Below the pieces are notes generated by a model, which was not told the DNA's origin, made no database searches, and saw only the letters and a list, made by a program, of their open reading frames with translations. Positions 1 through 64,000 of a stretch of DNA of 64,000 nucleotides are shown one piece after another. Made by a program: the position numbers and the translations under genes. Every line of letters begins with the position of its first letter. The stretch's first letter is position 1. The stretch comes from Candidatus Electrothrix rattekaaiensis (GTDB taxonomy: Bacteria > Desulfobacterota > Desulfobulbia > Desulfobulbales > Desulfobulbaceae): contig JAVQMD010000002.1 of NCBI GenBank assembly GCA_032595675.1, forward strand, positions 620,001 to 684,000, read 5' to 3'.

Positions 1-1
1 G

Positions 2-838
2 AGCCAAGGAGCACCCAAGCTGGAACGCTATAATGCCTTTCCATCTATGAATATCCAGGGTCAGCCAGCACCCGGTCATAGCACGGGTGAGGCCATGACA
101 GCAATGGAAGAGCTGGTTGCTAAACTGCCCCAGGGGATCAGTTTTGACTGGAGCGGTCTGTCCTATCAGGAGCGGATGGCCACCAAGCAGGGGCCGTTGC
201 TGTACGCTTTTTCTATCTTTGTCATCTTTCTCTGTGTGGCAGCCCTGTATGAGAGCTGGACCATTCCTCTGGCTAATCTCCTCATGCTCCCCTTGGGTGT
301 ATTCGGGGCTATTGTTGCCTCCTCATGGCGCGAGATGCCCAATGATGTCTATTTTCAGATCGGTTTTCTGACTACTATGGGGCTATCCACCAAGAACGCT
401 ATCCTGATCATCCAATTTATCAAGGAGCGGATGGGGGCAGGGCAGGGCCTGATTGAGGCCACCCTGGATGCGGTCAAGACCCGGTTTCGTCCGGTCATGA
501 TGACTTCGCTGGCCTTTTTCTTTGGGGTGCTGCCGCTGGCCATTGCTGGCGGCGCAGGCGCAGGCGCGATGAATGCCCTGGGTACGGCGGTTTGTGGTGG
601 TATGCTTTCAGCCACCTTTATTGACCTGATTTTTATCCCGCTTTTCTTTGTCTTGGTCTCCCAGATTTTTGGGAAGAAAGAGGAGAAGCCGGGGGATAAG
701 CAGGGGCCAACATGCCCCGTGAACTCATCCGACACGTCGAATAAGCAGAATACTTCGGAGCAAAAAAAGACCTTACCGTCTTCTGGACAATCAAAGCAGC
801 TTGCTGCTTCTCGCCCCACGGAGGTGCAGTCATCATGA
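2..838 (+). CDS. RND efflux transporter, C-terminal part (AcrB/HAE1 type), cut by window edge
   Basis: The reading frame is open from the left edge, so this is the last ~278 residues of an inner-membrane proton-driven RND pump. The opening stretch ([12 protein letters not shown]) matches the AcrB porter-domain region, followed by the closing transmembrane helices: a helix after [14 protein letters not shown], then [19 protein letters not shown] and the final pairs. After the last helix comes a ~55-residue hydrophilic Ser/Gln/Lys-rich tail that is longer than in AcrB. Its stop codon overlaps the start of the outer-membrane factor gene by 4 bp (ATGA), so the two are translationally coupled. Known RND pumps work as tripartite complexes; the adaptor gene would lie upstream, outside the window. 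Substrate cannot be told. Confidence 0.93.
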
Positions 839-2292
839 AAAAGATCATCATAAGAAAAATACAGACCTTGTCTTTCGCTGCCTTACCTGCGCTGCTGTTA
901 TCCAGCGGATGCACCTTGGCCCCGGAGTATATTCGCCCAAAAGATCCTGTGCCAGCAGAGTGGCCGCAAGGGGATGCCTATAAAAAGCTGAAGGCTGATG
1001 CGATTGAAAAGGTCGCAGGGATTCCGTGGAAGGAGTTTTTCACGGATGCCAAGCTGCGCAAGGTTATTAAGAGTGCCTTGAAGAATAACCGCGATCTGCG
1101 GATAGCGGCCCTGAATGTGGAACGGGCCCAGGCCATGTACGGGATTCAGCGTTCAAGCCTGCTTCCCTCTGTCAATGGGACGGCAGGGATGGTACAGGAA
1201 CATCGCTCTGCTGATCTGATCAGTGCAGACAGTTCAAGGAGTATGGAACAGTACAGTCTTAACTTGGGAGTGACAGCCTGGGAATTGGACTTCTTCGGTC
1301 GTGTCCGCAGCTTGAGCGATCAGGCCCTGGAGGAATATCTGGCCACGGACGAGGCCCGGCGCAGCGCGGAACTGGCCCTGATCAGTCAGGTGGCCCGCGC
1401 CTACTTGACTCTGGCTGCGGATCAAGAAAATCTCAAACTAGCCAAAGCCACCCTGGAAAGCCAGCAGGATTCGTATGACCTGATCAACAAGAGCTTTGAA
1501 AACGGACTGGCTAACGAGCTTGATTTACGTCGGGCGCGAACCGAAGTGGAGGCCGCCGAGCGAGATATCCCCCGTTTTACCCGGATGGTGGCCCAGGACC
1601 GAAACGCTTTGAACCTGCTGGTTGGTAAGCCAGTGCCGAAAAAACTGCTGCCTGATGAACTGCATTCCGTGGCTGCGCTCAAGGATATCGATCCCGGCCT
1701 GCCTTCAGCTGTGCTGCTCAACCGGCCCGACATTATTGCGGCGGAGCATAAGCTCAAGGGGGCCTATGCCTTTATCGGCGCGGCCCGGGCCTCGGTTTTT
1801 CCCCGTATCTCTCTGACCGCCTCGGCAGGCACGGCCAGCGATGAACTGTCCGGGCTGTTCGGTTCCGGTACCGGTATCTGGAGCTTTGTGCCCCAGCTGC
1901 AAGTTCCGCTTTTTGACCCTCGCGTCTGGAAGGCCATCCAGGTGAGTAAGGTTGATCAGAAGCTTGTGCTGACCCAGTACGAAAAGACTGTGCAGACGGC
2001 CTTTAAAGAAGTGGCAGATGCCTTGGCTGTGCAAGGCACGATCAGCGAGCAGCTGGCTGCTCAGGAGGCCTTGGTGGCATCTGCCGAGGCAACTTATGAG
2101 CTTTCCGATAAGCGTTATGCTATGGGGCTGGATAGCTATCTCAGCGTGCTGGATGCCCATCGTTCGCTCTATGCCCAGCAGCAGGCTGTGATTTCCCTCC
2201 GGCTAGCCCGGCTTTCCAGTCAGGTTACCCTGTACACGGTACTAGGGGGTGGGCAGGAAGAACAGGGCAAACAGGGTGGAAAGAAACTGTAG
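835..2292 (+). CDS. Outer-membrane efflux lipoprotein, TolC/NodT (OprM-like) family
   Basis: 485 residues, the usual size for NodT-type outer-membrane factors. The N-terminus has a lipoprotein signal with lipobox LLSSGC at about residues 21-26, then TLAPEYIRP, a typical mature start for OprM/CusC relatives. Two OEP repeats follow, with the family stretch [12 protein letters not shown] in the first half and the LLNRPDI..AE motif near residue 300. It overlaps the RND pump gene by 4 bp, so pump and outer channel are made together; the protein should form the trimeric exit duct through the outer membrane. No periplasmic adaptor gene is seen downstream. Confidence 0.93.
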
Positions 2293-2348
2293 GGGAAAAC
2301 CTGTGTGTTTGCCCGTAGATGTAGGGGTAATTCATGAATTACCCCTAC
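2290..2348 (+). repeat. Intergenic palindromic repeat of the GTAGGGG...CCCCTAC family
   Basis: 2321-2348 is a perfect 28-nt palindrome (arms GTAGGGGTAATTCA / TGAATTACCCCTAC). It is preceded at 2290-2316 by a degenerate related unit starting TAGGGGAAAACC. It lies just behind the efflux operon and ahead of the end of the opposing operon, so it may also act as a transcript-end hairpin. Similar palindromes recur at 8101, 22695, 46907 and 50847. Confidence 0.75.
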
Positions 2349-2385
2349 AGCAGCTGCAAAAACAAACAGTGCATCAGTTCTGCGG

Positions 2386-3324
2386 TTATTCGGCAGATCT
2401 GTCCACAGGAGCTTCCTGCGTCGGCATCGGCACCAGTTTTCCTGCGATTTGATACGGCTCCCAGTTTGTGGTTGAGGAGATAAAGGCATCAGAGATGACC
2501 TTTCTGATCACAGAAAGCAGACCCTGAGCCTTGGCGTAACTGGAGTTGCTTGCCAGCGCGATGAAATACATGCCGTTGTTCGCCACATAAACAACCGGCT
2601 TATCCAACTCCTGTCGCTTTTCTTGAGAGACCGTACTTCGAAGTTTTTCCAGCAAACGATGGGTGAGAGCATCAAGCTGTTCTTTCTTTCTTGTGCTGTG
2701 GATCACCACCGCAAAGATGCCGGGAAGATCAGGGCTCTGTTTTTCTTGAGTTTCGATCAGAGACTTTACCTTTTCGATATTTTCGACAGCCTTGCGGCTG
2801 CCCAGTGCCCGCGCCTTGGCAAATTCATCTAAGGATTCTTCATAACGGTCAGCAAGCATCAAGGCATACCCTGTGTTGTTATGAAGTTTCATCCTGGACG
2901 ATTCGCTCAGACGCTTGTATATTTCCGGGGCTGTTGCCATCTTGAAATATTCCAAGGCCTGATCAAAGTCGCCCTGCATAATATGAACAAAGCCGATGGT
3001 GTTGTACAGCGATGGATCAAGAAGCTGTCCACTGCTTGAACTGAGCTTCAGAGCCGCTCCCAGAATTTTTGCCGATTCCTGATATTCCTTCATCTGGGCC
3101 AGGAGGCGACCGTAGTCGTAACCAATGGAAAAGCTGTTCGGATATTTTTTCCGCAGCTCGGTATATTCCTGTCGGCTTTGCTCCAGGAGATCGTGGTTCT
3201 TATATGATTCTGCTAGGGCTTGCTGGGTCTTTGCTTCCGAAGGAACATCGTTTTGCACTGCATCTTGGGCCGCAGCTGTCTGGATCAGTAGAACAAGAGC
3301 GAAAACTTGTATAAGGAGTTTCAT
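2386..3324 (-). CDS. Exported tetratricopeptide-repeat protein
   Basis: 312 residues with a Sec signal peptide (MKLLIQVFALVLLIQTAAAQ, probable cut after AAA). Residues ~35-190 have TPR spacing (helix pairs such as QESAKILGAAL, LYNTIGFVHIMQGDFDQALEYF, NNTGYALMLADRYEESLDEF). The last ~100 residues form a compact alpha/beta segment (FAVVIHSTRKKEQLDALTHRL...) that resembles a SPOR-like fold in pattern, but I cannot assign it. It is the last gene of a likely three-gene operon, overlapping the preceding membrane-protein gene by 4 bp. Role: periplasmic scaffold or binding protein, unknown partner. Confidence 0.8.
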   Translation of the reverse strand: MKLLIQVFALVLLIQTAAAQDAVQNDVPSEAKTQQALAESYKNHDLLEQSRQEYTELRKKYPNSFSIGYDYGRLLAQMKEYQESAKILGAALKLSSSSGQLLDPSLYNTIGFVHIMQGDFDQALEYFKMATAPEIYKRLSESSRMKLHNNTGYALMLADRYEESLDEFAKARALGSRKAVENIEKVKSLIETQEKQSPDLPGIFAVVIHSTRKKEQLDALTHRLLEKLRSTVSQEKRQELDKPVVYVANNGMYFIALASNSSYAKAQGLLSVIRKVISDAFISSTTNWEPYQIAGKLVPMPTQEAPVDRSAE

Positions 3325-3794
3325 ATCCCTGCCTCCTCTGACTGAGGTGCATCATGGAGGAGTGTCTGTGCCTGCTGTATTTTCATAGCCTTCAGGTAGT
3401 TTTGAGTTCCTGCTGCATCAGTCTCCAAACGAAATATTTTCCTATCCAGTTCCGTCAGATCTATAGATACTTCATTTCTATTTTGCATCTGTACATCTTC
3501 TCCGTTGATATTCACTGGAGTGGCACTCACTCTTATCTCCATTTCTTTGGTGATCCCTTTCGGAGAAACATCAAACTTGACGTTGACCTTTGGGTCCAAC
3601 AGATCCCAGGTCATGCCGACAAGAATAACGCCAAAGGACATGAGCATGAAAAGTCTGATCTCGCGGCATCGGATCAGCAGATTATCTCCTTCAAAATCTT
3701 TTGATGTCATTATCTTCTGGAGCAGAAGATAGGAAAGAACCAGGATCGCGGTTGCGAACCCGAGAAACCCCAGTTTGACAAGCTCTACAATCAT
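3321..3794 (-). CDS. Small bitopic/two-helix membrane protein of unknown function
   Basis: 157 residues. A first hydrophobic helix spans about residues 5-25 (VKLGFLGFATAILVLSYLLL) and a second about residues 48-66 (LFMLMSFGVILVGMTWDLL); the rest is soluble and probably periplasmic, ending in a Gln/Ala-rich helix. Start ATG at 3794 is preceded by GGAG and overlaps the stop of the upstream repeat ORF as TGATG; its own stop overlaps the TPR gene start. No family recognised. The tight coupling with an exported TPR protein suggests an envelope complex. Confidence 0.7.
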   Translation of the reverse strand: MIVELVKLGFLGFATAILVLSYLLLQKIMTSKDFEGDNLLIRCREIRLFMLMSFGVILVGMTWDLLDPKVNVKFDVSPKGITKEMEIRVSATPVNINGEDVQMQNRNEVSIDLTELDRKIFRLETDAAGTQNYLKAMKIQQAQTLLHDAPQSEEAGI

Positions 3795-4219
3795 CAGTAT
3801 TCTCCTCTGTTATAGAAGTCCATGCCCTTGTGCTGTCCAAGGCGGCCGGCACTGTCTGCTTTCAGCAGTTTTGTATTGTAAACGCTCTGTGCGGATACCG
3901 CACGCAGCGTGTTGTGAAGAGCAAACAACCTTCTCTTGATAGCCAGTAACCTTTTGTCAGGAGCAAACAACCTTCTCTTGATAGCCAATAACCTTTTGTC
4001 AGGAGCAAACAACCTTCTCTTGATAGCCAATAACCTTTTGTCAGGAGCAAACAACCTTCTCTTGATAGCCAATAACCTTTTGTCAGGAGCAAACAACCTT
4101 CTCTTGATAGCCAGTAACCTTCTGTCAGGAGCAAACAACTTTCTCTTGATAGCCAATAACCTTTTGTCAGGAGTAAACAAATCTTTGTTGGTTATCAGGA
4201 ACCTTTTGCTGGTGAACAA
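3794..4219 (-). CDS. Possible heptad-repeat protein encoded by 21-bp repeat array (uncertain gene)
   Basis: 141 residues from a TTG start; the core alternates the heptads LLAIKRR and LFAPDKR about six times, then a unique C-terminus (LLKADSAGRLGQHKGMDFYNRGEY). The case for coding is the stop codon, which overlaps the next gene's start as TGATG, and the unique C-terminus carrying that gene's ribosome binding site. The case against is that the plus strand is also open through the array (3936-4466) and no convincing Shine-Dalgarno or ATG start exists. It may be a real lysine/arginine-rich helical protein or just the array read by chance. Confidence 0.35.
   Translation of the reverse strand: MFTSKRFLITNKDLFTPDKRLLAIKRKLFAPDRRLLAIKRRLFAPDKRLLAIKRRLFAPDKRLLAIKRRLFAPDKRLLAIKRRLFAPDKRLLAIKRRLFALHNTLRAVSAQSVYNTKLLKADSAGRLGQHKGMDFYNRGEY
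3921..4215. repeat. Tandem repeat array 1: 21-bp period, 42-bp higher-order unit
   Basis: Six nearly identical 42-bp units (GAGCAAACAACCTTCTCTTG + ATAGCCAGTAACCTTTTGTCAG), each made of two diverged 21-bp halves. The outermost copies decay on both sides. Both strands are open: plus strand NNLLSGA/NNLLLIA, minus strand LLAIKRR/LFAPDKR. Array 2 at 59147-59545 has the same period and shares the core TGGCTATCAAG in the opposite orientation. Confidence 0.9.
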
Positions 4220-4707
4220 AAAGTCTCATTTTCTTCAGAAGTTGCAAGCAAAACTTTTCAATCATGTTCGGAACAATGCTCCGAGTGACGTTCAGAACCG
4301 GTCGGAAAGTAAGATAAAATTCTTTATCTATCGCATGTTCTCGGAAAATTCAAGGAATGAATGGCTGAGATCTGAGTTGTCCCGCATTGAAAATCATCCC
4401 CCTGATCCGCGAAGAATTCCTTCGCAAAAAAAGAAGATACGGTTTATTAACAGACTACTGGGATAGATAGTCCTGCATTGTAATGATAAATATGAGCATA
4501 TCCCTAAAAAGTTGACCGTGCTTCCGAAAGAAAAAGGCCGTTTTACCGTGGAGTGTGAGGAGATGCGGTCTTTTGTCGGAAACAAAGATAAATAAGCAGT
4601 TGATCCGGTTAAGCAGCATATTTTTTTTGCCCCAATGGGGTTGTATTCACCAGCTCAGGGTAACATCCTGAGAACACATTTCAATCTCAACACAACAAAC
4701 AATCATC
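4220..4707. other. Intergenic region, no credible gene
   Basis: 488 bp between the repeat array and the next gene. A plus-strand frame runs on from the array to 4466 (ending FINRLLG) but has no start signal and no recognisable fold. The rest is AT-rich. I see no RNA gene or clear promoter. Confidence 0.5.
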
Positions 4708-5364
4708 ATGGCATTAGATCCAAAAAAACTCCAAAAGAAAAAGGCCAAACAGGCCGCAAAAAGCAAGGCCCGGAAAGCAGCGCAAAAACAAAAGGGTTTT
4801 ATGGCTAGGGTCAACCAGAGCTTGGTAATACAGAAGGCATTCAACGCCCCGGTGTATGAATGCTGGGAGGCGGAACCGCTCTTTGATCAGAGCAGCGACG
4901 TGGGTATCGGTTCCGTCATCATCACCAGAAAAACAAGCAATGGCGACATCCTTGCGAGTGTTTTTCTCATTGATGTCTATTGCCTTGGCGTTAAAGACTG
5001 TTTTGTCAGAATGTTTAACAAAGAGACCTATCCTTCTTTTCTGAAACAGGTCAACGAACAGGGGAAGCTCAAGAAAATCCATCCCACCTGCGCCAGAAAA
5101 CTTATTGAGGAAGCAGGGAAATATGCCGCAAATCTGGGTTTTTCACCGCATACAGACTACCGGGAAGCCAAAAAGATCTTTGGCGATATCGATAGCACTG
5201 CCTGCCCCCGTTCCTTTGAATTCGGCAAAGACGGCAAGCCCTTGTATATTGCTGGTCCCTATGATAAACCAAAATTTGTAAAGAACGTGCTGGCTAAACT
5301 GGCAAAGAAATGTGGGCCAGACGGATATAATTACGTCGCTTACTTAGGCGAAGATTTTTTATAA
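4708..5364 (+). CDS. Conserved hypothetical protein with Lys/Ala-rich N-terminus
   Basis: 218 residues. The first ~35 residues are a basic Lys/Ala helix (MALDPKKLQKKKAKQAAK...), often a nucleic-acid or ribosome-contacting extension. The body contains GIGSVIITRKTSNGDILASVFLIDVYCLGVKDCF, which has the look of a compact alpha/beta domain with paired conserved Cys; no catalytic motif is recognisable. Monocistronic: it ends at a strong bidirectional terminator shared with secDF. Function unknown. Confidence 0.8.
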   Translation: MALDPKKLQKKKAKQAAKSKARKAAQKQKGFMARVNQSLVIQKAFNAPVYECWEAEPLFDQSSDVGIGSVIITRKTSNGDILASVFLIDVYCLGVKDCFVRMFNKETYPSFLKQVNEQGKLKKIHPTCARKLIEEAGKYAANLGFSPHTDYREAKKIFGDIDSTACPRSFEFGKDGKPLYIAGPYDKPKFVKNVLAKLAKKCGPDGYNYVAYLGEDFL

Positions 5365-5418
5365 CCGGGGAAGCAGAGCTTCAAGGTAATGTTCCCAAGC
5401 TGGAGTTTGGGAACCAGG

Positions 5419-5462
5419 AAAAAAAAACGGGATGCGCCCTGCGGCACATCCCGTTTTTTTTG
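5419..5462. terminator. Bidirectional intrinsic terminator
   Basis: A-tract, then a GC-rich stem ACGGGATG.GCC / GGC.CATCCCGT around loop CTGC at ~5427-5453, then a long T-tract. It can end transcription of the hypothetical gene on the plus strand and of secDF on the minus strand. A second smaller stem (TTCCCAAGC/GTTTGGGAA) sits just before it. Confidence 0.9.
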
Positions 5463-5474
5463 CTTTTTCTGCGC

Positions 5475-8039
5475 TTACCGCTTCTTTAAAGAAAGCAGCG
5501 GGCTGGCAATAAATATTGAAGAATAGGTACCCACAAGCACACCGGCCAGCAAGGCAAACGAGAAATCATGGATTGCTGAACCGCCGAAGAAGAACAGGGC
5601 AAACAGAACCAGAGAGGTGGTCAGCGAGGTCACCATAGACCGGCCCAGTGTATCGTTGATACTGATGTTGATGATCTCGTTAAAGTCTTTCTCATGGAAA
5701 CGCCCCATGTTTTCTCGGATGCGGTCAAAGACAACCACCGAGTCGTTCAGAGAATAGCCTGCTAGGGTGAGCAGGGCCGTAACCAGGAGCAGGTTCACCT
5801 CTACATCGAGTATCCAACAGATGCCCAGTACCACCAGCACATCGTGGAAGGTGGCTGCCGCAGCTGCTAAGCCGAAGCTAAAGTCAAAGCGGATAGCGAG
5901 GTAGAGCAATACGCCGATCAGAGAAATAACAATGGCCTCAATGGCCTTATTCCGCAGAACATTGGATACCGAGGAGCCGATCTCGGACTGGCTCTCCAGC
6001 ACAAAGGTCTTGCCTTGTTGCTTGGCCAGCACCGCCGTAATCTCATCACCCAAGTGACCCACTGTTTCTTCTGTCTTTTTCACCTTCACGATCAGACGAT
6101 TTTCTCCGGTCACCTGTTGGAGATCCACGGAACCGAAATTTCCGTTTTTCAGGGCATCCCGAATAGGTTTCAGCTGAAACGGTTGGTCCGCCTTGTACTG
6201 CAACAGCGAACCGCCAGAGAAGTCAACCCCGAGATTGGCCTGACCGAGCAGGATCTCGACAAAGGACACGGTACCGAAAATAACAAGCAGTGCTGAGGCG
6301 GTAAAGGCAATCTTTTTTACCCCCATGAAATCAAAATTGGGTTTTCGGACAAATTGCATAAATTTCAACTCATGCAATTTTCGACTGCTGAACAGCCAGT
6401 CGTAAGCCAACCGGGTGCAGAACAGGACCGCAAAGAGGTTGAAGATAATACCTAGGGACAGGGTAACGGCAAAGCCTTTGATCGGGCCAGTACCGAAAAG
6501 AAACAGAGCCAAAGCCGTAATCAGCGTGGTGACCTGGGAATCGACAATAGACGAGAAGGCCTTGCCGAAACCGGTGTCCACCCCGGACCGGGCTGATTTG
6601 CCCAGGGCGAACTCTTCCCGCATACGCTCAAAGATCAGTACATTGGCATCCACCGCCATGCCGACAGAGAGGATGATACCGGCAATGCCGGGCAGGGTCA
6701 GGGTGGCCCCGAGCATGGCCAGCCCGGCAAAGACAAAGAGGATATTCAGGGCCAGGGCCATATCGGCAATCACCCCGGAGAGTCGATAGTAGATGACCAT
6801 GAAGATCAGAACTGACAGGGCTCCGAACAGACCGGACATCAGCCCTTTGTTGATGGAGTCCTGTCCTAAGCTGGCACCGACCGTCATGTTCTGGATGATC
6901 TCAACCGGGGCAGGCAAGGCACCAACCCGGAGGACAATGGCCAGATCACTGGCCTCTGTATGGGTGAAGCTTCCAGAGATCTGGGCTGAACCGCCGAGAA
7001 TACGTTCGTTAATGTTCGGGGCGGAGCGTACCACGCCGTCCAGGACAATGGCCAGCTGCCTGTTGACGTTGGCCTCAGTAATATCAGCAAATATATCACC
7101 GCCGTCACTGGTGAGGCTCAGGCTGACCAAGGGTTCGTTAAAGGTACCGCCGTAGCCGACCCGAGCATCCTTGACCATGTCACCGGTCATGAGTACCGGG
7201 CTTTCCAGCAGGACAGGCTTCTTGTTTTCCTTTTTCGGGTTTTGCTCATCCACAATAAGCTGGAAGGCAATTTCTGTTCCCTTGGGCAGGCTAGCCTGGA
7301 GGGCGAGGTTAAGCTGTTTGAGCTGTTCAGCATCACCGCCTTCCTGCCATTGACCAGCGACTTTTGCCTGATCAACCAGTTCTTGCAAATTTACACTGTG
7401 CCGGGCAACCAGTTTAAACTCCAGCTGGGCTGTGCTCTTGATCAGGTCTTTTGCCCGTTCATGGTCTTTAATGCCGGGCAGCTGGACCACAATCTCATCT
7501 TCGCCCTGACGGACAATGACCGGATCGCCCACGCCGAATTGATCGACACGGTTTCTGATAATCTCCAGGGATTGGTCAACAGCGTTCTGACGAACAAAAT
7601 CGATCTTATCTTGGGTTAATTTTAGGGTGATGCGGGGAAAGGTGCCCGCTTCTGACTGTACATCAATGTCCAGGTCGGGAAAATCGTCTTTAATAATTTC
7701 ATTGATCTCCCCCAGAACGCCAGTATTGGGCAAGGTGAAAATAACCTGGGCAGGATCGGGAGAGTCCAACTGCACTACGGAGATGTTTTTCTTTGCCAGG
7801 CCCTTTTTCAGGTCCTGAGCAGAAAGACCAAGGGAGTTGGAAACCGCCTTGTCCAGATCGACCCGCAGAACCATATGGACACCGCCCTGAAGGTCGAGAC
7901 CGAGTTTCAGCCCTTGCGGTGCCAGATATTTCCTCCACCAATCCGGCGAATCCTCATAAAAAGAGGGCACAATGGTCATGGCGGAAAAGAGGATGAGGGT
8001 AAAAAGTAGCCCGATCTTGATTTTCAGGTTGGTATTCAT
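5475..8039 (-). CDS. secDF: Fused protein-export membrane protein SecDF
   Basis: 854 residues joining SecD and SecF in one chain. SecD part (~1-525): first helix, LKLGLDLQGGVHMVLRVD motif, large periplasmic P1 domain, then the membrane block with AGIAGIILSVGMAVDANVLIFERMREE. SecF part (~550-854): helix after VKKIAFTASALLV, LGVDFSGGSLLQY, and membrane motif LTLAGYSLNDSVVVFDRIREN. Twelve helices in total are expected. The complex uses the proton gradient to pull secreted proteins from the SecYEG channel on the periplasmic side. No yajC gene is next to it, unlike in many genomes. It ends at the shared terminator at 5419-5462. Confidence 0.97.
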   Translation of the reverse strand: MNTNLKIKIGLLFTLILFSAMTIVPSFYEDSPDWWRKYLAPQGLKLGLDLQGGVHMVLRVDLDKAVSNSLGLSAQDLKKGLAKKNISVVQLDSPDPAQVIFTLPNTGVLGEINEIIKDDFPDLDIDVQSEAGTFPRITLKLTQDKIDFVRQNAVDQSLEIIRNRVDQFGVGDPVIVRQGEDEIVVQLPGIKDHERAKDLIKSTAQLEFKLVARHSVNLQELVDQAKVAGQWQEGGDAEQLKQLNLALQASLPKGTEIAFQLIVDEQNPKKENKKPVLLESPVLMTGDMVKDARVGYGGTFNEPLVSLSLTSDGGDIFADITEANVNRQLAIVLDGVVRSAPNINERILGGSAQISGSFTHTEASDLAIVLRVGALPAPVEIIQNMTVGASLGQDSINKGLMSGLFGALSVLIFMVIYYRLSGVIADMALALNILFVFAGLAMLGATLTLPGIAGIILSVGMAVDANVLIFERMREEFALGKSARSGVDTGFGKAFSSIVDSQVTTLITALALFLFGTGPIKGFAVTLSLGIIFNLFAVLFCTRLAYDWLFSSRKLHELKFMQFVRKPNFDFMGVKKIAFTASALLVIFGTVSFVEILLGQANLGVDFSGGSLLQYKADQPFQLKPIRDALKNGNFGSVDLQQVTGENRLIVKVKKTEETVGHLGDEITAVLAKQQGKTFVLESQSEIGSSVSNVLRNKAIEAIVISLIGVLLYLAIRFDFSFGLAAAAATFHDVLVVLGICWILDVEVNLLLVTALLTLAGYSLNDSVVVFDRIRENMGRFHEKDFNEIINISINDTLGRSMVTSLTTSLVLFALFFFGGSAIHDFSFALLAGVLVGTYSSIFIASPLLSLKKR

Positions 8040-8100
8040 GGATGTCTTCCCAGGTAAACGAATAATATTTAACGTGGATGAACGAATCGATTCAATCTGC

Positions 8101-8121
8101 TGTAGGGGGCCTGCCCCTACA
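8101..8121. repeat. Short intergenic palindrome of the TGTAGGGG family
   Basis: TGTAGGGGGCCTGCCCCTACA: near-perfect inverted repeat between secDF and larB; same outer arms as the elements at 2321, 46907 and 50847. Confidence 0.65.
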
Positions 8122-8237
8122 TTGCGTCGCCGATGCGAGAGGTGACAAGAAAATATTCAGGAATATACGTCAGAGAGGGATATCTTGCAACGTCGGGAAT
8201 ACATTTTTTCTTTGTTTCTCCGTATTCGGCGCAAAAA

Positions 8238-9035
8238 TTACTCTGTAGGAGGCGAAAAATGCTCTGCCGACTCGGGCTGAAATCGTTTCCTGTTGATCGC
8301 GGCAGCCATACAGGCAGCTCCGAATCCGTTGTCGATATTGACCACAGCCATCCCAGAAGCGCAGCTGTTGAGCATGCCGAGTAGTGCCGAAAATCCCCCT
8401 GCTCCAGTCCCGTAGCCGATGGAGCTGGGCACGGCGATCACCGGTGCTGGGGTCATGCCGGCCACCACTGAGGGCAATGCCCCTTCCATACCAGCCACCA
8501 CGATGAGAACATTAGCCTGTTGAAGCCGTTCTCCGTGGGCGAGAATGCGATGGATGCCAGCGACTCCGGCATCATACAGCGTGTCGACCTTATGGCCGAA
8601 ATATTTGAGGCAGAGTCGTGCTTCCTCGGCAACCGGCATGTCGGACGTCCCTGCTGTCACCACCTCCACGGTTCCTCTGCTGATATTTTCGGGGATATAC
8701 TCTTCGTTGCCGGTCAGTAAGCAGGAGGTCTCGTGGTACCTCAGTCCCTTAATTCGGGCGCAGATTTGTTCTGCCTTGCTTGGATCAATGCGGGTGGCCA
8801 GCACCACGGTTGGACGTTTAAGCATGGCCCGGAGAATGTCTACCAGCTGATCCACGGTTTTGCTTTCACCGAAAACAGCCTCAGGAAGTCCGGTGCGGAG
8901 AATGCGGTGATGATCCAGTCGAGCTGCGTCTAATACTTCAACTGGCGGTAGGCGTATTTTTTTTAGGGCCTGTTCAGGGTTTATCCTTCCGTTTTTAACC
9001 TGTTGCAGTAAAAAAAAAAGTTTGTGTTCATTCAT
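8238..9035 (-). CDS. larB: Nickel-pincer cofactor biosynthesis protein LarB
   Basis: 265 residues from the ATG at 9035; the frame stays open 22 codons further but those residues (MSLSYLPQLSCRLYH...) do not fit the family. The C-terminal half is a PurE-like domain with VTAGTSDMPVAEEA, GVAGIHRIL, VVAGMEGALPSVVAGM and VPSSIGYGTGAGGF, all typical of LarB. LarB carboxylates the nicotinate ring of nicotinic acid adenine dinucleotide and cleaves off AMP, the first step toward the nickel-pincer cofactor of lactate racemase and relatives. larC and larE are not in the window. Confidence 0.93.
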   Translation of the reverse strand: MNEHKLFFLLQQVKNGRINPEQALKKIRLPPVEVLDAARLDHHRILRTGLPEAVFGESKTVDQLVDILRAMLKRPTVVLATRIDPSKAEQICARIKGLRYHETSCLLTGNEEYIPENISRGTVEVVTAGTSDMPVAEEARLCLKYFGHKVDTLYDAGVAGIHRILAHGERLQQANVLIVVAGMEGALPSVVAGMTPAPVIAVPSSIGYGTGAGGFSALLGMLNSCASGMAVVNIDNGFGAACMAAAINRKRFQPESAEHFSPPTE

Positions 9036-9274
9036 AGAGTCATGTTCTGTGGTAAGATGGTATAATCGGCAAGACAGCTGCGGGAGATAACTGAGAGACA
9101 AACGTGTCGCAGTTCCTCTGGTCGCTTATCAACAAAAATATGTTGCCTCTTCAGTCCTTCCTGCAAAAAAGAAGGCGGATTCCAGTAGCCATGTAGCGAT
9201 TATCCTTGTATCCTTTATACATATGCGTGTAAATATATAGGTATAATCAATAATCATTCTTTGACCGCTTTACC

Positions 9275-12200
9275 ATGAAAATATTCAGCGAAAAAAATAT
9301 CGGTAAACTGATTATTCTTAATTCAAGTCTGGTGGCCCTGCTGATGTGGTTGGGAATTGTGGCGCATACCTTCTGGGATTCTGAAATTAGTCTCAAAATG
9401 GAACTCCTCCAGATGGAGGAAGACTATATAAAAAATAAAAAGATCAGTGTGCGCGAGTCAGTGCTTGATTTTATCCGCAGCATAGATATGCGGGAGAAGA
9501 CGACTCATAACGTGCTGCGGCGCACTTTGAAGGATCAGGTGGAGCAGATCCACTCCATTGCCCTGCATTTATACAAACAGAATGCAGCCACAATGGACAA
9601 AGAATCCTTGGAAAAACTGATTATCGAGACAATTCGACCCATTACCTTTAATAACGGACGGGATTATTTTTTTATCCGCTCCATGTCCGGTATCACCAAA
9701 CTCTGGCCTCCTGACCCTGAGCAGGAGGGCAAAAGTATCTATAATAACAGCAATGAAAACAGGTTGCAGGTTTTCAATAATATGTTTGCCACGGCTCGTC
9801 ATCACGGCAGCGGATTTAATGAATATCTCTGGCCCAAGCCGGGAGAGGATGAAAGCAAACTTTTTCAGAAAATAGCCTATATAAAGCGTTTCGAGCCCTT
9901 TGATTGGTATATGGGATCAGGTGATTATCTGGTTGAGGTTGAACGTGGTGCCAAGCAGCATGTTACAAATATAATTAACCAGCACGCCAGCCGGACAGAT
10001 GACGAGTACATGTTTATCCTGGATCTCCGGAGCATGAAGGGTGGTAAAAAATTCGCCACTATGCTGGTGAATCCTAATCAGGCGGATCCTTTGAATGACA
10101 TCCTCAGTGATGAGGATGACACGCAAAGGGAAAAATTTCGGGAAAAATTCCTCAACGGTCTCAAAGAACATGGTGAGGTTTTTGTCAACTATCGGGATCA
10201 AAAACCAGGGACCGATGAAGTTCGCCGCAAGATGTCCTATTTTAAACTCTACCCGAAATGGAGTTGGATCATTGCTAGAGGCTTTTATTTTGATGATCTG
10301 ATTGCTCAAATAGACCGACTCCAGGAGCAGCATAAAAAGCTTTTTCGCGAAAAGATAAAGATTTCTTTTGCTATTTTATGCTTTATTCTCCTGAGTGCGC
10401 TCTGTATCTCCCTGCTTTTTTCCCATAAAGTTCGAACGCTCTTTCTCTCCTATCGTCAGCGACTGGAAAAATCGAACCGGGAACTGACCAAGGCTATGGA
10501 CAAAGCTCATGCTGCCACTATTGCCAAATCCGAGTTCCTGGCCAATATGAGCCATGAAATCAGAACGCCCATGAACGGCATTATCAATCTCTCAGAATTA
10601 TCCCTGGAAACGGAGCTGACTGATAAGCAGGCTGATTATATGAAAAAGATTCTTTTTTCTTCCAAGAATCTTTTAGAGATAATCAACGATATTCTGGATT
10701 TTTCAAAGATCGAAGCCGGAATGCTTACCATCGAAAAGGTCTATTTTGATCTCCCAGGCCTGTTTGATAAACTCATGCTGATGTTTACTGAGCAGAGCCA
10801 ACGCAAGAAGTTACAACTCACTCTTGATTTGCCCTCGGATCTGCCGGGAAATGTTATCGGTGACCCCATGCGCTTGTATCAGGTGTTGTCCAACCTTATT
10901 GGTAATGCCATTAAATTCACCGAGCAGGGCGAGATTATCGTTTCAGCTGAGGTGGTGCAGCGTAAATTGGAACGTGCGGTTATTCAATTCACTGTGAGTG
11001 ATACTGGTATCGGGATTGCTCAAGAAAAAATAGCCCTCCTTTTTGAATCCTTTACCCAGGCGGATAATTCTACGGCAAGGAAATACGGCGGGACCGGTCT
11101 AGGACTCACGATCTGTAAACGGCTTGTCTCCCTGATGGGTGGCAAGTTGTCCGTGGAGAGTGAGGTGGACAGAGGGAGTAAATTTTCTTTTTCCCTAAGT
11201 TTCGCCCTGAATGGCTTGGGAAAAGAAAATGATAATTCCAGCGGCACAGGAGAAACCGCTGCGGCAATGGCTGCTATCCGCTATGCTCGTATTTTGCTGG
11301 TTGAGGATAATATTATCAACCAGCAGGTGGCCCAAGAAATTCTTGCCAAGGCAAACCTGCATGTTGAAACGGTCAATAACGGAAAAGAAGCGGTTGAGGC
11401 CGTGGCTGCCAGAGATTTTGATGCTGTACTCATGGATATCCAGATGCCAATTATGGATGGTTATGAGGCGACAAGGGTGATTCGTCAGGAGTTGGGAAAA
11501 ACAGATCTGCCCATCTTGGCCATGACTGCCCATGCCGTGAGCGAAGAGCGGGATAAATGCTTCCGGATCGGTATGAATGATCATATTGCCAAGCCGATTA
11601 ATCGAAATACGCTCTTTGTGGCATTAAGTAACTGGATCGGAGAAACTGCTGAACGCCATACTGGAAAACAGGCTGGAAAACAGGCAGCAGGCGTTAACCG
11701 GCTTGCTGCTGCTCCCCAAGAGAGTCATAGGAGTCAGAGTCATACATCAGATCCGCTGAGACAGCTCATTGCTGAGGCAGAGAGAGGGGAGGCACCGACC
11801 GGTATGGATTTTTCTGGAGGGTTGCAGCGTGTTGAAGGGAATGAAAAACTTTATTTGAAGTTACTCAGAAGTTTTTGTCGAGAGCAGAAAGAATCTCTGG
11901 TCAACGTACCAGAACTCGTCGAAAGGGATGATAGGAAAGATGCCAAGCATTTTGCCCATAGTCTCAAAGGGGTTGCTGGAAATATTGGCATGTCGGATTT
12001 GCAGAAATTATCTAGTCGTGCGGAACAAAAAGCGAGTAACGGGACAGCTGAAGAGTTTCAGGAAGTTTTTCAGCAGCTTTTTCAGGAGTTGCGTCAAATT
12101 CTTGCCTATCTTACGCCCCGTCTTGAGGCTTCTGAAGAGCAGGGAAAACAGGAAAAGCAGGACAAAAAGATAGGCACAACCGCTCCGGTGGATGAACATG

Positions 12201-12412
12201 ATCGCCGTAAGGCCCTGTTGTTCCTTCAGCGACTGGCGGTTCTTCTGGAGCAGTCGGATTTTTCTTCGTTACAGTTTTTAGAAGGTAATCAGGATATAGT
12301 AAGGGTTTTGCTGGATGAAGCGTCCTTGTTAAAGCTGACAGGCTATATTGAGGGATTTCATTTTAAGAATGCTCTTAGCTTGATTAATGCAATTATTAAG
12401 GGGCAATCCTGA
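9275..12412 (+). CDS. Hybrid sensor histidine kinase: Cache - HisKA - HATPase - REC - Hpt
   Basis: 1045 residues. First helix at ~10-30, then a ~320-residue extracytoplasmic double Cache region (YFFIRSMSGITKLWPP; DWYMGSGDYL; WSWIIARGFYFDDLI), second helix at ~362-384. HisKA H-box NMSHEIRTPMNG has the phospho-His near residue 427; the ATPase domain shows NLIGNAIKF, DTGIGI and GGTGLGL. The receiver has the acceptor Asp in VLMDIQMPIMDG (~719), then an Hpt domain with HFAHSLKG (His ~893). The final ~90 residues resemble the end of the Hpt protein encoded convergently next door. No effector domain, so output must go to another protein. Ligand unknown; Cache domains usually bind small organic molecules. 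Confidence 0.95.
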   Translation: MKIFSEKNIGKLIILNSSLVALLMWLGIVAHTFWDSEISLKMELLQMEEDYIKNKKISVRESVLDFIRSIDMREKTTHNVLRRTLKDQVEQIHSIALHLYKQNAATMDKESLEKLIIETIRPITFNNGRDYFFIRSMSGITKLWPPDPEQEGKSIYNNSNENRLQVFNNMFATARHHGSGFNEYLWPKPGEDESKLFQKIAYIKRFEPFDWYMGSGDYLVEVERGAKQHVTNIINQHASRTDDEYMFILDLRSMKGGKKFATMLVNPNQADPLNDILSDEDDTQREKFREKFLNGLKEHGEVFVNYRDQKPGTDEVRRKMSYFKLYPKWSWIIARGFYFDDLIAQIDRLQEQHKKLFREKIKISFAILCFILLSALCISLLFSHKVRTLFLSYRQRLEKSNRELTKAMDKAHAATIAKSEFLANMSHEIRTPMNGIINLSELSLETELTDKQADYMKKILFSSKNLLEIINDILDFSKIEAGMLTIEKVYFDLPGLFDKLMLMFTEQSQRKKLQLTLDLPSDLPGNVIGDPMRLYQVLSNLIGNAIKFTEQGEIIVSAEVVQRKLERAVIQFTVSDTGIGIAQEKIALLFESFTQADNSTARKYGGTGLGLTICKRLVSLMGGKLSVESEVDRGSKFSFSLSFALNGLGKENDNSSGTGETAAAMAAIRYARILLVEDNIINQQVAQEILAKANLHVETVNNGKEAVEAVAARDFDAVLMDIQMPIMDGYEATRVIRQELGKTDLPILAMTAHAVSEERDKCFRIGMNDHIAKPINRNTLFVALSNWIGETAERHTGKQAGKQAAGVNRLAAAPQESHRSQSHTSDPLRQLIAEAERGEAPTGMDFSGGLQRVEGNEKLYLKLLRSFCREQKESLVNVPELVERDDRKDAKHFAHSLKGVAGNIGMSDLQKLSSRAEQKASNGTAEEFQEVFQQLFQELRQILAYLTPRLEASEEQGKQEKQDKKIGTTAPVDEHDRRKALLFLQRLAVLLEQSDFSSLQFLEGNQDIVRVLLDEASLLKLTGYIEGFHFKNALSLINAIIKGQS

Positions 12413-12443
12413 GTAGAAAAAAGGGTCGAAAAAAGAGAGAGGG

Positions 12444-13064
12444 TCAAAACGTACGGTTACGGAGTCTGATTCGAAGCATTGCCAGTCTTTCAGCAACCTG
12501 TTTGTATTCAAAAAGGTTGATAGAGGTCTCCCAGCTGTTCACTTCCTCGGCCACCACTGTATCTCCAACGGATTTTTGGAGGGTGACGTAGCTTTCTAAG
12601 GCGTTGAAGTCTCCAACCTGAAGGTAGGCATCAAGCTCGTCCAACAGAGGGAAGAGAATGTCTCGGTCCACATCCTTTCCTGCGGCAGGAGGGGGGTGGG
12701 AGGTATGTTCTTGGTCGTGCAGAAGAGCAGCTATAGATTGAAGAACCGTCTTCAGGATAACAGCAAAGTCTTGTAAGGCATTTTCTGGGTTGCCTCGGGT
12801 AATGGCCGCCTCCAAAGCGGCAGAGGCCTGATAGAGTTCTGTCGCCCCGATGCTCCCGGAAACGCCTTTGGTGGAATGCGCCAGAATGCGCGCTTTTTTT
12901 TCTTCATTATTCGACAGCTTATCTGTGATTTTTTCTGTCAGGTCATGATTGCATTCGGTAAATTTTTTTAGCAGCTTGATGTACAGGTCTTTATTTCCTT
13001 CAAGCTGTTTGATACCAGCTTGAATATTCAGGCAGGGAAGGCTGCGGGGCAATTTTTCCGACAT
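12444..13064 (-). CDS. Stand-alone Hpt (histidine phosphotransfer) protein
   Basis: 206 residues from the ATG at 13064 (the frame continues 19 codons upstream without better support; AGAGGA lies directly ahead). The Hpt domain is at ~5-110 with ILAHSTKGVSGSIG carrying the phospho-His. It aligns over its whole length with the C-terminal quarter of the hybrid kinase encoded convergently at 9275-12412: GIKQLEGNKDLYIKLLKKF here against GLQRVEGNEKLYLKLLRSF there, and the same trailing helical region. Likely a duplicated phosphorelay module that may take phosphate from that kinase or compete with its own Hpt. Confidence 0.85.
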   Translation of the reverse strand: MSEKLPRSLPCLNIQAGIKQLEGNKDLYIKLLKKFTECNHDLTEKITDKLSNNEEKKARILAHSTKGVSGSIGATELYQASAALEAAITRGNPENALQDFAVILKTVLQSIAALLHDQEHTSHPPPAAGKDVDRDILFPLLDELDAYLQVGDFNALESYVTLQKSVGDTVVAEEVNSWETSINLFEYKQVAERLAMLRIRLRNRTF

Positions 13065-13168
13065 TCCTCTTCTCTTTATTATTGAGGGTGATCCCGGTGT
13101 TATTGAAATTTTGAAGAGCAACAGGCTTGGACCTGATCAACGGGAAGGGGTAGGGGAAAACCGTAATG

Positions 13169-13266
13169 TGGCGGAAGTGCATGGGAATCGAACCCACCTG
13201 CCGGGCTGTTCACCCGGCACACCGGATTTGAAGTCCGGGAGGGCCACCAGTGCCCTTTCCACTTCC
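13169..13266 (-). tRNA. selC: tRNA-Sec (anticodon UCA)
   Basis: 98 nt including an encoded CCA. The transcript starts GGAAGTGG and ends CACTTCCGCCA (eight-pair acceptor stem); anticodon stem-loop GGACTTCAAATCC with anticodon TCA; long variable arm GTGCCGGG...CCCGGCA; T loop GGTTCGATTCC. These are the features of bacterial selenocysteine tRNA. The organism should therefore make selenoproteins with SelA, SelB and SelD, none of which are in this window. Confidence 0.97.
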
Positions 13267-13474
13267 AACAGCAGGTCTATAACTAGAATACAATAGAACA
13301 TATAATAACTATTGACCTGAAAAACAACTTATTATTATAATAATCGTATTTTTTCGGATACTGGAAGCTCGACAATATTAACTTTAAGATATATGTTAAG
13401 AGATATTTTTTGTACTGTTTTTTTCCGAGTTTTCTGATTACTTATCAACCACCGAATATAAAAACTGTTTTCTC

Positions 13475-13798
13475 ATGCAATGTAATCAATTAGTTCGCCT
13501 TACCAAGGAATGGTATACACATGTTAAGCAGGAGACCATGGCTCCGGCTCGTATGATGCAGTTCGTTGATCAGCATATTAAAGACTGCGCAATATGTCAG
13601 GAGGATCTTGGGTTGTCTCAAGAGGTCGAAAAGATTAGAGAACATGTCCTGCCTGAATCCAAACTTCCCAGAGCCTTCCGTGCGCCGAATAAAAGTCTCA
13701 CTCCTGAAATTTCTCCGTCTCTCGATGAAGATGAGGAGGGAGATGATAGTGAGGGCAATAATAATCAGGAGGATTCCATAACAGATGGTCTGCTTTGA
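13475..13798 (+). CDS. Small acidic protein with H-x3-C-x2-C motif
   Basis: 107 residues. The N-terminal ~45 residues contain FVDQHIKDCAICQEDL, a His-Cys-Cys pattern like the zinc-binding fold of anti-sigma factors; the C-terminal third is very acidic and probably disordered (DEDEEGDDSEGNNNQEDS). Starts ATG after an AT-rich leader. It precedes the helicase gene by 92 bp. It may be a zinc-dependent regulatory protein, but no sigma factor lies nearby. Function not assignable. Confidence 0.65.
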   Translation: MQCNQLVRLTKEWYTHVKQETMAPARMMQFVDQHIKDCAICQEDLGLSQEVEKIREHVLPESKLPRAFRAPNKSLTPEISPSLDEDEEGDDSEGNNNQEDSITDGLL

Positions 13799-13890
13799 TC
13801 ATTCTTTCCCCATGTTCAGGCGATCACGCATCTTTTTCACTTAATGAAGCTGTATTATTGTTTATCATGCACCGATCGTAATTTTTCTGC

Positions 13891-16071
13891 ATGCGTCTGA
13901 CCGGAGAGCAGGAGGATATCATTCGACATAGCAATGGTCATGCTAGGGTTAGTGCTGTGGCTGGCTCGGGCAAGACAACTGCTATGATAGGTCGGGTCGG
14001 CCATCTTCTTCGGCAAGGAATCGCAGCGGATAAGATTCTGGTGCTCATGTTTAATCGGTCTGCCAGGGTTGTTTTTGCAGAGAGACTGCATCAATCCCTG
14101 CAAGGGACCGATCTCCGGCCTCCGGCGGTTCGCACCTTTCACTCCCTCGGGCTTCGTCTGGTTGAGAGTTTTACAGCTAAGCAGCATCTTCCCCGATATC
14201 GGCTGGTCACTGAAGAGTTTCAATTGGAGAAATTGGCCAGGGAGGCCATGAAAAAATATGCAACAGAAGCCGATGGAGACGAGACTTGGTCTTCCAAAGA
14301 GGGAATTGAGGGCTTTTTGCTCTTTATCGGTATGGTCAAGAGCGATGTGGCGGCCCCGCAGGAAGTTTTTACGGCCTGTGGGTTTGAGGAAAAGCTGTCC
14401 CATTATGTAGGCGCATACAGGGGCTTTGAATCCTTGCGCAAGGCGGCCCGGATCCGTTTTTATCAGGACCTGATTCATGAACCGGTCATGGCTATGCAGC
14501 AGCAACAGGAGCTAGCCGACTGGGTTGCTGACCATGTGGATCATATTATTGTTGATGAATATCAAGATATTAATGAGGTGCAGCAACAGCTCTTAGTTCG
14601 CATTGCCGGGCAACGAGCCCAGGTCATGGTGGTCGGCGATGTGGATCAATGTATCTACGAGTGGCGGGGTGCCAAACCAGAGTATATTGTTTCCCGTTTT
14701 GCTCGTGATTTTCCACGGCCCACGACTTACACCCTGAGCTATAGTTTTCGTTATGGCCATCGGCTTGCCTTGGCAGCCAATCATCTCATCGCCAATAATA
14801 GGCTTAGGGACCGCAAACTCTGTCTAGCTTGGCCCGAAAATCCCGATACCCGTATCACCTGCCTTCCTGAAGGGGAGATACATCCCCTTGTCAAAATCAT
14901 TAAGGATTGGCAAGGGGCAAAGAGAAGGCTTGACGAGGCAGCAGTCCTGGTCAGAATCTATGCCCAGACGGTGCCGGTGGAGTTGGCACTGCTGGAGTAT
15001 AATATTCCCTATCGTCTTGTGGGGTCTGAGGCCGTATTCAGTTGTACAGAGATCAGAGCCTTGCTCGGCTATTTGCGTCTCTGTCAAGGGAGTTTGCAGG
15101 ACGCAGAGGGGCAGGGCTCCGGTTTTGCCACGGTTCTTGCCATGCTCACCAACCCGCATCTCTGGCTGAAAAAAGATCTTCTCCATGCCTTAGCAGAGGA
15201 GATCCTCAAAAAGCCAGGTTCAGCAGGTACTCTGATTGAACACTATGCCGATGAAGCGAGTTCTCCCTATCTTGCTTCCAGGATGTTGGATTTGGCCGAT
15301 GTATGGCGCAAGATGAGGAAAAAGTCGCCGAAAACAAGAGCCTTTACCGTACTGAATACGCTGATTGAAGAGACAGATCTCTATGCCCATTTCCTCTATG
15401 CTTCCCGGCCTCCTGTTGCAGAGAACAAGATCAAAACTTGCCAATCTTTTGTCCGTTTTGCCCGAAATACGGGTTTGAGCGTCAATGATTTCCTGGATGA
15501 AATAGATCAGCTCGCTGATAAGGGGGCGGGTAAGAATTTCTTAGGCGAACAAGACAGCCTCCTCGTCACCTCCATTCATCGAGCCAAGGGCCTGGAATGG
15601 CCCCTAGTGATCTTGCCTAGCTTGGAAGAGGGGGCTGTGCCCTTTCGTCAGGAGAAGGGTGAACAGGAGGTCGAAGATATTGAAGACGAACGCCGTCTTT
15701 TTTATGTCGGCATGACCCGGGCCAAGGAGAAGCTTTGCCTGTTCTATCCTCAGGACCGCCGTTTGGAACGCAGAAAAAAGGCTGGTGATAGCCGTAGCCC
15801 GGTATCAACAGAAAAGGGCCGTTATCCGGCAAGCTGTTTTCTCTATGAAGCAAATCTGGATTTTTCTGATTGCCTGGGAGGGCGTATCCTTGCTGCCGAG
15901 TCTGCAAAGGAAAAAAAGAAGGAAAAAGAGCCTGTGCAGGCGGTTGATCTCACCATCGGGAAGCAGTACCTTAAGGCGGTCAAGACCTCAGTTCGGTTGA
16001 AGCGGAGCAAGAGAGAGAGAAAGAAAAAAGTGAATACCGATCATGACAGCAGCACAAGGCGCAACAAATGA
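13891..16071 (+). CDS. UvrD/Rep-family superfamily 1A DNA helicase
   Basis: 726 residues. Motifs visible in order: Q-motif LTGEQEDIIRH, Walker A VAGSGKTT (~22-29), motif Ia, motif II DEYQDINEVQQ (~220), motif III GDVDQCIYEWRGA (~250), motif IV region SYSFRYGHRLA, motif V SIHRAKGLEWPLVILP (~560) and motif VI RRLFYVGMTRAKEKL (~605). ATP-driven 3'-5' translocase of the DNA repair type. The C-terminal tail is basic (KRSKRERKKK). Its stop overlaps the start of the PqqD-like gene (ATGA), so it shares a transcript with the cassette that follows, although no functional link is known. Confidence 0.93.
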   Translation: MRLTGEQEDIIRHSNGHARVSAVAGSGKTTAMIGRVGHLLRQGIAADKILVLMFNRSARVVFAERLHQSLQGTDLRPPAVRTFHSLGLRLVESFTAKQHLPRYRLVTEEFQLEKLAREAMKKYATEADGDETWSSKEGIEGFLLFIGMVKSDVAAPQEVFTACGFEEKLSHYVGAYRGFESLRKAARIRFYQDLIHEPVMAMQQQQELADWVADHVDHIIVDEYQDINEVQQQLLVRIAGQRAQVMVVGDVDQCIYEWRGAKPEYIVSRFARDFPRPTTYTLSYSFRYGHRLALAANHLIANNRLRDRKLCLAWPENPDTRITCLPEGEIHPLVKIIKDWQGAKRRLDEAAVLVRIYAQTVPVELALLEYNIPYRLVGSEAVFSCTEIRALLGYLRLCQGSLQDAEGQGSGFATVLAMLTNPHLWLKKDLLHALAEEILKKPGSAGTLIEHYADEASSPYLASRMLDLADVWRKMRKKSPKTRAFTVLNTLIEETDLYAHFLYASRPPVAENKIKTCQSFVRFARNTGLSVNDFLDEIDQLADKGAGKNFLGEQDSLLVTSIHRAKGLEWPLVILPSLEEGAVPFRQEKGEQEVEDIEDERRLFYVGMTRAKEKLCLFYPQDRRLERRKKAGDSRSPVSTEKGRYPASCFLYEANLDFSDCLGGRILAAESAKEKKKEKEPVQAVDLTIGKQYLKAVKTSVRLKRSKRERKKKVNTDHDSSTRRNK

Positions 16072-16358
16072 AAATGTCACATAACGATAGAAAGAAAAAG
16101 ATCCTCTTGGAGCCGGATTATCTGCTGGAGCGGATAGATAATGAGGTAACAGTATACCACCCCACCCTCACCACCTCGCTTTACCTGAATGAGACCGGAG
16201 GCCTGATCTGGGAACTCTGTGATGGCCAGAGGAGTACGGCGGATATAATTGACATTTTGGGAGAGATCTACCAGGAAAGTCGCCAACAGGTAGCGGAAGA
16301 CGTGATGAATATCATTGCCCGCTTAGTAGAGAACAACATCGCTCGTCTGCAGGATTGA
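16068..16358 (+). CDS. PqqD-like peptide chaperone (HPr-rel-A system type)
   Basis: 96 residues, the normal PqqD size: winged-helix RiPP recognition-element fold with LYLNETGGLIWELCDGQRSTADIIDIL and a closing helix VAEDVMNIIARLVENNI. PqqD proteins bind the leader of a peptide substrate and present it to a modifying enzyme. Start overlaps the helicase stop by 4 bp. It is followed by an HprK-like kinase and a nucleotidyltransferase, the gene set known as the HPr-rel-A system; the biochemical product of that system is not established. Confidence 0.88.
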   Translation: MKMSHNDRKKKILLEPDYLLERIDNEVTVYHPTLTTSLYLNETGGLIWELCDGQRSTADIIDILGEIYQESRQQVAEDVMNIIARLVENNIARLQD

Positions 16359-16379
16359 GCAGGAGACTGAGTAGAAACT

Positions 16380-17288
16380 ATGCCCCCCCCTCTATATTCT
16401 GTCGACTTTGCCGGACTGTCTGTACCCATCCGTTGCGACAACAGAGAGGCCCTTGCGTTTCTTGATTTCCTCTTTGGAGATCTGCACGGATCGACAAGAG
16501 CCGCCTCTCGTGGCACCTCTCTTCATACAGCGGATACAACAGCGACATTGACAATCACATCTACCGTGGGATGTGCTGAGGGAGAAAAATATACCCTTGC
16601 CGACAGCAGCGGAACCCTGTTTACCGGCAGCCTGAATGTTCAATGTGCTGCCGTTCTTTTTGATCAGGTTATTTTTCATCTGCTCAACCATCTGAAAGAT
16701 GGGGTTGCTCTCCACAGCGGAGCGGTTGTTTATCAGGGTAAAACGATCCTGTTACCGGGGCAAAGCGGCTCCGGCAAGAGTACGGTTTCTGCCTGGCTGA
16801 CCTCTGAACACAGCACCTGTCGCTGTTCTTATCTGACAGATGAACTGGTTGTGCTGCCGGAAAATGCCTCGGACTCGGTTGTTCCCTTTCCGCGCCCCCT
16901 CTGTATCAAGGCAGGGGCCGCCGCTGCTGTTCGAGCAATCATGCCGAAGAATGGCGAAGAACAAATTCTTGCTGATAAACAAGGAGCCTTGGTGCCGCAC
17001 AGACTGCTCAACCCTGATTTTTCCTTCCTTGTTCCGCCCGTCTCTCTGCTTCTTTTTCCGACATATCAGGCTGGTTCTCCTCTCCGAATCGAAAAAATAT
17101 CTCCAGCCCGAACATCGGCCCTGCTCATGACTTGCGATGTCAATGCCCGCAATCTGGCTGATCATGGTTTCCGACAGCTTGTTCAGCTTGCCCGTTCAAT
17201 CCCTGCCTATCGAATCGTTTACAGCAGCTTTGCCGAGTTCAACGAGCAGCTGCCCGACCTTTTGGCCCAGGCAGACCGATCAACATGA
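16380..17288 (+). CDS. HprK-related kinase (HPr-rel-A type)
   Basis: 302 residues. The centre carries VALHSGAVVYQGKTILLPG, then the P-loop GQSGSGKST (~124-132), and YLTDELVVL as the Walker-B-like acidic segment, as in HPr serine kinase C-terminal domains. The N-terminal ~100 residues are poorly conserved. A Shine-Dalgarno AGGAG stands 17 bp ahead of the ATG at 16380. Its stop overlaps the nucleotidyltransferase start by 4 bp. In lasso-peptide clusters, HprK-like kinases phosphorylate a peptide Ser; whether this one acts on a peptide or protein here is inference. Confidence 0.85.
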   Translation: MPPPLYSVDFAGLSVPIRCDNREALAFLDFLFGDLHGSTRAASRGTSLHTADTTATLTITSTVGCAEGEKYTLADSSGTLFTGSLNVQCAAVLFDQVIFHLLNHLKDGVALHSGAVVYQGKTILLPGQSGSGKSTVSAWLTSEHSTCRCSYLTDELVVLPENASDSVVPFPRPLCIKAGAAAAVRAIMPKNGEEQILADKQGALVPHRLLNPDFSFLVPPVSLLLFPTYQAGSPLRIEKISPARTSALLMTCDVNARNLADHGFRQLVQLARSIPAYRIVYSSFAEFNEQLPDLLAQADRST

Positions 17289-18475
17289 TTCGGCAAATCC
17301 TCTCGCTCTGCGCTCGCAATAGCGGCCATCAGGTTATGTACTCCCACCTACTGCGGGCCTTGCACACATTTCAGGCGACAGCAGACGCTGATTCATGGAA
17401 TCGGCTTCTGTACGAGGCTGAACAACAGGGAGTCGCCCCTCTCCTTCATCACCATAGCCAACGAATCGATGTTCAATTTCCTCAAGATTTTCGTCGTCTG
17501 CTGCATAGCCTCTATCTGCGCAGCAGGCAGGCAAATACGGTCCGCAACAGAGCTGTTGCTGAAATTCTCACCCGCTACGACACCGCCAATGTTCCTGTAT
17601 TGACGATTAAGGGCATTGCCCTCTGCAATTTTCTCTATGAAGAACCCGGCTTGCGCCCCATGCGGGATATGGATCTGCTGGTCAGCGAGAGCAATATTGC
17701 CGCTGCACAAGAAATACTTCTTGAGCTTGATTATCTGCCAGCAGAACAGCACGATATCCCTGAAGACTATTACCATCTTCCACCGCTGGTGAAAACGATT
17801 GCCGGGTTGCCGGTAACTATTGAGTTGCACCGCAACCTGCTGCCCTTTCACCCTCGCTATCCACTTTGGCCTCTGGAAAAATCATATGCCGAGAGCCGGG
17901 GTTTTATGATCAACGGCATGACAGCTCGTACCCTTTCTCTTGAAGACACGATGTGGTATGTTTATCTGCACGGTTTTCAGGCTCCCTTGACCTATGAACC
18001 CTTTAGGCTGGTTCATGTTGCGGATATGGTCAGTCTTGTTGAAAAGTATTCTGAGCAGATTAACTGGAAACTCTTGCGGAAACATTGGCCCGTTGCGACC
18101 AATGTACTGTCACGTTTCCACAGCCTGACCCCTTTGCAGGAAGAGGTGATCAGCCGCTGTAACCTCCCTGTTGAAGAGCAGCAGAATCAGGCTGACCACA
18201 TAGCAGGCCAACCCTATCAAGGTTGGCCGCAACGCCTCCTCAAAGATACCAGCAGAGGACAACTCCCTCGGCTTATCCGAGACACCTTGCTGCCGTCCCG
18301 CTGGTGGATGCAACTTTACTATGGTCATCTCAACGGATACGGATATTGGAAAGCCCGTCTTTTTGAACATCCCCGCGAAGTTTGGCGGTGGATAAAGGGT
18401 TATTTACTGCTGTACATGAATACGAAAAAAAAGGAGAAAACAAAAAGCTGTTCCGATGAAACAAGTTTCGATTGA
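17285..18475 (+). CDS. Nucleotidyltransferase family protein (NTP_transf_5 type)
   Basis: 396 residues. The family signature is clear: VLTIKGIALCNFLYEEPGLRPMRDMDLLV (~100-130), with the two catalytic Asp in DMDLLV, followed by PVTIELHRNL (~180), the third conserved acidic segment, and an alpha-helical C-terminal half. Such proteins accompany PqqD and HprK-like proteins in lasso-peptide and HPr-rel-A loci and are thought to transfer nucleotidyl or sugar groups onto a substrate. Coupled to the HprK-like gene by a 4-bp overlap. Confidence 0.88.
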   Translation: MIRQILSLCARNSGHQVMYSHLLRALHTFQATADADSWNRLLYEAEQQGVAPLLHHHSQRIDVQFPQDFRRLLHSLYLRSRQANTVRNRAVAEILTRYDTANVPVLTIKGIALCNFLYEEPGLRPMRDMDLLVSESNIAAAQEILLELDYLPAEQHDIPEDYYHLPPLVKTIAGLPVTIELHRNLLPFHPRYPLWPLEKSYAESRGFMINGMTARTLSLEDTMWYVYLHGFQAPLTYEPFRLVHVADMVSLVEKYSEQINWKLLRKHWPVATNVLSRFHSLTPLQEEVISRCNLPVEEQQNQADHIAGQPYQGWPQRLLKDTSRGQLPRLIRDTLLPSRWWMQLYYGHLNGYGYWKARLFEHPREVWRWIKGYLLLYMNTKKKEKTKSCSDETSFD

Positions 18476-18561
18476 ACATGTTGCCACTTGTACTTTTATG
18501 GGGATGCAGCCGGGCAACTTCCTGTTTTTACGCTATCACCTATTCTTTTTTTTGACGTTTA

Positions 18562-18590
18562 TTGACACCCAGTACCCTTTGCGGGATAAT
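18562..18590 (+). promoter_or_regulatory. Strong sigma-70-type promoter
   Basis: -35 TTGACA at 18562-18567, 17-bp spacer, -10 GATAAT at 18585-18590, only ~50 bp before the next start codon. It gives the Tat-leader protein gene its own promoter, separate from the coupled helicase-to-nucleotidyltransferase operon. Confidence 0.75.
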
Positions 18591-18643
18591 GCGGAGATAA
18601 GCAAAAAAGCTATCTTCAACAAAAAATAATACATAACAAGAGC

Positions 18644-19282
18644 ATGCAAAAAAATAATCAGGCGCAAACTCCCCAAGAGCAGATAAATCAGGGCAGAAGG
18701 TCTACTCTCCGAAAAATTGCCGCAGGAACGGTCGTTTTGGCCGGTTATTCAGCATTGCCGGACAAATGGACAACGCCCCTTGTTGAGTTCGGTGCCCTTC
18801 CAGCCCATGCAACAACAAGCGGCCTGGAAGAGCTGATTGAGATTATTGATCAGCGCTATCAGGAAGGAGTTGCTGACGAAGCAGCTCAGAAAGCAGCTCA
18901 GAAAACTGAGGCTCCCGCTCCCCAAAAGGCTGAGGCCGCTGCTGCCCCGAAGACAACAAAGCGCAATGACTTGCGGGGGTACAGCAATACATTAACGCTT
19001 CAGGACAGTGGTGCAGTTATGTACTGCGACAAGATCCTCCAGCATAAAATCGTTTTTCCGAAACTTGGTCCGCAGTATGGAAGTTCCTTATTGCTGGTCT
19101 GGAGTGACGGTAATGAACTTTATGTTCCTGATTCCAAAGATATGGCTATGGAAGGAAATGAGAATGACTACAGGAAATATCAGCCGGGCGGGGCATACAG
19201 CGGCAATAATCCGGACATCCCTACTATGGAAGTTTACGCAAAAAGAGGAACCCACCCGTCCAGCGTAACACTTTATTATTAA
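18644..19282 (+). CDS. Protein with Tat-like leader, candidate client of the HPr-rel-A cassette
   Basis: 212 residues. N-terminus: ~17 polar residues, then GRRSTLRKIAAGTVVLAGYSALPDKWTTPLV; the RR plus hydrophobic stretch is a Tat-type signal, and LPAHA at ~50-54 looks like the signal-peptidase site. The segment WTTPLVEFGALPAHATTS is typical of small exported proteins encoded beside PqqD/HprK/nucleotidyltransferase cassettes. The mature part has an Ala/Lys/Glu/Pro linker (~80-105), then a compact domain with SLLLVWSDGNELYVPDSKDMAMEG and two cysteine-poor beta segments. Own promoter at 18562 and terminator at 19301. Being a substrate for the cassette is inference. Confidence 0.75.
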   Translation: MQKNNQAQTPQEQINQGRRSTLRKIAAGTVVLAGYSALPDKWTTPLVEFGALPAHATTSGLEELIEIIDQRYQEGVADEAAQKAAQKTEAPAPQKAEAAAAPKTTKRNDLRGYSNTLTLQDSGAVMYCDKILQHKIVFPKLGPQYGSSLLLVWSDGNELYVPDSKDMAMEGNENDYRKYQPGGAYSGNNPDIPTMEVYAKRGTHPSSVTLYY

Positions 19283-19300
19283 GTAACTTTTCAGAAAACA

Positions 19301-19334
19301 AAAAAAGGCCGTAGCAAAAGCTACGGCCTTTTTT
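19301..19334. terminator. Bidirectional intrinsic terminator
   Basis: AAAAAA-GGCCGTAGC-AAAA-GCTACGGCC-TTTTTT: a 9-bp perfect stem with A and T tracts on the two sides. Ends the Tat-leader gene (plus) and atpE (minus). Confidence 0.95.
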
Positions 19335-19384
19335 AGGTTGCGTACAACCCTAACCCTTTACTTTGCTGCTTGGTCGGGTTTGGA

Positions 19385-19645
19385 TTAACCGATCAGCGCA
19401 TCCTTAAAGGGATTGGCGAACAGCAGAATAAAAGCGATAACTAGTCCGTAAATGGCGATGGACTCAATCAGAGCCATACCGAGAATCATGGTGGTGGTGA
19501 TCGGTCCTTTTGCCTCAGGATTGCGAGCAATAGCATTACACGCGCTCTCGACACCGCGTCCCATACCCAAGCCAGCACCTAAGCCGGTCAGTCCGATTGA
19601 TGTAGCAGCTGCAATACATACTAATGCGAGATGAATCTTGTCCAT
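19385..19645 (-). CDS. atpE: ATP synthase F0 subunit c
   Basis: 86 residues: two helices around the polar loop ARNPEAKG, ion-binding Glu in ALIESIAIYGLV. It forms the rotor ring. At the position of Gln32 of the sodium-type c subunit of Ilyobacter there is Met (GLGMGRGVES), and the Thr after Glu-Ser is Ile, so a proton-coupled ring is more likely than a sodium one. Last gene of the F0 cluster; the F1 genes are elsewhere, the split arrangement common in Desulfobacterota. Confidence 0.97.
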   Translation of the reverse strand: MDKIHLALVCIAAATSIGLTGLGAGLGMGRGVESACNAIARNPEAKGPITTTMILGMALIESIAIYGLVIAFILLFANPFKDALIG

Positions 19646-19730
19646 TTTTTATAACCTCCGAATAATTAAAAAGATAAGTTGGCCTTCTTCTTTTATATAT
19701 CTGATGAATTTTCTTTTCAAACTCTTGATC

Positions 19731-20453
19731 TCAGTGAGCATGCTCCATTGATCCGACACAGTAGACAACGGCGAGCAGAACAAAAACAACTGCCTGAATC
19801 AGGGAGACAAGCACACCAAGGGCAAGGATGGGCAGAGGCGCAAACACAGCCCCGGCCAGCATGAAGAGAACGGCAAGCAGTATTTCTTTTGCCAGAATAT
19901 TTCCGAAAAGACGCATGGAAAGTGAAACCAGACGGGCAAAATTACCGATCAGCTCCAGGATAATCATAAACGGTGCCATGATTGGAATCGGGCCTGTGAA
20001 ATGCTTATAGTATTTCCAGCCGTGATAACGAAAACCCAGAACATGATGCATGACCCAGACAATGATGGTCATGGCAATGGTGATATTGAGGCTGGATGTC
20101 GGCGACATGAAACCGGGCAGGAGACCGATCATATTGGCAAGAACGGTGTAGAGAAAAAAAGTGGCCAATATGGGGAAAAGCATTTTGGCTTGTTTTCTGC
20201 CCATGTGTTCGGTTAAAAAATCCAAAATTCCGCCGATCAGGACTTCCCAGAAATTCTGTCCGGTTCCGGGAAGCAACTCAAGCTTGCCGAGCGTAAGCTT
20301 GGGTACGACAAAGAGAAAAGCCATGACCAGCCAGCTGTAGGTCAGATACGGTTCGCATAATTTCTCCAGAAATGTTGCTCCGATCGGTCCGTGCGGAACC
20401 GGTAGACCTAGCCAGTCAAGAATAACCGAGATAAATAGAATTGGATGTTCCAT
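19731..20453 (-). CDS. atpB: ATP synthase F0 subunit a
   Basis: 240 residues from the ATG at 20453 (MEHPILF), which has GGGGAGG 7-8 bp upstream; two codons further up are open from a TTG but not needed. The essential Arg lies in the helix SLSMRLFGNILAKEILLAV, and the C-terminal helix pair is SLIQAVVFVLLAVVY. It forms the half-channels that deliver protons to the c ring. Lies between the subunit I gene and atpE. Confidence 0.97.
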   Translation of the reverse strand: MEHPILFISVILDWLGLPVPHGPIGATFLEKLCEPYLTYSWLVMAFLFVVPKLTLGKLELLPGTGQNFWEVLIGGILDFLTEHMGRKQAKMLFPILATFFLYTVLANMIGLLPGFMSPTSSLNITIAMTIIVWVMHHVLGFRYHGWKYYKHFTGPIPIMAPFMIILELIGNFARLVSLSMRLFGNILAKEILLAVLFMLAGAVFAPLPILALGVLVSLIQAVVFVLLAVVYCVGSMEHAH

Positions 20454-20466
20454 GCCCAACCTCCCC

Positions 20467-20919
20467 TTACATATTTTCCTGAAATATCATTCGCCCTCGA
20501 AAGAGGACGACTATAATTACGCTTAATATAATCGTGGACAACCCGATAACAAGCCCTATGGCGTTTATGCTGAACTGTGTACTGAGCAGAAGCAGCAGAA
20601 AGGCGAGGACAAAAAGGCGGGCGTAGAATTTTACAGCAAAACCTGTTGAGAATGACTTGCCGTTGATTTGCGCACCATCTCCCTGCGTTGCGGCATGGTG
20701 GGCGAATCGCATTGCTGTTCGTTTCATCCAGAAAAAACTGCCGCTGGATAATGCACCGCCAACCAAGACAGATTGAGCAAACAGCCAATCAACGAAATAC
20801 CAGCCACCTGTGGTAAGCACGCCCAGCAGAATCAGGTTGAACCGTTCAACAATGTGCAGCAGGAGAAGCTCATCATTTTTGCTGCTCCTGTCGCTCCTGC
20901 TTTTCATTGCATCAGTCAT
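20467..20919 (-). CDS. ATP synthase subunit I (AtpI-like)
   Basis: 150 residues with four predicted helices: two after NLILLGVLTTGGWYFVDWLF and two in the C-terminal half (FYARLFVLAFLLLLL; INAIGLVIGLSTIILSVIIV). Position between atpZ-like and atpB and the fold fit subunit I, which helps assemble the c ring. Overlaps the AtpZ-like gene by 8 bp. Length and charge fit the family, but sequence similarity is low by nature. Confidence 0.8.
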   Translation of the reverse strand: MTDAMKSRSDRSSKNDELLLLHIVERFNLILLGVLTTGGWYFVDWLFAQSVLVGGALSSGSFFWMKRTAMRFAHHAATQGDGAQINGKSFSTGFAVKFYARLFVLAFLLLLLSTQFSINAIGLVIGLSTIILSVIIVVLFRGRMIFQENM

Positions 20920-21139
20920 CAGATAATTTTCTGCTCAGATCCCAGAGATGCTTAAAACCGGCAGCAATTCCGAATCCGAGAAAAATAAAGCTGAACCAAG
21001 GCGTGGTCTGTCCGGCAAACAGCTTATTGTCAAGCCACCAGCCTATGCCGAAGCCGATAAAGATGGAGGCAGCAAAGGTGGTTCCTATCTGACCATATCG
21101 GGCCAGATCCGTTAATATCCCTCGATCCTCCTTGGCCAT
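20912..21139 (-). CDS. AtpZ/AtpI-family F0 accessory protein
   Basis: 75 residues, two helices (YGQIGTTFAASIFIGFGIGWWLDNKLF and PWFSFIFLGFGIAAGFKHLW). The GIGWWLD..F turn is the signature of the AtpZ family, reported to act with AtpI in magnesium handling or ATP synthase assembly. First gene of the F0 operon (Z-I-B-E). Confidence 0.88.
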   Translation of the reverse strand: MAKEDRGILTDLARYGQIGTTFAASIFIGFGIGWWLDNKLFAGQTTPWFSFIFLGFGIAAGFKHLWDLSRKLSDD

Positions 21140-21222
21140 TTTCCCGCTCCTGCATAGGATGTCCTGTTAAATCGCACAGAGATAGCACGCGACAGCTACA
21201 AGTGCAATGTTTTTTTTCACAC

Positions 21223-22509
21223 TTAGGACAATTTTGTCAGAGATGTCTCGATTGCCGTAAGTGCCTTGTCCAGCTGTTCCGGGGTGTGGACGACCGAGAT
21301 GAACAGAGCCTCGAACTGGGAAGGAGCCAGCCAAAAACCGCTTGCCAGCATCTCCCGGAAATATTGCCCGTAACGATCAGTATTCGCCTGCATGGCCGAA
21401 TCGAAATCCGTCACCGGCGTATCAGTGAAAAAGCAGGTCATCATGGAACCGATCCGGTTCAGCACAATGGGTATCTGGGCCTTTGCTCCTATTTCAGCCA
21501 GACGCTCTGCAAAGCGATCACTTTTTTCTTCAAGTTCCTGGTAGAATCCCGGTGTGCGCACGATTTTCAGCATGGCTAGGCCCGCAGCCATTGCCAGAGG
21601 ATTACCGGACAGGGTGCCTGCTTGGTAGACTGGACCATCTGGAGCGATATTATCCATAATCTCTTTTTTGCCGCCATAGGCCCCGACCGGCAGGCCACCG
21701 CCGATGATCTTGCCCAGGCAGGTCAGGTCGGGCATGATGTTGAAGCGTTCCTGTGCCCCGCCCAAGGCCAGCCGGAATCCGGTGATAACCTCATCAAAGA
21801 TCAGGACAATACCCAGTTCAGCGGTCAGGTCGCGCAGTTTCTGCAAAAAGGTCATATCTGGAACTATAACGCCCATATTGCCAGCAACTGGCTCAATGAT
21901 GACGCAGGCGATATCTAAGGTGGTATCCCGCAGGGTTTTTTCCAGCACCTCAATATTATTATAGGGGATGGAGAGGGTATTCTTGACAATATCATCGGGG
22001 ACACCGGGACTGCCCGGAATACCCAAGGTGGCAACACCGGAACCGGCCTTGACCAGAAAGGAGTCGGCATGACCGTGGTAGCAGCCGTCAAACTTGATCA
22101 CCATATTGCGCCCGGTATAGCCGCGCGCCAAGCGGATTGCGCTCATGGTGGCCTCGGTGCCGGAGCTGACAAAACGCACCTTTTCTATAGACGGCACAGA
22201 ATCACAGACCAATTCCGCCATTTCCACTTCGGATGCGGTCGGGGCACCGAAACTGGTTCCGTCGGGCAGGGTCTCCTGAATCGCCTTGACCACCTCGGGA
22301 TGACCGTGCCCCAGGATCATAGGGCCCCAGGAGCCGACAAAGTCAATGAATTCGTTGCCGTCTGCATCAGTGACTGTGCCGCCTTGGGCCTTGGCAACAA
22401 AGAGGGGATCGCAGCCCACGGATTTACAGGCACGGACTGGGGAGTTCACGCCGCCGGGAATGACGTGGCAGGCTTTTTCGAAGAGTGCAGCGGAATTTGT
22501 GGTGTTCAT
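21223..22509 (-). CDS. hemL: Glutamate-1-semialdehyde 2,1-aminomutase
   Basis: 428 residues, usual length. Class III aminotransferase with KVRFVSSGTEATMSAIRLARG, KFDGCYHGHADSFLVKAGSG, IFDEVITGFR and the PLP lysine in LTCLGKIIGGGLPVGAYGG. It makes 5-aminolevulinate from glutamate semialdehyde, the entry to heme, siroheme and B12 synthesis by the C5 route. Start ATG at 22509. Separate transcription unit upstream of the F0 operon on the same strand. Confidence 0.97.
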   Translation of the reverse strand: MNTTNSAALFEKACHVIPGGVNSPVRACKSVGCDPLFVAKAQGGTVTDADGNEFIDFVGSWGPMILGHGHPEVVKAIQETLPDGTSFGAPTASEVEMAELVCDSVPSIEKVRFVSSGTEATMSAIRLARGYTGRNMVIKFDGCYHGHADSFLVKAGSGVATLGIPGSPGVPDDIVKNTLSIPYNNIEVLEKTLRDTTLDIACVIIEPVAGNMGVIVPDMTFLQKLRDLTAELGIVLIFDEVITGFRLALGGAQERFNIMPDLTCLGKIIGGGLPVGAYGGKKEIMDNIAPDGPVYQAGTLSGNPLAMAAGLAMLKIVRTPGFYQELEEKSDRFAERLAEIGAKAQIPIVLNRIGSMMTCFFTDTPVTDFDSAMQANTDRYGQYFREMLASGFWLAPSQFEALFISVVHTPEQLDKALTAIETSLTKLS

Positions 22510-22957
22510 GGATAGTTATGGAATGGTTATGGGTTGAGATGATGATCGGATTTTTCGTTGGGCGTATGTATATTGCCCGCACAGAATAAACGTAACCTGC
22601 TGTCACGTCAAGGGAGTGTCGTGGGGTGGTGGAGAATATTGTGGACGGTTGCGGATTACGGGGGGGTTGGGGGTTTTTAGTACAGAGGCCGCCCTGTAGG
22701 GGCGTGTTCGCCCGGTTTTTGTCTAGGCGGTGGTATAAGAGCAGACACTCTGGTCTGTCCTTACGTCTTAATACCCTCTTCATAGGGTAGGTGCTACGAC
22801 AGCAGTCTTGCTCCAAACGATAATATATTCAGTAGATTAAGCAAGTAAAATTTTACCATCAAAACGGATTTTGAAAGTTGTTTTTTTTGAACCGGCATTA
22901 CAGACGATAAGACAAAGCACTGCGCGACATAGTGACTCTTTCGCTTTCCAGACCCGC
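22510..22957. other. Intergenic region with half copy of the TGTAGGGG palindrome
   Basis: 448 bp without a supported gene. 22695-22713 reads TGTAGGGGCGTGTTCGCCC, a degenerate relative of the GTAGGGG palindromes elsewhere. The rest holds no start signal or RNA fold I can recognise; it looks like decayed sequence around the adjacent insertion patch. Confidence 0.55.
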
Positions 22958-23198
22958 TACTCGGCAAAGACATCCTCAAAAGGGTGACAGCGATCAGGAT
23001 ACGCTCGGACCAGACCTCAAGCATTGCGCCATATGCCTCCTTCAGCATCTGTTCCGCCCACTCGGGCAGATCTCCGAAGCGTTTTCTCAGCTGACGTGAA
23101 AGAAGCAGGAGTTCCCCCTGCTGCACACCCTGCTGAATCCCTTGCTGTACGCCCTTTTCTAGTCCCTGATTATAATATTTTTTCAAAAAAGATTGCAT
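22958..23198 (-). pseudogene. Remnant of Rpn/PD-(D/E)XK transposase-like nuclease, C-terminal tail, frameshifted
   Basis: The frame begins with the Gln-Gly-rich hinge LEKGVQQGIQQGVQQGELLLLSRQLRKRFGDLPEWAEQM, characteristic of the C-terminal end of Rpn-family (recombination-promoting nuclease) proteins. After ILIAVTL the frame is lost; one extra T in the TTTT run at ~22981 would restore FEDVFAE and a stop at 22958, the expected family ending. The nuclease domain is absent. A good Shine-Dalgarno (GGAGGTGG) precedes the ATG, so a short product may still be made. Confidence 0.6.
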
Positions 23199-23239
23199 AA
23201 TACCACCTCCATCCCTTGCTATGCCGCCCGAAAAGAACT

Positions 23240-24932
23240 GGGTGCGGCTCTTTTCCTACGAGTCGCTCAACGGTCATATCGTTGCCGGAACTGCATTATC
23301 GTTTGGCATCCAGATGTAATTTCTGCACCTCTCCTTCCAAAAATGAAAGCTTAGGTATTGTTTCATGTCTCCGCTGGCTTTCAGTGCTCTTAACTTCAGC
23401 ACTGCATCTGCTGATTTGAGCCGCCAACGGGCACCAGTGAGATCCATGCGATCTTTAACCAGATGCCGACAAGCTCCCTCTATCACACCGGTAGCGATGG
23501 GCAATCCCTTTGACAAGGCTTCTTCATATCTCAGTCGTTTTTGATTTTTCTCAATATAATTCGCAGCGGTATCCGAAGGAATACGTTCTTTTTTATCCAA
23601 ACCTCTGCGTGTAGCGGCACGTCGTAAACCGCTGGCCACGCTTTGCCCGTTTCCTTTCAGGATCTCAAGCGTACGTCCCCCAACCCACTCTTCTCGCCTT
23701 TCAGCTTCCTCTTTGCCGGGGTAAAGCGCATGAGCAGATTTCCATAGGTATTCGATAACATGAATAAAATCCTGAATAACGGTTACCTCCACATTATGCT
23801 TCTCCGCCTGCGCCTCAACTTGCCTGATCAGATCGGTCTGCCCATCGATAAGAACAACCCATTCCATTTTTTGTTCAGGATCTCGTCGAAGTGCCTCCTG
23901 GAATCCTTGGTCAAGGGCGTTTCCCATATCTTCAGTAATCTCCGCCCAGACCCGCTTGTTTTTAACCTCGGGACGTGGTGGTGCGGTTTCTCCATCAATA
24001 TTGAGAAGTTGTTCAGGAGTGCGCTGATAAGGGGATGTTTCATACACTGAGACAACGGTCGCCATCCGTTTACGCCCCTTTTTCTCTCCGGGCTGAAGTC
24101 GGGCTTTTTTCTTATCCTGCTCCTTTTCCGCTTGTTTTTTGGCAGCAGGCCGCAGATCCTGATTATGCATTGATACGCCCTTACCGTCCGCCGTGATGAC
24201 TAAAATACTACCCTTTTCGGACGATAAGTTAAGGGGTTGTTCGTAAAATTCCTTGAAATCACGAACGATATCTGCGGATACTTCCTGAAGTTGACGTTTA
24301 GGCAGTATTCCACCTCCCTGCCGTTCCAGCAGCTCCAATGTTTCGTCAAAAGAAGCGACTGCTGTCAGATGTGCTATTTCACTCCGCAGACCGTGTGAAT
24401 ACTTGTTGGGCGGCAAATTCAACTCGGCATCCAGAGGAAAAACGCTGCCGACAAACGGTCCGCAATAACCAATTCGTGAGAGCTTAACCTCTCCAAAACG
24501 TGATTCAATTTTTCGAGTACAACCTGTTCTGCGATGATTGCGACGAATGCCGTCTTCTCCGAGAACAAATTCTTTTTTTTCTTCTTCCGCAGAACGCTGA
24601 GACAGATACCCCTGTGCCAGCAGTCGTAAAATTTCCTGCCCTTTTTCTTGAATAACTGCTTCCACATCTCCGAAGGAGGATGAGGAGAATTCCATGCCGG
24701 ATATGTGGGATGCCAGTTTATCAAGTGCTTCAAAAGATCGAAGATAATGCTCTTTATTGCTTTCTGCGAGGTGACAGGGGCTGTACATATGGACTCTCCA
24801 AGGTGCTGAGTAAAAAATACTGTAATTCTTTTACCGCATCAGCATGCACAATTCAAGCAAATTATCGACAGTCAACCCATAAGAATGAAAAATTTATCAA
24901 TATGTTGCTTTTATTTCAAAAGAGCCGCACCC
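23240..24932 (-). mobile_element. Complete ISKra4-like insertion sequence, 1693 bp
   Basis: Terminal inverted repeats GGGTGCGGCTCTTTT at 23240-23254 and its exact complement AAAAGAGCCGCACCC at 24918-24932. Flanked by the 9-bp direct repeat AAAAGAACT at 23231-23239 and 24933-24941, the target duplication. One transposase gene fills it. It landed inside an older transposase fragment, which resumes in frame at 24934. Intact ends, intact gene and perfect target repeats point to a recent insertion. Confidence 0.9.
23274..24788 (-). CDS. Transposase, ISKra4 family
   Basis: 504 residues. Conserved pieces of the ISKra4 family: GYCGPFVGSVFPLDAELNLPPNKYSHGLRSEIA, ITADGKGVSM (first catalytic Asp), VVLIDGQTDLIRQV, VTVIQDFIHVIEYLWKSA (second Asp region) and ATGVIEGACRHLVKDRMDLTGARWR (catalytic Glu region). 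Insertion of a charged Lys/Glu block (KKQAEKEQDKKKARLQPGEKKGRKR) in the middle is common in these proteins. Intact and probably active. Confidence 0.92.
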   Translation of the reverse strand: MYSPCHLAESNKEHYLRSFEALDKLASHISGMEFSSSSFGDVEAVIQEKGQEILRLLAQGYLSQRSAEEEKKEFVLGEDGIRRNHRRTGCTRKIESRFGEVKLSRIGYCGPFVGSVFPLDAELNLPPNKYSHGLRSEIAHLTAVASFDETLELLERQGGGILPKRQLQEVSADIVRDFKEFYEQPLNLSSEKGSILVITADGKGVSMHNQDLRPAAKKQAEKEQDKKKARLQPGEKKGRKRMATVVSVYETSPYQRTPEQLLNIDGETAPPRPEVKNKRVWAEITEDMGNALDQGFQEALRRDPEQKMEWVVLIDGQTDLIRQVEAQAEKHNVEVTVIQDFIHVIEYLWKSAHALYPGKEEAERREEWVGGRTLEILKGNGQSVASGLRRAATRRGLDKKERIPSDTAANYIEKNQKRLRYEEALSKGLPIATGVIEGACRHLVKDRMDLTGARWRLKSADAVLKLRALKASGDMKQYLSFHFWKERCRNYIWMPNDNAVPATI

Positions 24933-25134
24933 AAAAGAACTTGGACCTTGTAATTCGAGTGCTGTCGGCGAGAAGGCGAATGATCTTATCGTATCAGAGC
25001 GACAGAAACATAATGGAATGAGCTGGACCAAAAAAGGAACTGTGGCACTGGCCGCGATTACTGTTCTTAAACAAAACAATGAACACAAAAAATGGTTTGA
25101 GGACAAAGATATTGATTTTAAAATGGCTGCTTAG
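24933..25134 (+). pseudogene. 3' end of an older transposase, cut by the ISKra4-like element
   Basis: Starting at the right target repeat, the frame AAA-GAA-CTT gives KELGPCNSSAVGEKANDLIVSERQKHNGMSWTKKG..., ending KKWFEDKDIDFKMAA at a TAG at 25132-25134. RQKHNGMSWTKKGTVALAAI has the look of a transposase C-terminus; the family is uncertain. Only about seven codons remain in frame on the other side of the IS, so the 5' part was lost before or with the insertion. Confidence 0.6.
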
Positions 25135-25200
25135 CCTAAAAAACAGCTAAACGCACAGGTCGAAAAAGTGGGGGCAGTGTGGGGGCTGGAGCGTAAGGCA

Positions 25201-25239
25201 AGAAAAAAGGGGTTACCCCGTAAGCGAGATAACCCCTTG
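25201..25239 (-). terminator. Intrinsic terminator behind tRNA-Arg
   Basis: On the minus strand AAGGGGTTA...TAACCCC forms a long hairpin around CTCGCTTACGG, followed by TTTTTTCT, directly downstream of the tRNA 3' end. Confidence 0.8.
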
Positions 25240-25247
25240 AATTTCCT

Positions 25248-25324
25248 TGGTGCGCCTGGCAGGATTCGAACCTGCTACCCTCGGATTCGTAGTCCGATAC
25301 TCTATCCAGATGAGCTACAGGCGC
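25248..25324 (-). tRNA. tRNA-Arg (anticodon ACG)
   Basis: 77 nt with encoded CCA. 5' GCGCCTG pairs with CAGGCGC; D arm TAGCTCATCTGGATAGA; anticodon loop CTACGAA in GGACTACGAATCC; T arm GCAGGTTCGAATCCTGC. Reads CGN Arg codons after A34-to-I editing. Confidence 0.97.
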
Positions 25325-25384
25325 AAACGCATCCTCTCTTTATCATTTTACGGACCAGCCTGCAAGGTATTTTTGCAGGTTTGT

Positions 25385-26200
25385 TCATTTTTCCGTCACA
25401 GTCCGACTGGGTCGGGCGATGAAATACAATGGATTATAGGTGAGACGCACTGCCTGATCAACTTGAAATTTCTTTGTATATTCTTGGCAAAAGGAGTGTA
25501 ATTTCTGCCGGGTCCAAGGTTTGCGGTTGATGGAATTTACCCCGGTCTGGCGAAGATGATTGAGGACATCGCGTGGTTGGGGAAAAAGAAAGACCTCATT
25601 ATCTTGGTGGCTCTCTTCGAGAACGCATCGTTTTTCCAACATTGATGCTATCTCTGAAAAAGAAAGGTAATCAAGGCCGATCCCTGTGAGTTCTTTGATC
25701 TCAGGCAGATTGTTCGGGCCGTAGAGAGAAAAGGCGAGTATCCCACCGGGACGGAGAGCGGCAAGGAGCTTGTCCAGTGTTTGCTCTAAATCATCAAGCC
25801 AATGAAAGGTGGAGGATGAGATGATCAGGTCAAAGGGGCTAGGTAAAGGAAGTTTTTCTATATCGCCAGGAAGGAAGCTGAGTTCGTCAATACCGGATTC
25901 GTTAATACTGCGTTTGCCGACAGCAAGGTCTCGGGGAAGTCGCTCGGCAAAATCCGGCATGAGATCATTGAGGACTAGGCTGCGGACCTTGATGCTGCTG
26001 TTGAGGAGTTTGCTGGTCAGCAAGCCGGTACAGCAGCCGATTTCCAGGACACGGAGAGGATGAGGCTGCTGGGCGGTGTATTTGACCGTCATTGCCAGCA
26101 GCCGATCCGCAACCCGATGCTGGATCGTGGCTTGGCGGTCATAGCCGGTCGCTGCCCGGCGAAACTGTCGGCAGACAAGCTGTTTGTCGATTTTCTGCAT
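25385..26200 (-). CDS. bioC: Malonyl-[acyl-carrier protein] O-methyltransferase BioC
   Basis: 271 residues from the ATG at 26200 (MQKIDKQLV); the frame extends four codons to a TTG. SAM-binding motif I is VLEIGCCTGLLTSKLL (~50), motif II region LPLPSPFDLIISSSTFHWLDD, and AALRPGGILAFSLYG, all typical of BioC. N-terminal RQFRRAATGYDRQATIQHRVA is the family's lead. BioC methylates malonyl-ACP so that the fatty-acid machinery can build the pimelate chain of biotin. Follows bioG by 24 bp. Confidence 0.93.
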   Translation of the reverse strand: MQKIDKQLVCRQFRRAATGYDRQATIQHRVADRLLAMTVKYTAQQPHPLRVLEIGCCTGLLTSKLLNSSIKVRSLVLNDLMPDFAERLPRDLAVGKRSINESGIDELSFLPGDIEKLPLPSPFDLIISSSTFHWLDDLEQTLDKLLAALRPGGILAFSLYGPNNLPEIKELTGIGLDYLSFSEIASMLEKRCVLEESHQDNEVFLFPQPRDVLNHLRQTGVNSINRKPWTRQKLHSFCQEYTKKFQVDQAVRLTYNPLYFIARPSRTVTEK

Positions 26201-26224
26201 AATGAACGGCAACGCGGTTTCGGC

Positions 26225-26947
26225 TCAGGTTAACTCGTCAAGCATTGCCGACCAGCTCGGCCAATGATAAAAAGGAAAATGGGGCAGAGAGAGGGTCCGG
26301 CATTGTTTGCGGCCCCAAGCTCGGACCTGATTGCGGGCCGGGAAAATTCGATCCCGACCAGTGACGATTTTGTTGGTGTACATCTCGGGTACGTTCGGTT
26401 GCGCTCTATAGGCGGCGCTCAGGGCAAGCAACTCCTGCTGAAGCTCTGCAACGGACCGCTCTCCCTTACGAAAAGAAGATGTAAATCGTTTTGCTTCCTG
26501 TTCATCAGCAAACATGGAACGCTGAAATGCTTCCACACGAGCCGGAGAAAGACGCTCGGCCATGTCGGTAAAGTTCTGCGCAGGAATGCCGAGCTCATCA
26601 TGAATGGGATGACAGGTGCCGCCGATTGCGATTGCTGAAGTAAACATCGGTGTAAAATCTGATGCAGAAAACGTTTTGTCTGCAAACAGCATTGACGCCG
26701 CCCAAACGCCCATAGACCAAGCCAGCAGATGGATCTTTCGGTATGGTGCTTTTTCCTGAAAATTTCCCTGAAGATTTTTTAGAGCAGAGGAAATATCTTC
26801 AAAATCCATGCTGCGATAATCATAAAGCATGAAGACATCAACTGACCCGGCCAGAATCTCATAAAAGGGTTCCGGGCACATGCCCCAGCCTGCAAAAAAG
26901 AGCAGGCAGTCCTGATTCCCCTGTTGATGGAGTCGGCAGATTCTCAT
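26225..26947 (-). CDS. bioG: Pimeloyl-ACP methyl ester esterase, BioG type (DUF452)
   Basis: 240 residues. DUF452 alpha/beta hydrolase: LLFFAGWGMCPEPF near the start, nucleophile Ser in LLAWSMGVWAA (~77), probable Asp in TGRDRIFP and His in LPHFPFYHW at the end. BioG removes the methyl cap from pimeloyl-ACP, releasing the substrate for BioF; it replaces BioH in this organism. Start overlaps the bioF stop by 4 bp, and bioC follows, so the chain start and chain end enzymes are co-expressed. Confidence 0.92.
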   Translation of the reverse strand: MRICRLHQQGNQDCLLFFAGWGMCPEPFYEILAGSVDVFMLYDYRSMDFEDISSALKNLQGNFQEKAPYRKIHLLAWSMGVWAASMLFADKTFSASDFTPMFTSAIAIGGTCHPIHDELGIPAQNFTDMAERLSPARVEAFQRSMFADEQEAKRFTSSFRKGERSVAELQQELLALSAAYRAQPNVPEMYTNKIVTGRDRIFPARNQVRAWGRKQCRTLSLPHFPFYHWPSWSAMLDELT

Positions 26948-28164
26948 GCTTTTATTGCTGAAGAGACCTGAGTGAGCTGTGCAGCGATCTGTTCCGGTAA
27001 AGGGGCCAGCTGCTCGGCTTTCATGGCCGCAGTCAGGGAAAGGCGCAAGCGGGCTGTGCCGCGCGGGACGGTCGGGGTGCGGATAGCCTGCACCCAGAGC
27101 CCCTGGTTACGTAGCCTTTCGGCAACAGCAACAGCTTGTCCTTCATCGCCGATCATAACCGGAACGATATGGCTTTCGCCGCCGGTACGGAGACCTGCCT
27201 CTTGCAGGGCATAACGTACTTGTCGGGCCAGCTCCGCAAGCTGCTGTCGTTCCTCAGACATTTCCCAGATGAGAGGCAGGATAAAGTTCAACCAATGGAT
27301 ATTGACCGGAGGCAGGGCTGTGGTAAAGATGAGCGAGCGTGCTGTGTTGACCAAGTAATTATATATAGTCTCTTCACAGACCACAAAAGCCCCTTGCCCG
27401 CCCCAGGCCTTGCCGAAAGTACCTACTAGGAGATCAATCTGGTCTACAACGTCCTGTTCTTCAGCCAAGCCCAAGCCCCTGTGGCCGCGCACTCCGACGG
27501 AATGCGCCTCATCGACATAGAGCACAACCCCGTACTTTTCCTTGAGGCGGACCAAGGTCGGGAGATCAGCACAGTCGCCGTCCATAGAAAAGATGGACTC
27601 GGTCACGAGAAAAACAGTCTGTTTTTTTGAACCTGTCGAATCCGGGCAATGTTTGAGCAGAAGTTGTTCAAGGCGATCATAATCAAGATGCGGGTAACGG
27701 ATCAGCTTGGCCTTGGAGAGTCGCATTCCGTCTATGAGACTGGCATGACAGAGCTTATCCGCAAGGATCAGGTCGCCTTTTCGGGCAAGGGCAGGCAGCA
27801 GACCTATATTGATATGGTAGCCTGAGTTAAAAATTAAGGCCCTGTTTTTTTGGTAATACCGGGCCAATTCCTCTTCTAAGCGATGGTAATGCTCATGGTT
27901 GCCGGTCATGAGGCGGGAGGCTCCGCTGCCCGGCCCGTACTGTTCAACAAGGTTTTCCTGATCAAGAGCAGCATAAAATTCCCGGATCAAGGCCGGATTA
28001 CCGGCCAAACCAAGATAATCGTTGCCAGCCAGATTGAGGTATTCCCTGCCTTGATAGCAAAGGCGAGCGGAATCTGTCGGTTGAACCGCAAGGATCTCTC
28101 GCTGTATTCCTTGCTGAGCAAGTGCTCGCAACTGTTCTGTTAAGCGGAAAGTAAATTGATTCAC
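26944..28164 (-). CDS. bioF: 8-amino-7-oxononanoate synthase
   Basis: 406 residues from a GTG at 28164. PLP-dependent alpha-oxoamine synthase: NLAGNDYLGLAGNP, GPGSGASRLMTGNHEHYHRLEEELA, FSMDGDCADL, YVDEAHSVGVRGHRGLG and the PLP lysine in LLVGTFGKAWGGQGAF. It condenses pimeloyl-ACP with alanine. First gene of bioF-bioG-bioC; bioA, bioD and bioB are not in the window. Confidence 0.95.
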   Translation of the reverse strand: MNQFTFRLTEQLRALAQQGIQREILAVQPTDSARLCYQGREYLNLAGNDYLGLAGNPALIREFYAALDQENLVEQYGPGSGASRLMTGNHEHYHRLEEELARYYQKNRALIFNSGYHINIGLLPALARKGDLILADKLCHASLIDGMRLSKAKLIRYPHLDYDRLEQLLLKHCPDSTGSKKQTVFLVTESIFSMDGDCADLPTLVRLKEKYGVVLYVDEAHSVGVRGHRGLGLAEEQDVVDQIDLLVGTFGKAWGGQGAFVVCEETIYNYLVNTARSLIFTTALPPVNIHWLNFILPLIWEMSEERQQLAELARQVRYALQEAGLRTGGESHIVPVMIGDEGQAVAVAERLRNQGLWVQAIRTPTVPRGTARLRLSLTAAMKAEQLAPLPEQIAAQLTQVSSAIKA

Positions 28165-28406
28165 AGTGATCCTATGAACTGTTCGTACATATTCATCAAG
28201 AAAATAATCAAGAAAAGCCGACCCTGTTTTCAGGGGACTATCATATGATATTCGGAAAAAATAGTCAATCTGCGGAGAATGTGCTGTATTTCTGAGGAAA
28301 GATACGATAAGATGACCAGAATATTTTGAGGTAATAAGAACAAAACGGTTCCCGGGGCTCTACGGAGCAACTTTTGTGGGCGATTATCAGGGAGCGGAGG
28401 AGTGCT

Positions 28407-30380
28407 ATGCTGAGTTTATGGAGTGAACAGGAAGCCGGGGCCTGTGCAAACGAGCTTGAGCTGCGAGTATACTCGTCGCGTTTATTAGGACGAGATCCTT
28501 CATTAGTTCTGCATGGCGGTGGCAATACTTCGGTAAAAATCAGAGAGAAAAATGCCGTCGGTGAGGAGGAAGAAATCCTCTATATCAAAGGAAGCGGCTG
28601 GGATCTGGAGACCATTGAGGCTGAGGGCTTTGCGCCGGTGCGTTTGCAACCCATGATTCAGTTGGCTGCGTTGGATTCTCTGACAGATCCGCAGATGGTC
28701 AATGAGCTAAAAACACAGTTGACCCGCGCCAATGCTCCGGCCCCCTCTGTGGAAACTATCCTGCACGCGGCCTTGCCGTTTCGCTACGTAGATCATACCC
28801 ATGCTGATGCGGTGGTGACCATCACCAATACTGCTGACGGACTCCAGCGGATTGCAGAAATATACGGTGATCAGGTGGTGGTGGTTCCCTATGTGATGCC
28901 GGGATTTGATCTGGCCCGTGATGTTGCCCGTCTTTTTGCCGAACAGGCCGGGCCGCAGACCATCGGTATGATCCTGATGAATCATGGAGTCTTTTCCTTT
29001 GCTGATTCGGCCAAGGAATCCTATGAGCGGATGATTCATTTGGTGGATATGGCGGAACGTTATCTGGATGCTCATGATGCCTGGGACGTGAATCTGTCAG
29101 GCGAAGATCCGGGAAGACAGGTAAACCGTCTTGAAATTGCGCAATTGCGCCGGGCAGTCTCTGAAAAGGCGGGCAGGCCCATGATTCTGCATGTGACCGA
29201 CAGTGCTCGCGGTCGAAGTTTTGTTCAGCATAATGACGTGGGGCGTATTTCCCAACAAGGGCCGGTAACCCCGGATCATGTGATCCGCACCAAAGCCGTG
29301 CCCATGCTTGGTCGTGACACGGAGAGTTATGCGCAGGCGTACAAACAATATTTCACCACTCATGAGCCTGCTGCCAAGGAACGGAAAACCATGCTGGACC
29401 CGGCTCCACGGGTGATTCTGGATCCGACCCTTGGCTTATGTTGTTTAGGGAAATCAGCAAAGGACGCGGCCATTGTTCATGATATCTATGAGCAAACAAT
29501 GGAATGTATTCTGCGTGCGGAACAGCTCGGCGGCTGGCAGGCCCTGCCTCCTGAAGATCTGTTTGACATGGAATATTGGGATCTGGAGCAGGCTAAATTA
29601 GCCAAGGCCGGGAAAGCACCGCTTTTCAGCGGAGAAGTCGCCTTAATTACCGGAGCGGCCTCCGGGATCGGCAAAGCCTGTGTCGAATCGTTTTTGCAAC
29701 GAGGAGCTGCGGTTGTCGGCCTGGATGTTGACGAGCGTATCGGTACGGTTTCGTCAAACCTTGGATTTTTCGGGATTCAATGCGATCTGACAGAAGAAGG
29801 ACAGGTTCTGAACGCATTGGATCAGGCGGTCTCCCGTTTCGGGGGCCTGGATATGTTGGTGCTCAATGCGGGCATGTTTCCCGCGAGTGCAACAATTGCC
29901 GAGTTGTCCCTGGAAGCATGGCGCAAGGTGATGGCGGTCAATCTTGATGCCAATCTTGTTTTGCTCCGCGAATGTTATCCTCTGCTGAAAAATGCTCCGG
30001 GAAAGGGCCGAGTTGTGGTAATCGGTTCAAAAAATGTGCCTGCCCCCGGTCCAGGAGCGAGCGCATATTCCGCTTCCAAAGCAGCCTTGACCCAGCTGAT
30101 GCGAGTTGCCGCCTTGGAATGGGGTAAGGATGGGATTCGAATAAATACCCTGCACCCTAATGCAGTTTTTGATACAGGAATTTGGACAGACGAGGTACTG
30201 AAGACTAGGGCAAAGCATTATGGTTTATCTGTACAGCAGTATAAAACAAACAACTTGCTTAGGGTGGACGTTTCGAGTAGACAGGTTGCTGAATTAGCAT
30301 CGGAAATGTGCAGCCCTTTATTTGCCTGCACAACAGCGGCTCAGCTGCCAATTGATGGTGGAAATGATCGCGTGGTATAA
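28407..30380 (+). CDS. Bifunctional class II aldolase / short-chain dehydrogenase
   Basis: 657 residues from the ATG at 28407, preceded by GGAGGAG. N-terminal ~400 residues: class II aldolase/adducin domain with HGGGNTSVKI, metal ligands in VDHTHADAVV and LMNHGVFSF. C-terminal ~250 residues: Rossmann SDR with ALITGAASGIGKAC, LNAGMFP, catalytic YSASKAAL and LHPNAVFDTGIW. This fusion is the RhaD-type rhamnulose-phosphate aldolase/lactaldehyde dehydrogenase family, though its sugar substrate cannot be told from sequence. No sugar kinase or isomerase gene is nearby. Confidence 0.9.
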   Translation: MLSLWSEQEAGACANELELRVYSSRLLGRDPSLVLHGGGNTSVKIREKNAVGEEEEILYIKGSGWDLETIEAEGFAPVRLQPMIQLAALDSLTDPQMVNELKTQLTRANAPAPSVETILHAALPFRYVDHTHADAVVTITNTADGLQRIAEIYGDQVVVVPYVMPGFDLARDVARLFAEQAGPQTIGMILMNHGVFSFADSAKESYERMIHLVDMAERYLDAHDAWDVNLSGEDPGRQVNRLEIAQLRRAVSEKAGRPMILHVTDSARGRSFVQHNDVGRISQQGPVTPDHVIRTKAVPMLGRDTESYAQAYKQYFTTHEPAAKERKTMLDPAPRVILDPTLGLCCLGKSAKDAAIVHDIYEQTMECILRAEQLGGWQALPPEDLFDMEYWDLEQAKLAKAGKAPLFSGEVALITGAASGIGKACVESFLQRGAAVVGLDVDERIGTVSSNLGFFGIQCDLTEEGQVLNALDQAVSRFGGLDMLVLNAGMFPASATIAELSLEAWRKVMAVNLDANLVLLRECYPLLKNAPGKGRVVVIGSKNVPAPGPGASAYSASKAALTQLMRVAALEWGKDGIRINTLHPNAVFDTGIWTDEVLKTRAKHYGLSVQQYKTNNLLRVDVSSRQVAELASEMCSPLFACTTAAQLPIDGGNDRVV

Positions 30381-30832
30381 AAAATACCTTGACTGTATAA
30401 AATTTTGTACCCAGCAGGAGAGGGAGGGAAGAATAATAATCATTCTTGACTGATTGTTCTGGTCACGGTACGTTATCTAGGTCGGTCAATTTATTCTATT
30501 GGACAGCAAGAAATAATAATGCCATTTTTTTCAGTATACACTGAGAAAAAATATCACTTGTGAGTCAGATAGGATACCTGAAGGAAGCTGGGGAAGTATG
30601 TGTTTATTTGCTTGTGGTACAGTTTTTTGTATTGCTATTTTTTTTTGAGGATGGTATTTCTCAAGGATACAGAAGTTCAGTAGCTGTAGACAGTCGGCAG
30701 CAGAAAAAGCCGCGCTCCTGTTGAGAGGTTGCTGAAGTTAATTATTTGGGTTGAAGAATAACTTGTTATCTTGAATACTTTTTTGCGCATCTGTATAACT
30801 GCGGATGAGCAGAGAGGTAAAGGAGTAGTGCA
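30381..30832. other. Long intergenic leader ahead of the repeat-protein pair
   Basis: 452 bp, AT-rich with several T runs. No ORF, tRNA or clear riboswitch is seen. Promoter-like pieces such as TTGACT at ~30450 lack a convincing -10 at proper distance. It probably holds the promoter and 5' leader of the following gene pair. Confidence 0.45.
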
Positions 30833-32335
30833 ATGAAACAGATGAAGAATGGCGTGGCCATCGGGGCTGTGGCTCTTTTTGCCTTGACTGGTTGTGTTGC
30901 GGATGTTGCTTATGTCCCGCAAAATTCTGGATCAGAACCCTGTACTCAGGGAGAGCCTTGTGATGAAGGGCAGGTAAAACAGCAGGCTGCACAGCAGGTA
31001 GCAGCCAAAAATTTTAGTCAGGCACCTGCATCCAATGTAGCGGCTCCGGCTTATACGGCTCCTGTTGCTTCGGCTCCGAGGTATACTGCTCCTGTTGCTT
31101 CGGCACCAGCTTATCAGCAGTATCCTGATCAGGGGTATCCGGACCAAGGAGATCTCGGCGAAGGATTACCGACAAATGTTCAACCGGGTGAGTGTTACTC
31201 CCGTTGTCTTGCTCCGGCTGTTTTTGAAGATGTAGAGGAAGAGGTTGAGATTGCTCCGGCTATGGAACGTACCGAGATTATTCCTGCCGAGTACGAATGG
31301 GTGGAAGAACAGGTTGTTGCCAAAGAAGCATCTGAAGAAATTAAGGTTATTCCTGCGAAGTACGATTGGGTGGAAGAGCAGGTCGTTGTCAAGGAAGAGT
31401 CTGAAGAGGTCAAAGTTATTCCTGCTCGGTACGAATGGCAGGATGTACAGGAAGTTATCAAAGAGGGTTCCGAAGAATTTAAGGCGATTCCTGCAGTTTA
31501 CGCATGGCGTGAAGGGCAGGTTATGATTTCACCTGAGATCACCACCGTCACCATAACCAATCCCGGTTATGAAGAGGTGAAAGAGCAGGTTTTGGTCAAG
31601 GCTCCTTCTGCAAAATGGATCAAAAAAACGACGCACTGCACTCCTGAAGATATCAAGATGGGACTGACCGACTGTGATACCCTGTGTTATGTGGCGGTTC
31701 CGGCTATGTACAAAACGGTTATCAAGAAGGTACCCACCAATCTGGGCGGCGGTGCCGGTGGAGATGGTGGGCGTGAGGTAGTGGTTATCCCGGCAGAATA
31801 CAAGTCGGTGAGAACAAAGGTTGTTGTTGAGCCCGCAAGGACTGAAACCATATCTGTACCCCCGGAATATCGCAATGTAAGAAAACAGGTTGTAGTTGAA
31901 CCCGCAAGAACAGAGACGGTTGTTATCCCTGCTGAGTACAGAAATGTGCGGAAAAAGGTTATGGTTGAGCCTGCGAGGACAGAGGTGATTCCTGTTCCTG
32001 CCGAGTACAGGACTGTTAGGGTGAAAAAGCTTGTTAAAGAGGCTGAGGAAACAGTTGTTCAGGTTCCTGCAGAATACAAGACTCTTATTAAGAAAGTTAA
32101 AGTCTCCGATAGTAAGATCGTATGGCGTCCGGCTCTTTGTGAGGATGAAGCTGTTGATTCAAAGATTAGAGAGATGCAAAGTGCTCTGAGCCGGGAAGGT
32201 TTTTACACCGGAGCGGTTAACGGCGTACTGACCCAAGAGACCAACGAGGCGATTAGAGCGTATCAGATTGAACGAGGGTTGCCACAAGGCGGTGGAATGA
32301 CCCTTGAAACACTTGAGTCGTTGGGGATTTATTAA
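30833..32335 (+). CDS. Repeat-rich lipoprotein with peptidoglycan-binding C-terminus (paralogue 1)
   Basis: 500 residues. Lipoprotein signal with lipobox LFALTGC (Cys ~21), then a Pro/Ala/Tyr-rich linker (APAYTAPVASAPRYTAP). From ~115: GLPTNVQPGECYSRCLAPAV, then about ten ~23-residue repeats of type VIPAEYxWVEEQVVxKEASEE; the first four are acidic and end in EE, the last five are basic (VPAEYRNVRKKVVVEPARTE). A Cys-rich insert (HCTPEDIKMGLTDCDTLC) divides them. The last ~60 residues are a PG_binding_1 domain (MQSALSREGFYTGAVNGVLTQETNEAIRAYQ). Probably anchored in the outer membrane and touching peptidoglycan. Precedes its paralogue by 88 bp. Confidence 0.85.
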   Translation: MKQMKNGVAIGAVALFALTGCVADVAYVPQNSGSEPCTQGEPCDEGQVKQQAAQQVAAKNFSQAPASNVAAPAYTAPVASAPRYTAPVASAPAYQQYPDQGYPDQGDLGEGLPTNVQPGECYSRCLAPAVFEDVEEEVEIAPAMERTEIIPAEYEWVEEQVVAKEASEEIKVIPAKYDWVEEQVVVKEESEEVKVIPARYEWQDVQEVIKEGSEEFKAIPAVYAWREGQVMISPEITTVTITNPGYEEVKEQVLVKAPSAKWIKKTTHCTPEDIKMGLTDCDTLCYVAVPAMYKTVIKKVPTNLGGGAGGDGGREVVVIPAEYKSVRTKVVVEPARTETISVPPEYRNVRKQVVVEPARTETVVIPAEYRNVRKKVMVEPARTEVIPVPAEYRTVRVKKLVKEAEETVVQVPAEYKTLIKKVKVSDSKIVWRPALCEDEAVDSKIREMQSALSREGFYTGAVNGVLTQETNEAIRAYQIERGLPQGGGMTLETLESLGIY

Positions 32336-32345
32336 CGAGTCTGGG

Positions 32346-32384
32346 AAGAACAAAGGTGCTTGACGCGCTTTTGTTCTTTTTTTA
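32346..32384 (+). terminator. Intrinsic terminator between the two paralogues
   Basis: AAGAACAAAGGTGC-TTGAC-GCGCTTTTGTTCTT followed by TTTTTT. It may let only part of transcription through to the second repeat gene, which starts 40 bp later. Confidence 0.75.
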
Positions 32385-32423
32385 TATCAAAATAACCAAA
32401 GTAAATATTCAAAAGGGAAAAAA

Positions 32424-33704
32424 ATGTTGAAGAAAAGAAATTTTATGGTTGCTGCCGCGTTCCTGTTCGCGGTATCTTCACCGGCGGTAGCGCAACAGTA
32501 TGGGCAGATTGACCCTGGTCAATATGCTAATGAGGGCTTTCCGACCAATGTTCAGCCTGGTGAGTGCTACTCACGCTGTCTTGCCCCGGCCGTTTACGAG
32601 GACGTAGAGGAAGAAATCGAGATAGCACCTGCTATGGAGCGAACAGAAATCATCCCGGCTGAGTACGAATGGGTTGAGGAGCAGGTTATTGCTAAAGAGG
32701 CTTCTGAAAAAATTGAGACACTTCCAGCGAAATTTGAATGGAGGAATGAAGAGGTTGTCGTCAAGGAAGCATCAGAGGAGATCAAAGTTATTCCGGCCCA
32801 GTATGAGTGGCGTGACGTGCAGGTCGTTGTCAAAGAGGCTACCGAGGAGTTGAGATCTGTTGATGCCAAGTATGACTGGATTGACGAGCAGATCATGATT
32901 TCTCCAGAGGTCGTCACTGTCACCATCACCAATCCCGGTTACGAGGAAGTGAAAGAGCAGGTTTTGGTCAAGGCACCTTCGGCGAAATGGATCAAAAAAG
33001 CAACCCATTGTTCTCCTGAAGATATCAAAATGGGGCTGACCGACTGTGATACCCTGTGTTATGTAGCGGTTCCCGCTATGTATAAGACAGTTATCAAGAA
33101 AGTACCGACAGGTGACTGCGGCGGCGTAGTTGATGGATGTCGTCAGGTAGTCGTTATTCCTGCAGAATACAAGGTCGTTCGGAAAAAAGTCGTTGTTGAG
33201 CCTGCAAGGACTGAGACCGTATCTGTACCTGCAGAGTACAAAACTATGCGTAAGCAGGTCATGATTGCGCCATCGAGTACAGAGGTTGTAACAACTCCAC
33301 CTGTTACCCAGATGATTCGCAAGAAAGTAATGGTCGCTCCGTCCCAGACACGATCAATCCCTGTACCTCCTGAATACAAGTCTGTCAGGGTTAAGAAACT
33401 GGTGAAGCCAGCTGAAGAGAACATTATTACAGTTCCGGCCGAGTACAAAACCATTGTTAAAAAGGTTAAGGTCAGCGACAGTAAAATCGTTTGGAAACCT
33501 GCTCTTTGTAAGGATGAGCTTGTTGACTCAACTATTCGTCAGGTACAGTCAGCCCTCAGCCAGCAGGGTTATTACTCCGGTCTGATCGACGGTCAATTGA
33601 GTCAGGCAACCCTTGACGCTATCAGAGCTTTTCAGGTTGAGAACAACCTTGCTCAGGGCGGCGGGCTGACCGACGAGACTGTAGAAGCTTTAGGGATTTA
33701 CTAG
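32424..33704 (+). CDS. Repeat-rich exported protein with peptidoglycan-binding C-terminus (paralogue 2)
   Basis: 426 residues. Ordinary Sec signal (MLKKRNFMVAAAFLFAVSSPAVAQ), no lipobox, so soluble in the periplasm or secreted, unlike paralogue 1. It lacks the Pro/Ala linker, but from EGFPTNVQPGECYSRCLAPAV on it matches paralogue 1 throughout: acidic repeats (IIPAEYEWVEEQVIAKEASE), Cys insert (HCSPEDIKMGLTDCDTLC), basic repeats (VVIPAEYKVVRKKVVVEPART) and PG_binding_1 end (VQSALSQQGYYSGLIDGQL). The repeats have diverged more in one basic unit (TTPPVTQMIRKK). A tandem duplication with different anchoring suggests two partners in one envelope structure. Confidence 0.85.
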   Translation: MLKKRNFMVAAAFLFAVSSPAVAQQYGQIDPGQYANEGFPTNVQPGECYSRCLAPAVYEDVEEEIEIAPAMERTEIIPAEYEWVEEQVIAKEASEKIETLPAKFEWRNEEVVVKEASEEIKVIPAQYEWRDVQVVVKEATEELRSVDAKYDWIDEQIMISPEVVTVTITNPGYEEVKEQVLVKAPSAKWIKKATHCSPEDIKMGLTDCDTLCYVAVPAMYKTVIKKVPTGDCGGVVDGCRQVVVIPAEYKVVRKKVVVEPARTETVSVPAEYKTMRKQVMIAPSSTEVVTTPPVTQMIRKKVMVAPSQTRSIPVPPEYKSVRVKKLVKPAEENIITVPAEYKTIVKKVKVSDSKIVWKPALCKDELVDSTIRQVQSALSQQGYYSGLIDGQLSQATLDAIRAFQVENNLAQGGGLTDETVEALGIY

Positions 33705-33958
33705 GATTTACCGGATGTACTATAAGGGTTAAGAATTCCTTAGAACGTAGTAATCTTTAAAAAGCCAAGGGCATTTTTGCCCTTGGCTTTTTTTATGTGT
33801 ATTGCCCTTGGCTTTTTTTATGTGTAGGGACGCGGTTCACGAACCGACCTTACAGCTTTAACGAACAGCTTTAACGAACCGTACAGGTTGAGGGAACGGG
33901 TGTTCTAAGGACGAAAATTTTTTCGCCCGGCAGCACCGGCTTTCAGCTTCAGCAATCT
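33705..33958. other. Terminator plus duplicated repeats
   Basis: 33759-33794 is a strong intrinsic terminator (AAAAAGCCAAGGGCA-TTTT-TGCCCTTGGCTTTTTTT). Its 3' half is duplicated in tandem as a 25-bp direct repeat (33777-33801 and 33802-33826). Then comes a short inverted repeat GGTTCACGAACC at 33834-33845 next to TGTAGGGA, and a doubled AGCTTTAACGAAC. No gene. Confidence 0.8.
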
Positions 33959-36106
33959 TCAAGAGATTTCGTTCTTCAACACACCGGGTAGCGTAATCGT
34001 AAAAAACACTCCGGTCCTCCCATCAGAAAGGTTCTGCACACTTACTCGCCCATCATGATGATCCAGCACTGTACGAACAATATATAATCCAAGGCCTAGG
34101 TGAGGTAACTTATCCTTGACTGCTCGATTGGAAATCATGGAATGAAAGATTTGTTGCTGCATATCCGGTTCAATAATCGGTCCCTGATTGATAACGAGCA
34201 GGGATATATCGTTTTCATGCTGCTCAAGCTGAAGTTCAATCGCTGTGCCTGGAGTATGAAAAGATACAGCGTTTTCGACAAGCTTTTCTAAAGCCTGACG
34301 TAACCGTACGGGATCACCGTTCACCAATACTTCATGTTCAGGTGCTTGATAGAGGATATCGACCTTGTTAAAGGCGGGTCGCCAACCATGCTCAAGCCAT
34401 ACTGATACAGCTCTACCGAGATCGAACAACTCCATACTGTCCAGCAGTAGGGCATTTTTCAAGGTAGTGGCCTCTCGAATTGAGGTGAGAAGCTCTTCCA
34501 TCCTCTGAACATCGCGTTCGACCCACTGAATATATTCCATAATACGATCCGAGGGATTCGTATCAAGCTGTTCTTGACGAAGGTTTTTCACTGATGCGGC
34601 AATGCCAGCCAAGGGCGTTCGCATTTCGTGCTCAAGGTTATCGGCCATTTGCTCGCGGTGCTCGATCTGCTGCTGGAGCTGACTGAGCATGGAATCCAGG
34701 GTCCGACCTAAATCAGCGATTTCATCACTTGCCGAATTTTTGTTAATGGTATTAAGTATCCGTCCGTCAGGAGTGATGGCCGAAGCCGCCTGATTGCGCA
34801 GGCGGCGAATGCGTGCGGAAATGCGGAAGGCAAAAAAGAGCAGAATACAGCCGCCAAAGAGAAAGGCGACAACAGAGAGAGAAATGGTCTCTTCAATTAA
34901 ACGGTTGCTGAGAGAAAGGATGGAGTTCGTGGTCTGCTCGACAACCACGGCACCTATAACCTGATCCTGTTCGTATAATGGGGTAATGGCGGCCATGACC
35001 TCCACTTGGCCGTCCTCCATTAAATAGCTGGTAACAGAATGTTTACCGGCAAGTCCTTCACGGATTCCGTGGAGATCCAGCTCAGTCGGCTGAGAGGCTT
35101 GGTCTTTAAATTCCGTTAAAAAGGGGTTGATAAAAAAGCGATAGAGAGGGCGCATGAGCTCATTTATACGAAGAGAAAGCTTGTTATTATGATCTGTTGG
35201 TATTTCTGAGGTGCGCAGGCTGCCTACCTGAGCTCTCACCCGTTGATTGCGATCAACGATCCGAATACGCGCATATGGGCGATCAAGAGATTTCAGTATT
35301 TCTTCAATCGGAGTTGAAGTCGTCAGAAGCAGGCCCGGGGCCTTGTCGTCCTGTAAATTAGAGGTGCCGATTAACGCCTTAATATCTCTGGATTCGACAT
35401 CATCGACATCAGCCATAGTAAAGGCCAGTTTATTGCCGAGCAGCTCCAGCGGGATACGGATTTCAAGAATATAGCCTCTGTCGGTCTGGTGCCAAACACC
35501 TTGGATTCGCTGCTCGCTGACAGGGAACTTGATCGGGACATCGGGCATGAGAAAAGCATTCACCCAACCCTGCTCATGCGCTGTCATTAAATATTTTTTC
35601 CGGCTTTGATTGTCCTCAATCACAATCTGCAAATGATCCGAACGATCAAGACGTAACGAGTTTTTGCTCCGATAAATGACATGATCATCCTGGACGTCAA
35701 AGAGCGCATAAAGGTATTTATCCTGCTTGCCAGCAAGATGTCGAAAATTAAGGGATTTGAGGGCGTAGTTTCCTTCCGAACTGATCAGATGCTCTTTGGC
35801 AAATTCTTCCGCTTCAGCCAGTTCCGGGCGCCAATCATCAAGATTTCCGTCTAACCTGATGGTGTTGCTCAATTGAAAGAGATAGAGATCACGGTCCTGA
35901 TTCAGGCCATGAAATTGTTCTCTGTCAAAAAGATCGTTCCGGTCGGTCAATGCGGCTGAAACCGCCTGGGCGGTAAGACTCAGGGTCTCCTGCTGGCTGG
36001 TGATCAGGCTGTTTTTCAGGGTATTGTTCAGGCGCATTCCCAGTAAAGGGAAGAGGAGGAGCAGAAGGGAAAGGAGGGCGAGTTTTAGGCGCAGAGAGAA
36101 ACGCAT
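33959..36106 (-). CDS. Sensor histidine kinase of the dedicated marine sortase system
   Basis: 715 residues. First helix at ~8-26, a ~390-residue periplasmic region whose DGNLDDWRPELAEAEEFA and DRSDHLQIVIEDN segments resemble carbohydrate-binding CBM9-like folds, second helix ~400-425 (LSVVAFLFGGCILLFFAF), HAMP-like stretch, then HisKA with NLEHEMRTPLAGI (phospho-His) and an ATPase domain with KLVENAVSFH and HLGLGLYIVRTVLDHH. This layout matches the kinase of the dedicated sortase system found in marine proteobacteria. It follows its response-regulator gene on the same strand. It probably senses a surface or cell-envelope cue and controls the target/sortase genes. Confidence 0.9.
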   Translation of the reverse strand: MRFSLRLKLALLSLLLLLFPLLGMRLNNTLKNSLITSQQETLSLTAQAVSAALTDRNDLFDREQFHGLNQDRDLYLFQLSNTIRLDGNLDDWRPELAEAEEFAKEHLISSEGNYALKSLNFRHLAGKQDKYLYALFDVQDDHVIYRSKNSLRLDRSDHLQIVIEDNQSRKKYLMTAHEQGWVNAFLMPDVPIKFPVSEQRIQGVWHQTDRGYILEIRIPLELLGNKLAFTMADVDDVESRDIKALIGTSNLQDDKAPGLLLTTSTPIEEILKSLDRPYARIRIVDRNQRVRAQVGSLRTSEIPTDHNNKLSLRINELMRPLYRFFINPFLTEFKDQASQPTELDLHGIREGLAGKHSVTSYLMEDGQVEVMAAITPLYEQDQVIGAVVVEQTTNSILSLSNRLIEETISLSVVAFLFGGCILLFFAFRISARIRRLRNQAASAITPDGRILNTINKNSASDEIADLGRTLDSMLSQLQQQIEHREQMADNLEHEMRTPLAGIAASVKNLRQEQLDTNPSDRIMEYIQWVERDVQRMEELLTSIREATTLKNALLLDSMELFDLGRAVSVWLEHGWRPAFNKVDILYQAPEHEVLVNGDPVRLRQALEKLVENAVSFHTPGTAIELQLEQHENDISLLVINQGPIIEPDMQQQIFHSMISNRAVKDKLPHLGLGLYIVRTVLDHHDGRVSVQNLSDGRTGVFFTITLPGVLKNEIS

Positions 36107-36176
36107 GGAGTCTAATGCTGATGCCTGATAAGGGGTATGAGAAATACGGTTATGTGCATATTTTCAGGTTGCGTTC

Positions 36177-36869
36177 TTATGGCTGCCAGCGATATCCCAT
36201 GCCGTATTCGGAACGAATAGCCTTAAAATCAGAATCAACATCCTGGAATTTATCTCGGATTCTTCGGATATGTGCAGCAATCGCATTATTCGTAACAATG
36301 ACGCTCGCCGCCTCCATCAGCTGCTCGTGATTTTTGACATGTCCCGGCCGTCTGGCAAGGCAGACCAGTATCCAGAATTCTGTCAGAGTCAGGCTGATCG
36401 GATGGCTCTTCCAATACACTTCCTTCCGATCTTCATCAATCTGCAAGTCCTTATGCTGGATAATCTTGTTTTCCGTTGTATTGCTGCGTAAGGCCTCAAC
36501 GGTTCGAAACAGAGCAGATATTCTGGCGGGCAGAAAGTCCAAGGTTGTTGTGTCCTTGGTAAGGTAGTCCCAAGCACCCAAGCGCAGGCCGGAAACCCGA
36601 TCCAGATCTGAATTGCGAGCTGTGAGAAAGATGATAGGAATAACAGGGGATAAAGAGCGAAGGTGTTGGCAAAGATCAAAACCACCGGCCATTTCCTCTC
36701 CAAGCATGACGTCCAAGATGGCAAGGTCGGGCAGAGAGCGGGCAAAGGCGGACATGGCTTCAGGCTTGCTGCTGTAGGTGGCCACGTCATAGCCTTCGCG
36801 CTGAAGGGCCTGTGCATAATTGGCCTGCAGCCTGGAATCATCTTCAACAAGGGCGATTCGGTAGGTCAT
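36177..36869 (-). CDS. OmpR/PhoB-family response regulator of the sortase system
   Basis: 230 residues. Receiver domain ~1-120: acidic pair EDD (10-12), phospho-Asp in LAILDVMLG (~53), Thr in FLTARN, Lys in YLTKDT. C-terminal winged-helix domain with HPISLTLTEFWILVCLARRPGHVKN and NAIAAHIRRIRDKF recognition helix, ending in YGMGYRWQP. OmpR/PhoB-type regulators bind direct repeats of about 11-bp period, as seen upstream of the target (38979-39036) and of the small paralogue (41953-42010). First gene of the pair with the kinase, 70 bp apart. Confidence 0.93.
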   Translation of the reverse strand: MTYRIALVEDDSRLQANYAQALQREGYDVATYSSKPEAMSAFARSLPDLAILDVMLGEEMAGGFDLCQHLRSLSPVIPIIFLTARNSDLDRVSGLRLGAWDYLTKDTTTLDFLPARISALFRTVEALRSNTTENKIIQHKDLQIDEDRKEVYWKSHPISLTLTEFWILVCLARRPGHVKNHEQLMEAASVIVTNNAIAAHIRRIRDKFQDVDSDFKAIRSEYGMGYRWQP

Positions 36870-37063
36870 GGCAGTGTCCGAGGCCTGTTTTCGGCATTAA
36901 AATTTAAAAAAAATCGTAAGAATCTCGTTGTTGCGTAAGCGTTGGTCAACGGTTCATTAAAGAAGTGAAACGCCCGGTGGGAAAAAGGAGCCTGCTGTAT
37001 ACACCTGTGGCTATATTATTTGAAGTGCCGAAGCTAAGCACGCCTTTCGGACGAACTTTAAAT

Positions 37064-37095
37064 ACATGAACCATAAAATAATTCATGGTTCATGT
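37064..37095. repeat. Perfect inverted repeat, 11-bp arms
   Basis: ACATGAACCAT - 10-nt loop - ATGGTTCATGT, just downstream of the CAP gene's stop on the minus strand. It can form a hairpin at the end of that transcript, but no T-tract follows, so it is not a classical terminator. Confidence 0.7.
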
Positions 37096-37129
37096 AAAGA
37101 AATTCTTTTTATGCGCAACATGCGCTTAC

Positions 37130-37726
37130 TTAATAGGGCCTCTGACCGACCATGTTTCCTCGAGGAGAGTAATGGCATACCCACATCTGTGCTTTATCGG
37201 AGCAGAAAGTCATGCCGCACCCGACCTCTGCCGTACTTTTCCAGACCACCTGGGTGTAATGTCCACAGACACCGTGACAGCTGTTGCTTGCATAATCATA
37301 ATCTTTCACCTCATCCCCCCAAGCATCAACCACGTTCTGCTCGGTTATCTTCTGTCTTGACGAAGTGCCGTTAGATCGTTGCGCTGCTCCTGCCCAATAA
37401 ATATTTTCTCCGTTAGTGCCTGTGCTGTGCCTCACCCTGCAACCGCTCCGGGCCAGCTGGTCAGCCCATTGCTGGGCACTGGCAGTCAAATCATTCGACC
37501 ACTTGAGGGCAGGCACACCGGTCTTGCTGCGCCATTGATTATGTGCTGCAACCATAGTCGCCGGATCAATGATGGATTTTTTTTTTGCAGTAGAGGTGTT
37601 CCAGACTATCTTCGTAGTTGCCAGTGTAGGGGAAGATTCTTCTGGGGTAAGAGAACTGTTTGTTGGACTCGTTACGCAAGATGTGAGGAGGAATCCTGAA
37701 AGGAACGTTATAATCTTTTTATTCAT
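37130..37726 (-). CDS. CAP-domain (SCP/PR-1 family) lipoprotein
   Basis: 198 residues. Lipoprotein signal with lipobox GFLLTSC (Cys ~17), a Ser/Thr/Pro linker, then the CAP domain (~55-198): VAAHNQWRSKTGVPALKWSNDL, GENIYWAG, VVDAWGDEVKDYDY, and the signatures CGHYTQVVWKST and VGCGMTFC...WVCHYSPRGN. CAP proteins are secreted, and those known bind lipids or act in cell-surface interactions. AGGAGG lies 10 bp before the ATG. Preceded by a ~320-nt leader beginning with a probable c-di-GMP riboswitch, so expression may follow the cell's surface-attachment state. Confidence 0.93.
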   Translation of the reverse strand: MNKKIITFLSGFLLTSCVTSPTNSSLTPEESSPTLATTKIVWNTSTAKKKSIIDPATMVAAHNQWRSKTGVPALKWSNDLTASAQQWADQLARSGCRVRHSTGTNGENIYWAGAAQRSNGTSSRQKITEQNVVDAWGDEVKDYDYASNSCHGVCGHYTQVVWKSTAEVGCGMTFCSDKAQMWVCHYSPRGNMVGQRPY

Positions 37727-38043
37727 TTTGCGAGTATCCTCCTGCGATTGGTTGAAAAAAACAGCGTTTCAATAGCGGTTTATTATGCGGGGTTGGTAGA
37801 ACAGTCAGGAAAGGAAAATCACTCAAAAGGTAGAGGCAGGCATAAGTTGCCGCAATCAATCGTCCGGTGATTAAAGATCGGGATGTAGCACCGTCGTAAT
37901 CAGTCTGAAGAAGTTTTTGAGCAATACATGAGAAGAAACGGCAACAGAAAATGAACCTGATTATACGGTAGGAAATTGCACTTTGGATAAGTATTTTTTT
38001 TGCGGAACACATAATATACTTCCCGATAATCATAAATAAAAGC
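37727..38043 (-). other. Leader between riboswitch and CAP gene
   Basis: 317 nt. The minus strand has a frame from ATG at 38033 to 37719, right after the riboswitch, but its residues (Cys, Phe and Leu runs, no fold) do not look like a protein. A TATAAT-like box occurs near 37960. No clear terminator or anti-terminator pair is evident by eye. Confidence 0.45.
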
Positions 38044-38118
38044 AGGTAACCCGGCGGTCTCCTTCCAGAGATCCGTGGCTTTCCGACACCGCCTCACGAC
38101 GGTTGTGGCTTTCTCAAC
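38044..38118 (-). promoter_or_regulatory. Probable cyclic-di-GMP-I (GEMM) riboswitch
   Basis: On the minus strand: AGCCACAACC, hairpin CCGTC-GTGA-GGCGG with a GNRA-type tetraloop, TGTCGGAAAGCCACGG, second hairpin TCTC-TGGAAG-GAGA, then CCGCCGGGTTACC. The order (AACC, GNRA hairpin, CGnAAAGCC, variable stem, GCCGGGTTACC) is the GEMM-I layout, in which the GNRA loop docks in the second stem. Deviations: CGG for CGC before AAAGCC, and an unusual 5' strand of P1. Downstream gene: the CAP lipoprotein. Confidence 0.7.
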
Positions 38119-38312
38119 TTTCCAATTCCGACCGGAAAGTGAAGGCAACTACTCAGCAAACAAGTATTACCATTTGTTATGGTAATAATTAATTTAAACC
38201 TCGCGGTTAATGATTGTCAAGTATTTTTTGTCAAAAGACGGCGTTCGCTCAGCATCAGGAAATTTCCATACGTATCAGCTCACTACTGTATGTCACAGTC
38301 CGATGAAGACAA

Positions 38313-38801
38313 TTACTTGGCAAACTTATGAACCTTAATATAGTCGTTCGCAGCATTCTCGGTGTGACAGGCTATGCATTTTTCAGGCCTGCCTGCCTCT
38401 TGAACTTCGCCGGTAGGACTGTATTGAGCCCAGAACCAGTCACCCGCAGCAGGGTTGTAACCTTTTACTTTGTACATAATCGTGACAGCCTTCACTTCAT
38501 CTGCCGGACTCAGGTTATATTTAACCACCATTGAGCCGTTTTGAAGCGGTGGTTGTTTTGAGTCCAATGCCAGTTGATTGACATAGATTTTGTGTTTTGG
38601 ACCATGCGGACCTTTGCTATTGTACATGCCTTGGTGATCCGGCCAAAATGACCATGTTTCGAACGGATGAGTGTCAGTAATATACTTCCACACCGCTTCG
38701 GCTTCAGCTTCCGGTTTCGGCATCTCGCCCAGCTGAGGAAAAAATGTGCAACCCAGCAATATGCTGCCGACGAAACAACCAGTAGATATTTTTCTCAACA
38801 T
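38313..38801 (-). CDS. Cytochrome P460-family monoheme lipoprotein
   Basis: 162 residues from the ATG at 38801, which has AGAAGG 8 bp upstream; three codons more are open from a GTG. Lipoprotein signal with SILLGC (Cys ~18). The body matches the P460 fold: FETWSFWPDHQGMYNSKGPHGPKHKIYVN, GSMVVKYNL, VTIMYKVKGYNPAAGDWFWAQYSPTGEVQEAG and the heme motif CIACH near the end. P460 proteins oxidise small nitrogen compounds; members of this wider group also act as periplasmic redox proteins. It sits inside the sortase locus. Confidence 0.9.
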   Translation of the reverse strand: MLRKISTGCFVGSILLGCTFFPQLGEMPKPEAEAEAVWKYITDTHPFETWSFWPDHQGMYNSKGPHGPKHKIYVNQLALDSKQPPLQNGSMVVKYNLSPADEVKAVTIMYKVKGYNPAAGDWFWAQYSPTGEVQEAGRPEKCIACHTENAANDYIKVHKFAK

Positions 38802-38978
38802 GTGACACACCTTCTTTTGAATAGTGTTGAAATGACAAATTGTTGTGTTTTAGGGATGAAAATTAGCCTGTCGAAACCCTTTTGAAACTATGTTTTTTTA
38901 TTGTGAGGCTGAGGCTTATAATTATTTACTACCACATTTTTTTTCGATAGTACAATTTTTTACTGGCGAAGTTCATTT

Positions 38979-39052
38979 GTCACAGACTGTCATTTTTCTT
39001 GAAAGACACGTCATCATCCTACTGAAGGTCCGTCATGATCATCGTTCATACT
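38979..39052 (+). promoter_or_regulatory. Array of four GTCAT-type boxes plus -10 element before the sortase target
   Basis: GTCAC at 38979, GTCAT at 38989, 39010 and 39032 (spacings 10, 21, 22), then CATACT at 39047-39052 as a -10 candidate, 15 bp from the last box; there is no good -35. The same pattern with the same spacings stands at 41953-42026. It resembles tandem binding sites of an OmpR/PhoB-type activator (compare the TGTCA core of Pho boxes). Confidence 0.75.
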
Positions 39053-39102
39053 GTGTGCAGAAACGAAAGAAGCAGTTTTTATCAACACAGGAGGATGTAT
39101 TC

Positions 39103-41328
39103 ATGACATCGGAAGAGGAAAAAAGAATTGTACGGACCCTGTCTGTGGATCCCGGTTATTTAATGGTAACAATTTATACCCTTGGTATGGCGATGCTCAT
39201 CCTGTTCGGATGGTTCGGTAATGCCGGTGCTGTACCCGGTGGAGAAAGCAGGTCGAGCGAAGCTGTCCGACAAGAAAGACAGGAAACCCCGATGCCTGAG
39301 TTAACACCTGATGCGGTACAACAGGGCGAGTTGCTCCTGCCCGGAGCAGAATCGGGAAAATATCGCCCAGCCCCCATGCTCTCTATGGATGTTGATATAA
39401 GGGTGAGCGGCATAGTTGCACGGGCTACGGTCAAGCAGCAGTTTACCAATGACTCTGCCGAATGGGTTGAAGCCTTGTATGTCTTCCCGCTTCCTGACGA
39501 GAGTGCTGTGGATCATCTGGAGATGCGGATTAACGACCGTATTATTATCGGAAAAATTCAGAAAAAAGAAGAGGCACGCCAAACCTATGAGGCGGCGAAA
39601 AAAGAAGGGAAAAAAGCCTCATTGCTCTCGCAGTTGCGGCCTAATATATTTACCACGTCGGTCGCCAATATCGGCCCCGGAGAAACCATCGTTATTCAGA
39701 TTGAATATCAGCAGGTTGTGCAGCGGCAGGACAGAGTTTCCTCGTTGCGTTTTCCAATGGTTGTCGGGCCTAGATATACCCCGGGATTTTCTTCCGTTAC
39801 TGATTTTTTTCCTGGAAGCGGAAAAAAGGAAGGCGGAGAAGACGGAAATACCGCAAGCGCACAGAAAATAATGGAAGCATCAACGGGAGCATCGCCAACC
39901 GATGTTCACGCTCCTGCCTTGGAAGAACCTTCCGTTGTCGGGCCGGATGAAAAACCGGTGAACCCGGTAAGCCTTCATGTGAATCTTGCCGCCGGTATAG
40001 AACTCTCCCGAATCGACAGTCTCTATCACGGTATTACAAGCAAAAAAAATGAGGACAGCAGCCTGGATATCCGTTTTACCGGAGAGGTGAAAGCGGACCG
40101 TGATTTTGTCCTGGAATGGGAGCCGGAAAAGGCGCAGGTTCCGACGACGACTCTGTTCAGCGAACAGCGGGGTGGAGAACGCTATATGCTGCTCATGGTC
40201 ATGCCGCCGGAGCAGGAGCAGCAGGAACCCCTTGCCCGTGAAGTTGTCTTTATCCTTGATACTTCTGGTTCTATGGGCGGTGAATCCATCAGGCAGGCAA
40301 AAACAGCCTTGCTCATGGCAGTGAAGCGTATGCGTCCGCAGGATCGATTCAATGTCATTGAATTTAACAGTATTGCCAGAGCATTATTTCGTGATAGCAA
40401 GGCGGGCAGCCGAGAAAACGTAGAGCAGGCACTGGCCTTTATTGATCAGCTTGAGGCCGACGGCGGCACTGAAATCAGGAAGGCCCTGAAATTAGCCTTG
40501 GACGGCAAACAGAGGCACGAACGGATTCGCCAGCTTGTTTTTTTGACTGACGGCTCTGTCAGCAATGAAGAAGAACTCTTCACCTTGATTCATGATCAAC
40601 TCGGAGATTCGCGGCTGTTCACCGTCGGGATCGGATCGGCCCCGAACAGCTATTTCATGACCAGAGCCGCAACCCTGGGCAGGGGCAGTTACACCTTTAT
40701 CGGCAAGTTGGAAGAGGTCCGGGAAAAGATGACCAACCTGTTTGCCATGCTTGAGCAGCCTGCTGTTACAAATCTTCAGCTGATCGGAGCTGACGGTTTT
40801 GAAGTCCTTCCTGCTCCGCTCCCAGATCTCTATCAGGGGGAACCCCTGACTGTGGTTATGAAAGGGCAGGGGAAACCAGACAAACTGCTACTGTCCGGGA
40901 TGCAGGGCGGATTAAAACCCTGGCAGGCAGCAATCGATACTGCCGCCTTTGCCGACAGACCGGGTATCGCTGTGCTTTGGGCAAGAAAAAAAATCAGGAT
41001 TTTGATGGACAGTCTTGCCTCGGGGGCGAATTCGCAACAGGTGGAACAGAAAGTGACAGAACTGGCTTTGACCAATCATCTTGTCAGTCGTTATACCAGC
41101 TTGGTGGCTGTGGAAGAAAAGATCTCACGGCCCGGTGATTCTGACGGTCCAAATGCGTCGTTGCAAAAGCAAAAGGTGAAAACTAACCTGCCTGCGGGCT
41201 GGGTGCATGAAAAGATTTTTGCCGGAGGAGCTGATACCGCAACATCATCAGCTCTGTTCCTGGGTATAGGTATCTTCTTACTGTCATTATCCGCCTTTCT
41301 TTTCTGGATGCAATGGAGGAGACAATGA
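39103..41328 (+). CDS. Marine proteobacterial sortase target protein: VIT + von Willebrand A domains
   Basis: 742 residues from the ATG at 39103, with AGGAGG upstream; the frame runs further up to 38890 but that part lacks protein character and holds the promoter. N-terminal helix (DPGYLMVTIYTLGMAMLILFGWFG), VIT domain ~90-230 (ATVKQQFTNDSAEWVEALYVFPLPD), vWA domain ~375-540 with MIDAS FILDTSGSMGG and LTDGSVSNEE, then a beta domain. C-terminus: NLPAGWVHEKIFAGGADTATSS, a hydrophobic helix and WRRQ tail, i.e. a sorting-signal layout. It is presumed to be cut and anchored by the adjacent sortase; motif is not LPxTG. Confidence 0.93.
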   Translation: MTSEEEKRIVRTLSVDPGYLMVTIYTLGMAMLILFGWFGNAGAVPGGESRSSEAVRQERQETPMPELTPDAVQQGELLLPGAESGKYRPAPMLSMDVDIRVSGIVARATVKQQFTNDSAEWVEALYVFPLPDESAVDHLEMRINDRIIIGKIQKKEEARQTYEAAKKEGKKASLLSQLRPNIFTTSVANIGPGETIVIQIEYQQVVQRQDRVSSLRFPMVVGPRYTPGFSSVTDFFPGSGKKEGGEDGNTASAQKIMEASTGASPTDVHAPALEEPSVVGPDEKPVNPVSLHVNLAAGIELSRIDSLYHGITSKKNEDSSLDIRFTGEVKADRDFVLEWEPEKAQVPTTTLFSEQRGGERYMLLMVMPPEQEQQEPLAREVVFILDTSGSMGGESIRQAKTALLMAVKRMRPQDRFNVIEFNSIARALFRDSKAGSRENVEQALAFIDQLEADGGTEIRKALKLALDGKQRHERIRQLVFLTDGSVSNEEELFTLIHDQLGDSRLFTVGIGSAPNSYFMTRAATLGRGSYTFIGKLEEVREKMTNLFAMLEQPAVTNLQLIGADGFEVLPAPLPDLYQGEPLTVVMKGQGKPDKLLLSGMQGGLKPWQAAIDTAAFADRPGIAVLWARKKIRILMDSLASGANSQQVEQKVTELALTNHLVSRYTSLVAVEEKISRPGDSDGPNASLQKQKVKTNLPAGWVHEKIFAGGADTATSSALFLGIGIFLLSLSAFLFWMQWRRQ

Positions 41329-41891
41329 AGATAAATTGGTCATGGAAAATTATTCTTTTTCCTGCAATCGTCGGGATACTCTGCTTAGGTAACGGGCTGT
41401 GGATACACGGTAAGGCTTTTTTGGCTCAAGTGCTTCTGCAACGGGCCTGGGCACAGACGCAGGTTCGGGGAGAATCGGTTAAACCGTGGCCTTGGGCAGA
41501 TACTTGGCCGGTGGCGAGGCTACGCACGGAAAAATATAACCAGGATCTTATCGTGCTTGCAGGGCAGTCCGGTCAGGCCCTTGCTTTTGGGCCGGGAATG
41601 CTGGAAACAGGGGGCAGGCCGGGTCAGCTAGGTTCCTGTATTCTGGCAGCCCACCGTGATACCCATTTCAGTTTTCTCCGCAAAGTACACGTAGGAGATA
41701 TTTTCACGCTGGAAGACAGGCAAGGTAAGCAATGGCAATACCGGGTAAATACCACGGAAATACGAATGGCTACAGATCTTTATCTGGATAATGAAGCAAC
41801 CTCGCAGTTGGCCTTGGTCACCTGTTACCCCTTTCAGGCCCTGAGTTCAGATGCCGATCAACGCTATGTTGTTCTGGCAGACAGAATGTAG
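41325..41891 (+). CDS. Class GN (marine-type) sortase
   Basis: 188 residues from the ATG at 41325, overlapping the target's stop as ATGA; GGAGG stands upstream inside the target gene. Signal-anchor helix ~8-28, then the sortase beta barrel: catalytic His in ILAAHRDTHF, Cys in ALVTCYPF and Arg in DQRYVVLA. This sortase class is paired one-to-one with a VIT/vWA target in Gram-negative bacteria. Presumed to cleave the target's C-terminal signal in the periplasm; what it is attached to in a Gram-negative cell is unknown. Confidence 0.95.
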   Translation: MKINWSWKIILFPAIVGILCLGNGLWIHGKAFLAQVLLQRAWAQTQVRGESVKPWPWADTWPVARLRTEKYNQDLIVLAGQSGQALAFGPGMLETGGRPGQLGSCILAAHRDTHFSFLRKVHVGDIFTLEDRQGKQWQYRVNTTEIRMATDLYLDNEATSQLALVTCYPFQALSSDADQRYVVLADRM

Positions 41892-41952
41892 AGACCTGTA
41901 ATTTTGTTTTTTTATTTGTTATTTTGGAGTATTATCCGGTACAAATTTTTTA

Positions 41953-42026
41953 GTCATAATTTGTCATTATTCCTCAACAGCAAGTCATTATTACTCAAGG
42001 ACTCCGTCATGGTCTTGGTGCATAAT
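41953..42026 (+). promoter_or_regulatory. Second array of four GTCAT boxes plus -10 element
   Basis: GTCAT at 41953, 41963, 41984 and 42006 (spacings 10, 21, 22) and CATAAT at 42021-42026, 15 bp from the last box. Identical geometry to the array at 38979-39052; both begin shortly after TACAA-T6. Controls the small membrane protein and probably the zinc-ribbon gene. Confidence 0.78.
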
Positions 42027-42069
42027 AACAATTAAAGAAGAGAGAGTTGGTCTGCAACTAAAGGAGAAC

Positions 42070-42306
42070 ATGTTGATGATGAAAGAAAAACAGAACAGCA
42101 GTGAATTGCATGCAGCCCTTGATCCCGGTTATCTGATGCTGGCTGTGTACGTGCTTGGTGTGACCTTTTTGGTTCTGTTTGCTTGGCTTGGTGGAAACAG
42201 CACCGCGCTTGAGGGGGATCATCAGAGTAAAGAGAGGGTAGTGGCCCACGAGCTGATGACAGAGCAGCCTGTTGTTGCGGAACGTTTTATGACGGATAAG
42301 GGATGA
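42070..42306 (+). CDS. Small single-helix membrane protein, paralogue of the sortase target's N-terminus
   Basis: 78 residues from 42070; ATGs at 42076 and 42079 are equally possible, and AAGGAG lies at 42063-42068. DPGYLMLAVYVLGVTFLVLFAWLGGNSTAL matches DPGYLMVTIYTLGMAMLILFGWFGNAGAV of the sortase target, including the lead residues. It ends in a short acidic/hydrophilic tail instead of VIT and vWA domains. Its promoter carries the same box array as the target. Possibly a partner or membrane anchor for the target, or a decoy of its N-terminal helix. Not a truncation artefact: it has its own regulatory region and stop. Confidence 0.75.
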   Translation: MLMMKEKQNSSELHAALDPGYLMLAVYVLGVTFLVLFAWLGGNSTALEGDHQSKERVVAHELMTEQPVVAERFMTDKG

Positions 42307-42316
42307 CGGGCAAGCC

Positions 42317-42844
42317 ATGAAACAAAGCATTGAAGCGGAGTTGCAATATTGCCCCGATTGCATGGATGAATACCGAGCGGAAATCACAACCTGTGCCGCT
42401 TGCAATATCCCCCTGGTCAGTGGTAAAAAAATGCTGGAGGCCCAGAAAAATCCAGCACGGGAACAGGCAGGGCGTAATATGGTGATCAGCCCGGATGATG
42501 AGCTGGTGAGTATCAAAAGGGGGCCTCTTGTTCAAATGAAGGATTTTCAGTCCATGCTCAAACGGGAAGGCATTCCGTCACTGGCCGTGAATGAAGACAG
42601 TAACTGTGGACAAGGAAGTTGCGGGACCAATTTATTTGTTCAGATCAGAAAAAGCGATCTTCAGGATGTCGTGGCGATTTTGGAGCGCGATCATGTCCGC
42701 TCAACAGGGTTGGAGGATCATGATTTGTCCACAGCCGGGGCTGTCATTGATACAGCAGCGGAGCAGGCAACCTGTCCAGCCTGTGGCTACAGCTTTCCGA
42801 CTACCGAAGCCTCCTGCCCTGATTGTGGGCTTTGTTTCGCCTGA
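42317..42844 (+). CDS. Double zinc-ribbon protein with DUF2007-like domain
   Basis: 175 residues. N-terminal zinc ribbon (YCPDC...TTCAAC), middle ~55-130 a DUF2007-like ferredoxin-fold domain (DFQSMLKREGIPSLAVNED; LFVQIRKSDLQDVVAILERDHV) containing CGQGSCG, and a C-terminal zinc ribbon (TCPACGYSFPTTEASCPDCGLCF). Starts 10 bp after the small membrane protein stop, so the two are co-transcribed under the box array. Role unknown; a cytoplasmic regulator or adaptor is plausible. Confidence 0.8.
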   Translation: MKQSIEAELQYCPDCMDEYRAEITTCAACNIPLVSGKKMLEAQKNPAREQAGRNMVISPDDELVSIKRGPLVQMKDFQSMLKREGIPSLAVNEDSNCGQGSCGTNLFVQIRKSDLQDVVAILERDHVRSTGLEDHDLSTAGAVIDTAAEQATCPACGYSFPTTEASCPDCGLCFA

Positions 42845-42931
42845 TGCGAAAATAACATGAATAAAACGTCCGCTATTCGGCGGGCGTTCCGCATTATTAA
42901 CAATTCGATCTCCTTCCTCTCCTTCCGATTT

Positions 42932-43042
42932 GGGTGTGGCTCTTTTAAAACAACTACCATTGATTTTATTAGAAAAAATACCATGGTACCCGTAACTAAC
43001 TAACTGACTTTTCGTGACCGTCGAAGCAAAAGATCCACACCC
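42932..43042. mobile_element. 111-bp MITE with ISKra4-like ends
   Basis: Ends GGGTGTGGCTCTTTT (42932-42946) and AAAAGATCCACACCC (43028-43042) are inverted repeats with one mismatch, and differ from the ends of the IS at 23240-24932 (GGGTGCGGCTCTTTT) by one and two bases. The 9-bp direct repeat TTCCGATTT at 42923-42931 and 43043-43051 flanks it. It carries no gene; the interior holds TAACTAACTAACTGACT. Presumably moved in trans by an ISKra4-type transposase. Confidence 0.9.
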
Positions 43043-43269
43043 TTCCGATTTCCCCCTTTTTTGATAGTGACCGATTTCCTGCTTTGACGTTCTACCATCT
43101 GGAATCGGGTACACTCATGGTTTGCTATGGCTTCCTGAGTTGCTTCCCTTCCAGAGGTATGCTATATTTTTTTTGGACAATGACAATTTGCGAGCACAGT
43201 AAAGGATACTGGTGCCGTTTTCGGGCGGGAAACGGCATCCCTGATGAAAATTTGACGAAAAGAGATGGT

Positions 43270-43845
43270 ATGGAATTCAAAGGGATTAATCACTTGGCCC
43301 TAGTGACTGCGGATATGGAGGCAACCATTCGTTTCTGGCGGGATCTTGTAGGGATGCGATTGATCCACGGGTATGGTGAAGTTGATTTTCGCCAGTACTT
43401 TTTTGAGATTGATGAGCAGAGTTGCCTGTCTTTCTTTGAGTGGGAGGGAGCAGAACCCGTGGCGAAAAAGCTGCATGGGCAACCCTCTTCCGGCCCTCGT
43501 GTCTTTGATCATCTCGCCTTTGGGTTGGACTCTGAAAAGGAGGTTCGGGCACTGAAAGATAAATTGGAGGCGGCAGGCTTTGCCTGTTCCGACATGATTG
43601 ATCATGATTTTATCCATTCTGTGTACTCCTTTGATCCAAATGGAATACCCATTGAGTTTTGTTATGAGGTGAAGGGGCGAGAAATTCGCAGGAATCCCGT
43701 TGTCAATGATTCCAATCCCCCTCCTGCGGCCCTGGAAGGTATGGAACCACAACCGGGGATATGGCCTAAGGTCACCAAGCCCACTCCGCAGGAGGAGTGG
43801 GAGGTTAAGGCAGGTGATGGCAGCGGCTTTTTCAAAAAATTTTAA
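43270..43845 (+). CDS. VOC-family (glyoxalase/dioxygenase fold) protein
   Basis: 191 residues from the ATG at 43270; the frame is open back to 43084 but starts beside the MITE and lacks protein character there. Two beta-alpha-beta-beta-beta modules: INHLALVTADMEATIRFWRDLVGMRLI ... FFEIDEQSCLSFFEW and FDHLAFGLDSEKEVRALKDKLEAAG ... VYSFDPNGIPIEFCYE. His in NHLAL, Glu in PIEFCY and His in FDHLAF are the likely metal ligands. Reaction not predictable. Followed 30 bp later by a HAD phosphatase gene. Confidence 0.88.
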   Translation: MEFKGINHLALVTADMEATIRFWRDLVGMRLIHGYGEVDFRQYFFEIDEQSCLSFFEWEGAEPVAKKLHGQPSSGPRVFDHLAFGLDSEKEVRALKDKLEAAGFACSDMIDHDFIHSVYSFDPNGIPIEFCYEVKGREIRRNPVVNDSNPPPAALEGMEPQPGIWPKVTKPTPQEEWEVKAGDGSGFFKKF

Positions 43846-43875
43846 AGGTTACGAAACAGCTATAGGAGGAGATTC

Positions 43876-44694
43876 ATGAAGTTGCTTGTCTGTACGGACC
43901 TAGACCGCACCCTGTTGCCCAACGGCCCACAGGTAGAGTCGCCAGAGGCCCGACCAGCCTTTACTGTCTTGGCAGAGAATCCGAGCGTTCGCATCGTCTA
44001 TGTGACTGGACGGAGTACCCAGCTTACTGAAGAGGCCATTGAAGAATTCCAGTTGCCTTTCCCCGATGTCCTGATTGCTGATGTGGGGACGACGATCTGT
44101 CATCGTATACAGAGGAAATGGCAGCCTGACCGGAATTGGGAGGCCTTGCTTGGTCGGGAATGGTATCAGGTCAGCAATGGTTTGCCCGGCCTGCTGCTTG
44201 AGTTGCCTGGGCTGGAGATGCAGGAAGAAGAAAAACAGACTCGGTTCAAGCTCAGTTATTATGTGGGCGCGGATGTGGACCGGCAGCATCTTACCCGCTC
44301 AATCAACTCTATTCTGGCACAGCAAGAGATTCGAGCCTCGCTTATCTGGAGTCATGATGAGGTGGCTGATCAGGAGCTGCTAGATATCCTGCCAGCAGGT
44401 GCTGATAAATATCAGGCACTCCAGTTTCTTCGTCGCCAGCTGGGGTACCGGCTTGAAGAGATGCTTTTTTCCGGGGACAGCGGAAATGATCTTGAGGTGC
44501 TTTCCAGTGAGATTCCGGCAGTGTTAGTTGCCAATGCCCGACAGGACGTGGCGGAGAAAGCCCGGATGATGGCGGCGGCAGCCGGTAATGGAGCAAGCCT
44601 TTACTTTGCCCGTGGCGGGTTCCGGGAAATGAATGGCTGCTACAGTGCCGGGATTCTGGAAGGGGTGGCGCATTATTATCCTGAGATTTTTTGA
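43876..44694 (+). CDS. HAD-IIB phosphatase, sucrose-6-phosphate phosphatase-like
   Basis: 272 residues. Motif I CTDLDRTLLPN with nucleophile Asp at ~8 and the acid/base Asp two later, motif II VYVTGRS, motif III Lys in ADKYQALQFL, motif IV FSGDSGNDLEVL. Cap domain in the middle. Closest in pattern to sucrose-phosphate / mannosyl-3-phosphoglycerate phosphatases, suggesting a compatible-solute sugar pathway, but no glycosyl-transferase gene is adjacent. Good Shine-Dalgarno (AGGAGG) before the ATG. Confidence 0.88.
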   Translation: MKLLVCTDLDRTLLPNGPQVESPEARPAFTVLAENPSVRIVYVTGRSTQLTEEAIEEFQLPFPDVLIADVGTTICHRIQRKWQPDRNWEALLGREWYQVSNGLPGLLLELPGLEMQEEEKQTRFKLSYYVGADVDRQHLTRSINSILAQQEIRASLIWSHDEVADQELLDILPAGADKYQALQFLRRQLGYRLEEMLFSGDSGNDLEVLSSEIPAVLVANARQDVAEKARMMAAAAGNGASLYFARGGFREMNGCYSAGILEGVAHYYPEIF

Positions 44695-45122
44695 TCAGGT
44701 TGAGATTACGATAAAGGGCAGTTCGCCAAATGCCCGCGACCTGCCATAACCGTAGCCTTTTTTATAGTCCTCTGCTGTGCAATCACAATGTTTACCTTTG
44801 CACATACAGTGTCAGCCGCTTTGGAAAATGTCGCCAGCAACACAGAAGATATGATAAGCGCGAGACTTGGTAAAAAGACAAGAGATGTGTATTCTGATAT
44901 TTTCATCAGTTAATCCAAAATGGCACTGCTTGCGTTCAATTCACTTGCGTAAAAAATTTTTTTTAGTAAAAAATATTATTCCTGCCAACCTGTTAAATTT
45001 ACTAAAAAAGATGGTAATTAAATTTCTTTCAACTTAACGCGCTGAATTCAAAAGGAATACAAAAAAGAAACAACTCTATAATTATAATTATTCCCCCAGC
45101 CATCTCATCTCCTGCTCTCCCC
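44695..45122. other. Intergenic region with possible decayed exported-protein start
   Basis: 428 bp. On the minus strand 44906-44706 encodes 66 residues with a clear signal peptide (MKISEYTSLVFLPSLALIISSVLLATFSKAADTVCAKVNIVIAQ), then loses sense after ~50 residues, as in the first part of a long secreted protein broken by frameshift. The rest is AT-rich and without genes. Confidence 0.4.
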
Positions 45123-46898
45123 ATGACATCAATATACAGCCTCAGACAATACCTTGATATTCTCCGACGAGAAAACGAGCTCCTCGTTATCGACACCGTG
45201 GTTGATCCTTATCTTGAAATAGCGGAAATCCACCGCCGAGTCATTGCCAGCAACGGCCCTGCCCTGTTCTTCACCAAGGTCAAGGGATCCTCCTTTCCGG
45301 TGGTCACCAATCTTTTCGGTACCAACCGCCGTTTAGAACTGGCCTTCGGCACCAGACCTATGGATTTTGTCGCGGATTTGGTCAGGCTGGCGGAACAGGC
45401 CATGCCGCCGAGCCTATCCACGCTCAAACAGGCTGCACCGCTGGCTTTGCAGGCATTAAAGATCGGCTTGAAAAACGTCAAGCCGGGAGCCGCCCCAATT
45501 TTAGAGAGCTTGCAACAACCGGCCCGGATGACCGAGCTGCCCATGCTCACGTCCTGGCATTCCGACGGCGGGGCCTTTGTCACCCTGCCCCTGGTCTACA
45601 CCGAGCACCCAGACGGACACGGCCATAACCTGGGGATGTACCGTATCCACCGTTATGACGACACCAGCACTGGCATTCACTGGCAGATCCATAAGGGTGG
45701 AGGCTATCATTATTGCGCAGCAGAGCAGCAAAACCAGTCCCTGCCCATGACCCTGTACATCGGCGGCCCACCAGCCCTGATGCTCTCCGCCATCGCTCCG
45801 TTACCCGAAGATATCCCGGAGCTGATGCTGGCCTCCCTGCTTCAGGGAAAAAAATTGGGCATGACCAAGGATCCTCAGGGCGGTCATCGTTTGGTGGCGG
45901 AAACAGAATTTGCCATCAAGGGTATTGTCCCGCCCAAGCTCCGGCAAGCGGAAGGCCCGTTTGGCGACCATTACGGCTATAATTCCTTGGCCCATGATTA
46001 CCCGGTCTTTCAGACCACCCATCTTTATCATCGCAAGGACGCCATCTATCCGGCCACGGTGGTTGGGCGTCCCAAGCAGGAAGATTATTTTATCGGCGAT
46101 TTCCTCCAGGATCTCCTTTCACCGCTCTTTCCTTTGGTGATGAAAGGAGTGCAGCAACTCAAGACCTTTGGGGAGGCTGGGTTTCACTGTCTGGCTGCAG
46201 TCAAGGTCAGCAATCGTTATCCTCGCGAGGCCTTTGCCGCAGGCCTGCGCGTTCTCGGGGAGGGACAGCTTTCCCTGACCAAATTCCTTATCATCACGGA
46301 CGGCAGCCTTGATGTGGCTGATTTCGGCAAGCTGTGGACCTATATTCTGGAGCGCATCCAATGGGACAGGGATCTCTTTATCTTTGCCAATGTTTCCCAG
46401 GACACCCTGGATTACACCGGCCCCTCGGTAAATAAGGGTTCCAAGGCCATGATGATGGGATTGGGTGAAAAACGGCGTGACCTGCCAAGAGAATTCAGCG
46501 GCAGCCTGCCGCCGGGCTGTACCCATCCCGTGGTCTTTCTGCCCGGCACCTTGGTTGTTCAGGGGGATTCCTACGAGACCAACCCTGAACTGGGGCCGCA
46601 ACTTGCCGCCTGGGGAGGATCAGCCGACTGGCCGGTCATCCTGCTGGTGGATTCCGCTGCCGAAGCCACAGAAAGTATGCAGGAATTTATCTGGACCTTT
46701 TTCACCCGCTTTGAACCGGCTGCGGATATTCACGCGAAACACCAACAGGTCAAACGCTTTCACGTCGGCCTGACACCGCCCATCGTCTTTGATTGCCGCC
46801 TGAAGCCTTGGTACACTGAGGTGCTGGAGGTGGATCAGGCGACCAAGGAACTTGTGGACAGTAAGTATAACCGAATTATTCCAGCGCAGTTCAGATAA
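45123..46898 (+). CDS. UbiD-family decarboxylase, menaquinone-pathway type
   Basis: 591 residues, typical of the larger menaquinone-type UbiD proteins. Recognisable: LRQYLDILRRENELLVID, NLFGTNRRLELAFG, TGIHWQIHKGGGYHY (prenylated-FMN site), AEGPFGDHYGY with the catalytic acid cluster, and VVGRPKQEDYFIGD. It uses prenylated FMN to decarboxylate an aromatic acid; by length and motif the likely role is the futalosine route to menaquinone, the main quinone of anaerobic Desulfobacterota. Menaquinone assignment over another UbiD substrate is inference. Followed by a GC palindrome at 46907. Confidence 0.88.
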   Translation: MTSIYSLRQYLDILRRENELLVIDTVVDPYLEIAEIHRRVIASNGPALFFTKVKGSSFPVVTNLFGTNRRLELAFGTRPMDFVADLVRLAEQAMPPSLSTLKQAAPLALQALKIGLKNVKPGAAPILESLQQPARMTELPMLTSWHSDGGAFVTLPLVYTEHPDGHGHNLGMYRIHRYDDTSTGIHWQIHKGGGYHYCAAEQQNQSLPMTLYIGGPPALMLSAIAPLPEDIPELMLASLLQGKKLGMTKDPQGGHRLVAETEFAIKGIVPPKLRQAEGPFGDHYGYNSLAHDYPVFQTTHLYHRKDAIYPATVVGRPKQEDYFIGDFLQDLLSPLFPLVMKGVQQLKTFGEAGFHCLAAVKVSNRYPREAFAAGLRVLGEGQLSLTKFLIITDGSLDVADFGKLWTYILERIQWDRDLFIFANVSQDTLDYTGPSVNKGSKAMMMGLGEKRRDLPREFSGSLPPGCTHPVVFLPGTLVVQGDSYETNPELGPQLAAWGGSADWPVILLVDSAAEATESMQEFIWTFFTRFEPAADIHAKHQQVKRFHVGLTPPIVFDCRLKPWYTEVLEVDQATKELVDSKYNRIIPAQFR

Positions 46899-46906
46899 TG
46901 ACAGGT

Positions 46907-46930
46907 AGGGGCACGGCACGCCGTGCCCCT
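46907..46930. repeat. Intergenic palindrome AGGGGCACGG..CCGTGCCCCT
   Basis: 10-bp arms around CACG, exactly between the UbiD gene and the RluB-like gene. Member of the GTAGGGG family; nearly the same sequence stands at 50847-50874. May end the UbiD transcript. Confidence 0.8.
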
Positions 46931-46938
46931 TATTTTAT

Positions 46939-47643
46939 ATGGAAAGAATACAAAAAATTATAGCCCATGCAGGCATCTGTTCCCGGCGCAAGGCGGAAGA
47001 ATATATCGCCCAAGGCAGGGTCAAGGTTGACGGCAAGACGATCACCCAACCGGGACTCAAGGTTGATCCTGAGCAAGTCCTCATCACCGTGGACGGCAAG
47101 CCCCTCCGAGAAGAAAAAAAAATCTACATCCTCCTTCATAAACCCAGGGGCTATGTCACCACCATGTCCGACCCCCAAGGCCGCCCGATCGTTACAGATC
47201 TTCTCCCGGAAATACAAGAGCGCCTTTTTCCGGTTGGCCGACTTGATCTGGACAGCGAAGGTGCCCTCCTCCTGACCAATGACGGGGCACTAGCCAACCA
47301 GGTCCTTCACCCTCGTTTTGAGGTCAATAAAACCTACGAAGCAACAGTTCGCGACCTGCCCAAGCAATCTGATCTGCAACGGCTTGAACAAGGAATTGTA
47401 CTGGACGGTAAAAAAACTTGGCCCGCCCGACTCCGTGTCCTTAAAAAAAAGAAAGATGCCGCTGTCCTTGAGATCATAATCCACGAAGGGAAGAAAAGAC
47501 AGGTGCGAAAGATGTTCCAGGCGGTCGGTCATCCGGTTATTCGTTTAAAACGAACGGCCTACGGCAGGTTACGGCTGGAAAATCTGCAAGAGGGAAGATA
47601 CCGTTTTTTGGACGAAATTGATGTGAAAAAACTTTTTTTGTAA
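46939..47643 (+). CDS. rluB: rRNA pseudouridine synthase, RsuA/RluB family
   Basis: 234 residues. N-terminal S4 RNA-binding domain (MERIQKIIAHAGICSRRKAEEYIAQGRVKVDG), then the catalytic domain: YILLHKPRGYVTTMSDPQGR, catalytic Asp in GRLDLDSEGALLLTNDG, and EGKKRQVRKMFQAVGHPVIRLKR. It makes one pseudouridine in 23S (RluB) or 16S rRNA; the S4 start and lack of extension favour RluB, but RluE/F types cannot be excluded. Starts 8 bp after the palindrome. Confidence 0.9.
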   Translation: MERIQKIIAHAGICSRRKAEEYIAQGRVKVDGKTITQPGLKVDPEQVLITVDGKPLREEKKIYILLHKPRGYVTTMSDPQGRPIVTDLLPEIQERLFPVGRLDLDSEGALLLTNDGALANQVLHPRFEVNKTYEATVRDLPKQSDLQRLEQGIVLDGKKTWPARLRVLKKKKDAAVLEIIIHEGKKRQVRKMFQAVGHPVIRLKRTAYGRLRLENLQEGRYRFLDEIDVKKLFL

Positions 47644-47791
47644 AAAAAATTAAATATCCTCTTTACATCCAGAAAGATACCTGATTAACTATGATTAATA
47701 GTAATGATATTTAATGGTTTCCACTAAACTAATTTTTAACCCCTCGGCCTTGCACTATTGGCTGCAGGCCCTGCTGTGAAAGGGAGAAGGT

Positions 47792-48100
47792 ATGAATAAA
47801 TCAGAACTTATTGAGGCATTAGCCGAAAAAATTGAGCTGCCTGTACGCGAGACTGCCGCTATCACCAAGACCATCATTGATGCAATGAGCAATGCCTTGG
47901 TTGAGGGAGATTCCATTGAAATACGTGGATTCGGAAGTTTTACAGTCAAGCAGTACGGGGCCTACACAGGTCGTAACCCGAAATCAGGAGAAAAAATCAG
48001 CGTTGCCCCGAAAAAGCTTCCCTTTTTCAAGGTGGGCAAGGATCTGAGAGAGCGGGTGGATGCAGAAGCAAAGCCGCAGAGCAAGAAAAAGAAAAAATAA
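47792..48100 (+). CDS. HU/IHF-family DNA-binding protein
   Basis: 102 residues. MNKSELIEALAEK start, IEIRGFGSFTVKQY and TGRNPKSGEKISVAPKKLPFFK with the DNA-wrapping arm Pro (RNP), then a basic Lys tail (SKKKKK). Bends DNA as a dimer; the arm and length fit IHF-beta or HU. Shine-Dalgarno GGGAGAAGG just before the ATG. Monocistronic, convergent with rimO. Confidence 0.92.
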   Translation: MNKSELIEALAEKIELPVRETAAITKTIIDAMSNALVEGDSIEIRGFGSFTVKQYGAYTGRNPKSGEKISVAPKKLPFFKVGKDLRERVDAEAKPQSKKKKK

Positions 48101-48128
48101 GCCATCTTTTTTCTGCTCTTAGCGGATA

Positions 48129-49481
48129 TTAGCGAATAATTCCGCCAAGCAGATCGTAGGTATGCGCCTCGGTGATTTCTAGTGTGACGATATCACCGGG
48201 GCTTGCTGTTCCGTCGTTAATAAAGACACAGCCGTCAATATCCGGGGCCTGATACCTCGTTCGCCCTTCCAGCAATAGATCTGTTTCCCGACTGATCCCC
48301 TCCACGAGAACAAGCTCTTTTTTTCCTACATACTGTTGCAAGCGTTGGGCACTTATTTCTGCCTGTAGTTCCATAACTCGGGCAAAACGTTCCTCCCTAA
48401 GTTCCCTAGTCACCTTTTCCGGGAAGTCAGCAGCAATTGATCCCTGTTCAGCCTCGTAGGGAAAAACGCCCACATGATCCAATTGCCATCTTTGCAGACA
48501 ATCAAGTAATTTCTGCACGTCATCTTCTGTTTCTCCGGGAAAACCGACCATCATAGTGGTCCGCAAAGCACAGTTCGGAAGAATTCGACGAATCATAGTG
48601 ATGAGTTGCTCCAGATCCTGCTGCCCGTAACGGCGCCCCATTCTTTGCAGGACAGGGTCACTCACATGCTGAAAGGGAATATCCAGATAGGGAAGGATGC
48701 GGGGCTGTTCAGCCATGAGCTCAAGCAACTCCGAGGAGACTGAAGAGGGATAGAGATAGAGCAGACGAAACCAGGGGATATCAGTCTCAGTAAGAAGTTT
48801 CTTGAGCAACGAGACAAGGTTATCACCTGCTTTAAAATTATCTTGATCATCAAAATCATCACCGTAAGCGGTTAGATCCTGAGCAATCAGGGAAAGTTCC
48901 TTTACCCCGCCCTGCTCCAGGGACTTGGCTTCAATGATCAAATCCTGAATAGATCGGCTGCGGAGATCACCTCGTATCACCGGAATCATGCAGTAGGTAC
49001 AGCGATTATCACAGCCCTCGGTGATTTTGAGATAACTGCGAAAAAACGGGGTTGCCAGTCTGCGCGGCACGCTGCTGTCGGCAAGAAAGCAGGAAGGCCC
49101 TTGGAGAAAGAACGAAGAATTGCCCGGAGACCAGCCCTTCACCAGGGCCGCGATATCCTTTTCCTGGTCAATTCCGACAAAGAAATCCACTTCAGGGAGT
49201 TCCTCCTGCAAGTCTTTACCGTAACGCTGGACCATGCACCCGGTGACCACTAATTTTTTCGTCGGATCCTCCTGCTTATATTCGGCAAGGCGAAGGATTT
49301 CATCCACAGCCTCTTCCACTGCCGGACGAATAAATCCGCAGGTATTAATGAGGAGCAATTCCGCCTCAGCCGGATCCTCCACAGTAATATATCCTTCAAG
49401 CTCAAGGGAACCGAGCATCATCTCGGAATCGACCAGGTTTTTTGCGCAACCGAGGCTTGTCAGGTGCATCTTTTTCTGCAT
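48129..49481 (-). CDS. rimO: Ribosomal protein S12 methylthiotransferase RimO
   Basis: 450 residues from the ATG at 49481 (MQKKMHLTSLGCAKNLVDSE), with GAGAGA 8 bp upstream; an ATG two codons earlier also fits and the frame is open ~30 codons more, beyond the family start. MTTase domain with LGCAKNLVDSEMML, radical-SAM motif EGCDNRCTYCMIP near residue 155 and C-terminal TRAM domain. It adds a methylthio group to an Asp of S12 using two iron-sulfur clusters. Convergent with the HU gene, 28 bp apart. Confidence 0.95.
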   Translation of the reverse strand: MQKKMHLTSLGCAKNLVDSEMMLGSLELEGYITVEDPAEAELLLINTCGFIRPAVEEAVDEILRLAEYKQEDPTKKLVVTGCMVQRYGKDLQEELPEVDFFVGIDQEKDIAALVKGWSPGNSSFFLQGPSCFLADSSVPRRLATPFFRSYLKITEGCDNRCTYCMIPVIRGDLRSRSIQDLIIEAKSLEQGGVKELSLIAQDLTAYGDDFDDQDNFKAGDNLVSLLKKLLTETDIPWFRLLYLYPSSVSSELLELMAEQPRILPYLDIPFQHVSDPVLQRMGRRYGQQDLEQLITMIRRILPNCALRTTMMVGFPGETEDDVQKLLDCLQRWQLDHVGVFPYEAEQGSIAADFPEKVTRELREERFARVMELQAEISAQRLQQYVGKKELVLVEGISRETDLLLEGRTRYQAPDIDGCVFINDGTASPGDIVTLEITEAHTYDLLGGIIR

Positions 49482-49895
49482 TGTCATTATCTCTCTTGCT
49501 GTATCATCGACTATATTGCTTATTCCTGCTTCTTTAACCTTTAACGCGCTTTCCCGGTTGTCTGATTCCGCGATCATCACGGCGCAACAAAGCTTTATAA
49601 CGTCCTGTATGGCCTGTCAAGATTTTAATTTCATCCGGGCCGGTTGGCATAGTTTCGATGAGATGTTATGCTTAAGAGCTGTTGTTGCCGCATATGGAAA
49701 ATTCCTCGGCATTTCCAGTTCCGCACAGGGGCATGAAGAATAATTTATGAAGGTTACAGCAGAATTACTTTGCAAAAGCGATGTTTTTTTTATATCAATT
49801 ATTTTTGGGCTCAGCAGCCTGTGTTTTGTTCAGCACAGACAAAGGAGGTTTCCTCCTGTTAGCCTCTTTATGTGAACATCAAGATAACTACTCCT
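49482..49895. other. Intergenic region between rimO and argF
   Basis: About 400 bp between divergent genes. A frame on the plus strand to 49743 is the shadow of rimO. At 49843-49857 AGGAGG-TTT-CCTCCT forms a short hairpin around a Shine-Dalgarno-like sequence, 39 bp before the argF start, too far to serve it. Promoters of both genes must lie here, but none is sharp. Confidence 0.5.
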
Positions 49896-50816
49896 ATGAC
49901 TACCCACTTATTAACCCTTCAGGACTTTACCCAAATACAGCTCCAAGCCTTTCTTAACCGGGCAGCAGTACTGAAAAAAGAGAAACAAAACGGCCTGCGG
50001 CATCAGCAGCTTGCCGGAAGAAAGATATGTATGCTGTTTGAAAAGCCCTCAACAAGAACCAGGGTATCCTTTGAAGCGGCTATGTACGAGATGGGCGGTC
50101 AAGTTGTCTTTATGTCGGCCAAGGAAAGCCAGCTGGGCAGAGGCGAGCCTCTCAAAGATACAGCTCGGGTCTTGGCCCGTTACGTTGATGCCCTTGTGGT
50201 CCGGACCTTTGGTCAGGAGGTCGTAGAAGAGTTGGCTCATTATTCTGCTGTCCCGGTAATTAATGCACTGACCGACCTGCACCACCCCTGTCAGATTTTG
50301 AGCGATATTATGACCGTGATTGAACAAAAAGGTGACCCCAGCAAAGTCAAGATCGTCTGGATCGGGGACGGTAATAATATGGCCAATTCCTGGATTCAGG
50401 CAGCTTCTGTGCTCGGTTTTCCTTTGACCCTTGCCTGCCCAGCAGGGTATGATCCTGATCCAGCTATACTGAAGACTGCGCAACAGCGGGCAGAGCAACC
50501 GATTACCCTGTTGCGGGAGCCTGTAGAGGCAATGCAAGGAGCAGATGTGGTGAACGTTGATGTTTGGGCGTCTATGGGCCAGGAGGATGAGGCAGAAAAA
50601 CGACTTGATGTTTTCCAACCCTATCAGCTCAATCAGGCCCTACTTGAGCATGCGGCACCAGATGCCGTTGTTCTCCACTGCCTCCCGGCCCATCGGGATG
50701 AAGAAATCACCGAAGAGGTGCTGGAAGGCTCGCAATGTGTGGCCTTTGATCAGGCGGAAAATAAAATGCATATGCATAAGGCCATCCTAGAATATTTGAT
50801 GAACGGGATGGTGTGA
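49896..50816 (+). CDS. argF: Ornithine carbamoyltransferase
   Basis: 306 residues from the ATG at 49896 (MTTHLLTLQDF); the frame extends eight codons to a GTG. Carbamoyl-phosphate motif STRTRVSFEAAMYEMGG (~55), HHPCQ (~135), and ornithine motifs IGDGNNMANSW, HCLPAHR and the final YLMNGM. Forms citrulline in arginine synthesis. First of the argF-argG-argH series on this strand. Confidence 0.95.
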   Translation: MTTHLLTLQDFTQIQLQAFLNRAAVLKKEKQNGLRHQQLAGRKICMLFEKPSTRTRVSFEAAMYEMGGQVVFMSAKESQLGRGEPLKDTARVLARYVDALVVRTFGQEVVEELAHYSAVPVINALTDLHHPCQILSDIMTVIEQKGDPSKVKIVWIGDGNNMANSWIQAASVLGFPLTLACPAGYDPDPAILKTAQQRAEQPITLLREPVEAMQGADVVNVDVWASMGQEDEAEKRLDVFQPYQLNQALLEHAAPDAVVLHCLPAHRDEEITEEVLEGSQCVAFDQAENKMHMHKAILEYLMNGMV

Positions 50817-50846
50817 ACAGGCATCAACACGAGGGCCAACATCCTT

Positions 50847-50874
50847 GTAGGAGCACGGCGTGCCGTGCCCCTAC
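50847..50874. repeat. Intergenic palindrome GTAGGAGCACGG..CCGTGCCCCTAC
   Basis: 28 nt, imperfect inverted repeat between argF and argG; nearly identical to that at 46907 and of the same family as 2321. Confidence 0.75.
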
Positions 50875-50933
50875 CGCCTACCCGACTCAATATCCAGATC
50901 CCCTTTTATATAAAACAATAGAAAACAAACATC

Positions 50934-52130
50934 ATGAGTGTAAATAAAATAGTACTCGCCTATTCAGGCGGCCTGGACACCTCAGTCATTCTCAAATGGC
51001 TGGCAGAAGAATACGAATGCCCCATTATCGCCTACGCTGCTGATGTGGGCCAGAAGGAAGACTGGGACGCTGTCCGGGAAAAGGGCATGGCCACCGGTGC
51101 GGAAAAGGTAATCATCTCCGACCTGCGGGAGGAGTTTGTCCGCGATTACATCTTCCCCGCCTTTCGCGCTAATGCCATTTATGAAGGATCCTACCTCCTC
51201 GGCACCTCGCTGGCCCGGCCCATCATCGCCAAAGAACAGGTCCGCATTGCGGAACAGGAAGGCGCAAATGCGGTCAGCCACGGAGCCACAGGCAAAGGCA
51301 ACGATCAGGTACGTTTTGAACTGGGCTACCTGGCCCTGAATCCCAAACTACAGATCATAGCCCCTTGGCGTTTTTGGGATCTCAATTCCCGCAAAAAATT
51401 GGTCGCTTTTGCCAAGGAGCATAATATTCCCATCCCCACAACCAAGAAGAATCCCTACAGCTCAGACGAGAACCTCCTTCATATCAGTTTTGAAGGCGGT
51501 ATCCTGGAAGATCCTTGGAATGAACCGGAAGAGGGTATGTTCAAGCTCTCCGTATCCCCGGAAAAAGCCCCGGATGTCCCAACCTATATTGAAATGGATT
51601 TTGAGCAGGGTAACCCTGTGGCCATCAACGGTGAGCGACTGGGGCCGGTGGAGTTACTCACAGAGCTTAACCGCCTGGGTGGTGAAAACGGTATCGGTCG
51701 TTTGGATATGGTGGAAAACCGCTTTGTGGGTATGAAATCGCGCGGGGTCTATGAAACACCGGGCGGTTTCATCCTCCGGGAAGCCCATCGGGATCTGGAG
51801 ACCATCACCCTGGACCGGGAAATCCTGCGCATCCGCGACAGCTTGGTACCGGAATACTCCAAGCTGATCTATAACGGCTTCTGGTTCGCACCGGAGATGG
51901 CACTATTGCAGAAGACTATGGATGAAAGTCAGAAAACCGTGAACGGCACGGTTCGCCTGAAGCTCTACAAGGGGAACTGCATCCCGGTAGGCCGTAAATC
52001 AGACAACTCGTTGTATTCCGAGGCCCATGCCACCTTTGAGGAGGATGCGGTCTATGATCAGGCTGATGCGGGTGGTTTTATCCGGCTGAACTCCCTGCGT
52101 CTCCAGATTCAGGCTTTGAATCGGAAATAG
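50934..52130 (+). CDS. argG: Argininosuccinate synthase
   Basis: 398 residues, usual length. ATP pyrophosphatase P-loop [15 protein letters not shown] at the start, [16 protein letters not shown], and [19 protein letters not shown]. Joins citrulline and aspartate with ATP. Starts 118 bp after argF and is followed by a foreign-looking ATPase gene before argH. Confidence 0.97.
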
Positions 52131-52157
52131 AGTCGATCCGAAAAGGAAAAAATAAAC

Positions 52158-53846
52158 ATGAAAATCCCTTACGGCGAGAGTGATTTCAAAAAGATCAGAA
52201 GGGGCAAGTATCTATATATAGATAAAACCGCCTACATACAGCAACTGGAGGAGCAGGGCAGCTTCAACATTCTGCTCCGCCCTCGCCGTTTTGGAAAGAG
52301 CCTGTTTCTTTCCACCCTCCTGTATTACTACGATACCAACCAAAAGGGTCATTTCGAGACCCTTTTTTCTAACCTGCACATCGGCGACAACCCGACAACG
52401 CTGAAAAACAGCTACCAAGTTCTGTTTATGGAATTCAGCGGCATCGCCGATACCGACGCAAAGGCGGTCGAGCAGGAATTCCGTATTGAAGTACAAAAAC
52501 GGCTGTGCGATTTTCTGCGCCGCTACGGATACCCTGCGGAGAGCCTGCAGCAGGTGAAAGCGGCTCCTTCAGCAGCCTCGTCCATGAAAATATTTTTTTA
52601 TTGGACAGTAGATGCAAATATCTACCTCATGATCGATGAGTATGATCATTTTGCCAATTCCATCTTGGGAACCAGTCTGGAACGCTTTCGGGAAATCGTC
52701 GGCAGGGGCGGTTTCATGCGCAGCTTTTATGAAACAGTCAAGACCGCAACTATGGAAGGTATTGTTGACCGTTTTTTCATCACCGGGGTTACCTCCATTA
52801 CGCTGGATAGTATGACCAGCGGGTTTAATATCGGCGAGAACATAACCCATCACCGTCTGTTTAATCAGGTGCTTGGTTTTACCGAAGAGGAGACCGAAAA
52901 CATTGTCGAGCCGCTGGCGCGGAACTGCTCTCTTGACCGAATTGCGCTTATGAACGACCTGAAGCAATGGTACAACGGGTATCTGTTTTCCGATGAGCGG
53001 ACGGAACGGGTGTATAATGCGGACATGGTGTTGTACTTTGCGAAGAATTTCAATAGGGAAACCTGCGCCTATCCCAAAGCGATGCTGGACGACAACATCG
53101 CTTCGGACTACAAGAAAATCATGCAGCTATTCGGGATCGGTGATCGGACTGCAAATTTTACAACGCTGGAAAAGCTGCTCACCAATGGAGAGATTATCGG
53201 CCTCCATAGCAGAAAGCTCTCTGCGGATAAAAAGTTCGAACAAAATGATTTCATCGCCCTGCTGCTCTACATGGGCTTTATAACTATTACCGGTACCTTG
53301 CTGAATCGGTTACGTTACGGTATTCCGAACTATGTTATCCAAAAACTCTATTACGATTATTTCAAAGAGGAGATCGAACAGCGAGCTCAAATCAGCATAC
53401 CAAAGGACGAAATAGAAAATGCTGTGGCTGAACTTGCCTTGCATAATAGCATCAGTCCGCTAACCGAAGAAATCGGCAAGGTGCTGGCCTTGTTTTCCAA
53501 CCGTGATTTCATGAACATGGATGAGAAGCACATCAAGGCTGTAATTCTGACCTTGTTATATCAATCGGAGGCGTATTTTATTCGCAGCGAACCGGAGGTG
53601 AACAATCGCTACCCGGATATTCTTTTGCTGGAACGTAGTCCCTTTGAACTGCCTAATCAGTTTCTCTTTGAACTGAAGTTCTGTAAGAAGAAAGACGGGA
53701 AAAAGGGATGGGAGCAAAAAAGGGAAGAAGGGGTCAGGCAGGTGCAGGGATATTTGGAGTTGGAGGATGTACGTTGTCTGGATAAGCTCAGGGCCTATCT
53801 GCTGCTGACTGATGGCTGCGAGATTGAGGCGATTGCGGTCAGGTGA
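52158..53846 (+). CDS. PF09820-type AAA-ATPase with PD-(D/E)XK nuclease domain
   Basis: 562 residues. N-terminal: YGESDFKKIRRGKYLYIDKTAYI, Walker-A-like RPRRFGKSLFLSTL (~42-55), Walker B IYLMIDEYDHFAN (~155), RFFITGVTSITLDSMTSGFNI. C-terminal ~190 residues: PDDEXK_9 fold with NRYPDILLLE and FELKFCKK as catalytic D..ExK. Such genes are spread in many copies in large anaerobe genomes and are suspected mobile or defence-related; real activity is unknown. It sits between argG and argH with no shared operon logic, so probably an insertion. Confidence 0.88.
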   Translation: MKIPYGESDFKKIRRGKYLYIDKTAYIQQLEEQGSFNILLRPRRFGKSLFLSTLLYYYDTNQKGHFETLFSNLHIGDNPTTLKNSYQVLFMEFSGIADTDAKAVEQEFRIEVQKRLCDFLRRYGYPAESLQQVKAAPSAASSMKIFFYWTVDANIYLMIDEYDHFANSILGTSLERFREIVGRGGFMRSFYETVKTATMEGIVDRFFITGVTSITLDSMTSGFNIGENITHHRLFNQVLGFTEEETENIVEPLARNCSLDRIALMNDLKQWYNGYLFSDERTERVYNADMVLYFAKNFNRETCAYPKAMLDDNIASDYKKIMQLFGIGDRTANFTTLEKLLTNGEIIGLHSRKLSADKKFEQNDFIALLLYMGFITITGTLLNRLRYGIPNYVIQKLYYDYFKEEIEQRAQISIPKDEIENAVAELALHNSISPLTEEIGKVLALFSNRDFMNMDEKHIKAVILTLLYQSEAYFIRSEPEVNNRYPDILLLERSPFELPNQFLFELKFCKKKDGKKGWEQKREEGVRQVQGYLELEDVRCLDKLRAYLLLTDGCEIEAIAVR

Positions 53847-53924
53847 CCATGCTTCAACAATCAACGGGAATTTTCAAGCGGCAGGGACAAGCGGCCTGCT
53901 CGGATTGACAGCAAGGAGAAAAAC

Positions 53925-54197
53925 ATGCCAGAATTAAAATTGATTTCTCCCGGAAAAAGGGAAATACGGGCGATAGTCGAGGCTGCTCTGCAGAATGAGT
54001 TGAGTTTACTGGAGGCAGGCATACGGCGGACGGAGCACAAGCTTAGAACGTTTGAAGAGAAATACACTATGAGCACAGAAAAATTTATTGTTGCTTATGA
54101 AAATGAACGCCTTGAAGAGACGCTTGACTTTGCGGAGTGGATCGGCGAACTACGCATGCTGAACAGGCTGCATGAAAAAACAGAAATTGCATCGTAA
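53925..54197 (+). CDS. Antitoxin-like protein (TumA type), orphan
   Basis: 90 residues. Long N-terminal helix with coiled-coil character (REIRAIVEAALQNELSLLEAGIRRTEHKLRTFEEKY), then MSTEKFIVAYENERLEETLDFAEWIGELRMLNRL. This ending occurs in small proteins encoded before TumE (DUF6516) toxins. AAGGAGA before the ATG. No toxin gene follows: only a short in-frame scrap (VPEAPVIGKVLEEIEPLVQLM) is found at ~54214-54277. Assigned by pattern, not search. Confidence 0.55.
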   Translation: MPELKLISPGKREIRAIVEAALQNELSLLEAGIRRTEHKLRTFEEKYTMSTEKFIVAYENERLEETLDFAEWIGELRMLNRLHEKTEIAS

Positions 54198-54406
54198 AAA
54201 AATAATTGATCGTACCAGAAGCCCCTGTGATTGGAAAGGTACTTGAAGAGATTGAACCGCTGGTTCAGCTGATGTGAGGTCGCTGCCCAGCCAAGCTCAG
54301 TGCCTAAGTTGCGGTCAGCTGACCAGTTTCACAACAATTTGAGGGTCAAGTAAAACATCTAGGGGAATCAGGAAATACTGCTGAAACCAAGCTATAACTA
54401 TAAAAT

Positions 54407-55816
54407 ATGATTAAACAAGACACGCAGACAAAAACCTCCGGCAAACTCTGGGGCGGACGCTTCGCCGAGCAGACCGCCGCCTCGGTGGAAGCCTTTACCG
54501 AATCCATTTCCTATGACTGGCGACTGTACCGGCATGACATCATGGGTTCCAAGGCCCATGCCCGTATGTTGGCCAAGCAGGGCCTGATTAATGAGACGGA
54601 ACGAGATGCTATCCTCCAAGGCTTAACCGAGATTGAGCAGGAAATTACAGACGGTGCCTTTACGTTTCGGGCCGAGTTGGAAGATATTCACATGAATATC
54701 GAAAAGGCCCTGACCGATAAAATCGGTGCTGCCGGAGAAAAACTGCATACGGCCCGTAGCCGTAACGATCAGGTGGCCCTGGATATCCGCCTCTATCTTC
54801 GGGATGAATGCGCCGCGCTGAATCAGCTCTTAACCGAGGTGCAGAAAGGCTTCACCCGCTTGGCCCGTACCAATCTCGGAGCTATAATGCCGGGTTACAC
54901 CCATCTCCAGCGAGCACAGCCGGTGCTGATTTCCCATCATCTCCTGGCCTATGTGGAGATGTTCGGACGTGATCGGGAGCGAATAGCCGATGGTCTGAAA
55001 CGGATCAACATCATGCCCCTGGGATCAGCCGCCCTTGCTGGAACCGGCCTGCCCATTGATCGGGAATTTGTTGCTGAGGAACTGGGATTCCCGGCTGTCA
55101 CGGCCAATTCTATGGACACCACAGCGGATCGTGACTTTGCCATGGAACTCCTCTTCTGCCTAACCACGATCCAGCTCCATCTGAGCAGAATGGCTGAGGA
55201 GTTTGTTCTTTGGTCCTCCAAGGAATTCGACTTCATCAAGATCGGTGATAAGTACTGCACCGGCTCTTCCATCATGCCGCAAAAGAAAAATCCGGATATC
55301 CCGGAACTCATCCGGGGCAAGGCCGGGCGGGTAACCGGTTCCCTGGTTTCTCTGCTGATGACCGTCAAGGGCCTGCCGCTCACCTATAACCGAGATTTAC
55401 AGGAAGATAAGGAGCCACTCTTTGACGCGCTGGATACGGTCAAAGCCAGTCTGTCCATCACAGCCGAGCTGCTGGCGAACAGCTCCTTTGATACAGAACG
55501 GATGAAAGCGGCAACCTATGGCGGTTTTATGACGGCTACAGATATTGCGGATTATCTGGTCAAGAAAAACATGCCCTTTCGCCAGGCGCACGGCGTGGTG
55601 GGCCGGATTGTCGCCCTCTGCCAGGAACGTGATATTGAATTGATTGAACTCCGCCTAGATGAGTTGCAAAAATTTTCAGATCTGATAGAAGAAGATATTT
55701 TTGATGTCCTTTCCGTGGAAGGCTCGGTCAACAGCCGGGTGTCCATAGGTGGTACCTCGAAGTTGCGGGTTGCCGAAGCCTTGGAACGTGCGGAACAACA
55801 ACTGGGGATAGTATGA
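54407..55816 (+). CDS. argH: Argininosuccinate lyase
   Basis: 469 residues. KLWGGRFAEQTAASVEAFTESISYD start, LHTARSRNDQVALD, TVPGYTHLQ-like MPGYTHLQRAQP, and the fumarase/aspartase signature GSSIMPQKKNPD (~285) with catalytic Ser. Splits argininosuccinate into arginine and fumarate. Stop overlaps the downstream lipoprotein gene start (ATGA). Confidence 0.97.
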   Translation: MIKQDTQTKTSGKLWGGRFAEQTAASVEAFTESISYDWRLYRHDIMGSKAHARMLAKQGLINETERDAILQGLTEIEQEITDGAFTFRAELEDIHMNIEKALTDKIGAAGEKLHTARSRNDQVALDIRLYLRDECAALNQLLTEVQKGFTRLARTNLGAIMPGYTHLQRAQPVLISHHLLAYVEMFGRDRERIADGLKRINIMPLGSAALAGTGLPIDREFVAEELGFPAVTANSMDTTADRDFAMELLFCLTTIQLHLSRMAEEFVLWSSKEFDFIKIGDKYCTGSSIMPQKKNPDIPELIRGKAGRVTGSLVSLLMTVKGLPLTYNRDLQEDKEPLFDALDTVKASLSITAELLANSSFDTERMKAATYGGFMTATDIADYLVKKNMPFRQAHGVVGRIVALCQERDIELIELRLDELQKFSDLIEEDIFDVLSVEGSVNSRVSIGGTSKLRVAEALERAEQQLGIV

Positions 55817-56880
55817 TGAAAAGAGATGTTATGAAGCGAGGTTCTCTTGTTTGCTGCCTACTGGGTGGTCTGGTGTTGACCAGCCTGAGCGGTTGCGGAT
55901 ACAAAAACGATCCCGTGGCCCCACAGGCCTTGGTTCCTGTTCCGATCAACGATCTGCGCTATGAACTGACCGACAAGGGTGCTGTGCTGCATTGGAGTTA
56001 TCCCACCCGGACCGTGGGCGGTGATGAGCTGACAGAAATTGATTCCTTTATGCTCTACCGAGCCGAGGTGCCTACTGCTGACTACTGTGACACCTGTCCT
56101 GTCCCCTTTGGCAGTCCCATCAAAGTAGATGGCGGCCTTATCCCTGAGCGGGAGGGACAAAGAGCTGCCAGCTATGAAATCGGCCTCCTGCGACCGGCTC
56201 ACAAATATTTTTTCAAAGTACACAGTCGAACCGGCTGGTTAACCCCTTCTGCCGACTCCAATCAGGTCAGCTTTACCTGGGAAACGCCTCCCGCAGTACC
56301 GCAAAATCTGGCTGCTAAAGCCAGCGACAGCATGGTTTCTCTTCGCTGGCAGCCGGTTTCCGGTTATGTTGACGGCAGCAAGGCTGACAACATCAAATAT
56401 CAGGTTTCCCGACAGGAGGACAAAGGCTCCTTTAAAAACATTGGTGACCTTCTCACAGAACCAGAATATGTGGACACTGAGGTAAGCGGAGGCCATGAAT
56501 ACACCTACCGCGTCCAGGCTCTGAGCGAGTATGACGGCGATATGGTTGCCAGTGAGTTCAGCAAAATATATCAGACCGAGGTGATCGATCTCTTTGCTCC
56601 GGCAACACCAGAGAACGTCACCACCGCTCGCACAGCCACCTCGGTCAAGGTCTTCTGGGATCAAGGAGAAGAAGCGGATCTGGCCGGTTACCGGATATAC
56701 CGCCGTTTAGGTAACGAAGACGATCCCGCCATGATCGGCGAGGTCAAGATGCCCTATAATATTTATGAGGATACCGAGGCACCGGATGAGAATATGTATG
56801 TGTATTACTCGGTCAGCAGTTTTGATAAGAGTGATCCGCCCAATGAAAGCGAGCGTTCTGCTGAGGTAGAGGCTGAATAG
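55813..56880 (+). CDS. Lipoprotein with fibronectin type III domains
   Basis: 355 residues (an alternative start at 55831 drops six). Lipobox LTSLSGC followed by GYKNDPVAPQA, resembling the YifL/LptM lipoprotein start. Three FN3-like beta domains follow: ~40-135 (IDSFMLYRAEVP), ~150-250 (PQNLAAKASDSMVSLRWQPVSGY), ~255-350 (PENVTTARTATSVKVFWDQGEEADLAGYRIYRR). Likely outer-membrane anchored and acting in the periplasm or at the surface. In many Desulfobacterota a YifL-like gene lies between argH and lysA/dapF, as here. Confidence 0.85.
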   Translation: MMKRDVMKRGSLVCCLLGGLVLTSLSGCGYKNDPVAPQALVPVPINDLRYELTDKGAVLHWSYPTRTVGGDELTEIDSFMLYRAEVPTADYCDTCPVPFGSPIKVDGGLIPEREGQRAASYEIGLLRPAHKYFFKVHSRTGWLTPSADSNQVSFTWETPPAVPQNLAAKASDSMVSLRWQPVSGYVDGSKADNIKYQVSRQEDKGSFKNIGDLLTEPEYVDTEVSGGHEYTYRVQALSEYDGDMVASEFSKIYQTEVIDLFAPATPENVTTARTATSVKVFWDQGEEADLAGYRIYRRLGNEDDPAMIGEVKMPYNIYEDTEAPDENMYVYYSVSSFDKSDPPNESERSAEVEAE

Positions 56881-57005
56881 CTGATCCGGTTGATCGATAA
56901 AAACGCTTATTTCCCTCCAGAAGAGGATACTCACAGAAAACGTGCAGTGCTTCTCTGGAGGAGACAAGATACGATTCTCTCTACAAACGATAACGGATAA
57001 TCGAA

Positions 57006-57227
57006 ATGCACACACTGAAAATTGATACAGCGCACATTACGCTTCCGAATGAGATAGCCAGGAAGCTCATCGGAAAAGTAATCCAATTCATAGAGGTCAG
57101 AGACGGTATTATGATGAAAACGATGCCCCAATCAGTGAAAGAGGCAAGAGGCGTTTTGAAAAATAAAAATTTTTCTACGGAAAGACATTTCCAATTGAAA
57201 AAAGAAGATAAGGCCGCAGAGAAATGA
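57006..57227 (+). CDS. Antitoxin of a VapBC-type pair
   Basis: 73 residues. N-terminal half is AbrB-like or VapB-like (LKIDTAHITLPNEIARKLIGKVIQFIEVRDGIMMK), a beta-sheet dimer DNA-binding fold; the C-terminal half is charged and likely disordered until bound to the toxin. Stop overlaps the PIN toxin start by 4 bp, the classical order of an antitoxin-toxin operon. Confidence 0.8.
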   Translation: MHTLKIDTAHITLPNEIARKLIGKVIQFIEVRDGIMMKTMPQSVKEARGVLKNKNFSTERHFQLKKEDKAAEK

Positions 57228-57640
57228 ACGAAACCTTTGTACTGGATGCCTGTGCCCTGATCGCTTTTTTAAGTGATGAACCCGGCGCGGATCTTGTTGA
57301 AAATTTGCTTGAGAATGCCGACAAAGGAACTCATCACTTAGTGATCCACAAAATCAACCTGCTGGAAATATACTACGGTGTATACAGAGATGATGGATAT
57401 GAAACTGCCGACATGGTTCTGCGGATGATAAAAAAGCTGCCTGTTCAAATCATCTCTTCCTTGTCCGATGAGGTTTTTCTTGAAGCCGGTCAGTTGAAAG
57501 CGCAACATAAACTCTCTCTTGCTGATTCTATCGCTGTTGCGGAGTCGAATATACGAGAGGCCCGCCTTGTGACAGCCGATCATCATGAGTTAGATGCTCT
57601 TGAAAAATTGAAAAAAGTTCGTCCCTATTGGATACGATAA
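57224..57640 (+). CDS. PIN-domain toxin, VapC type
   Basis: 138 residues. VLDACALIAFLSDEPGADLV carries the first catalytic Asp, NLLEIYYG the Glu, LSLADSIAVAES the second Asp, and RLVTADHHELD the third. This is the complete PIN ribonuclease set. VapC toxins cut specific RNAs and are blocked by VapB. Placed between the FN3 lipoprotein and lysA, probably an acquired pair. Confidence 0.9.
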   Translation: MNETFVLDACALIAFLSDEPGADLVENLLENADKGTHHLVIHKINLLEIYYGVYRDDGYETADMVLRMIKKLPVQIISSLSDEVFLEAGQLKAQHKLSLADSIAVAESNIREARLVTADHHELDALEKLKKVRPYWIR

Positions 57641-57727
57641 CCTGCTGGCTCGGTATCAGTCTGATCAACAGGACACGCTGTTTCCACACCAAAAAAATTT
57701 CTTACTCTAACCGTCAATTTTATCACA

Positions 57728-58999
57728 ATGAATCATTTTACCTACAAAAACGGCATCCTTCACTGTGAGGACAAGCCTGTTCAGGACATTGCCCAAGAAG
57801 TCGGCACCCCTTTTTATCTCTATAGCACTGCCACCCTGCAACGTCATTTCGATGCCTTTGATTCGGGTTTTAACGGGATAAAACATCAGACCTGTTTTGC
57901 AGTCAAGGCCTGTTCCAACCTCTCTATTCTGAATATCTTCGCAAAAATGGGCGGCGGAGCCGATATCGTCTCCGGCGGCGAACTCTACCGGGCCATGAAG
58001 GCCGGTATTGATCCGCAGAAAATCATCTATTCCGGTGTGGGCAAGACCCGAACAGAAATACGTGAGGCCCTGGAGGCTGGTATCCTGATGTTCAATGTGG
58101 AATCTCCCCAGGAACTGGATCGCATCCAGGAGGTCGCCGCAGAGATGAACACCACGGCCCGGATCGCCTTTCGGATCAACCCGGATGTGGACCCGAAAAC
58201 CCATGCCTATATCTCCACCGGGCTGGCGAAAAACAAATTTGGTGTCCCTGTGGACGAGGCGTTGCAGGAGTATCTGCGGGCCAAGGAGATGAAAAATATC
58301 GAGATCGTCGGTGTAAGCTGCCATATAGGTTCCCAACTGACCCAGATTGAGCCCTTTATTGAGGCCCTGCGCAAGGTGAAAAAATTTGTGGTCGGGCTGG
58401 AACAGGAGGGTATCGGCATTCAATATCTTGATCTGGGCGGCGGTGTCGGTATCGTCTATGACGATGAACAACCGCCCCATCCGATGGATTATGCCTCAGC
58501 CATTCGTACGGAGCTTGGTGATGTGGACTGCACTCTGATCCTTGAGCCGGGCCGGGTCATCACCGGTAATGCTGGGGTGCTGATTACCAAAGTCCAGTAC
58601 ACCAAGGTGAACAGCGGCGGAGAAAAGACAAAGTGCTTTGTCATTGCTGATGCGGCCATGAACGATCTTGCCCGCCCCTCCCTGTACAGTGCTTATCATG
58701 AAATCCTCCCGGTTCAGGAACCTGCTGAAGATGCTGTACAGCAGGAGGTCGATGTGGTCGGTCCTATCTGCGAAACCGGTGACTTCATGGCCAAAGACCG
58801 AATGATGCCCGAGGTGCAACCGGGAGAGCTGCTGGCGGTGATGAGCTGCGGGGCCTATGGATTTTCCATGTCCTCCACCTATAATTCTCGGCCCAAGGTG
58901 GCTGAGGTCTTGGTCAACGGTGATCAGTTCCGGGTTATCCGGCAACGGGAGAGCTATGAGGATCTGGTGCGGGGGGAGGATTTGCCTGCGTTGCCCTGA
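57728..58999 (+). CDS. lysA: Diaminopimelate decarboxylase
   Basis: 423 residues, usual length. PLP lysine in TCFAVKACSNLSIL (~58), ADIVSGGEL, HIGSQL, LDLGGGVGI, LEPGRVITGNAGVL, and catalytic Cys region VGPICETGDFMAK with ending GAYGFSMSSTYNSRPKVAEVLV. Makes lysine from meso-DAP. End of the arginine-lysine stretch. Confidence 0.96.
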   Translation: MNHFTYKNGILHCEDKPVQDIAQEVGTPFYLYSTATLQRHFDAFDSGFNGIKHQTCFAVKACSNLSILNIFAKMGGGADIVSGGELYRAMKAGIDPQKIIYSGVGKTRTEIREALEAGILMFNVESPQELDRIQEVAAEMNTTARIAFRINPDVDPKTHAYISTGLAKNKFGVPVDEALQEYLRAKEMKNIEIVGVSCHIGSQLTQIEPFIEALRKVKKFVVGLEQEGIGIQYLDLGGGVGIVYDDEQPPHPMDYASAIRTELGDVDCTLILEPGRVITGNAGVLITKVQYTKVNSGGEKTKCFVIADAAMNDLARPSLYSAYHEILPVQEPAEDAVQQEVDVVGPICETGDFMAKDRMMPEVQPGELLAVMSCGAYGFSMSSTYNSRPKVAEVLVNGDQFRVIRQRESYEDLVRGEDLPALP

Positions 59000-59146
59000 G
59001 CAAGGGAATGATAACTTGGCAGGTTGCTGTTTCTTTCGCCCTGATGAAACAGTTGCCTGCATCAGGAGAACAGCATACACAGCAATCTCTCCCCCCAAGG
59101 CCTGCTGATTCCTCCTGATCCCTGAAGGCAGCGGCCAACAAGCGAA

Positions 59147-59545
59147 TCAAAGATGCCCGCCAGCAGATAAGCTCCTCCTGTTCAAGGGCAAAGCCCTTTC
59201 AGCTGACCAGGAGCATTTCCCATCAATAAAATAGGTTCTTCCTGCCGATAGACAGCGATTCCTGTTCGCTGAAAAACAAACCCTGTTTAACAACAAAAGA
59301 ATCTTGTTGATCAACGAAGAAGCCTTGTCTATCAAGAAAGAATTCCTGTTTAACAATGAAGAAGCCTTGATAAACAAGAGAAGTTCGCTGTTTATCAATA
59401 AAGGAGTGTTGATAAATAACGAAGAAGCTTTATGTAACAACAGAGGATCGTTGGCTATCAAGGAAGAAGTTCTGTTGAACAGACAAGGAGCCTTGATAAA
59501 CAGCGAAGAAATTTTATTGATCAAAAGCTCTCCGCTGTTCGCCGC
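59147..59545. repeat. Tandem repeat array 2: degenerate 21-bp period
   Basis: About 18 units of 21 bp, much more diverged than array 1. Plus strand gives heptads such as LLINEEA, LSIKKEF, LFNNEEA, LAIKEEV, open from 59235 to 59558; minus strand gives SLFIKAS, SLLNRNS, FLIDKAS, open 59524-59147. Shares TTGGCTATCAAG with array 1 in inverted orientation. Lies 140 bp before the gene at 59689. Neither frame has a good start signal. Confidence 0.8.
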
Positions 59546-59688
59546 TCAGGAAACCTGATCGGCCCCAACTTGTTTCGCTCATGTTTTTTTCTGATTGACA
59601 AAATACCGCAAATATTTTACAGCTTATTTGTTTCTTACTGCAACTCCCATTCATAAAAAGAAAAATTCTTTTCAAAGGAGGCCCGCCC

Positions 59689-60072
59689 ATGGCATTTCGT
59701 CGCAGATCTTCAAAAGTCATCACCGATGCCCTTGAACGCCTTGCCAATCTCAAGGCAATTGATCCGAACCTGGATTTAGGCAATAATCTCACCGTTGCTG
59801 CTTATGAAGCCAAAATAATCCAAACCCAGACATCCCAGGGTACCTATAACGGGCTGCTTGCCCAGGCTGATGCGGCGGGCAATGATTTCAATGCGGATGA
59901 AAAGGAGCTCCGCGATATGTCCTCGCAGGTGCTCTCTGCTGTGAAGGTGAAGTACGGCAGGGACAGCAATGAATACGAGATGGCGGGCGGTAAGCGGTTG
60001 AGTGAAATCAACCGGCATCCGAATAAAAAGGGGCGTAAGCCGGAGGATGAGGGGGAAGAGAATGGTCAGTGA
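59689..60072 (+). CDS. Small conserved hypothetical protein
   Basis: 127 residues with strong Shine-Dalgarno AAAGGAGG. Helical: SSKVITDALERLANLKAIDPNLDLG, then YNGLLAQADAAGNDFNADEKELRDMSSQVLSAVKVKYGRDSNEYEMAGG, and a basic-acidic tail (KKGRKPEDEGEENGQ). KYGRDSNEYEMAGG is recurrent in small bacterial proteins of unknown role. It is directly behind repeat array 2. Confidence 0.75.
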   Translation: MAFRRRSSKVITDALERLANLKAIDPNLDLGNNLTVAAYEAKIIQTQTSQGTYNGLLAQADAAGNDFNADEKELRDMSSQVLSAVKVKYGRDSNEYEMAGGKRLSEINRHPNKKGRKPEDEGEENGQ

Positions 60073-60145
60073 GGCTTTTTCCATGTTAGTTGCTGGATAG
60101 CGTGATAAACTGGAAAAGTTGTCCCGTTTTTCGTCTCAATATCGT

Positions 60146-60204
60146 AATAAGTGGAAATTTATAAAATCTATTACAGTCAATAGGATGGAAAGTTTCCACT
60201 TATT
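60146..60204. repeat. Perfect 12-bp inverted repeat before the cassette gene
   Basis: AATAAGTGGAAA at 60146-60157 and TTTCCACTTATT at 60193-60204, separated by 35 bp of AT-rich sequence. It lies just before the DUF2971 gene; could be an operator, a short MITE-like relic or a hairpin. No target repeats noticed. Confidence 0.6.
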
Positions 60205-60223
60205 AATACTGTTATCTTAAATT

Positions 60224-61069
60224 ATGATATTAAGCCTTTTCAAATACTATAGCCCTACCTATGAAGGTAAAAATAATTTGGCTTTTTATGAAAAAGGGCA
60301 AATATACTTTCAGCAACCAGAAAAATTCAATGACCCTTGGGACTGTAAAGCACCAAAAATTTTTTCCCCAAGATCTAAAAAATTCCTTAAGGAGTTTCAT
60401 TATTATCTGTCAAGAGGCTATAGTGTAGATCTCGTTGATGCAGAATGGGAAAAGAATGAAAAACTAAGGCGTGGAGAAATTAGGGAGAAATATCGACTTT
60501 TATTCGAAGAAGCTCTAGAGAATATAAGACAAAAAATCGGTGTATTTTCATTGTCATTTATACCAGATAGCGAACTGATGTGGTCCCACTATGCTAGTAG
60601 CCATTCCGGGTACATGTTGCATTTTAAAATTGATATTAACGAATACCTTACAAATCCAGTGTTTAAGGAAATTGGAATTCCAATACCTGTGGCCTACAAG
60701 AAGAAAAGGCCAACTCTAAACATTGCAACTTATTATTCAAATCGAGAAAAACATATTTACGATTTAATTCGTTTTAAAAGTGAAGCCTGGAGTTATGAGA
60801 ATGAATTGCGTCTAATGAACGAGGCAAAATATGGCTTCATCGATTTACCTGAAACTTGGTTGCAATCAATTACTGTAGGATTAGCAGCAAGAAGTGCATT
60901 TAAAGAAGCATTGAAAAACATTGGTAGAAAACTGCATATACCTGTTTTCTTAGCTCATATTCACGAAGAAAATTATAAAATAGAAATTCCTGGACTTCAT
61001 ATTGATGGAATAGAGGGAAGAAGTAGCTATAAGAAGCTACTAGACTCTAGAATTTTAGAATTAAAATGA
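60224..61069 (+). CDS. DUF2971-family protein (probable integron cassette gene)
   Basis: 281 residues. FKYYSPTYEGKNNLAFYEKGQIYFQQPEKFNDPWDC, VFSLSFIPDSELMWSHYASSHSGYMLHFKI and a C-terminal FKSEAWSYENELRLM are the features of DUF2971, a family often found in cassettes and defence neighbourhoods, with unknown function. AT-rich compared with the arg-lys genes, suggesting acquisition. Its stop is 5 bp before an attC-like site, the usual cassette layout. Confidence 0.85.
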   Translation: MILSLFKYYSPTYEGKNNLAFYEKGQIYFQQPEKFNDPWDCKAPKIFSPRSKKFLKEFHYYLSRGYSVDLVDAEWEKNEKLRRGEIREKYRLLFEEALENIRQKIGVFSLSFIPDSELMWSHYASSHSGYMLHFKIDINEYLTNPVFKEIGIPIPVAYKKKRPTLNIATYYSNREKHIYDLIRFKSEAWSYENELRLMNEAKYGFIDLPETWLQSITVGLAARSAFKEALKNIGRKLHIPVFLAHIHEENYKIEIPGLHIDGIEGRSSYKKLLDSRILELK

Positions 61070-61073
61070 AAGT

Positions 61074-61138
61074 AGATAACCACCGCCTCCACTCGGACCC
61101 CGCAAACAGCGCGGGTCCGGTGAGGCGGAACGTTATGT
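61074..61138. other. Probable integron attC recombination site
   Basis: 65 bp. Outer arms AGATAAC / GTTATGT (R box with core GTT), inner arms CCGCCTC / GAGGCGG (L box), spacers of 2 bp on each side, then a long stem CGGACCCCGC / GCGCGGGTCCG with unpaired C and T on one side, as attC extrahelical bases. The bottom strand would fold into the hairpin read by the integrase; crossover between G61132 and T61133. No integrase gene is in the window. Confidence 0.8.
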
Positions 61139-61157
61139 GCAATAACCTTTTAAGTAC

Positions 61158-61397
61158 ATGCCCTCGATAATTAGGGAAATTATGAATCAAAAGTCTTATA
61201 ACTTCGTCAAAAAGACGGATTACATATATTATTTATCGGAGATAATAATTGACCTTGTTACATACAAAAAAAGACTTTCGAAATACCAAGAAGAAATAGA
61301 AGACTTGATAAAGAATAATTCGGACAAAAAACTAATAGAAGCTTACTTATATTTCTCTTTAAGTGATGATGGCATCGCAAAAAGTCTACACAGGTAA
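61158..61397 (+). pseudogene. 5' part of a cassette gene split by an IS1182-family element
   Basis: 79 codons starting 20 bp after the attC crossover, AT-rich and Lys/Ile-rich: NQKSYNFVKKTDYIYYLSEIIIDLVTYKKRLSKYQ...LYFSLSDDGIAKSLHR. The frame ends right where the transposase region begins. Composition and spacing fit the piece at 63301-63771, which follows the transposase. Function not recognised. Confidence 0.55.
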
Positions 61398-61399
61398 CA

Positions 61400-63295
61400 A
61401 TCTGAAATTATTTGTTTATAATCAATTTTATTATTGATCTTTATTGGATTTCATGGTAAGGTTTTATATATTTCAAACACTTACCTTAGAAAGCCATGCT
61501 CAACATCAAAGACCACAAAACCATCAACATGTTCGATCCCTTTGATTATCTCGGGCCGAAACGTCGAAAAATGTTAGACGAATCATGGGCCGGAATTTTT
61601 CGGGATCATATTCGTCAGATCCTGCCTGTTGATTTTCTCGCACTCCATTTCAGTGCAAATATGGGCCGACCGACCAACGAACTCGTAGCCATGATGGGAG
61701 CAATGGTCTTGCAACAGATGCATGATCTTACTGATGAAGAGACGGCTGAACAGTTTGCTTTTAATATACAATGGCATTACGCCTTGGATCTCACCGATAA
61801 CTCTGATAAAAATGCTTATGTTTGCCCGAGAAGTATTTTAGACATGCGCTCTATCATGACGGAGTATGGGCTTTATGATCGTGTATTTGATGCCATAGGC
61901 GACAAACTCATCAACGTCTTTGATGCGGACACCTCTTTGCAACGTATAGATTCCGTACATATATTTTCAAATATGAGGCATCTCGGTCGTATCGGTATCT
62001 TTACAGGCACCATCAAAAAATTTCTGGTCAACCTCAAGCGGCATCATAAAGACGAGTTCAATGACCTTGACCAGAATTTGCGTGATCGCTACCTGAAAAA
62101 AGAAGAGGAAAGTGCCTTTGCTATGGTCAAACCATCCCAATCTGCCAAAACTCTTCAGATAGTTGCCGACGACCTTTTCTTTCTTATTGAGAGGTTTCGT
62201 TCACATCACAAGATCCCGTCAATGGATTCGTATCGACTTATGATACGCGTTCTTAAAGAACAGTGCATCACGAAGCAGGACGAAAACACTCATGAAAAAC
62301 GCATAATCTTGAAGGAAAATAAAGATATCCCTTCTGACTCTTTGCAAAATCCGTCTGATCCTGATGCCAGTTATGACGGCCATAAAGGCAAAGGATATCA
62401 GGTGCAAATCGCTGAAACATACAGCACAGAGGAAGGAAAAGATGTCAACAAACTTTCCCTTATTACCCATGTTGCTGTTCAAGCGGCTCATGAAAGCGAT
62501 GTCGATGCTGTGATACCGTATATTGAGGCAACAGAGCAACGGGGCATAAAACCGGAACAAGCCTTGGCCGATACGCTTTACGGGAGTGACGAAAATCACG
62601 AAGCGACAAAAGAACAAGGGGTTAATCTTATTGCTCCCACTCTGGATAAACAAAAAGACCTCTTCTGCACTCTGACTGATTTTGCGTTTTCTGACAACGG
62701 TTTTGTTATCTCCTGTCCTGAGAACTGCCAACCTGTTAAAACGTCAAAGAAAAAAGATAGATTTGTCATAGCCTTTTCATCGGAAAAATGTTCTATCTGC
62801 CCAAGAGCTGGTCATTGCCCTGTCAAGTCGGGTAAAAAAGACTTGAGTTATCTGCGATATAACGAAAAAAATGTCCGCCTCTCCAAACGAAGGCAATACG
62901 AACGAACCGATGATTTTAAAAATAAGTATCGGTTCCGGGCCGGGGTCGAGGCGACTATGTCGCAACTTGATCGACGCACAGGAATCAAGCATCTCCGGGT
63001 CCGAGGAATGAAAGCGGTGCGGTTTGCAGCAACCATGAAGGCAACAGCACTCAATATTATACGGGCAGCTGCGTACAAAAAACGACAAAACAAGGGGAAA
63101 AAACCCTCATCACCCTCCTTCGGAGGCTTGATTGGCCTGATTTTGGTTATCAAAGTACGATTTTTTAAAAATTTTGGCAAAATCGCAAAAGTTGAAGCTG
63201 CAATGGCCCGATTTTGATTTTTTCACCCTCAAACTCCGGTGGACTTTTTGCCTAGCCATCAAGTGATCGAATAAAAAGTATACTGTTTTATGTAT
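61400..63295 (+). mobile_element. IS1182-family insertion sequence (ends approximate)
   Basis: Contains one intact transposase gene and short flanks. I could not identify matching terminal inverted repeats or target repeats by eye, so the ends are bounded only by the two halves of the cassette gene. Confidence 0.6.
61496..63217 (+). CDS. Transposase, IS1182 family
   Basis: 573 residues. N-terminal DUF772-like domain (SMDLLVFHFSANMGRPTNELVAMMGAMVLQQMHDLTDEETAEQFAFNIQWHYAL pattern), DDE core with D in DASYDGHKGKGYQVQIAE and LADTLYGSDENHE, zinc-like CSICPRAGHCP, and the Glu in RAGVEATMSQLDRRTGIKHLRVRG. Intact from start to stop. Sits between two parts of a cassette ORF. Confidence 0.93.
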   Translation: MLNIKDHKTINMFDPFDYLGPKRRKMLDESWAGIFRDHIRQILPVDFLALHFSANMGRPTNELVAMMGAMVLQQMHDLTDEETAEQFAFNIQWHYALDLTDNSDKNAYVCPRSILDMRSIMTEYGLYDRVFDAIGDKLINVFDADTSLQRIDSVHIFSNMRHLGRIGIFTGTIKKFLVNLKRHHKDEFNDLDQNLRDRYLKKEEESAFAMVKPSQSAKTLQIVADDLFFLIERFRSHHKIPSMDSYRLMIRVLKEQCITKQDENTHEKRIILKENKDIPSDSLQNPSDPDASYDGHKGKGYQVQIAETYSTEEGKDVNKLSLITHVAVQAAHESDVDAVIPYIEATEQRGIKPEQALADTLYGSDENHEATKEQGVNLIAPTLDKQKDLFCTLTDFAFSDNGFVISCPENCQPVKTSKKKDRFVIAFSSEKCSICPRAGHCPVKSGKKDLSYLRYNEKNVRLSKRRQYERTDDFKNKYRFRAGVEATMSQLDRRTGIKHLRVRGMKAVRFAATMKATALNIIRAAAYKKRQNKGKKPSSPSFGGLIGLILVIKVRFFKNFGKIAKVEAAMARF

Positions 63296-63300
63296 TTAAC

Positions 63301-63771
63301 TTGATTGGTGATGAAACAAGAATAGCAGTATCGTATAGGAAGTTCCGAAAGATTCTGAACAAAAATAAGTCTGAGTTAAATATTGAAATTGAACAATTAC
63401 CTGAGAATGAATTACAAATTTTAAATGATTTTAACCAACACCGTAATTGGGGACTTCATATACCAGAATCACTATTAAGACAAAAACGTGAATTTTTAAA
63501 AATAGATGAAAAAGTTATAGAAAAATATAAAAATAATGTTGTTGTTCCCTATTACGACTATTTTGAAATAAAATATTTGGAAATGTTAAATTCTGAAGTT
63601 AAAGATGTTTTATCAGGGATTAATATAATTGAACAAAGAATATTCAAGGATTACAGTGCTTTAATCGGTGAGAAATTCTCAGTCGAGATAGAGCAACAAC
63701 AAGTAAAACCATACGCCCTTATGAAAATTGCAGAAGCATCATTTAATGTACAGCGTGGTAAAAGCACATAA
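63301..63771 (+). pseudogene. 3' part of the split cassette gene
   Basis: 156 codons, no Shine-Dalgarno and a TTG as first possible start. IGDETRIAVSYRKFRKILNKNKSELNIEIEQLPENELQILNDFNQHRNWGLHIPESLLRQKREFL and a helical C-terminus to NVQRGKST. The NDFNQHRNWGLH patch looks like a conserved core. Same AT-rich, Lys-rich composition as 61158-61397, and both could form one ~240-residue protein. Confidence 0.5.
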
Positions 63772-63788
63772 CAAATCAATTAACCTGA

Positions 63789-63811
63789 CTAAAAAAGCTG
63801 CGCTTTTTTAG
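63789..63811 (+). terminator. Hairpin CTAAAAAAGC-TGC-GCTTTTTTAG
   Basis: Perfect 10-bp stem, 18 bp after the cassette gene's stop; works as a terminator-like hairpin or as the stem of a degenerate attC (TAAC / GTTA arms stand just outside). Confidence 0.55.
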
Positions 63812-64000
63812 CATGTTATCTCAAGTGTTAGCAGCAATTCGCAGGGTGCATAAACTGCATCGCTATTATGCCGAATGAATCAAACCGCCCCTGAATCCCC
63901 CATCAACTTCAGGGCATTCCTTTACCCTCCCCGCCATTCACCTTGCCCCGTTTTCCCGCATCAGGTAATATGTGCCTATGGACAACCGCTTGCAGCGGAT

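Follow-up and report, generated by a model that had tools for sequence, protein, structure and literature searches.

A repeated four-box promoter array and the response regulator that very probably acts on it in Desulfobulbales

Introduction

Two promoters in a sortase locus of Candidatus Electrothrix rattekaaiensis carry the same array of four GTCAY boxes, which is very probably the switch by which a dedicated response regulator (RR) acts on a small number of genes for surface proteins. Our reading, which is drawn from sequence comparison and to which we give a probability of roughly 0.86, is that the adjacent two-component system uses the arrays as its operators and that binding of the RR would switch the genes on. 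Gram-negative sortase systems have already been named in databases; on their regulation, nothing was found among the literature matches listed. The operator motif allows the regulon to be listed from sequence. The locus lies in a stretch of 64,000 nucleotides that was analysed as a whole and is called the window here (Table 1).

Table 1. Features of the sortase locus, with positions in the window
Feature	Positions	Strand	Remarks
Sensor histidine kinase (HK)	33959..36106	-	best family TIGR03785, 542.5 bits, cut-off 612.2
Response regulator (RR), OmpR/PhoB type	36177..36869	-	best family TIGR03787, 311 bits, cut-off 335.7
Putative operator array 1	38979..39036	+	boxes GTCAC 38979, GTCAT 38989, 39010, 39032; upstream of sortase target
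Putative -10 CATACT	39047..39052	+	10 bp after last box of array 1
VIT/VWA sortase target, 741 aa	39103..41328	+	TIGR03788, 722.5 bits over 551.65
DPG signal segment of target	39148..39231	+	
Class GN sortase	41325..41891	+	TIGR03784, 201.7 bits over 158.25
Putative operator array 2	41953..42010	+	GTCAT at 41953, 41963, 41984, 42006; upstream of 78-aa DPG protein
Putative -10 CATAAT	42021..42026	+	3' of array 2
DPG protein, 78 aa	42070..42306	+	shares only N-terminal segment with target
Zinc ribbon (seleno)protein DG	42317..42844	+	NF049953, 217.6 bits over 130

The locus and its two arrays

The proteobacterial dedicated sortase system (TIGR03784, 03785, 03787, 03788) likewise combines HK, RR, target and sortase in a single locus. 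Of these, target and sortase score over their family cut-offs here, whereas RR and HK match their best families nearly full length with scores under the NCBIfam cut-offs. The locus also differs from that system in that its DPG segment lies outside TIGR03788, which begins at target residue 93, and in that array and RR are kept without a sortase in several genomes. The sensor part of the HK contains a CBM9-like stretch. Since the start codon of the sortase gene overlaps the stop codon of the target, this gene is probably part of the array-1 operon; the DG gene, 10 bp after the small DPG gene, is probably on the same transcript as the latter. For the 78-aa DPG protein, no family was found in NCBIfam or Pfam. 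An earlier note on this DNA had called it a small paralogue of the target, which is accurate for the N-terminal DPG/membrane segment, but there is no likeness to the rest of the target.

In both arrays, the boxes read in the sequence are spaced 10, 21 and 22 bp from start to start, followed by 15 bp to the -10 element; the positions, shared spacings and -10 offset of the earlier note were right to the base. The match between the two arrays is far beyond chance, as a window scan allowing up to three mismatches found these two only, with 0.02 expected from shuffles. Boxes and -10 elements are identical at 24 of 26 positions and the spacers at 23 of 48, while the flanks agree at 14 of 30 bases upstream and 11 of 50 downstream. 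Tandem direct repeats on one strand, about 10-11 bp or multiples thereof apart, are characteristic of OmpR/PhoB-type sites, and the 10/21/22 spacing, which is of this kind, is shared by the two window arrays and the 55 arrays retained across genomes (see below).

Across the whole genome of this organism, the exact four-box pattern matches twice, at the window arrays (reversed-pattern control, 0), and three boxes with up to one mismatch match at these two and at four other places (reversed control, 0). The profile R1, for which 42 arrays from other genera and no Electrothrix array were used, gave E-values of 2.8e-9 for array 1 and 3.5e-12 for array 2, which are its only strong sites in this genome. 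The genome-wide motif scan that had been called for thus found no strong site elsewhere, by exact pattern or by R1.

Array and regulator across the order

In an order-wide sample of 257 genomes (Desulfobulbales), a TIGR03787-like RR was found in 47 and strong arrays in 47, with both in 45, and arrays therefore go with this regulator as had been supposed (Fisher's test, 2.9e-45, a figure that overstates independence because the genomes are related). Strong arrays are the 58 sites, in 47 genomes, with R1 E-values of 1e-6 or below, 42 of which score well by construction. The next site (G078:C1:4617235, E 1.2e-4) was inspected as an extra candidate and lacks the four-box array. Searched without regard to the RR and with up to two mismatches, the four-box pattern was present in 52 of the 257 genomes, namely 44 of the 47 RR-positive and 8 of the 210 others. 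Two of these eight are G080, which is 69% complete, and G100, in which the RR frame is broken; the other six were judged to be chance matches, since all have two mismatches and the reversed control gave 15 in the same search. Accordingly, six of 61 arrays (L100, L103, L104, L105, L191 and L194, in the RR-negative genomes G011, G034, G035, G057, G253 and G147) were dropped and 55 kept; the array counts also leave out the two-mismatch rows G103:C439 and G128:C1:2307873. Specificity is lost with three boxes alone: exact matches occur in 50 of the 257 genomes, including 19 without RR, which comprise G080, G100 and 17 taken as chance (L039, L041, L042 and L054 were inspected among the latter). Co-occurrence with this system is therefore nearly exclusive for strong four-box arrays, but not for three boxes alone.

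Eleven genera contain both RR-positive and RR-negative genomes (82 genomes), and RR and array agree in 80 of these. Counting against the pairing are G083 and G137, in which the RR is present and a strong array absent. No array adjoins the RR gene in 13 of the 45 genomes with both; array and RR are on different contigs in G105, G107, G152 and for two of the three G093 sites, are 8.5 to 21.7 kb apart in G092, G129, G099 and G093, and are 1.0 to 6.5 kb apart in Electrothrix. Retention of array and RR together even when kilobases or contigs apart is an argument for action in trans. Of 395 genomes sampled across the phylum, the window's genome alone scored, with none outside the order among the matches listed.

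The expected conservation upstream of related sortase targets was borne out, with boxes 2-4 at the 21/22 spacing and 0 to 2 mismatches in 30 of 30 loci examined, and box 1 at 10 bp in 29. In G118, a separated sortase carries its own array. Of 55 RR loci, 30 have an array with up to three mismatches in the DNA fetched around them. The remaining 25 are 17 from other bacterial groups (L159, L160, L162-L170, L172-L175, L177 and L180), L179, whose RR is partial, and seven Desulfobulbales loci (L139, L148, L151, L154, L155, L158 and L178), in most of which the array is on a different contig, lies beyond reach or has box 1 displaced by one; L139 belongs to G083, which has no array. Gamma- and alphaproteobacterial RR loci had no array within their fetched stretches of up to about 20 kb, and among gammaproteobacterial systems a target match was found at L159 only. 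Of 20 RRs from the order, 18 have the recognition-helix pattern TNNAI.AH[IV][RK]RIR, compared with 0 of 11 from gamma- and alphaproteobacteria.

Promoter architecture and alternative explanations

Offsets of 0, 10, 31 and 53 bp place the boxes on roughly the same helix face. We propose that a signal sensed by the kinase would lead to phosphorylated RR, which would bind head to tail along the four GTCAYNNT boxes, probably as tandem dimers. The last box would take the place of a -35 element, and bound RR would recruit RNA polymerase and so activate transcription of the target-sortase operon and of the small DPG and DG genes. Across the 55 arrays, the -10 element (columns 68-73) is conserved and no canonical -35 was found (best match 2.16 of 6; shuffled, 2.46). 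The half-sites missing at the 21/22 spacing are represented by a weak TCA trace at columns 43-45 and one T at column 21. The loop before the recognition helix is three residues shorter in the RR than in BaeR and RegX3, so that it may not contact sigma as PhoB does. There is no GTCAY array just upstream of the RR gene in the window, and RR autoregulation was set aside here; 32 of the 47 array genomes have an array between divergent genes, at a distance of 66 to 343 bp from the RR, and control of the RR itself is possible there.

Box 4 covers the -35 position, and a protein bound there can block polymerase; this placement would also suit an RR that represses these promoters, or both represses and activates. 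We regard this as unlikely, as a promoter without a -35 should be weak unless helped, and boxes reaching upstream would fit an activator layout. Least probable of the alternatives is that array 2 is a functionless leftover of promoter duplication. Paralogy of the two promoters, and of the DPG segments, is clear, but agreement is far closer in boxes and -10 elements than in spacers, and Electrothrix and Electronema-genus genomes that lack target and sortase keep the array with the small DPG and DG genes.

Binding by PhoB is very unlikely, although the array does resemble the E. coli pho box in its direct repeats, in its TGTCAT core (CTGTCAT in PMC4415409) and in its last box, which occupies the place where PhoB sites overlap the -35 (PMC3348028). 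The pho repeats are 11 bp apart (PMC4415409), unlike the 10, 21 and 22 bp of the array, and an exact 11-bp TGTCAY pair occurs once in this genome, on another contig. The PhoB box of the sulfate reducer D. vulgaris, given in PMC3333781 as a (c/t)GT(n)AC repeat with a 4-bp spacer, would fit GTCAC boxes but not GTCAT. No phosphate promoter carrying the array was found, as both strong sites of the genome belong to this locus; the pst genes were not located. The best TIGR02154 (PhoB) match in the genome scores 232.4, under 296.2. Five other OmpR-type regulator matches are present in this genome, and the cross-genome profile covered the dedicated RR. Spacing, genome scan and a distribution that follows the dedicated RR thus all weigh against PhoB.

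Content of the regulon

The earlier note had proposed a sortase regulon. Genome comparison supports a regulon of the dedicated RR, but the tie to the sortase is too narrow. A class GN sortase match is lacking in 15 of the 47 array genomes, several of which are contig ends or decayed loci and about 10 of which look real. Array and RR persist in sortase-less cable bacteria, and stand beside exosortase K in the Desulfofustis-type genus g35. The g35 targets were assigned PEP-CTERM tails by eye (VPEP, a hydrophobic stretch and arginines), and no PEP-CTERM model in NCBIfam or Pfam matched them. Among eight chosen genomes checked for exosortases, ordinary ones were also found in G092, G093, G118 and G156, away from the system. 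Retention of the same RR type and operator despite differing anchoring (class GN sortase, exosortase K or none found) suggests that the RR serves VIT/VWA and DPG proteins.

An N-terminal signal, DPG[NY]x[LM]xxxY...AxA, occurs in genes of 48 of the 55 arrays, and conversely each of the 37 signals of this type in the DNA retrieved around the system goes with an array. This suggests that the common feature of most controlled genes is the DPG signal, not the sortase. In most genomes the segment is part of the target, to which it is fused; in cable bacteria it occurs by itself, even where the sortase is missing. We tentatively suggest that every gene with this signal in Desulfobulbales may be under the array; the DPG segment might direct proteins to a special envelope site, as a Gram-negative YSIRK counterpart, or its membrane segment, or a small periplasmic peptide after cleavage, might report back to the kinase. 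In cable bacteria, the cells share an envelope along the filament. Retention there of the DPG and DG genes without a sortase is a lead, given this common envelope.

Comparison with known systems

After their best families, RR and HK match the NCBIfam models of CreB and CreC next best, and the cre tag of CreB/BlrA, TTCACN6TTCAC (PMC4689548), likewise consists of direct repeats; the array boxes differ from it in sequence and spacing. The YSIRK/GXXS signal peptides of Gram-positive surface proteins also have a short motif in the signal peptide of sortase substrates. The motif here is a different one, and a sorting tail is absent from the small DPG protein of the window. Exchangeable sorting tails (LPXTG, PEP-CTERM or GlyGly-CTERM; PMC3237569) are a feature of vault-type VIT/VWA proteins, the family of the target, while here the RR type and operator are kept across the tail exchange in g35.

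The arrays as a probable conserved operator

Judged by sequence comparison, the two four-box arrays of the window are real and highly conserved and very probably form the operator of a known, little studied system, and the surprising part of the finding is the link of this operator to the DPG signal, an N-terminal segment of downstream proteins (DPG[NY]x[LM]xxxY...AxA). The arrays, each with four GTCAY boxes at spacings of 10, 21 and 22 bp, lie exactly where the earlier note had placed them, and they are the only matches at up to three mismatches in the 64 kb (shuffles average 0.02). Across the 4.48 Mb genome, the exact four-box pattern occurs only at these two arrays, with no match in the reversed control. 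Two tandem paralogues adjoin the kinase gene, with abundant repeated PAEY-type segments and a C-terminal peptidoglycan-binding domain.

Features of the window locus, with families from NCBIfam plus Pfam
Feature	Position	Strand	Family
Tandem paralogue	30833-32335	+	
Tandem paralogue	32424-33704	+	
Kinase	33959-36106	-	best NCBIfam match TIGR03785, below curated cut-off
Regulator	36177-36869	-	best NCBIfam match TIGR03787, below curated cut-off
CAP-domain protein	37130-37726	-	
Cytochrome P460-like protein	38313-38810	-	
Array 1	from 38979		
VIT/VWA target	39103-41328	+	TIGR03788, above cut-off
Class GN sortase	41325-41891	+	TIGR03784, above cut-off
Array 2	from 41953		
78-aa protein	42070-42306	+	no family
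Zinc ribbon (seleno)protein DG	42317-42844	+	NF049953, above cut-off

Published papers, PMC3237569 among them, mention this system by its TIGR accessions and family names. No publication was found on Electrothrix together with sortase, and no description of this operator among the matches listed; most subscription journals lay outside the search, which is hence no proof of unpublished status.

Among the 257 genomes of the class, 32 have a protein above the TIGR03788 cut-off, every one in a single order, and 30 of these were recovered as loci. Upstream of the target, boxes 2-4 are kept at 21/22 bp in all 30 loci with 0-2 mismatches, in a search that permitted other spacings at the price of one mismatch; the conservation at related target genes that the earlier note had proposed to check is thus present. 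Box 1 stands at 10 bp with at most one mismatch in 29 of the 30 (a one-base shift in L033), and the two genomes without a recovered locus (G109, G110) have the array too. A profile of 42 arrays, built with Electrothrix excluded, found 58 sites, spread over 47 of the 257 genomes, at E 1e-6 or better, the next site being at 1.2e-4. The window arrays score 3.5e-12 and 2.8e-9, and the rest of that genome at least 0.0069. When 395 genomes sampled across the phylum were scanned (16 of the class among the genomes listed), profile hits at 1e-4 fell in the window's genome only, among the matches listed.

Promoter layout and the regulator

The consensus was drawn from 55 arrays (61 found at up to two mismatches, six discarded as chance) and reads roughly TTGTCATAATYT-GTCATWTTT ... 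TGTCATNATY ... TGTCATNNTC ... TWTANT. Conservation of the box letters is partly a selection effect, since arrays were picked by them. Outside this selection, the eighth base of every box is almost invariably T (0.90, 0.98, 0.96 and 0.98 at columns 7, 17, 38 and 60), and the putative -10 element is conserved (A at column 71, 0.90; T at column 73, 0.94), starting 15 bp past the start of box 4, as had been read from the window alone. Between boxes 3 and 4, a weakly conserved TCA (0.63, 0.61 and 0.49 at columns 43-45) lies 11 bp from both neighbouring TCAs, which suggests a degenerate half-site; around column 21 there is a single T only (0.69).

No -35 element was found in the 55 arrays (best match 2.16 of 6; shuffles give 2.46). 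Assuming that the -10 spans -12 to -7, our own arithmetic puts the box starts near -80, -70, -49 and -27. As described in a passage of PMC3348028, PhoB sites at phoA overlap the -35, and the array layout may therefore work like a PhoB-dependent promoter. The array itself, however, is not a pho box. Compared with BaeR and RegX3, the regulator's loop ahead of the recognition helix is shorter by three residues. In PhoB, this loop is the part touching sigma, so the sigma contact may differ from PhoB's. The recognition-helix pattern TNNAI.AH[IV][RK]RIR is present in 18 of 20 aligned regulators of the order and in none of 11 from gamma- and alphaproteobacteria; the loci of these 11 (stretches up to ~20 kb) hold no array at up to three mismatches.

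Co-occurrence of array and regulator

With the window protein as query (E 1e-50 or better), the regulator was found in 47 of the 257 genomes. The four-box pattern at up to two mismatches occurs in 52 of all 257 (15 hits in the reversed control): 44 are among the 47 regulator-positive genomes and 8 among the 210 others, these 8 being G080, G100 and six judged chance. Profile arrays and regulator occur together in 45 genomes; G083 and G137 have the regulator only, G080 (69% complete) and G100 (regulator frame stops early) the array only. The three-box pattern alone is less specific: of the 50 genomes with exact matches, 31 have the regulator and 19 lack it.

The Fisher value for co-occurrence, 2.9e-45, is too strong because the genomes are related. 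Within the 11 genera that hold both regulator states (82 genomes), regulator and array are concordant in 80, the exceptions again being G080 and G100. As a control, 15 genomes have a target relative at ~380-451 bits, below the TIGR03788 cut-off: the regulator is present in four (G083, G154, G156, G158), three of them with an array, and the 11 regulator-negative genomes have no strong array. Neighbourhood alone hardly explains this pairing, which also holds over long distances and on separate contigs: in 32 of the 47 array genomes, the divergent gap holds an array at 66-343 bp from the regulator, and among the other 15, two are without the regulator and 13 have it more distant or on another contig. 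The window differs from those 32: its regulator and target genes are separated by the CAP-domain and P460-like genes.

The DPG signal

Behind 48 of the 55 arrays comes a reading frame in which DPG opens a hydrophobic stretch, mostly as DPG[NY]x[LM]xxxY with an A-x-A end (Y in 46 of 48). The other seven are three targets of the Desulfofustis-type genus g35, the L089 target (TPG instead), the first L112 array (broken target), L029 (sortase) and the second L118 array (a protein with a sorting-like tail). Among 1.09 Mb of DNA from 75 sources, chosen around the system rather than genome-wide, all 37 DPG..[LM]...Y signals preceding a hydrophobic stretch have an array (up to two mismatches) 146-237 bp upstream. 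In G118, a stand-alone DPG protein adjoins the regulator, the target has a different N-terminus and the sortase has its own array; the DPG segment is thus a separable module. L182 (G093:C146) carries, on the - strand from 2310, a 127-aa protein with DPG signal, sorting-like tail and its own array; L181, on a different contig, has an additional 84-aa DPG protein with array.

Arrays without a class GN sortase

Class GN sortase is present in 34 of the 257 genomes, 32 with an array; the others are G006 (63% complete) and G102. With 15 array genomes lacking a sortase hit, the earlier note's sortase regulon is too narrow a reading. Some of these are contig ends or decayed loci; the absence looks real in four genomes of the Electronema-type genus g12, E. 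gigas (G079), E. aarhusensis (G076), G092 and three of genus g35. In genus g12 and E. gigas, the regulator and the array persist together with the small DPG protein and the DG protein; in E. aarhusensis, the two arrays are 337 bp apart and enclose the remnant of a broken target.

In genus g35, a VIT/VWA protein lies downstream of the array (the L137 copy at 427.1 bits to TIGR03788, below cut-off). By eye its C-terminal tail looks like PEP-CTERM; PEP-CTERM models gave no match to these tails. In L137, exosortase K (TIGR04287, 98.5 over 55; 7006-7725, - strand) is next to the TIGR03788-like gene (7745-9730, - strand), under the array and adjoining a TIGR03787-like regulator; PF09721 matches occupy the corresponding place in G156 and G158 (above cut-off) and G154 (below). 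That the VIT/VWA family has several sorting tails is already known (passages of PMC3237569). The sorting signal at the target C-termini in L009-L037 is mostly xTAT ahead of a hydrophobic segment and a tail of basic residues, with full LPxTAT only in L013 among those listed.

Regulator, target or sortase frames are broken in several relatives: L186 (G100), L247 (G102) and L197 (G113). The whole system seems to decay together: in G102, only fragments of regulator, target and sortase remain, and a strong array is missing.
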